In this document: piece after piece, positions 1 through 23,442 of the stretch
Layout: every line of letters begins with the position of its first letter
How positions within the stretch are numbered: position 1 is the stretch's first letter
IMG/VR virus record: IMGVR_UViG_3300029448_000456
Coordinates: 1 to 23,442 of that record
From: a virus
DNA: 23,442 nt
Direction: 5' to 3' (one strand)
The notes under the pieces: model-generated
The model's input: the letters and a program-made list of their open reading frames with translations, nothing else
The model's database searches: none
Told to the model about the DNA's origin: nothing
Translations under genes and position numbers: made by a program

Positions 1-427
1 AATAAGTCTGGTCAGAACGAACAACCTCATTCTTATTCGGTAGGATCTCACTGCTTCCTTGTCTTTCTGTTCTTTGCAAAACCGGATCAGTTGGTGATAT
101 CTCTCCTTTAAATCCACCACCCTGATCTCTAGGAGTAAACTCAAGGTACTTCGTTGTCTGGTAACAAGGAACAACATTAATTCCTTTCTCACCATCCCAG
201 TGCTGAGATGTTACCGTATTGTAAATGTCACCCATTGATGCCCCCTCAATGTACTCAGGCTGTTTTTTATTAACCTGTGGCGAGGTGTTCTGGATAATAC
301 GAATAAAAGGTATTTGCATTTCTGAGCTGTCAAAGGTTGCACCTTCTCCAGCCGTCTCAAAAATATCATCCATTACATCTGTGGAAACGTCTGTGCCCTT
401 GGGCTTATCTAAATCTTTAGTGCTCAT
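1..427 (-). CDS. Conserved phage protein of unknown function, replication region (3' end outside window)
   Basis: The reading frame starts with ATG at 427 and stays open to the left edge, so 142 codons are visible and the C-terminus is missing. The protein begins MSTKDLDKPKG, has an acidic stretch (VMDDIFETAGEGATF), then a core containing IPFIRIIQNTSPQVNK, YIEGASMGDIYNTVTS and LEFTPRDQGGGF. Proteins with this pattern recur next to replication genes in podovirus-like phages; I recall them as uncharacterised, sometimes suspected of binding single-stranded DNA, but no motif here proves that. Its ATG overlaps the TGA of the upstream gene (ATGA at 424-427), so the two are translationally coupled. 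Confidence 0.8.
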   Translation of the reverse strand, partial: MSTKDLDKPKGTDVSTDVMDDIFETAGEGATFDSSEMQIPFIRIIQNTSPQVNKKQPEYIEGASMGDIYNTVTSQHWDGEKGINVVPCYQTTKYLEFTPRDQGGGFKGEISPTDPVLQRTERQGSSEILPNKNEVVRSDQTY

Positions 428-1032
428 GTCACCGTCCTTTTTATTGTTGCAGCGTTGGCTAGAAATCCAGAAAACAAATCAAGATCGATAGGCTTCCCAT
501 CTTCTACATGTCTTTTAATAACTGATTTAAGAGAGGGAGGAGGTACATGAACCTTCCTCTTTGGATAAAAACCCTTCTCCTCCAGGATACCAACGACATC
601 TCCTGCAAGATTATCTTCACCCATACCAAAAGTAACGATCACATCGTTCTTTATTTTATCTCCATAACCATTCTCACGAAGCCAAGAAAAACATTGCTCA
701 CGTTTTGCAACGCATTCACGCCTTTCTCCTTCAGTCATCTTATCATTCAACGAGGGTATCGATGCACTTACCACCGTCCTTCGTCCAACACTAAGACCTT
801 TAAGTTTAATGCCCTCAGTTTCTCCCATTTCATCCATAAGATTCGGTATGGTTTCCATCTCGAGCTGATGCTTCTCTTTTTTCTTCTCACTTAACTCACT
901 CTCTAACTTCGCAATGTCGTCATTAATTTGATCCACCCGGACAGCCAGCTGGCTTAAAGACTTCATTCCTTCTACACTCACGTTCTTTAAAGCATCTGCC
1001 TTATCAAACATGTCTTCAAAAATATCATTCAT
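424..1032 (-). CDS. Conserved phage protein with N-terminal coiled coil, function unknown
   Basis: This 202-residue protein is read from ATG at 1032, chosen over an upstream in-frame start at 1068 because AGAGGA lies about eight bases before it. Residues about 28-65 are a heptad-like, lysine/glutamate-rich coiled coil (LESELSEKKKEKHQLEME). The middle holds the segment CFSWLRENGYGDKIKNDVIV followed by FGMGEDN, and the end has PPSLKSVIKRHVEDG. This arrangement (coiled coil, a WLREnGhGdlIKN core, then a putative ATP/DNA-independent C-terminal helix) matches a family common beside replication genes of T7-like and related podoviruses; no biochemical role is known to me. It overlaps the next leftward gene by ATGA, which argues for co-translation. 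Confidence 0.85.
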   Translation of the reverse strand: MNDIFEDMFDKADALKNVSVEGMKSLSQLAVRVDQINDDIAKLESELSEKKKEKHQLEMETIPNLMDEMGETEGIKLKGLSVGRRTVVSASIPSLNDKMTEGERRECVAKREQCFSWLRENGYGDKIKNDVIVTFGMGEDNLAGDVVGILEEKGFYPKRKVHVPPPSLKSVIKRHVEDGKPIDLDLFSGFLANAATIKRTVT

Positions 1033-1057
1033 AAGTATGTCCTCTTCAGAATTGTGA

Positions 1058-1086
1058 TTGACACACAAGTTTGCATGTCGTAAAAA
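1058..1086 (+). promoter_or_regulatory. Candidate sigma70-type promoter for the helicase gene
   Basis: TTGACA at 1058-1063 is a perfect -35 match. A 17-base spacer leads to TAAAAA at 1081-1086, a 4/6 match to the -10 consensus. Transcription would start about ten bases before a good ribosome site (AAAGGGAG) that serves the ATG at 1107. The site lies in the 74-base gap between divergent genes. Confidence 0.45.
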
Positions 1087-1106
1087 GACTATAAAGGGAG
1101 AACTGG

Positions 1107-2576
1107 ATGACTGTCAACTACAAATTTAAAACTATACCATATAAACATCAACAGACTGCATTGGACAAATGTGGAGACAATAAATGTTTTGGTTTGTTTA
1201 TGGAAATGGGTACTGGTAAGTCAAAGGTTTTAATAGATAATCTTGGGATGTTATTTTGCAAAGGTGAGGTAAACTTTGCTCTAATTATAGCACCAAAGGG
1301 GGTATATAGAAATTGGGTTGAGAAAGAAATACCGCAACATCTATCCGATAGCGTACCATACAGGGTGATTCGCTGGGTATCTAGTGCCAACAAAAAACAA
1401 ACAGAAGAAATGAGGTCCGTAAAGGATACGTTCTCCGGCCTTACTATCTTTGTTATGAATGTCGAAGCCTTCTCCACACTCAAAGGAAAGAATGCCGGAG
1501 AATGGATGGCAAAGAATTATGGACCGCACGGCATGATTGTTGTTGACGAATCAACTTCGATTAAAAACCACAAGGCTAAACGAACCAAGAGCCTCATTAA
1601 GATAGCTGAAAGTTTTGATTATACTAGAATACTAACAGGATCTCCAGTAACAAACTCACCTTTAGATATTTATGCACAGACCGAGTTCCTTAGACCTGGG
1701 CTCTTGGGTTTTGATTCGTATTGGGCATTCCAGGCACGGTATGCAGTCACGCAAAATGTAAAAATGGGGGCACATTCTTTCACTCAGATCAGAGGGTATC
1801 GAAACTTGGACGATCTGCAATGGAGACTTGATAAGTTTTCATACCGTGTTCTTAAGAAAGATTGTTTGGATCTGCCTGAGAAAACTTTTACTTCACGGTA
1901 TGTTACATTAAGTGACAAGCAACATGATTGGTATCAAAGAATTAAACGAGAAGCTATGATCCTACTTGACAACGGCGATCTTGTGACAGCCCCGGCAGTC
2001 ATTACACAGATGCTTCGATTGCAACAAATACTTTCCGGTCATATTAAGACAGATGATGGTGACGTTGTATCCATACCAACTAAAAGACTTGAGGCCGTCA
2101 CCGATATTCTAGATGAGAGCAGTAGCAAGGCTATTATATGGTCCCGGTTTAGGCACGACATTGTATCTATTACAAGTGAGCTCAATAAAAAGTATGAGAC
2201 AGGTAGTGCCGCAGCTTATTTCGGGGATACATCTGACGATGAACGCAATAGAATTGTAAGAGATTTTCAAGATCCTAAATCAAAGCTGCGATATCTAATT
2301 GGCAATCCATCAACAGCGGGTTACGGCTTGACTTTAACAGAGGCTAACCTTGTGATATATTATGCTAATGACTTTAACCTAGCTACTCGAATGCAAAGTG
2401 AAGACCGAGCTCACAGAATTGGTCAGAACAACCCGGTTACTTATGTTGATCTCATATGTGAGGGTACGATAGACGAAAAAATAGTTAGTGCATTGCAAGC
2501 TAAGATAGATATCAGTGCCAAGGTATTAGGAGAAGAGGTACGAGAATGGCTAAATCTAAAACCAACCCGAAGCTAG
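1107..2576 (+). CDS. SNF2-family (superfamily 2) phage DNA helicase/translocase
   Basis: This 489-residue protein has the ordered motifs of an SF2 SNF2-like ATPase: a Q-like YKHQQTAL near residue 12, Walker A MEMGTGKSK at 32-40, a DExx box MIVVDEST at 143-150, motif III LTGSP at 176-180, and C-terminal motif V-VI with GYGLTLTEA and QSEDRAHRIGQ at 430-440 carrying the arginine fingers. Family knowledge says such proteins use ATP to move along duplex DNA; in phages they sit in replication or recombination modules. The length is near the usual size for the minimal phage version, with no extra DNA-binding or nuclease domain. It opens a short rightward unit and overlaps the next gene by 31 bases. 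The exact substrate (fork, recombination intermediate, transcription complex) cannot be read from sequence. Confidence 0.93.
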   Translation: MTVNYKFKTIPYKHQQTALDKCGDNKCFGLFMEMGTGKSKVLIDNLGMLFCKGEVNFALIIAPKGVYRNWVEKEIPQHLSDSVPYRVIRWVSSANKKQTEEMRSVKDTFSGLTIFVMNVEAFSTLKGKNAGEWMAKNYGPHGMIVVDESTSIKNHKAKRTKSLIKIAESFDYTRILTGSPVTNSPLDIYAQTEFLRPGLLGFDSYWAFQARYAVTQNVKMGAHSFTQIRGYRNLDDLQWRLDKFSYRVLKKDCLDLPEKTFTSRYVTLSDKQHDWYQRIKREAMILLDNGDLVTAPAVITQMLRLQQILSGHIKTDDGDVVSIPTKRLEAVTDILDESSSKAIIWSRFRHDIVSITSELNKKYETGSAAAYFGDTSDDERNRIVRDFQDPKSKLRYLIGNPSTAGYGLTLTEANLVIYYANDFNLATRMQSEDRAHRIGQNNPVTYVDLICEGTIDEKIVSALQAKIDISAKVLGEEVREWLNLKPTRS

Positions 2577-2803
2577 ACACCCCGGCAGCGATAGAAATCA
2601 TGGCTGAATATAGACGTGGGCTTTGGCACCTAGGTAATGCAAGCAGAGAGCTGGCTGATGTTACAGGATTAGACGAAGAGATCGCTGGTTTATTATTAAA
2701 AGATATGAAACGTCACAACGTCACACAGATCAGAGGCTATAGCAAAGAGCCCGAAAGATTAAGAAAAGGAAAGATCGGTACGCCTTATGAGCCAAAAAAA
2801 TAG
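2546..2803 (+). CDS. Small protein of unknown function following the helicase
   Basis: The 85-residue product starts at ATG 2546 inside the 3' end of the helicase gene, with AGAGG seven bases upstream, so the pair is almost certainly co-expressed. The sequence is charged and predicted mostly helical; residues about 40-60 (DVTGLDEEIAGLLLKDMKRH) resemble a short helix-turn-helix or UBA-like segment, and the C-terminus is basic (KEPERLRKGKIG). I do not recognise the family. A helicase accessory or DNA-binding role is only suggested by the overlap. The TAG stop falls inside the stem of a terminator. Confidence 0.75.
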   Translation: MAKSKTNPKLDTPAAIEIMAEYRRGLWHLGNASRELADVTGLDEEIAGLLLKDMKRHNVTQIRGYSKEPERLRKGKIGTPYEPKK

Positions 2804-2821
2804 GGACCGTTGTCCCTATTT
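2798..2821. terminator. Hairpin terminator between convergent units
   Basis: AAATAGGGAC, a four-base loop CGTT, then GTCCCTATTT form a perfect 10-bp stem. Seven A residues flank it on the left (2794-2800), giving a U-run for leftward transcripts; the rightward side ends in AUUUAAG, a weak U-run. It lies between the rightward helicase unit and the leftward methyltransferase, so a two-way terminator is the simplest reading. Confidence 0.75.
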
Positions 2822-2862
2822 AAGTTTGCCTGGGAGGCTAAACATGAGGCGATGTTTCCTCA

Positions 2863-3411
2863 CTATAACAACCGACCATTTGAAAGTCTACCATAAAAAG
2901 AAGCATACGCTACTCTGTTATATTTATCAAAATAATACCAACAACAATTATCTTTTCCGGTGCTTTCAGAATCAGGTATCCACTTAACCCGACCAACACT
3001 AACAATCTTTTTTAAATAAGGCAGATAGTCAGCGGCCTGTTTGGTGTGCATCCAATCAGCATCAAACAGCAACCATGTTGGTAACAACTGAATGCAATGC
3101 AGAATTAAAGGGTGCAGTATCTTTCGATCCCAAGGTGGATTAGTAATAATTAAATCAGCATTTAAAAACTGCATAGCATCAAGTTTAAATACATCAAGCT
3201 CTAGTATGTTCTTGCGTCTTGGCTCAATGTCCGATTGAAATATGCATTTCATATTGTTCTTTTCTAGATGATCCACAAGAGTACCGTCCCCGGCACATGG
3301 TTCAACAAAGAACTCTTTCTCTGATAAATGTGGTAGGAGGGGTTTGACTGCTTGAAAAGGTGTGGGATAGAAGTCTCTTTCTACCCGCTCAAAATTAGAT
3401 CGCTTTCCCAT
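2863..3411 (-). CDS. Small DNA adenine-methyltransferase-like protein
   Basis: The 182-residue protein has FYPTP at 14-18, an S-adenosylmethionine-binding motif I FVEPCAGDGTL at 35-45, an acidic motif II (SDIEPRR at 60-66) and the catalytic motif IV IITNPPWD at 88-95. NPPW is typical of N6-adenine or N4-cytosine amino-methyltransferases. At 182 residues it lacks an obvious target-recognition domain, so it may be a minimal phage enzyme that protects DNA from host restriction; that role is inference. It is the last gene of the leftward block, overlaps the preceding gene by 17 bases, and has only a distant Shine-Dalgarno (AAAGGA about 15 bases away), suggesting coupling. An inactive or RNA-directed enzyme cannot be excluded. 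Confidence 0.8.
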   Translation of the reverse strand: MGKRSNFERVERDFYPTPFQAVKPLLPHLSEKEFFVEPCAGDGTLVDHLEKNNMKCIFQSDIEPRRKNILELDVFKLDAMQFLNADLIITNPPWDRKILHPLILHCIQLLPTWLLFDADWMHTKQAADYLPYLKKIVSVGRVKWIPDSESTGKDNCCWYYFDKYNRVAYASFYGRLSNGRLL

Positions 3412-3589
3412 GAAGGGATTCGTATTCCTTTCTTATAATCACCGACAACTGACGAGCCATAGAACGTTGCTCATCATCAGCTATCTCTCTTAAAAAAGCA
3501 TAATCTTTTAAAAGTAAAGCCACAGTTCTATATTTGTGTCGAGGATTTTCAGAAAGTGTGGCATTATCGACATTGTTTTTTTTCTTCAT
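3395..3589 (-). CDS. Ribbon-helix-helix-like small protein
   Basis: The 64-residue product begins with a basic, flexible segment (MKKKNNVDNATLSENPRHKY), then TVALLLKDYAFLREIADDE as a candidate strand and first helix, and MARQLSVIIRKEYESL as a second helix. This strand-helix-helix pattern fits Arc/CopG-type DNA-binding proteins, which act as dimers and often repress their own operon. The family assignment is by pattern only. AAGGG lies about eight bases before the ATG. A 16-base dyad sits 20 bases upstream and could be its operator. The gene overlaps the methyltransferase start. Confidence 0.65.
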   Translation of the reverse strand: MKKKNNVDNATLSENPRHKYRTVALLLKDYAFLREIADDEQRSMARQLSVIIRKEYESLHGKAI

Positions 3590-3608
3590 TGTGTATCCCT
3601 TATTGTTA

Positions 3609-3624
3609 ATAGATAACTATCTAT
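3609..3624. promoter_or_regulatory. Inverted repeat upstream of the ribbon-helix-helix-like gene
   Basis: ATAGATA, a two-base centre AC, and TATCTAT form a 7-bp-arm dyad in the short gap before the gene starting at 3589, overlapping the stop codon of the gene before it. It could be an operator; there is no U-run, so a terminator is unlikely. Confidence 0.35.
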
Positions 3625-4025
3625 ACATTAGATGTGTGAGAAAGACAATAACCCACAACTCTATTAATTTGATCCATCGATTCGAGGGTCTTGCGTATTT
3701 CGTCTGTGTCCGTTTTCAATAGCTGCGATAATTCTTCAGCCGTCCAAAGATAACTTGTGTCCTTGGACATAGTTTCTAGTATGGAATACATAAGAGTAGG
3801 AGAGCTCACTCTCTCGGCTCTCGTAGCTCTCCAAGGTATGTCATCTCTCTTGTCGTAAAAGTTTGTAACCATAGTAACCATAAGAGTTTCTCCCTCCCGG
3901 AGATCCATCTTGTCCACAATCCTGGCATTAATGAAAACTTTTTCTTGATCCTCGGTTACTGCAATCGCACTATCGGCATAGTTAATAAGTTCAACTGTTG
4001 CGTATTGCGTCTTCTTCTCATCCAT
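3621..4025 (-). CDS. Putative OB-fold plus winged-helix protein
   Basis: Read from ATG 4025 (134 residues), which lies nine bases after GGAGG and overlaps the end of the upstream gene. Residues about 5-70 are strand-rich (YATVELINYADSAIAV, KVFINARIV, REGETLMVTMV) and resemble a cold-shock/S1-like OB fold that binds single-stranded nucleic acid. Residues about 85-130 (SILETMSK, LWTAEELSQLLKTDTDEIRK) look like a winged helix-turn-helix. Both domain calls rest on pattern only; no database family is certain. The combination suggests a phage transcription or RNA-binding regulator. It sits among two ribbon-helix-helix-like genes in the same leftward operon. Confidence 0.65.
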   Translation of the reverse strand: MDEKKTQYATVELINYADSAIAVTEDQEKVFINARIVDKMDLREGETLMVTMVTNFYDKRDDIPWRATRAERVSSPTLMYSILETMSKDTSYLWTAEELSQLLKTDTDEIRKTLESMDQINRVVGYCLSHTSNV

Positions 4026-4209
4026 TATCCATGTCCTCCCTCTCTTCAGCGTAGGCATCCTTTACAATGGCGGCAATCACAAGAGCGACATCACACCGGC
4101 CTAGCTTTATTGCTTCGTCAAGAAGCCATTCATGAACCTCGTCATCAAGATAAGAATAAATATTTCCCTTGCGTATTTTTAAATCTTGATAAATTCTTCT
4201 ACTGCTCAT
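4018..4209 (-). CDS. Small ribbon-helix-helix-like protein
   Basis: The 63-residue product starts at ATG 4209 with GGGAG eight bases upstream; a longer in-frame start at 4257 lacks a ribosome site and would overlap another gene more deeply. The segment NIYSYLDDEVHEWLLDEAI followed by DVALVIAAIVKDAYAEE gives strand, helix, turn and helix, as in Arc/MetJ-type DNA-binding proteins. A role in regulating phage or host promoters is inferred from that pattern only. It overlaps the next leftward gene by eight bases. Confidence 0.65.
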   Translation of the reverse strand: MSSRRIYQDLKIRKGNIYSYLDDEVHEWLLDEAIKLGRCDVALVIAAIVKDAYAEEREDMDNG

Positions 4210-4345
4210 TTTTTTTCTCCCTTGGTTGGCACACTTCCCCCTGACAGCAATCATCAATCACCGACTTGCACACCGGGCATTGATAATGCCCATGAACATA
4301 GACAGGGGGGTTGCGGCTCTGGCATCTTGGACAAGGTTCAAGCAA
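4199..4345 (-). CDS. Zinc-ribbon mini-protein (48 residues)
   Basis: A short frame between two confident genes encodes EPCPRC, a spacer with YVHGHYQ, then CPVC and later CC and C residues (DDCCQGEVC). Two CPxC knuckles about 18 residues apart are the hallmark of a small zinc ribbon. The start is uncertain: TTG at 4345 is preceded by a weak GAAGAAG, and another TTG lies at 4357; no ATG is available. It overlaps the gene before it by eight bases and the gene after it by eleven, which fits the packed style of the operon. Function is unknown; phage zinc ribbons of this size often bind nucleic acid or host proteins. Confidence 0.55.
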   Translation of the reverse strand: MLEPCPRCQSRNPPVYVHGHYQCPVCKSVIDDCCQGEVCQPREKKNEQ

Positions 4346-4544
4346 TGTCTTCTTCAACGTGTAAAAACTTTATGCTTGGAGTGTCCTTACGCAACGCATG
4401 GTACTCAAGTTGCACCTTGGCAGAGTTAATCATCTTCCCTGCTATATTTGCCATCTCGCTTGCGTCCTTGGAGTTTAGTTCACCATTGGACAATCCTTCA
4501 AAAGCGATTGCAAGTTGGGTTCTTAATTCTACTACATTTTTCAT
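4338..4544 (-). CDS. Small conserved phage protein, helical
   Basis: The 68-residue product has the pattern LSNGELNSKDASEMANIAGK, then MINSAKVQLEYHALRK, ending in an acidic tail. The same arrangement of an acidic turn, an A/N-rich helix and KVQLEYxxLR occurs in many short phage proteins of unknown function. Its ATG overlaps the TGA of the upstream repeat protein (ATGA at 4541-4544), and its stop overlaps the zinc-ribbon frame. No catalytic motif is visible. Confidence 0.8.
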   Translation of the reverse strand: MKNVVELRTQLAIAFEGLSNGELNSKDASEMANIAGKMINSAKVQLEYHALRKDTPSIKFLHVEEDIA

Positions 4545-4960
4545 TTTTGGTTCTCCCTTTTTATAAACCGGTTGATTTTAATTAATTCTCTCTTTGCCTC
4601 AATCAATTCTTGAGGTATGTCTTTAGGAGTTAGATTGCTCTTCTCAATTATAAACCTAACAACATAATAATCCGTCAAATTTTCTGCATCTCGTTTTCTC
4701 CTTTCTGATAGTTTTTCTTTGTTTGCTTGGTTATATTTTTTCGCTCGCTTTCTTTCTTTCTCTCTGTTTTCTTCCCTATACTTTTTTTCTTTTTCTAATA
4801 TTATTTCTTTGTTTGCTTCTCTATATTTTTTCGCTCGCTTGCTTTCTTTTTCTTTGTTTTCTTCTCTATACTTTTTGTTTTGTTCTAATAGTTTTTCTTT
4901 GTTTGATTTGTAATATTTTTTTCTTCGCTCTTTCCTTCTTATTGGACACGCATAAGGCAT
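4541..4960 (-). CDS. Lysine/glutamate-rich repeat protein, paralogue B
   Basis: The 139-residue protein starts MPYACPIRRKERRKKYY and continues with about five units of roughly 14-15 residues of the form KKYREANKEKxxEKE, giving a long, highly charged helix. A C-terminal module of about 45 residues follows (LTDYYVVRFIIEKSNL, then TPKDIPQELIEAKRELIK). The same two-part design is in the neighbouring gene, so the two are tandem paralogues. The C-terminal module resembles one found at the end of phage proteins that carry a short CxxC/R-K-rich N-terminus; no activity is known to me. GAGGAG precedes the start, which overlaps the upstream stop as TAATG. Confidence 0.8.
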   Translation of the reverse strand: MPYACPIRRKERRKKYYKSNKEKLLEQNKKYREENKEKESKRAKKYREANKEIILEKEKKYREENREKERKRAKKYNQANKEKLSERRKRDAENLTDYYVVRFIIEKSNLTPKDIPQELIEAKRELIKINRFIKRENQK

Positions 4961-5451
4961 TACGTCTCCTCTCTTATAAGCCGTCTAATTTTTAATAATT
5001 CTCTCTCTGCCTCAATCAATCCTTGAGGTATGTCTTTAAAAGTTAAATTAGTGTTCTGAATTAAAAGAGTTTTAATATAGCTATCACTTAACTCTTTCCT
5101 ACATTTTTTAAATTTCTCTCTTAATTTTACTCTGTTTTCCTCTCTATATTTTTTACAATTCATTAATAGTTTTTCTTTGTTTGCTTCGTAATATTTTTTC
5201 TCTCGCTCCTTTATTTTTTCTTTGTTTGTTTCGGCATATTTTTTAACTCGTTTTTTGTATCTTTCTTTATTTTCTTGATACCATTTTCTCTGTTGTTCCT
5301 TTATTTCTTCTTTGTTTGCTTCGGAATATTTTTTAACTCGCTCACTGTTTTCTTGATACCATTTTCTCTGTAGCTCCTTTATTTTTTCTTTGTTTGCTTC
5401 GTAATATTTTTTATTGTACTCTCTTTTTTTTTCTTTATCCCTATGTGGCAT
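4960..5451 (-). CDS. Lysine/glutamate-rich repeat protein, paralogue A
   Basis: Read from ATG 5451 (163 residues), which has GGAGG about eight bases upstream and overlaps the endolysin stop as TAATG. After a basic start (MPHRDKEKKREYNKK) it has about seven repeats of 11-15 residues, alternating KKYYEANKEKIKE and RKWYQENKER types. The C-terminal module (LSDSYIKTLLIQNTNL, then FKDIPQGLIEAERELLK) is clearly related to that of the next gene. The repeats predict one extended, charged helix or coiled coil. Copy number and repeat type differ between the paralogues, pointing to expansion within each gene after duplication. Function unknown. Confidence 0.82.
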   Translation of the reverse strand: MPHRDKEKKREYNKKYYEANKEKIKELQRKWYQENSERVKKYSEANKEEIKEQQRKWYQENKERYKKRVKKYAETNKEKIKEREKKYYEANKEKLLMNCKKYREENRVKLREKFKKCRKELSDSYIKTLLIQNTNLTFKDIPQGLIEAERELLKIRRLIREET

Positions 5452-5954
5452 TACTCTTCCTCCACCTTCATGCATTGATCCATAGTATAAACGTGATTAA
5501 CCTCGTTCTCACAAATCAACTGTGCAAAGTTCTCGGGCCTCGGTACTGGATCAGAAATAACCTTACGATAAAACACATGGTCACCTATGACTTGCGTCTT
5601 TTGAAAAACCTCCGACCAATACGGCTCGACAGATGTAGAATGATAATGCGTTACCTCATCTCCAACCACGCTAATATAATCTCCATCTTGAATCATCATC
5701 TTGGCTATTGCCTTCGCCTTTAAAAATGAAAACATATCCTTGGGCTGATCCGACTTACCATCACACCACCATGAAAATTGACAGCTGTCCTCGTTCTCTT
5801 GAAGAACAACCTCACAGATATTATTAGGATAGTCTTGCGAGTTAACCCTATTAAGGGTTACCTCGGCTACTGCAATCTGACCGGCAATCGGCTCGGATCT
5901 TGCTTCAAAATAAATATTGCTTGCTAAACAAAGCAGGGCAGTTGACATAATCAT
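5451..5954 (-). CDS. SleB/CwlJ-type cell-wall hydrolase (candidate endolysin)
   Basis: The 167-residue protein matches the Hydrolase_2 (SleB) fold throughout: CLASNIYFEARSEP at 9-22 with the conserved catalytic-type Glu17, AGQIAVAEVTLNRV, CQFSWWCDG at 58-66, and THYHSTSVEPYW at 102-113. SleB enzymes cleave the glycan strands of peptidoglycan as lytic transglycosylases. There is no signal peptide or membrane segment, so release from the cell would need a holin. It fills the whole protein, as in soluble phage endolysins. AAAGGAGG lies four bases before the ATG at 5954; a second ATG two codons later is also possible. It overlaps the upstream gene by ATGA. A 49-residue membrane protein three genes upstream is a possible holin partner. 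Confidence 0.9.
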   Translation of the reverse strand: MIMSTALLCLASNIYFEARSEPIAGQIAVAEVTLNRVNSQDYPNNICEVVLQENEDSCQFSWWCDGKSDQPKDMFSFLKAKAIAKMMIQDGDYISVVGDEVTHYHSTSVEPYWSEVFQKTQVIGDHVFYRKVISDPVPRPENFAQLICENEVNHVYTMDQCMKVEEE

Positions 5955-6190
5955 GCGACCTCCTTTTTATTGTCATCAATGTTTCTTTCTAGCCTTGCCG
6001 TTATCGCACTCAAAAGTAAATGCATGGCATAGTCACTTGATGGGGCAGTATCAAAACACAACTCAACCAGAAAACATGCCGTTCCTCTCGCCATTTCAGG
6101 AGTCGTTATCCCCTCTTGATCCAGCTCGTCCCCGAGATCCAATAGCCTATCGTAAACTATACTTGCCTTCTCTAAAGTTTTATTAGTCAT
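5951..6190 (-). CDS. Small helical protein of unknown function
   Basis: The 79-residue product starts at ATG 6190 behind GGAGGAAGAG; the start overlaps the stop of the preceding zinc-finger gene (TAATG). It is predicted helical (ASIVYDRLLDLGDELDQEG, then DYAMHLLLSAITARLER) with two central cysteines (GTACFLVELC) that have no second pair to make a zinc site. I do not recognise it. Its ATGA overlap with the endolysin suggests co-translation rather than a shared function. Confidence 0.75.
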   Translation of the reverse strand: MTNKTLEKASIVYDRLLDLGDELDQEGITTPEMARGTACFLVELCFDTAPSSDYAMHLLLSAITARLERNIDDNKKEVA

Positions 6191-6366
6191 TACTCTTCCT
6201 CCTCTATTTCTATTGCACCAGATCCATTGCAATCATCACAACAATCCAGCCGCTCCTCCAGATACCCACCATTCTCATAATCAATAACAGGATATTCATA
6301 ATAGGTCTGCCCGAGACCCTCGCATCTCGGACATTCCATTTCATTGGGCTCTAGTGTGTAGGTCAT
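6190..6366 (-). CDS. DnaJ-type zinc-finger mini-protein (58 residues)
   Basis: This short gene encodes two CxxCxGxG knuckles, CPRCEGLG at residues 12-19 and CDDCNGSG at 43-50, separated by an acidic, tyrosine-rich linker (TYYEYPVIDYENGGYLEE) and ended by an acidic tail. Such paired knuckles bind one zinc ion in DnaJ chaperones and in free-standing phage mini-proteins. No J domain is present, so it is not a DnaJ. GGAG is seven bases before the ATG. It overlaps the genes on both sides (ATGA and TAATG). The role is unknown; a host chaperone decoy or nucleic-acid binder are both possible. Confidence 0.8.
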   Translation of the reverse strand: MTYTLEPNEMECPRCEGLGQTYYEYPVIDYENGGYLEERLDCCDDCNGSGAIEIEEEE

Positions 6367-6512
6367 GATAAATCTCCAAAAACTTTTAATTGTTTCTCTA
6401 ACTGACGAATTTTATTTAAAAGAGAATTTTGAAAATTGTTTTTAAAGAAATCATATAGAAAGATTACTAGTAGTGCTGCCTTCAAGAACCCCTCGTTATG
6501 ATATGGTTTCAT
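6363..6512 (-). CDS. Single-span membrane mini-protein (49 residues), possible holin-like
   Basis: After a short polar N-terminus (MKPYHNEG) there is one hydrophobic stretch, FLKAALLVIFLYDFF at residues 9-23, then a polar and basic C-terminal helix (LLNKIRQLEKQLK) that could form a coiled coil. GGAG sits six bases before the ATG and the stop overlaps the next gene as ATGA. The size and topology are compatible with a pinholin or an accessory membrane protein, and the endolysin gene is three genes downstream, but nothing in the sequence proves a lysis role. Confidence 0.7.
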   Translation of the reverse strand: MKPYHNEGFLKAALLVIFLYDFFKNNFQNSLLNKIRQLEKQLKVFGDLS

Positions 6513-6663
6513 CTTCTACTCCATAATAATTCCACCATTCTTCGTATGTAATTCCTTCTTCTTTAGCGTACAACTCTGAATGGACTGCACACCCTTGACA
6601 TACGGTTTCATAGTCTTGCCATAATAAAGTAGTCTCACAACTCTTACAATATTCTTCGTCCAT
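6496..6663 (-). CDS. Zinc-ribbon-like mini-protein (55 residues)
   Basis: The product begins MDEEYCKSCETTLLW and has CQGC at residues 22-25, giving two CxxC pairs 13 residues apart that could bind zinc. The second half is acidic and aromatic (EEGITYEEWWNYYG). GGAG is six bases before the ATG at 6663. The gene overlaps the membrane mini-protein by 17 bases. No function is known; similar CxxC proteins are common as small accessory genes in phages. Confidence 0.75.
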   Translation of the reverse strand: MDEEYCKSCETTLLWQDYETVCQGCAVHSELYAKEEGITYEEWWNYYGVEDETIS

Positions 6664-6664
6664 A

Positions 6665-6805
6665 TTAGTCTCCTTTCTTTTCTTTTGGTGTGTATACTTC
6701 TACTGGGTCTACATAAGTAAACCCAACCAATAACTGAGCATACTCAGATACTTCTCTGGCATCTCTGGCCAGAAAACTGTAATTTATCTTTTCAATTTTT
6801 TTCAT
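6665..6805 (-). CDS. Small protein of unknown function (46 residues)
   Basis: The frame starts at ATG 6805 and encodes MKKIEKINYSFLARDAREVS, an amphipathic helix, and a short extended C-terminus (VDPVEVYTPKEK). GGAG lies eight bases before the start, inside the tail of the previous gene's ancestral frame. Its stop is one base before the next ATG. No motif is recognised. The evidence is its position in an unbroken run of packed genes, so confidence is moderate. Confidence 0.6.
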   Translation of the reverse strand: MKKIEKINYSFLARDAREVSEYAQLLVGFTYVDPVEVYTPKEKKGD

Positions 6806-6815
6806 GATCCCAGCT

Positions 6816-6859
6816 CCAGCATTCTTTTGTTAAACTCCCAGCATTCTTTTGTTAAACTC
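6816..6859. repeat. 22-bp perfect tandem duplication
   Basis: CCAGCATTCTTTTGTTAAAC followed by TC is present twice with no gap, at 6816-6837 and 6838-6859. It falls on the 3' end of the gene at 6830-7459. Because 22 is not a multiple of three, the second copy shifts the frame and brings in an early stop. Confidence 0.95.
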
Positions 6860-7459
6860 AACGTGACCCCACTCACCATGCTTTTTGAGCATTAACTTGG
6901 TCTCGTAATCAAAAAGATTGCCTTCCTTGTCGATCTCCTCACAATCAACCATGCCTTCCCAGCATCTCTCGCCATAGTCGTCCAACGCCCATTTGGGCAT
7001 CGTACCCTCTCTAAAACTATCGGACGTAGTTATACACTCGTCTTCCCCATTGATGTATCGTCCACAAAAATCCATCCCAGACTCGTCATACTCAGCCTCA
7101 ACCTCAAAACCAAGCTCGACTGCCTTGTCATAGATTCCAATGGGTGGAGCCCATGCACTCTCAAAATTTATGGAAGCAGTATTTGTATTAGGACAAATGT
7201 CAGAAAAACCATCTCGTAAATTTAACTCCCATTTTGTTCCCCAGTTTTGCACTCGCCAATCCCACCAAGCAGAACTCGGATCAACTGGCTCTTTGCCTGA
7301 TATCTCTGGGTATGTCGGCATAACTACAGTTTTTTTGTAGTCAGGCTCGGGCATTATATAAGAACACAATTCGCTTTTTGTAATAGCGTTGCATAGTTCT
7401 TGAAACTTCTTCGGGTCTTTGTGGCTAAATGAAGCCCAGTTATTGCACCAGTTTGGCAT
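6830..7459 (-). CDS. Api92-like phage protein with MPNWCxN start
   Basis: The 209-residue protein starts MPNWCNNWASF, the signature opening of a widespread phage and plasmid family (Api92-like, ferredoxin-like fold). The middle contains WWDWRVQNWGTKWELN and FESAWAPPIGIYDKAVELGF, also family features. No iron-sulfur ligand set is seen; the fold name is structural only. The function of the family is unknown. The last residues differ from what the downstream DNA would give without the 22-bp tandem duplication: the current end is KRMLGV, while removal of one copy would extend it to KRMLELGS with a TGA overlapping the next ATG. Confidence 0.88.
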   Translation of the reverse strand: MPNWCNNWASFSHKDPKKFQELCNAITKSELCSYIMPEPDYKKTVVMPTYPEISGKEPVDPSSAWWDWRVQNWGTKWELNLRDGFSDICPNTNTASINFESAWAPPIGIYDKAVELGFEVEAEYDESGMDFCGRYINGEDECITTSDSFREGTMPKWALDDYGERCWEGMVDCEEIDKEGNLFDYETKLMLKKHGEWGHVEFNKRMLGV

Positions 7460-7462
7460 TGT

Positions 7463-7648
7463 TTATCTCCCCTCAATGAAATCATTCAGACATTGTACCC
7501 GATGAACTGCCATTTCATGAGCAATTTGATCTTGTACTTCGTCATAAATTCTAAGATTAAAAGATCCATGCTTACCAGCCCAGCCATCTCGGCTCATCCA
7601 AGCGGCATCCTCTTCCATCGACATTAACCATGATTTTACTTTACCCAT
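7463..7648 (-). CDS. Small phage protein of unknown function (61 residues)
   Basis: Read from ATG 7648, five bases after AAGGAGG; an upstream in-frame ATG at 7705 would run through a terminator hairpin and is rejected. The protein has GKVKSWLMSMEEDAAWMSRD, an acidic-aromatic helix, then a second helix (YDEVQDQIAHEMAVHRVQ). Similar short proteins with an xxWLMxMEEDA core are common in phage accessory regions and uncharacterised. It follows a probable terminator, so it may need readthrough or its own promoter. Confidence 0.75.
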   Translation of the reverse strand: MGKVKSWLMSMEEDAAWMSRDGWAGKHGSFNLRIYDEVQDQIAHEMAVHRVQCLNDFIEGR

Positions 7649-7682
7649 TTTTTCCTCCTTGGGTTGCCGTGCAGCATTGCAC

Positions 7683-7712
7683 AAAAAGGGAGACCCTGTT
7701 TCCAAGGTCTCC
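7683..7712 (-). terminator. Rho-independent terminator or attenuator inside the leftward operon
   Basis: On the minus strand GGAGACC, a ten-base loop and GGTCTCC form a 7-bp stem followed by CTTTTTG. It sits between the genes ending at 7722 and starting at 7648. Its position inside an otherwise continuous operon suggests partial termination that lowers expression of everything to the left. Confidence 0.65.
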
Positions 7713-7721
7713 TATTCAATG

Positions 7722-8021
7722 CTATGCCTCCTCTCTTAGTTCGTAGTCTTCCTTCAGACTATCATTCAAATGCATCTCTAGCTCTCTCCAATTAACGCCA
7801 TCCAATGCATAATTTAAAAGATCTTGTCCCAATCCTGAATGAGCCTTACCCTCAATGTGGATCTCCTCTAAATTATCAAGAACAAAATCTTTAACCTCGT
7901 CCAACGCTATGTCACCATCTCGGTACTGCTCCTTGAAATATTCAAACATTGCGTCATTCAACCAAAGACCCACTAACCACGTCTCTCGGTTACTCCAGCC
8001 ATTTACTTCTTTATCTGACAT
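7722..8021 (-). CDS. Conserved phage protein with NGWSNRETW motif
   Basis: The 99-residue protein carries NGWSNRETWLVGLWLNDA at 7-24, the hallmark of a small protein family found across phages and plasmids whose function is not established. The rest is helical and acidic (DGDIALDEVKDFVLDNLEE) and ends with NYALDGVNWRELEMHLN, also typical of the family. GGGAG is six bases before the ATG. It overlaps the upstream gene by 11 bases and is followed by a terminator. Confidence 0.85.
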   Translation of the reverse strand: MSDKEVNGWSNRETWLVGLWLNDAMFEYFKEQYRDGDIALDEVKDFVLDNLEEIHIEGKAHSGLGQDLLNYALDGVNWRELEMHLNDSLKEDYELREEA

Positions 8022-8226
8022 TGTTCACTCCCTCTTGTTTATATTCACCTTGATCGTTCAATTCGTATTCTGATATCCAAAAATCTTCTGGGTCTAATTG
8101 ATTATAGCTTTTGAGTTTATCGAATTTAGCATCGGCAGATTTCTTATCAGCAAAGATGCCAACATTTTCTATGATGCAAGGGCTATGGTCATTTGTACAA
8201 ACATAAACTATATATATCTTTGTCAT
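8011..8226 (-). CDS. Small alpha/beta phage protein (71 residues)
   Basis: The pattern is a hydrophobic strand (KIYIVYVCTND), a second strand (IIENVGIFADKKSADAKFDK) leading into a helix, and a terminal strand (DFWISEYEL). This beta-alpha-beta layout, with a FxDKxxA helix start and a closing xxEYEL, resembles short DUF7336-like phage proteins of unknown function; the link is by pattern only. The start overlaps the previous stop as TAATG, with GGAGGAG upstream. Confidence 0.72.
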   Translation of the reverse strand: MTKIYIVYVCTNDHSPCIIENVGIFADKKSADAKFDKLKSYNQLDPEDFWISEYELNDQGEYKQEGVNNVR

Positions 8227-8510
8227 TACTCCTCCTCCAACGCCTCGGCGTATTTAAAATCAAAAATATGATAAGGATAAACCACAACCTCATCCCCAAA
8301 CTTGTATTGATGCCCAACCGGCTCACTCATAACATCACAACGAAAAAACCTTCGATTATCATCAAGATCAATAATCCTCGCCCAGATATACTCACGGCAA
8401 TCACCATCAACCTTAACGCAATCCCAGACGTTCAATGTGTCTAGCTCCTCGGTGCTTGGCACTTGAACCTCTGGATCTTGCTCGGCTAGTTTTCTAGCGT
8501 CTCTAAACAT
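8226..8510 (-). CDS. Acidic phage protein of unknown function (94 residues)
   Basis: Read from ATG 8510 with GGGGGTGAT immediately upstream; a TTG four codons earlier is unlikely because it would overlap the purine-rich ribosome site. The N-terminal half is acidic and helical (DARKLAEQDPEVQV), and the second half is strand-rich with regularly spaced hydrophobics (VWDCVKVDGD, YIWARIIDLD, GDEVVVYPYHIFDF), as in a small beta barrel. I do not recognise it. The gene is part of the packed leftward operon. Confidence 0.72.
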   Translation of the reverse strand: MFRDARKLAEQDPEVQVPSTEELDTLNVWDCVKVDGDCREYIWARIIDLDDNRRFFRCDVMSEPVGHQYKFGDEVVVYPYHIFDFKYAEALEEE

Positions 8511-8522
8511 ATCACCCCCCAA

Positions 8523-8831
8523 TCACTCGTCATTCCACCCAGAAAACTCATCTCGGTAATCGACAGTCTCCATGTGGTCTCTATGAAATTCGCTAGTCTC
8601 TGGATCGTATCTTTCAGCCTCGTCGGAATAAAAAGCTAAGATATGTTCTTCGGGGTGCGATATAAAATTGCTCAACTCTTTTTTTAACTCGGCAATTTGC
8701 TCCTTTAACTCCCAAATTTGGTTCTCCACCTGAACGGCTCTCGGCTCTACTGAATTGATAACGTCATGTAGATCAACCCACTTTGTCTCGGCTCTATCAT
8801 ATGAAGTAAGATCATTATAATTAATAAACAT
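8523..8831 (-). CDS. Coiled-coil phage protein of unknown function (102 residues)
   Basis: The protein has a central coiled coil at about residues 33-58 (VENQIWELKEQIAELKKELS) and a charged, aromatic C-terminal half ending DYRDEFSGWNDE. The coiled coil predicts self-association or binding to a helical partner. The start overlaps the stop of the previous gene as TAATG. No enzymatic motif is visible. Confidence 0.72.
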   Translation of the reverse strand: MFINYNDLTSYDRAETKWVDLHDVINSVEPRAVQVENQIWELKEQIAELKKELSNFISHPEEHILAFYSDEAERYDPETSEFHRDHMETVDYRDEFSGWNDE

Positions 8832-9187
8832 TAGTTATCCCCTTGGTAATTTTTAATGGAGTACTCATAATAAGTACTTCTAGGGTCATCATCAGACAAC
8901 GTCTCTATGACATCTGGAGCAGACCCCCAGTTTGGTATAACAAGTGATTTTACTAAAACCGCATTAACCCTATTCTCTACAAATGATGAATTGCCATTTT
9001 TTGTCCAACCCCCTCTCGTGCATTTAATCCAAAATATTTTACCCTTAAACTTACCTTTGTTCTGACCTTTTACATACTTTGGAAGTTTAGAAACAACGTC
9101 TTCTCCAAACCACTTAACGGCAAGATCAAAACCAAAATCATGTTTTAACCAAGCTGACCTGTAGTCGTATTGTGAATATTGTGACAT
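8831..9187 (-). CDS. First gene of the leftward block, unknown function (118 residues)
   Basis: Read from ATG 9187 with AGGAGATATT upstream; a longer frame to 9274 would run into the promoter region and has no ribosome site. The protein opens with a Tyr/Ser-rich MSQYSQYDYRSAWLKHDFGF, then has a basic patch (KYVKGQNKGKFKGKIFWIK) and a strand-rich core (ENRVNAVLVKSLVI). The basic patch suggests nucleic-acid binding, but this is inference. As the promoter-proximal gene of about 22 it should be expressed first and most strongly. Confidence 0.75.
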   Translation of the reverse strand: MSQYSQYDYRSAWLKHDFGFDLAVKWFGEDVVSKLPKYVKGQNKGKFKGKIFWIKCTRGGWTKNGNSSFVENRVNAVLVKSLVIPNWGSAPDVIETLSDDDPRSTYYEYSIKNYQGDN

Positions 9188-9567
9188 AATATCTCCTAAT
9201 AAAAATAGAATCACTTTCTCTATGTACACAACTAAACCACAACTAGAACATATATGCAAGTGCTTTGGAGACAAAGTGACATATAACCCCCAGCCACAGA
9301 TTTTTTTTTTTTGAAAAATGAATCCGAATCTAGTGTCCCCACTGTCATCACTGTCCCCACTTCAATAAAATAAGGTACTTATAGACAAAAATCTGGAGAC
9401 AAAGTTGAGACACGGGGACAGTAATCTGGGTAAAACACCTATAATTGATGTTTTGTAAAAACACGTTTTTGGCGTTTGGGGACACTTCACTGTCCCCGAG
9501 GGTTGATAGAGACAGACCTTTTGACTATGCTTTGTCTCATAATTTTTAAACATTTGGAGATTTGCAA
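9188..9567. promoter_or_regulatory. Divergent control region with repeated GGRGACA motifs
   Basis: This 380-base gene-free stretch separates the leftward block from the small terminase gene. GGAGACA or GGGGACA occurs at 9267-9273, 9395-9401, 9414-9420 and 9478-9484, and the reverse complement TGTCCCC at 9334-9340, 9352-9358 and 9491-9497. The pair at 9478-9497 is a perfect 7-bp inverted repeat. The 12-mer TGGAGACAAAGT is present twice (9266-9277 and 9394-9405), and its GAGACAAA core again in reverse at 9531-9538, beside a possible -35 box TTGACT at 9521-9526. A 13-base T-run starts near 9300. No convincing open frame is present on either strand. Operators or phage-specific promoters are the likely explanation. 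Confidence 0.6.
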
Positions 9568-10107
9568 ATGCCTTCTATCAGGAAGAAAGTAGAAAAGAAA
9601 AATGACAGAAAACTTACTAATAGACAGATGACTTTTTCTCGCCACATTGTGGAGGGTATCTACTCGAATACAGAATGTGCGAGGAAGGCTGGCTACTCAC
9701 AAGACCTCGCTAATGAGTATGCTTCCCGACTTTTGAATGGTAGAGATTACCCACACGTCCTTGAGTACATCACCGAGCTAAGACAAGAGCGAGAGAGACG
9801 ATATGGGGTAACAACTATCGGTCAACTTGAACGACTGCATAAACTTTCTTTAAATGCTGAGGATGCTGGTCAATTTAGTGCCGCTATAAATGCTGAGAAG
9901 ATAAGATCAGCTCTTGGGGGTTTGACTATTGATAGGCGTGAAACAATTAATACGTTGGATCAACTTTCTAGAGATGAAATTACGGCTCGGTTGGTTGCGT
10001 TGCAAAAGCAGTACCCCCAAGCATTCGTTGTTGATGCAGAGTTTGAGGAGGTAAAGGATGCCCAGCGAGTCGAATTTCTGGAAGCAGATAAAAAACAATC
10101 TGCCTAA
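9568..10107 (+). CDS. terS: Terminase small subunit
   Basis: The 179-residue protein has a basic N-terminus (RKKVEKKNDRK), then a Terminase_2-type helix-turn-helix region at about 16-50 (LTNRQMTFSRHIVEGIYSN, ECARKAGYS), and a helical oligomerisation region with YITELRQERERRYGV and LGGLTIDRRE. Small terminase subunits bind the packaging site on phage DNA as a ring and regulate the large subunit. ATG 9568 is chosen because GGAG lies eight bases upstream; a TTG two codons earlier is too close to it. The large subunit is 7 kb away, beyond a cassette on the opposite strand, an unusual separation. The next gene starts 50 bases before its stop. Confidence 0.85.
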   Translation: MPSIRKKVEKKNDRKLTNRQMTFSRHIVEGIYSNTECARKAGYSQDLANEYASRLLNGRDYPHVLEYITELRQERERRYGVTTIGQLERLHKLSLNAEDAGQFSAAINAEKIRSALGGLTIDRRETINTLDQLSRDEITARLVALQKQYPQAFVVDAEFEEVKDAQRVEFLEADKKQSA

Positions 10108-10474
10108 AGACTGCCTAGCAAATAGAATTGAATCGAAAGTCGGAGGGGGTGTTCCTGATGTCCATTTAGTTTTGGATGGTCTACCTTTTTGGATCGAATT
10201 AAAGACAACGAAAACCAATAAGGTAAATATTACTCCTCATCAAATTGCGTGGCACATGGCATATTCTGCGAAAAAGGGTAAAAGTTTTTACTTGGTAAAG
10301 CACCTCCCGACCAAGCACCTATTTTTGTTTGAGGGGCATCACGGCTCGGAACTCTTGCGTCTCGGCTGGGTGGTTTATAATGATAACATAGGTTCAAGGT
10401 TCGAGAACCTTGCGTCTCTGTTTGATGCCTTGCGAGCCAACTTGCGTCTTTACTTTGCGTCTTTGCTCGAGTGA
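10058..10474 (+). CDS. VRR-NUC domain nuclease
   Basis: The 138-residue protein is a stand-alone VRR-NUC (PD-(D/E)xK fold) nuclease. Glu25, the segment GGGVPDVHLVLDG with Asp34, the catalytic pair FWIELK (Glu47, Lys49), and HQIAWH at 61-66 appear in the family order. Such small enzymes cut branched DNA, including Holliday junctions, and in phages are linked to recombination or to clearing branches before packaging. It overlaps the small terminase gene by 50 bases, with GGAGG eight bases before the ATG, so the two are co-expressed. The last 40 residues (LLRLGWVVYND) are encoded by DNA that carries the repeat seen downstream and may be variable. Confidence 0.9.
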   Translation: MPSESNFWKQIKNNLPKDCLANRIESKVGGGVPDVHLVLDGLPFWIELKTTKTNKVNITPHQIAWHMAYSAKKGKSFYLVKHLPTKHLFLFEGHHGSELLRLGWVVYNDNIGSRFENLASLFDALRANLRLYFASLLE

Positions 10475-10525
10475 CTTGCGTCTCGGCTGGGGGGTTTTGC
10501 GTCTTGCGTCTTCGCTGGGGGGTTT
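10355..10525. repeat. TTGCGTC repeat cluster
   Basis: TTGCGTC occurs seven times in 156 bases: at 10355, 10410, 10442, 10455, 10476, 10497 and 10504. Three copies belong to a longer 22-base unit, TTGCGTCTCGGCTGGG plus kGGTTT, at 10355-10376, 10476-10497 and 10504-10525, differing at one to three bases. The first lies in the nuclease gene, where it encodes LRLGWVV; the last two lie after its stop codon. Confidence 0.9.
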
Positions 10526-10536
10526 AGAATCTTGGC

Positions 10537-10564
10537 AAAAAAAATGCCCGACTCAAGGTCGGGC
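10537..10564 (-). terminator. Strong rho-independent terminator for the leftward cassette
   Basis: GCCCGAC, a five-base loop and GTCGGGC form a GC-rich 7-bp stem at 10546-10564. Read leftward it is followed by ATTTTTTTT. It lies just past the last gene of the 10582-11958 cassette and should stop that transcript before it runs into the nuclease gene. For rightward transcripts the U-run is weak. Confidence 0.88.
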
Positions 10565-10581
10565 TAGTTTGGAATCAACTC

Positions 10582-10749
10582 TTACTTTTTCTCCTGTGCT
10601 TTCATCAAGGCTTCATTGGTTCGCTCATGTAATTTTTCTAATTGTGCTTTTAGATAACCTTCATTAATATCCGTGCCATAACAATCCATTGCCGCTAACA
10701 CATGAAAGTATTGAGCCTCAGTCAGTTTTGGTGTGTAATATTTGGTCAT
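10582..10749 (-). CDS. Small helical phage protein (55 residues)
   Basis: Read from ATG 10749, with AGAGGAG upstream; a longer frame reaching 10833 overlaps the preceding gene and lacks a site. The product (MTKYYTPKLTEAQYFHVLAA, then NEGYLKAQLEKLHERTNEAL) is two helices with a short N-terminal tail. Not recognised. It is the last gene of the five-gene leftward cassette and is followed by the terminator. Confidence 0.7.
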   Translation of the reverse strand: MTKYYTPKLTEAQYFHVLAAMDCYGTDINEGYLKAQLEKLHERTNEALMKAQEKK

Positions 10750-10751
10750 TT

Positions 10752-10910
10752 TTAAAACTCCTCTACAGATGTCCAATTTTCTATGTGAATATCGTTTTCC
10801 ACTTCGTAAACTTTTTTTTCGGCAATCAAACAAGCTTGATTGAGATCTTCAGCTTCAACTTCAATAAATGCTTCATCGGTCACAAGGACTCTCAAATGAT
10901 ATTTTTTCAT
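10752..10910 (-). CDS. Small beta-alpha-beta protein (52 residues)
   Basis: The frame from ATG 10910 encodes a strand (KKYHLRVLVTDEAFIEVEAE), an alanine-bearing helix (DLNQACLIAEKKVYEVE) and a final strand (HIENWTSVEEF). This compact layout is common among short phage proteins of unknown role. The start overlaps the stop of the previous gene as ATGA, with GGAG ten bases before it, and the next gene starts two bases after its stop. Confidence 0.72.
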   Translation of the reverse strand: MKKYHLRVLVTDEAFIEVEAEDLNQACLIAEKKVYEVENDIHIENWTSVEEF

Positions 10911-11095
10911 TCTTTTAATACTCCTAAACTATTATAGTGTTCATATACTGAATCGTTAAAGTGCTGTTTTATATCTTCTATCATTAGTTTTTTATTGGTA
11001 CCGGTCGAATTGAACGCAACTGGATCAATTACGTTATACATATTATCCCACGTCGTAGTATCAATATCTAATGTTATAGATAGTTCAATTTTCAT
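10907..11095 (-). CDS. Small phage protein of unknown function (62 residues)
   Basis: The 62-residue protein begins with an alternating strand (MKIELSITLDIDTTTWDNMY) and ends in a helix (EDIKQHFNDSVYEHYNSL). AGGAG is about seven bases before the ATG. It overlaps the next leftward gene by ATGA. No motif or family is recognised. Confidence 0.7.
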   Translation of the reverse strand: MKIELSITLDIDTTTWDNMYNVIDPVAFNSTGTNKKLMIEDIKQHFNDSVYEHYNSLGVLKE

Positions 11096-11105
11096 TTCAA
11101 GACTC

Positions 11106-11228
11106 CTATATTATTATATTTGGGTAAACGTGCCATAACCAAACTGTAAAAGCACCAATTAGGAAGGCCGAAGCTAACGCCCCAACCCACCATAAAACGT
11201 ATATAAATTTTATAAGTTTACTATTCAT
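11106..11228 (-). CDS. Single-span membrane mini-protein (40 residues)
   Basis: From ATG 11228, preceded by AAAGGAG eight bases away, the frame encodes a short basic start (MNSKLIKF) and a long hydrophobic, tryptophan-rich span (IYVLWWVGALASAFLIGAF) ending HVYPNIII. A longer frame through 11360 is rejected as it overlaps the 238-residue gene. The product should be an inner-membrane peptide; whether it acts in lysis, exclusion or something else is unknown. Confidence 0.7.
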   Translation of the reverse strand: MNSKLIKFIYVLWWVGALASAFLIGAFTVWLWHVYPNIII

Positions 11229-11241
11229 TATCTCGACTCCT

Positions 11242-11958
11242 TTAATGTAAAACAATTGCAATTGATTTTTTGGTTTTAGTAGAAAGACCACCACATAACT
11301 TGCATTTATCACACGTCGCACGCCGCCCCGCCTCTTTCGATGCTGGACACAATACTTCATTATTTTTATCTAGATCGTTGACGCTATCCAGCGTTCTAAA
11401 TGTGCGTAGGTTTTTGGACCATAGGTCCAGGGCCTGTTCATGAGAGTCGGCTGATTGCATAGCGATTCCTGGCATGTATCCAATCTGATGAGTGTATGCC
11501 AGGTGGGAGTCGCATTCACTCAATAACTGGTCCCAAACGAAACTTGGAACGGCCCCGGGATCCCCATAAGTACCGACTCTAACGACTCGACCACGTCCTA
11601 ATTGTTTTCTAGATGCTGCATTGTTGGCCATAGGATAAACGCCTCTAATATAGGCGTTATAAGTAATAAGGACTCCTTGTCCTAAGTTAACATAACAAGA
11701 CCTATTTTTTGCAATTTTACGATTTGGGTCATTGTTAGCGATTCCCCGGTGTTTACAATTGCCGCAGATTGCGAAGTCATCACCAGTCTTACTAGCGAGT
11801 CTTGGGTCAATCCCATCTACTAAAATATAAGTTTGAATAACTCCCGGACCTTTCGAGTCGGTCGTTTTAGAATTGCTTTTAGTTAACGTCGCAATAACGA
11901 CAATGTCATATTCACTATTCAGAAGACTCCGACCTTTATAAATGATTCCACTTTTCAT
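11242..11958 (-). CDS. Cysteine-bearing phage protein, DUF7227-like
   Basis: This 238-residue protein has a strand-rich start, then GPGVIQTYILVDG, a first cysteine group FAICGNCKHRG at about 63-73, SCYVNLGQGVLITYNAYIRG, and a second group CDKCKLCGG near 216-224. The order of these elements matches a family seen in many phages as a gene of unknown function; I recall it as DUF7227, from memory. The CxxC groups could bind zinc or an iron-sulfur centre. It is the first and largest gene of the cassette, with AAGGA and an AT-rich promoter region upstream. It lies head to head with the structural operon. Confidence 0.78.
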   Translation of the reverse strand: MKSGIIYKGRSLLNSEYDIVVIATLTKSNSKTTDSKGPGVIQTYILVDGIDPRLASKTGDDFAICGNCKHRGIANNDPNRKIAKNRSCYVNLGQGVLITYNAYIRGVYPMANNAASRKQLGRGRVVRVGTYGDPGAVPSFVWDQLLSECDSHLAYTHQIGYMPGIAMQSADSHEQALDLWSKNLRTFRTLDSVNDLDKNNEVLCPASKEAGRRATCDKCKLCGGLSTKTKKSIAIVLH

Positions 11959-12002
11959 TATTATTGATTCCTTTTTCTAATAAAAATCTTTTCGATGTAA
12001 TA

Positions 12003-12031
12003 ATTCTATAAAAAATCTTATGCAATTGCAA
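12003..12031 (-). promoter_or_regulatory. Candidate sigma70-type promoter for the leftward cassette
   Basis: On the minus strand TTGCAA (12031-12026) and TAGAAT (12008-12003) are separated by 17 bases. Both hexamers match the consensus well and the site lies 45 bases before the ATG at 11958. Confidence 0.5.
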
Positions 12032-12074
12032 TAGTAAAAACATAAGTAATACATATAATTTAAACAAGTATAAA

Positions 12075-12170
12075 CCGGCCCCGGTCCGGGGTTACTGATG
12101 CAATTTACTTTTAACGACGTGCCGCCGCTGCGGCCCCGGCCCCCCGAATCGTGCGTGCGTGCCGACAGGT
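12075..12170. other. GC-rich island in an AT-rich intergenic region
   Basis: Between the divergent genes at 11958 and 12313 the DNA turns abruptly GC-rich. CGGCCCCGG is repeated at 12076-12084 and 12131-12139; CCCCGGTCCGGGG at 12079-12091 is a near-palindrome; GCCGC, CGCT, GCGGC at 12121-12134 can form a hairpin; and GTGC is repeated three times at 12151-12162. No recognised gene lies here. The rest of the 354-base gap is AT-rich, with a promoter candidate on each side. Confidence 0.7.
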
Positions 12171-12183
12171 TTTGGTCTATAAT
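12154..12183 (+). promoter_or_regulatory. Candidate promoter of the structural operon
   Basis: TATAAT at 12178-12183 is a perfect -10 hexamer 130 bases before the ATG of the large virion gene. The matching -35 region falls in the GC-rich island and is poor (GTGCGT), so use of host sigma70 alone is uncertain; a phage activator may help. Confidence 0.4.
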
Positions 12184-12312
12184 GCTGGTAATATAAATTC
12201 ATTTGTGTATATTTTCATTGGGTCCCCTTTTGTGCCCCCAAAAAAATTAGCTATGTATTTTCATTTGGAAATGCTATATATGATTAGAGAGGATAAATTC
12301 AGGGGTAGTTTT

Positions 12313-15300
12313 ATGGCTTTGGACAACGCATCACCTACTATTTCACCACAGATAGCAGATTTACTGGTAAAGAAACATGGGTTCAAGATGCAAGAGAATA
12401 AGCTCTTAGGCCCTTCTGGCACATTAATCCCGGTTGCGATGCACGAGGGTGGTGTTGTTCATACTCATGGAGCTGGTGGTGAAGAGGTAAGAACCTTGGA
12501 TGAGGCTTCTGGTTATGGTGGTCAACAGTACACGGTAGATGATAAGGGTGCTTTTTCTGGTTTATACACGCCTCCTGCTCCTAGTGATGTAGGAATAGGA
12601 CCGAGTGCTGATTTTCGGTCTGCCCAAGCTGGGTATTTAGCTAATCAGGCTGCTCAAGAAGTTCCTGCTCCTCCTCCGCAGATGCAGACGGCGACTATGG
12701 CTCCTCCTACTTTTTCTACGGGCACTCCTTTATCTGCTCAAGCACCTCAAGCACCCACTTCTTTATCTGTGGCTCCAGCAGCTCCACCCCCGGCCCCTGG
12801 TCCTGGTGGTATAATAGCGACGGATGCTCGTGGTGGTATACTTCCCATAGCCCCTGATAGACCTCCCACGGATTTAGGTCCAAATCGATTTGCATTTGAT
12901 GACCCTAAGTTTGCAGGGTTTGTAGATTCTGATTTTTATAAATCAAGAATGGGACAGCCTGATATACAGGTTATAAGTACAGCCAATGACGGTACAGTGT
13001 TTTCAACAGGATTTATGGCAGATGCGTATAATAATTATCTTGCAAGTTTAGAGGGTGCGGCTCCAGTGGCTCCCCCTGCTCCAGAACAAACAACAGGGCA
13101 GCTAGAGGCCGCAATTGACGAAGCACGGGATTTGGATTTGGGGCCGGGCAATCGCATAAAAAATGGAGTAAGCGATCTCACGGGCATACGTTACAGTGGT
13201 GATAAACCTGCGTATGAGTACAAACTTCCTGACGGTACTATTGCGGTTAGGAAAGGAGGTTCTGTTAAAATTTACGACGAGGATATGAACAGAATACCTC
13301 TTAGAGATTATATGGCTGATATTGGTATTTCAAATCCTCTCTCTACGATACAAGGAGCGGATGGCTCTGGAAATAAACTGTTTAATGCTATTACAGGGCA
13401 AATTAGAGATAATGCAACCGAAGAAGTTTACGAGCAGTTTGGTGGTAAGGACAGTGAGCTTGTGTCTCAATATCTTAAAGATCAGGCTGCTGCTGCAAAA
13501 AGACGAGCGGATTCGGACGAGGCATCTGATGAGCGAATGTTTGGAACGATTGATACGGATATAGAGTCGGACACATTTGGTCAACGTGTTGGCGGTACGA
13601 TGGGTGCTCTTAACGAACAGGTTAAGAAGGAGGCTGACAGATTAGGGATTACCACGGACCAGTTCTACGGTTATGATGCAGCAGGAAACCCTGTTGAGGG
13701 AGGGTTAAGTTTTTCTGATAGAGCTGGCATGGCTGTACAAGATTTCAAGGAAGTATTTGACCCGTCCCTCGGTCCTCTGTTCCAGAACCCAGATGCGATG
13801 GACCCTGACAACGCAAGAAGTTTAGGTATTCTGGCCCCCACAGGAGCGATTACCTCGGACCCCGGTCCTATGCCTCGACCTGACAATCAGGGCTTAGACT
13901 TTGGTTCTTTGGGTATGATGACTCCTTATGGAGCGATAACATCAGAAGACCCAACGGGCAGCGATTTGATTGGAACGTATGACATGGTTCCAGGTGGAGG
14001 GTTGCTTTCGGGCGACGTTAATTTCGGGGATCTTGTTCCACAGGCTATTGCAGCGGAGTTGGGCCCTGGCGAAGAGTTGTTGTTTACTACGTCTGCTTCT
14101 ACTGGAAATACATTTGATGAGTTTTCGGCAGAGGACATAGATACATGGGCCAGGACTATCGTTGCTGAAGCTGGTGGTGAGTTGGACGCTGGTCAAATAG
14201 CGGCGGCGAATGTTATGTTGAACCGTTATAATGACCCTGCGTTTAATAAAGGGGGTATGTCTTTAACAGAGGTTTTAACGGCTCCAAAGCAGTTTTCGGC
14301 GTGGAATGACGTAACGGAGGGCGGAAATAATCCTCAAAACATTGATCCTACCAGCACGTCGTATCAAAAAGCGTTAGATGTTATTAGTGGTATTCTTAAT
14401 AAACAGATACCTGACAACACGGCTGGGGCAACGCATTATTGGAATGATTCTATTGCTAATCCTAGCTGGGGTGACGAGGAGTTATCCAAGCATCAGACTG
14501 GCGGTCTTAAAATAGGCAATCATACATTTGCTGGAAAGACGGAACAGGAACTTCTTGACGAGAGGTTTACTTTACCTACGGATTTATATTCTGGAACCGA
14601 GGCACAACCCGCTGGGTTTTTTGATAATCTTAGTCGATTTAATCCTTTTGGTGCAGCAGATGCAGCTACGATACCGTCTGACCAACTTCCTCCGGGGTAT
14701 GCGGAACAATTAGCACAATATGGTGCTGGTAAAATTCCTCCGGACATACCTCTTGGGCCAGAAGACTTTGCTCCTTATCCTGACGCTCAAACTACTTCTT
14801 TTGACAATATACCTAATATATTTGGTCCTATGTCAAATTATGCAAAAGGTTTGTTAACTGGAGTTCCTCAACAAGCAGAGCAGATGATCAGGGGACTTGG
14901 CCCTGGTTTTGATACTTATTTAAGTCAGTTTAATATAGCAGATCTTGCAGCAAATCCATTACTTACTATTGGTAAAGATCTTGCAGGTTTTGGAGCAACC
15001 AACGAAGAACAATTAAAAAACAGAGCCATATATGAAACTGTGTTTGGTGATGGACTTGGTGGAGAAGGTCTTCCTGTTACAAAGGCAACTGAGTTTGTAG
15101 GAGATGGTCTTGGCAGAGCAAATGACTGGCTTGATAGCGTTTTGTTTACAGAAGAGTATAAAAAACAAAAAGAAATAGCAGGTTTTGAATCTGGACGAGG
15201 CACTATTTACGAGCAGCTTGGTCAGATAGAAAGCACTACAGAGGATGCAGAAGGTCTTGCTGCAAAACTAGGCGAGGAACATGGCGGTCAAGCTATGGAT

Positions 15301-17196
15301 GTCGTAATGAGTGTTAATCCTTATACTATGGCATTGAGTACTGTTTTAAATATGTCTGAAGGTGTTCAAGGTGCAAAATTAGAAACAGAACAAAAAATTA
15401 ATTCTGCTTTTAACTCTGGGGAGTTACAGGACCTAGATATTTATAAAGAAGCGATAAAAATATATGATGATCCTGAGTTAGCAAAAACTGCTGTTATGAA
15501 TGTTGCTCTGGCTAACTCTATACCTTTGGTTGCTGGGTCTAATGCTCTTGATGCTCTTCCTTTTGGAAAAAAAATAAAAGGAACGTGGGGATTTCTATCA
15601 ACAAACTTGTTAGGAAAAATGCCTCTAGAAGCTGGTCAAGAGGTAACTCAATCAATGGCCGTTAATCAAGCCTTAAAAGAAATAGGCTTAGATATTAACC
15701 TTACAGATGACGTTGTTGGCACAGCTCTTACGGGATATCTTATGGGTCCTGGACCAACATCTGGTCAAGTTCAAAGTCTAATGAACCAAGGCCCTATTTC
15801 TGTTGGTGGTGCAACGGTTGATCCTAATGTTAACACCGCTAATCTGGGCGTAAATTTAGGTGACCCTACAACGGTAGAGCCCCCTCTTAGTATAGAACAA
15901 CTTACTTCATACGATACTGACGGAAATCCTGTGGTGCCTGTGTTAAATATGCCCGGTCAAGGTCCTGGTGTTTTTACTGCTTCTGATACAACTGCTCCTA
16001 ATGTTGATACCAGTAATTTAAATGTAAATCCGGGTGCCTCTGGAGGCGTAGACCAAGAAGCTATGGATGTTATTGCTAAAGTTGATGCTGGTGCTGTTCC
16101 TTTAATGATGACAAACAACTTAAAAAGAATTTTACAGAATAACAATATTTCCGTAGATGCAAACACAGATCCAGCAGAGGCGATTGCTGCTCTTAAAGCA
16201 AAAGTATCTTCTGCCCCTAGTGGAATAGCTTCTATTGACACGAGTAATTTAGGTATAAATTTAGGGCAACCTGGAACGGGAGGAATCAATAATATAAATA
16301 TTGGTATGACTTCTCCACCATCTATTTCTAGTCAGATATCTTCAGGATTTACACAACCCTATTTACCGGATGCAGGGTCAACACCCGTTAAGATTATAAC
16401 GACATCTCCTGTTAACATAGGAGGTCAGACTGTTCCTGCTGGACTTACTATTGATGTTTCTCCACAACAAGCATCTACTCTTGTTCAAGCAGGAGATGCG
16501 GCTCCTGTTATAGGAGATGCCCCTCAGCTGGTAGATCCAGACACTACTATTGAACAATCACTTTTCAATACGAGCGGTATGGAACAAGACGTGTATGATA
16601 CGTTTATTGATAAACCAGATACAACAGGAAGAGTTCCGATAAGGGATGTAGACACAGGTCGATTTACTCCAGCAACAACAACGGCTGTCCCAACTGGAAT
16701 ACTCAGCTTAGTGGACAAAGCAGCCAGTGGAGATGTAGCAGTTAAAACTAGTGATCCTACAACGTCTGTTGATCCAAGTACCGTTGTTGAGGAAGACCCG
16801 GTAATTGCTACAGCTATTGATCCAAATATAGCAACGGACACTGAAACTGAAACGGTTACTACGACTGATGCGGATACTACGACAACTACCGAAGTTGTTC
16901 CAAATATTCAAATAGAAACGGGACCAAAACTTGAAGAAGATGAGGAAGGCGAGGAAGTTGAAATTCCTGGACCACCACCTCCATCAGGCGACGATGACGA
17001 TGACGAACCCCCCTTCGAGTGCCCAGATGGATTTACCGCTGTTAAAGTAGACGGGCAATTTGTTTGTATGCCTGATGAAGAAGAGGACGATGGTGCAGGA
17101 ACCGTGATACAAAGAGTTCGTCCTCGTATTGGTCCTTACTATCAACCGCAAAGTGTTGCAGCATTAAGTGGATATACTCCTTATAGGCCAAGGTAA
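12313..17196 (+). CDS. Giant virion protein with embedded SleB cell-wall hydrolase domain
   Basis: Read from ATG 12313 behind AGGGG (1627 residues); an open frame to 12151 has no ribosome site and crosses the promoter. Residues 110-180 are proline/alanine-rich. Residues about 608-735 are a SleB-type peptidoglycan hydrolase (ARTIVAEAGGELDAGQIAAA with Glu619, PKQFSAWND, ATHYWND with His708). Residues about 830-1150 are helical with glycine-rich hydrophobic stretches (AANPLLTIGKDLAGFGATN, SIPLVAGSNALDALPFG) and an AGQEVTQ motif, as in phage internal or ejection proteins. Three repeats of NVDTSNLGVNLG type lie at 1170-1320. The C-terminus is Thr/Asp-rich, then PPPPSGDDDDDE, FECPDGF and a basic end. 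A DNA-ejection or wall-penetration protein is the best reading; tail fibre is less likely. It abuts the large terminase gene. Confidence 0.85.
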   Translation: MALDNASPTISPQIADLLVKKHGFKMQENKLLGPSGTLIPVAMHEGGVVHTHGAGGEEVRTLDEASGYGGQQYTVDDKGAFSGLYTPPAPSDVGIGPSADFRSAQAGYLANQAAQEVPAPPPQMQTATMAPPTFSTGTPLSAQAPQAPTSLSVAPAAPPPAPGPGGIIATDARGGILPIAPDRPPTDLGPNRFAFDDPKFAGFVDSDFYKSRMGQPDIQVISTANDGTVFSTGFMADAYNNYLASLEGAAPVAPPAPEQTTGQLEAAIDEARDLDLGPGNRIKNGVSDLTGIRYSGDKPAYEYKLPDGTIAVRKGGSVKIYDEDMNRIPLRDYMADIGISNPLSTIQGADGSGNKLFNAITGQIRDNATEEVYEQFGGKDSELVSQYLKDQAAAAKRRADSDEASDERMFGTIDTDIESDTFGQRVGGTMGALNEQVKKEADRLGITTDQFYGYDAAGNPVEGGLSFSDRAGMAVQDFKEVFDPSLGPLFQNPDAMDPDNARSLGILAPTGAITSDPGPMPRPDNQGLDFGSLGMMTPYGAITSEDPTGSDLIGTYDMVPGGGLLSGDVNFGDLVPQAIAAELGPGEELLFTTSASTGNTFDEFSAEDIDTWARTIVAEAGGELDAGQIAAANVMLNRYNDPAFNKGGMSLTEVLTAPKQFSAWNDVTEGGNNPQNIDPTSTSYQKALDVISGILNKQIPDNTAGATHYWNDSIANPSWGDEELSKHQTGGLKIGNHTFAGKTEQELLDERFTLPTDLYSGTEAQPAGFFDNLSRFNPFGAADAATIPSDQLPPGYAEQLAQYGAGKIPPDIPLGPEDFAPYPDAQTTSFDNIPNIFGPMSNYAKGLLTGVPQQAEQMIRGLGPGFDTYLSQFNIADLAANPLLTIGKDLAGFGATNEEQLKNRAIYETVFGDGLGGEGLPVTKATEFVGDGLGRANDWLDSVLFTEEYKKQKEIAGFESGRGTIYEQLGQIESTTEDAEGLAAKLGEEHGGQAMDVVMSVNPYTMALSTVLNMSEGVQGAKLETEQKINSAFNSGELQDLDIYKEAIKIYDDPELAKTAVMNVALANSIPLVAGSNALDALPFGKKIKGTWGFLSTNLLGKMPLEAGQEVTQSMAVNQALKEIGLDINLTDDVVGTALTGYLMGPGPTSGQVQSLMNQGPISVGGATVDPNVNTANLGVNLGDPTTVEPPLSIEQLTSYDTDGNPVVPVLNMPGQGPGVFTASDTTAPNVDTSNLNVNPGASGGVDQEAMDVIAKVDAGAVPLMMTNNLKRILQNNNISVDANTDPAEAIAALKAKVSSAPSGIASIDTSNLGINLGQPGTGGINNINIGMTSPPSISSQISSGFTQPYLPDAGSTPVKIITTSPVNIGGQTVPAGLTIDVSPQQASTLVQAGDAAPVIGDAPQLVDPDTTIEQSLFNTSGMEQDVYDTFIDKPDTTGRVPIRDVDTGRFTPATTTAVPTGILSLVDKAASGDVAVKTSDPTTSVDPSTVVEEDPVIATAIDPNIATDTETETVTTTDADTTTTTEVVPNIQIETGPKLEEDEEGEEVEIPGPPPPSGDDDDDEPPFECPDGFTAVKVDGQFVCMPDEEEDDGAGTVIQRVRPRIGPYYQPQSVAALSGYTPYRPR
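15820..16272 (+). repeat. Three diverged repeats coding for NVDTSNLGVNLG
   Basis: Within the giant virion gene, segments at 15820-15867, 15994-16038 and 16228-16272 encode VNTANLGVNLGDP, VDTSNLNVNPGAS and IDTSNLGINLGQP. They are spaced by about 175 and 235 bases and separated by unlike sequence, so this is a scattered linker motif rather than a tandem array. Confidence 0.75.
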
Positions 17197-18663
17197 ATGA
17201 ACTTACAAGCACTGCCCGAAGATGCGTTAAAAGAGATTTTAGCGTTAACACAAGCTAAAAAGAAACTGGATTTACGAGAACAGGCACAAGATAAGTTTAT
17301 GCCTTTTGCTCATCATGTGTATGAAAACTTTATTGAGGGCTCTCATCACCGTGTTATTGCAAAGAAACTAGAAGAAGTAGCAAGTGGTAAAATTAAACGT
17401 CTTATTATTAACATGCCTCCTCGTCATTCTAAGTCAGAATTTGCGTCATATTTAATGCCAGCGTGGTTTTTGGGACGCAATCCAAAGTTAAAAATTATTC
17501 AGGCTACTCACAATACGGAGCTTGCTGTTCGATTCGGTCGAAAAGTAAGAGATCTTATAGACGATCCGCAATATAAAGACATATTTCCCACAACTAATTT
17601 AAAAGAAGACAACAAAGGTGCCGGAAGATGGCAAACAGATAAGGGTGGAGAGTACTTTGCGGCTGGTGTTGGGGCGGCTGTAACGGGTCGTGGTGCTGAT
17701 TTGTTTGTAATTGATGACCCACACTCGGAACAAGACGCATTATCAGAGAGTGCCTTCGATCATGCGTATGAATGGTACACTTCTGGTCCACGTCAACGTC
17801 TTCAACCGGGCGGTTCTATCATAATTGTTATGACAAGATGGGGTAAAAAAGACTTGACAGGTAGATTATTGGCACAGCAGGGCGGTGATTCGTTTGCAGA
17901 CAAGTGGGAAGTGGTAGAATTTCCTGCAATCTTGCCGTCAGGCAAGGCTTTGTGGCCTGAGTTTTGGGAAAAAGACGCATTGTTGTCGATAAAAGCCTCT
18001 CTTCCTGTAGCAAAATGGTCAGCTCAGTGGCAACAGGACCCAACATCCACACAAGGGGCGATTGTGAAGAAAGAATGGTGGCAAATGTGGGAGAAAGAGG
18101 ACATACCCAAGTGCAAATACATTCTTCAGGCGTATGATACGGCGTTTTCCAAGAAAGAATCGGCAGATTATTCAGCAATTACAACGTGGGGCGTGTTTAA
18201 TCCAGATGAAGGGGGTCCGGATAACATTATATTGATGGATGCACGGCGTGGTCGGTGGAGTTTTCCTGAACTCAAGGAGGTTGCCTTTGATGAACACGAG
18301 TATTGGGAGCCTGATATGGTGCTTGTAGAGGCGAAAGCGACGGGTACACCCTTGATTGACGAGTTAAGACTGCGAGGTGTACCAGCATTAGGCTTTTCTC
18401 CAGGCAAGGGACGTGATAAGGTAACCCGAATGCATATGGTTGCACCGCTGTTTGAGGCTGGTGTGGTGTGGGCACCAGAGGACAAGAAGTTCTCTGATGA
18501 AGTAATTGAAGAAGTTACATCGTTTCCCAATGGTGACAATGATGACTTTTGTGATAGTATGACATTAGCCTTGATGAGATTTCGTCAGGGTGGATTTATA
18601 TCCCTTGAGGGGGAAGACGACATGAACGGTGATAGATACCTTAGAAAAAGGGAATACTATTAA
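17197..18663 (+). CDS. terL: Terminase large subunit
   Basis: The 488-residue protein has both enzyme halves of a packaging motor. The ATPase has Walker A MPPRHSKS at 73-80, Walker B LFVIDDPHS at 169-177 and coupling motif VMTRWG at 211-216. The RNase H-like nuclease has QAYDTAF with Asp314, VLVEAKATG with Glu378, and DDFCDS with Asp450/Asp453, the expected acidic triad. It cuts concatemeric phage DNA and drives it into the prohead through the portal. Length is typical. Its ATG directly follows the TAA of the giant virion gene, with AAGG nearby. The stop overlaps the next ATG as TAATG. The small subunit is far upstream, and the portal is the second gene downstream. Confidence 0.97.
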   Translation: MNLQALPEDALKEILALTQAKKKLDLREQAQDKFMPFAHHVYENFIEGSHHRVIAKKLEEVASGKIKRLIINMPPRHSKSEFASYLMPAWFLGRNPKLKIIQATHNTELAVRFGRKVRDLIDDPQYKDIFPTTNLKEDNKGAGRWQTDKGGEYFAAGVGAAVTGRGADLFVIDDPHSEQDALSESAFDHAYEWYTSGPRQRLQPGGSIIIVMTRWGKKDLTGRLLAQQGGDSFADKWEVVEFPAILPSGKALWPEFWEKDALLSIKASLPVAKWSAQWQQDPTSTQGAIVKKEWWQMWEKEDIPKCKYILQAYDTAFSKKESADYSAITTWGVFNPDEGGPDNIILMDARRGRWSFPELKEVAFDEHEYWEPDMVLVEAKATGTPLIDELRLRGVPALGFSPGKGRDKVTRMHMVAPLFEAGVVWAPEDKKFSDEVIEEVTSFPNGDNDDFCDSMTLALMRFRQGGFISLEGEDDMNGDRYLRKREYY

Positions 18664-19556
18664 TGGCGAAGACGTTTAACGAGGCTTTTAGAGATGCAAG
18701 AGCGGCAGGACTGTCTGAGTTTACTTGGGAAGGAAATCGTTATACCACTCGTCTTGCTGATGAACCCTCTTCAGAGTTAACAGCGTCGGAAAGGTTACAA
18801 CAAGCAATAGATGATTATGAAGATAATTACATGTATAGGCAACTGGCTGATGTTGAATATAGGGCAGACTTAGATCCTTATATCAGTGGTGCTCCTGTAA
18901 GTTTACTTGGGTTTGATGAGATTGTTCGGGAGACAGATGGAGACATAGGTCAACGTATGAAAGTTATTTTAGGTGAAGATGATCCAAACAATATTATCTT
19001 TTATGAAGGTACGCCAGACGAGGTTGATATGTATGGATCAACAGCATTAGGTTTGTATTCTCCAGATAAAGATGAAAGATATTTTGGTAAGACATCTGGG
19101 GCCGGAATACCAGGTGGTGCTTATGCGTCTACTCATGAAGGAGATTCTTTGGTAACGATGGCAGAAGAACTTGGTCATAAAGGCATGAGAGTTCTTGAAC
19201 AAGAGGGTCGAATTGACCCAAATGATCCTAGGTCTAATATTCCTCTTGGGCTTGAAGAAGATATTATGGAAGAGCTTGAACGTAGAACACGAACTAATAT
19301 TCCTGCGGATGATTATTACAAACAAAGAGGCTTAAACAAAAGACTTATGGATAGGATTGATAGAAGTTCTTTATCAGAATTACGGGAAAGAGGGAGACCT
19401 TCAACTTTAAAAAACTTAGTAGAACAAATTCCAAAAGAAAGTTTTTTTGATAAAATTAGAAGACTTCTTGCAGGAAAAGAAAAACCTGTTCAAGAGGAAC
19501 AAAGATTGTATAGATATTCAAACGGGGGTATTGTCTCCTTACTAGGAAAGGATTGA
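18663..19556 (+). CDS. Virion-associated protein with degenerate metallopeptidase motif
   Basis: The 297-residue protein starts FNEAFRDARAAGLSEFTWEG then RYTT, an N-terminal motif that recurs at the start of phage structural proteins. Residues 120-135 (DMYGSTALGLYSPDKD) lead to VTMAEELGHKGMR at 164-176. Related phage proteins have HExxH there; here the first histidine is Glu168, leaving Glu169 and His172. An acidic segment (GLEEDIMEELERR) follows where a third ligand could be. The C-terminus ends NGGIVSLLGKD, another short motif common at the end of marine phage virion proteins. It lies between the large terminase and portal genes, so it is probably a virion or assembly protein; activity is doubtful. 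Alternative: a scaffold-like protein. Confidence 0.7.
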   Translation: MAKTFNEAFRDARAAGLSEFTWEGNRYTTRLADEPSSELTASERLQQAIDDYEDNYMYRQLADVEYRADLDPYISGAPVSLLGFDEIVRETDGDIGQRMKVILGEDDPNNIIFYEGTPDEVDMYGSTALGLYSPDKDERYFGKTSGAGIPGGAYASTHEGDSLVTMAEELGHKGMRVLEQEGRIDPNDPRSNIPLGLEEDIMEELERRTRTNIPADDYYKQRGLNKRLMDRIDRSSLSELRERGRPSTLKNLVEQIPKESFFDKIRRLLAGKEKPVQEEQRLYRYSNGGIVSLLGKD

Positions 19557-19560
19557 AACA

Positions 19561-22047
19561 ATGGCAGAGCAACCAATCAGACCCTCTATATCCTTAGTTG
19601 ATTCGGGGTTGATGCAAGGAGGTCCAACTGAGGAACTGCCGGAGATAGAAGTTGATGTAGCCACTGTTGAGAACTTTGAGGGTGGTGCAGAGGTCATTGA
19701 AGATGGGCAAGGGGGAGCAACGGTCCAGGCTTTAGTTGAACAGTTGGAGCAACAAGCAGAAGACTTGATTGAGCATGACGCTAACCTTGCTGAGTTTCTT
19801 GAGGATGGATATTTAGGTGAGTTGTCTTCTGAATTACGAGCATCTTATGAAGATGATTTAGAGTCACGGTCCGAGTGGGAAGAGACGTACACCAAGGGCT
19901 TAGACCAGTTAGGTGTTAACCAAGAGGAAAGGACACAGCCTTTTCAGGGGGCATCCGGTGTAACACATCCTTTGATTGCCGAATCAGTAACACAGTTTCA
20001 AGCACAAGCGTATAAAGAGTTATTGCCAGCAGGTGGTCCTGTTAGAACACAAATTTTAGGGGCAAGAGATCCTGAGAAGGAAGAGCAAGCTAGACGTGTA
20101 AAAGACTTTATGAACTATCAGGTTTTAGATGTCATGGAAGAGTATGATCCTGATATGGATCAGTTATTGTTTTATCTTCCACTATCTGGATCTACTTTTA
20201 AGAAAATTTATTATGATGAGGCAAAGCAACGAGCGGTGGCAAAGTTTGTTCCAGCACAAGATTTGGTTGTTCCCTACTCAGCTACGGATTTAAACACATC
20301 CTCTCGTGTGACACATGTTTTACGGATGGATGCAAATGAAATAAGAAAGATGCAGGTTGCTGGGTTTTATCGGGATATTGAATTAACAGCTTCAGAAACT
20401 TCTTCTGACGAGGTTCAACAAAAGATTGACGAGATACAAGGAACATCAAAGGCGTATAGTGATGATGTTTTTACTTTGCTTGAAATGCATATAGATTTAG
20501 ACATTGAGGGTTTTGAGGACATGTCTCCAGAAGGGGAGCCAACAGGAATACAGCTTCCCTATATTGTTACAATAGACGAAGGTTCAGGAAAGGTTCTTTC
20601 CATTCGTAGAAACTTTGATGAAGGTGCGGCCCTTGCTAAAAAGCGTCAATACTTTGTTCATTACAAATTCATGCCTGGATTAGGCTTTTATGGTTTTGGT
20701 TTAATCCACATGATTGGGGGTCTTGGACGTGCTGCGACCAGTATCTTGCGTCAGTTGATCGATGCAGGAACACTGGCAAATCTCCCCGCCGGGTTCAAGG
20801 CTAGGGGTGTACGGGTTCGTAATGATGATGAACCTTTGCAACCGGGTGAATGGAGGGACATTGATGCACCAGGTGGTAATATTAGAGATTCTATTATTCC
20901 CCTGCCGTATAAAGAACCATCAGGAACATTGTCACAGCTTCTAGGGTCTCTAATAGAGGCAGGGAGACGCTTTGTGACCTTGGCTGACCAGAAGACAGGT
21001 GATATGAACAGTGAGGCTCCAGTGGGCACTACAGTGGCTCTGCTGGAACGTGGTATGAAAGTCATGTCTGCTATTCATAAAAGATTGCATTATGCTCAGA
21101 AGACAGAGTTTCGTATTCTTGCTAGGATATTTTCTAAGAATTTACCACAGGAGTACCCGTATTCTATAGCAGGTGGTGACAATACTATTTTTGCAACGGA
21201 CTTTGATGACCGTGTGGATGTTATTCCTGTCAGTGATCCTAATATATTTTCTATGGCACAACGTATAAGTTTGGCACAAACACAGTTACAGATGGCTCAA
21301 TCAAACCCTCAGATACATAATTTAAATGCTGCATATAAGCGTATGTACCAGGCGTTGGAGGTTCAAAACATTGATGAACTTTTACCTCCTCCACCAGAGC
21401 CTCAACCTTTAGATCCGGCTATCGAAAATGCAAGGGCTTTGATGGGTGAGTTGTTGAGAACTTTTCCTGAACAGGATCACGACGCTCATATGAAGATCCA
21501 TATAATGTTTATGAAGACACCTATTGTAACGACATCACCTCAAGTTATGGGTACGTTTTACGCTCACTTGCAAGAACACGTTTCTCAAAAAGCAAGACTT
21601 ATGGTTAATGAAGAGATACAAGCAATCATACAAAGAGCCCAAGAAGCAGTGCAACAAGGCCGATTAGACCCTCAAGCAGCACAGATGCAGATCATGCAAG
21701 TACAGCAGGAGATGCAAGATCCAGCACAATTAGAGAAGTTAATATCTATGCAGGAAGTAAAACTTCTTGAAGACTTAATGACACAGTTAATTCCACAAGG
21801 TCAGAGTGCAATGGACGATCCGTTAGTTCAAATTAGAATGAAAGAACTTGAGCTCAAGCAACAGACCGAAATGAGAAAAGCAGAGGACGACAAGGCCGAT
21901 AGAGATATAGAGCGAGATAGGTTAGAGCAACAAGCTGCAAGTGCCGCTGCAAAAATAGAAAGCACAGAAGAGATTGCACAAAATCGAAATGAAGTAAACC
22001 GAGAACGCATCGACGTTCAACGACAAAGTTCATTAAGAAGGACCTAA
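19561..22047 (+). CDS. Portal protein
   Basis: This 828-residue protein has the layout of large podovirus-like portal proteins: an acidic N-terminus, QPFQGASGVTHPLIAESVTQ at about 126-145 and AYKELLPAGGPVRTQI, a core with LLFYLPLSGSTFKKIYYDEA and QDLVVPYSATDL, then LGFYGFGLIHMIGGLGRAA and the stem-like region, and a glutamine/glutamate-rich coiled-coil C-terminus (last about 200 residues, a long helical barrel or crown). Twelve copies form the channel through which the terminase packs DNA and to which the tail joins. AAAGGA lies nine bases before the ATG at 19561. Confidence 0.93.
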   Translation: MAEQPIRPSISLVDSGLMQGGPTEELPEIEVDVATVENFEGGAEVIEDGQGGATVQALVEQLEQQAEDLIEHDANLAEFLEDGYLGELSSELRASYEDDLESRSEWEETYTKGLDQLGVNQEERTQPFQGASGVTHPLIAESVTQFQAQAYKELLPAGGPVRTQILGARDPEKEEQARRVKDFMNYQVLDVMEEYDPDMDQLLFYLPLSGSTFKKIYYDEAKQRAVAKFVPAQDLVVPYSATDLNTSSRVTHVLRMDANEIRKMQVAGFYRDIELTASETSSDEVQQKIDEIQGTSKAYSDDVFTLLEMHIDLDIEGFEDMSPEGEPTGIQLPYIVTIDEGSGKVLSIRRNFDEGAALAKKRQYFVHYKFMPGLGFYGFGLIHMIGGLGRAATSILRQLIDAGTLANLPAGFKARGVRVRNDDEPLQPGEWRDIDAPGGNIRDSIIPLPYKEPSGTLSQLLGSLIEAGRRFVTLADQKTGDMNSEAPVGTTVALLERGMKVMSAIHKRLHYAQKTEFRILARIFSKNLPQEYPYSIAGGDNTIFATDFDDRVDVIPVSDPNIFSMAQRISLAQTQLQMAQSNPQIHNLNAAYKRMYQALEVQNIDELLPPPPEPQPLDPAIENARALMGELLRTFPEQDHDAHMKIHIMFMKTPIVTTSPQVMGTFYAHLQEHVSQKARLMVNEEIQAIIQRAQEAVQQGRLDPQAAQMQIMQVQQEMQDPAQLEKLISMQEVKLLEDLMTQLIPQGQSAMDDPLVQIRMKELELKQQTEMRKAEDDKADRDIERDRLEQQAASAAAKIESTEEIAQNRNEVNRERIDVQRQSSLRRT

Positions 22048-22051
22048 GAAC

Positions 22052-22483
22052 ATGCCAGAACCTATAACCATTGCTTTATCCGCATTTGCTGCCGTCAAGG
22101 CTGGGGTGGCTGGTGCGAAGTCAATGGCAGAACTAGGCAAGGATTTAGGAACTTTATGGCAAGCCATAGATGACGTAAAAGCTGACGCAAAGGGTGCTAA
22201 GAAGTCTGGTGGTGGTAATGCTATGGAGAAGTTCATAGCCTTAAAACAAGCGGAAGATTTAGAACATAATTTACGCAACATAGTGCTTTCTACAAGAGGA
22301 GAAGCTGGTTGGAAACAACTTCAGGCATTAAGAAAGCAAGAAAGACAACAAGAGGTTGAAGGCCGTTATCAAGCAACAAAGCGTAAAAATCAACTTGTAA
22401 ACGCCTTAGGAATTATATGTGCAATGCTCATTACTGGAGTTGGTGCTTACTTTATGATTATGTTTGCGATGAAATATCAATGA
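22052..22483 (+). CDS. Small virion-region protein with C-terminal membrane span
   Basis: The 143-residue product starts with a hydrophobic alanine-rich helix (PITIALSAFAAVKAGVAGAK), then a charged helical middle (EDLEHNLRNIVLSTRGEAG, RKQERQQEVEGRYQATKRK), and ends with one membrane span (LGIICAMLITGVGAYFMIMF). Proteins of this plan follow portal or tail genes in several marine phages and are uncharacterised. AAGGA is nine bases before the ATG. A role in membrane insertion or lysis is possible but unproven. Confidence 0.8.
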   Translation: MPEPITIALSAFAAVKAGVAGAKSMAELGKDLGTLWQAIDDVKADAKGAKKSGGGNAMEKFIALKQAEDLEHNLRNIVLSTRGEAGWKQLQALRKQERQQEVEGRYQATKRKNQLVNALGIICAMLITGVGAYFMIMFAMKYQ

Positions 22484-22489
22484 TGAGGG

Positions 22490-22588
22490 ATGGAGCCAAA
22501 AAGAATAATTTGGATTACTATAATTTTACTGTTGCTTGCTTATCATCATGCTATAACTTTTGAACCAAAGTGGATGTTAATAAAATGA
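22490..22588 (+). CDS. Single-span membrane mini-protein (32 residues)
   Basis: The short frame encodes MEPKRIIWITIILLLLAYHH followed by a polar tail (AITFEPKWMLIK), one clear membrane segment. GAGGG lies immediately before the ATG, closer than ideal. Its TGA overlaps the next ATG (ATGA at 22585-22588), which is the main support for it as a real gene. Function unknown. Confidence 0.6.
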   Translation: MEPKRIIWITIILLLLAYHHAITFEPKWMLIK

Positions 22589-22911
22589 AAAAACTTTCAA
22601 AAGATAATCCATTAAATCAAGCTGATTTGGATGGTGATGGGATCGTAACAACGGAAGAACTTGATAAACATGAACGGTTCATTAAAATTGATAATCAGAA
22701 CCGTAAGGAGGATCAAAGCCGATTTATGATTTTATTTAGTTTATTTAGTGTTACTGCATTTGTTGGACTTATGTTAAGTCCTTGGGTAACTATAGAACGT
22801 GTTGAGGTTTTACAACCTATAGGAAGCACTTGGGTTATAGCTAATATGGGTATAATTGGTACTTTTCTTGGTGTGAATGGATACACAAAGATTAAGGAAA
22901 ATGGAAAGTAA
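22585..22911 (+). CDS. EF-hand membrane protein with two spans
   Basis: Read from ATG 22585 (108 residues), which overlaps the stop of the preceding mini-gene; an in-frame GTG at 22570 is less likely. Residues 15-26 are a canonical EF-hand loop DLDGDGIVTTEE, with acidic residues at loop positions 1, 3, 5 and a Glu at 12, so it should bind calcium. Two membrane spans follow (FMILFSLFSVTAFVGLML and WVIANMGIIGTFLGVNG). A calcium-binding loop on a phage membrane protein is unusual in general but I have seen similar genes in marine phages. A link to calcium-dependent adsorption or lysis timing is speculative. Confidence 0.82.
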   Translation: MKKLSKDNPLNQADLDGDGIVTTEELDKHERFIKIDNQNRKEDQSRFMILFSLFSVTAFVGLMLSPWVTIERVEVLQPIGSTWVIANMGIIGTFLGVNGYTKIKENGK

Positions 22912-22914
22912 CTA

Positions 22915-23313
22915 ATGTATGAGTATGCTATAAAAGAGATTGTTAAAATTGTTGACGGCGATACCGTTGATATTGTTATTGATCTTGGTTTTAATCTTTC
23001 AAAAAAAGAACGTGTGCGATTAGCAGGAATTGATACTCCTGAAAGTCGAACAAGAGATCTTGAAGAAAAAGCTATGGGTTTAGAAGCAAAAGACTTTCTT
23101 ACAAGAAGATTGAATGATGGCATGGTTTCAGGGCTAAAAGTTAAAACAGAGAAAGACGGTAAGTATGGTCGTATGCTTGGACATTTATTTTGTGGTGAGA
23201 CAAACATAAATACAGAAATGATTTATAGAGGCTATGCCTGGGAGTATGATGGAGGAAAGAAAGAAAAAAATTTAGATGAATTAAGATTACGAAGAGGAAC
23301 CGTAAGTGTCTGA
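22915..23313 (+). CDS. Staphylococcal-nuclease-like enzyme
   Basis: The 132-residue protein has the thermonuclease fold markers: IVDGDTVDI at 12-20 with Asp16, RVRLAGIDTPE at 33-43 with Arg35, Asp40 and Glu43, and DGKYGRMLG at 81-89 with Arg86. These match the calcium ligands and the Arg-Glu-Arg active site of the family. It cleaves DNA or RNA in a calcium-dependent way. No signal peptide is present, so it acts in the cytoplasm or virion. It follows the EF-hand protein by three bases. Host DNA degradation or virion-associated nuclease are both possible roles. Confidence 0.93.
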   Translation: MYEYAIKEIVKIVDGDTVDIVIDLGFNLSKKERVRLAGIDTPESRTRDLEEKAMGLEAKDFLTRRLNDGMVSGLKVKTEKDGKYGRMLGHLFCGETNINTEMIYRGYAWEYDGGKKEKNLDELRLRRGTVSV

Positions 23314-23442
23314 AGAAGAAAACAAACCGTTTCAACTATCTGATAATAGTAACATAAGTATACCACTTCGTAACTTGATAAGTATGATTGCTGTAACGGC
23401 ATTGAGCGTGTGGTTATATTTTGGTTTGACAGAACGATTATC
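23306..23442 (+). CDS. Membrane protein, start only (3' end outside window)
   Basis: A frame starting at GTG 23306, seven bases after GAGGA and overlapping the nuclease stop by eight bases, is open to the window edge. It encodes a polar N-terminus (MSEEENKPFQLSDNSNISIP) and one membrane span (LISMIAVTALSVWLYFGLTE). The motif IPLRNLIS followed by a tryptophan-bearing span resembles small membrane proteins found at this position in marine phages, sometimes guessed to be holins. Only 45 codons are seen. Confidence 0.75.
   Translation, partial: MSEEENKPFQLSDNSNISIPLRNLISMIAVTALSVWLYFGLTERL

Follow-up and report, generated by a model that had tools for sequence, protein, structure and literature searches.

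The array of short repeated sites described here, found in the genome of an uncultured marine podovirus-like phage, is probably a replication origin whose sites act as iterons for the phage's archaeo-eukaryotic (AEP) primase. The array lies in a 23.4-kb virus record (23,442 nucleotides, referred to in its entirety as the window), in the gap between a leftward and a rightward transcription unit at positions 9188-9567. The case for this reading, which is the best one for the data at hand, comes from relatives of the phage: the array keeps its layout among them, its motif changes from lineage to lineage, and the motif covaries with the C-terminal winged helix of the primase, strongly with the wing.

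The first gene of the leftward unit encodes a 118-aa orphan protein (8831-9187, minus strand), and the gene of the terminase small subunit, terS (9568-10107, plus strand; ATG at 9568; phrog_51, E 7e-13), lies directly downstream of the array. The window also carries the terminase large subunit gene, terL (17197-18663), and the portal gene (19561-22047). The terminases of Pelagibacter phage HTVC027P and marine phage 023Pt_psg01 share 58% identity with that of the window phage. About 7 kb (9568-17196) part terS from terL, and within this region lie a VRR-NUC-like gene, an opposite-strand phrog_2554 gene, and a giant gene (12151-17196) whose 1681-aa product contains a stretch that by eye resembles a SleB-type cell-wall hydrolase (TWARTIVAEAGGELDAGQIAAANVMLNRY...). 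An endolysin-family gene (phrog_938) is found apart from it at 5451-5954. Two adjacent minus-strand genes (4541-4960 and 4960-5475) encode paralogous, highly charged repeat proteins of the KKYREENKEKE... type that are probably coiled coils. At the left edge of the window, the replication module starts with Pam3_Gp34-like and DUF7307 genes (1-1068, minus strand), and a DNA helicase gene is found at 1107-2576 (plus strand; phrog_62, E 6e-122).

There are 12 copies of the motif GGRGACA in the window, where 4.5 would be expected, and none of 100 shuffles reached 12. Seven of the 12 copies lie in the gap and span 9267-9497, four of them forward (9267, 9395, 9414, and 9478) and three on the minus strand (9334, 9352, and 9491). 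The remaining five are all GGAGACA and are dispersed within genes. The largest cluster per 240 bp holds seven copies, compared with a maximum of three in 2000 dinucleotide-preserving shuffles. A preliminary description of this DNA had reported seven copies in about 230 bases, clustered far above chance, together with a perfect inverted pair and a repeated 12-mer, and all of this was borne out: the inverted repeat GGGGACA-N6-TGTCCCC is at 9478-9497, and the 12-mer TGGAGACAAAGT begins at 9266 and again at 9394.

The exact copies belong to a fuller unit of about 10 intergenic sites of the form TG-NNN-ACA, which consists of three tandem sites on each strand, outer sites, and a tract of 12 T, the pattern being completed by three or four degenerate copies (TGATGACA, TTGAGACA, ATGAGACA, and TAGAGACA). 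The core of the array is made of minus-strand sites at 9334, 9343, and 9352, spaced exactly 9 bp apart, and plus-strand sites at 9394, 9405, and 9413. Read on the minus strand, the first tandem triplet (9334-9359) is TGGGGACA, TGATGACA, TGGGGACA; the second (9394-9420, plus strand) is TGGAGACA, TTGAGACA, CGGGGACA; and the same triplets are present in relatives. A perfect inverted site pair lies at 9477-9484 (plus) and 9491-9498 (minus), and the outer sites are TGGAGACA at 9266-9273 (plus strand) and the two degenerate sites TAGAGACA at 9508-9515 (plus) and ATGAGACA at 9533-9540 (minus). The 12-T tract (9301-9312) is the longest A/T run of the window and a candidate DNA-unwinding element. In other words, the gap has the several short direct repeats in non-coding DNA that are expected of an iteron origin, and also an adjoining A/T-rich element at which the DNA may melt. 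Such elements are enriched in relatives as well, with A/T runs of at least 8 in 29 of 44 non-redundant array regions compared with 41 of 880 random stretches.

A TerS search of IMG/VR identified 437 relatives. In relatives with the same gene order, exact GGRGACA was nearly absent upstream of terS, and the preliminary description had proposed that its absence from the same gap would count against the array. The motif is indeed almost absent there, but the array is not: the same layout is present in the terS-upstream gaps with a different motif in each lineage (TGTTTACA, TGATTACA, TGAGTACA, TGAGGACA, TGGATACA, and others), and a test based on absence of the motif would therefore misfire. The lineage motifs are GAGACA, GAGTACA, GAGGACA, GTAAACA, GTAAATA, GTAAATC, GTAATCA, and GTAATAG; when read in a common orientation, with the minus-strand triplet first, sites of the closer group follow TG-NNN-ACA with a variable central triplet. 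All main copies within one array change in concert. Four relatives (L064, L007, L336, and L347) have switched inner triplets and outer sites with an older or different motif, as if they were mid-way in a concerted change. A strict scan for tandem-plus-inverted arrays, which misses the mixed GGG/GAG array of the window itself and that of L202, detected arrays at 60 of 80 terS loci, in none of 80 shuffled loci, and in 4 of 80 unrelated viral contigs. A blastn search of the 2-kb region against cultured phages gave no match, and a search of viral contigs for the 20-mer palindrome returned unrelated matches.

Which protein reads the sites? Two 36-kb contigs were compared gene by gene. They have near-identical TerS proteins and carry different motifs, GTAATCA in one (G001) and GTAAATC in the other (G002). 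Hardly any change separates their ribbon-helix-helix (RHH), AlpA-type, and cold-shock-like proteins, and in the 513-aa AEP primase most of the changes fall within the last 75 residues. In a sister pair (L389/L391), the wing and the motif are nearly the sole differences. Contigs carrying both an array and the primase were then gathered, with the phrog_62 helicase used to find such relatives. The primase of the window phage lies beyond the left edge of the window, starting about 460 bases past position 1, and was read from another contig (L429, 3488-5014) that is 98.2% identical to window positions 1-3026; it is separated from the array by 9 kb. The protein belongs to family phrog_21866 (E 1e-79), the domain of a relative matches PF22548, and it has the catalytic domain of an AEP primase with its acidic and histidine motifs, in which D75, D77, S104, and H108 are invariant across 100 primase sequences. 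The structure of the AEP domain matches CRISPR-associated Prim-Pol (CAPP, 7nqf etc.), S-2L PrimPol, and RepB'.

Further evidence came from a column scan that used no structural information. It covered 1292 variable columns of nine proteins (TerS, helicase, AlpA-type HTH, Gp34-like, DUF7307, RHH, cold-shock-like, VRR-nuclease, and primase) in 30 close relatives. The first letter of the central triplet was best explained by primase column 476 (G001 numbering), which accounted for 87% of the entropy (z 15.8; next column 8.1), and the third letter by primase column 486 in the same numbering (91%, z 9.1; next column 5.8). For the first letter, Asn goes with A, Ala or Ser with T, and His with G, with Lys or Arg going with G in a distant group. 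For the third letter, Thr goes with T and Asn, Lys, or Gln with G, a rule that fails in the distant group. Tree-aware independent pairs were counted on a tree built without the primase C-terminus. First-letter A was concordant with Asn in 8-9 of 10 pairs (p 0.004), first-letter T with Ala or Ser in 6 of 6 (p 0.03), and third-letter G with Asn, Gln, or Lys in 5-6 of 6 (p 0.03), and no pair was opposite in any of the three comparisons. The first-letter rule fits 42 of 46 phages; the exceptions are the window phage itself, which combines Asn473 with a G-first triplet, and L285, L271, and L453. The 42 include 6 of the 7 phages brought in once the rule had been set, a weak hold-out given that most of the seven come from the distant clade already sampled. 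The register and orientation of the motif were partly curated by hand, the orientation-aware automatic caller being unreliable and replaced by a hand check. For the first letter the hand-checked assignments and those of an earlier automatic caller agreed except in L271 and L453, and L342, which was unassignable, was left out. On the strength of these covariation data, the C-terminal domain of the primase is very probably the reader of the sites.

A structural model is consistent with this role. AlphaFold2 modelling with a 100-sequence alignment gave a pLDDT of 86 for the window phage primase, and the C-terminal domain modelled alone reached a pLDDT of 87 and a pTM of 0.77. The domain is predicted to fold as a winged helix, in which two helices are followed by a beta-hairpin wing with strands at 469-475 and 481-490. 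The covarying residues correspond to N473 and Q483 of the window phage primase, and judging from the strand limits rather than from coordinates, they would be opposite each other across the wing hairpin if the strands pair as modelled. Structural neighbours of the domain are modest (FOXC2, PadR, TcpK-oriT, and SCCmec Cch; Foldseek E 0.025 or worse, Z under 7), and all are generic winged helices among which no closer family could be named. The top Foldseek match is FOXC2, and the commonest motif, of the TGTTTACA class (for example in L206 and L238), is GTAAACA/TGTTTAC, the forkhead (FOX) consensus; this likeness is probably a coincidence.

How might such an array work? In the proposed model, the TG-NNN-ACA sites serve as iterons to which the AEP primase would attach through its C-terminal winged helix, thereby acting as an origin-binding initiator. 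The two head-to-head triplets would load the primase at the gap, and melting would start at the adjoining T tract. Residues 473 and 483 of the wing hairpin would read letters 1 and 3 of the central triplet, and small changes in the wing, together with a concerted change of all sites, could give close relatives different origins. The selective reason would probably be to prevent the origin of one phage from being used by co-infecting relatives or satellites. GC/TA skew gave no clear origin signal. The gap had earlier been described as a divergent control region with an array of protein-binding-type sites, which still stands, and as the expected position of a switch between accessory and late genes. 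An origin fits better than such a switch because the motif tracks the winged helix of a replication primase, with a side role in transcription being possible.

Positional evidence comes from cultured phages that have a primase of the same family (phrog_21866) and arrays with motifs of their own, and from rhizobial prophage-like elements. GCAACC arrays precede both the primase gene and terS in SH-Ab 15497, VLCpiS6a has two GTTCCA arrays at two unit starts, one of them before the primase gene, and Kokobel2 likewise has two arrays, including one before the primase gene. A GTGCCA array is present in 023Pt_psg01, and a TAGGAA array (11622-11770) lies directly before terS in the cultured pelagiphage HTVC023P. 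No array was detected by the strict scan in MW202510, nor in the stretches that it covered of DSL-LC04 (49 kb) and Pelagibacter phage HTVC027P (the first 30 kb). Two arrays per genome are present in cultured Acinetobacter, Klebsiella, and Providencia phages of this primase family, and one of the two precedes the primase gene; paired arrays are located at 20890-21072 and 43030-43240 in L466, at 1630-1893 and 25350-25445 in L468, and at 14183-14391 and 39186-39285 in L471. In the rhizobial elements an array of another motif lies immediately behind the primase gene (primase 9956-11509 and array 11516-11674 in L494; 9986-12247 and 12258-12438 in L511), an arrangement of initiator plus iterons that is the best positional clue to an origin.

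The main rival model accepts the same reader. In it, binding of the winged helix to the array would serve chiefly to regulate transcription, by way of an operator or autoregulation that couples replication to early and late expression, with replication starting elsewhere or only incidentally at the array. The initiator proteins of iteron plasmids commonly double as transcriptional repressors, and arrays do stand where units begin, in the divergent gap here and at both unit starts of SH-Ab 15497 and of VLCpiS6a; operators would also account for the paired arrays of cultured relatives, both of which precede a transcription unit. However, the two rhizobial arrays lie behind the primase gene, the putative reader is a replication enzyme, and both the A/T tract and the arrangement of tandem iterons resemble those of an origin. 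This model is therefore unlikely, though it deserves more weight than any other alternative.

Much less probable is an operator array for a phage repressor or RHH regulator, the motif of which would change under immunity pressure in the manner of stoperators. The many short asymmetric sites suit such a model, and so do motif classes that differ between relatives, as they do in heteroimmune phages. However, the candidate regulators do not change with the motif. The RHH protein, of a type which the preliminary description had put forward as a binder, is 95% identical and has the same DNA-facing strand across phages with different motifs, and the AlpA-type HTH and cold-shock-like proteins are near-identical across such phages, which argues against all three as determinants of specificity. 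None of their columns equals the primase signal in the column scan; in other words, among the proteins tested, specificity does not follow a regulator. Nor was a repressor or integrase module seen in the window. The 118-residue promoter-proximal protein, also suggested earlier as a binder, fared no better, as no relatives of it were found and it varies even between phages in which the array is kept. Another candidate, a large and divergent protein encoded next to the polymerase in G001, G003, and G006, was discounted as the product of a structural gene. The AlpA/excisionase-like HTH protein is 99% identical in G001 and G002 despite their differing array motifs, suggesting that its DNA target is elsewhere; a small gene of this type lies between the primase and a UvrD-like helicase in L203 (9818-10018). 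Least credible of all is a cos or pac packaging site bound by the neighbouring TerS: the array does stand directly before terS here and in most relatives, but TerS is excluded as the reader because phages with identical TerS carry different motifs (L030/L038 and L050/L056), no TerS column tracks the motif in the scan, site specificity does not follow TerS as it would at such a site, and the rhizobial arrays adjoin the primase rather than a recognised terS.

The origin reading has parallels in known systems. Like the iteron origins of plasmids and phage lambda, in which a Rep or O protein acts on direct repeats next to an AT-rich region, the present array has tandem short sites in a gap, an A/T tract, and a putative cognate initiator with a DNA-binding domain. 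It differs in that the presumed binder is the primase itself, the sites are 8-9 bp long and form two head-to-head triplets, and the motif turns over among near-identical phages. In geminiviruses, iteron letters and matching Rep residues change together among relatives. The covariation of iterons and initiator is the same here, although the rolling-circle Rep of those ssDNA viruses is an unrelated protein. Closer in protein family are the mobile-element AEP primases PolpTN2 and PrimQH, which also have a primase domain followed by a C-terminal winged helix suggested to perhaps recognise origins (PMC5862659); their origin sites were not identified in that study, whereas sites and a residue-base code are proposed here for phrog_21866. 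Priming by the primase-polymerase of phage NrS-1, likewise a marine phage AEP enzyme, depends on an 8-nt recognition sequence in its own genome (PMC7102993), but that sequence is present in two copies per genome and the enzyme is a single fused polymerase-helicase, in contrast to the arrays of about 10 sites and the winged helix described here. A search of the open-access literature, subscription papers being outside its scope, found no description of such arrays or of such a code.

Origin choice by phages with AEP primases was largely untested before, and the winged helix was merely suspected of being an origin reader (PMC5862659). The present analysis adds specific sites in phage genomes, some of them from cultured phages, as well as a named domain and a candidate two-residue code. 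It may be, and we regard the chances as evenly balanced, that these phages and elements represent a widespread family of AEP-primase replicons (in marine, Acinetobacter, and Klebsiella phages and rhizobial prophage-like elements) with a readable wing code, in which one or two hairpin residues re-target the initiator and the whole array follows. Near-identical phages living together would then have mutually orthogonal origins, probably escaping cross-replication or hijack by relatives and satellites. An origin specificity that evolves faster than the neighbouring terS gene would be a sign that co-infecting phages or satellites are in strong conflict over the use of origins.
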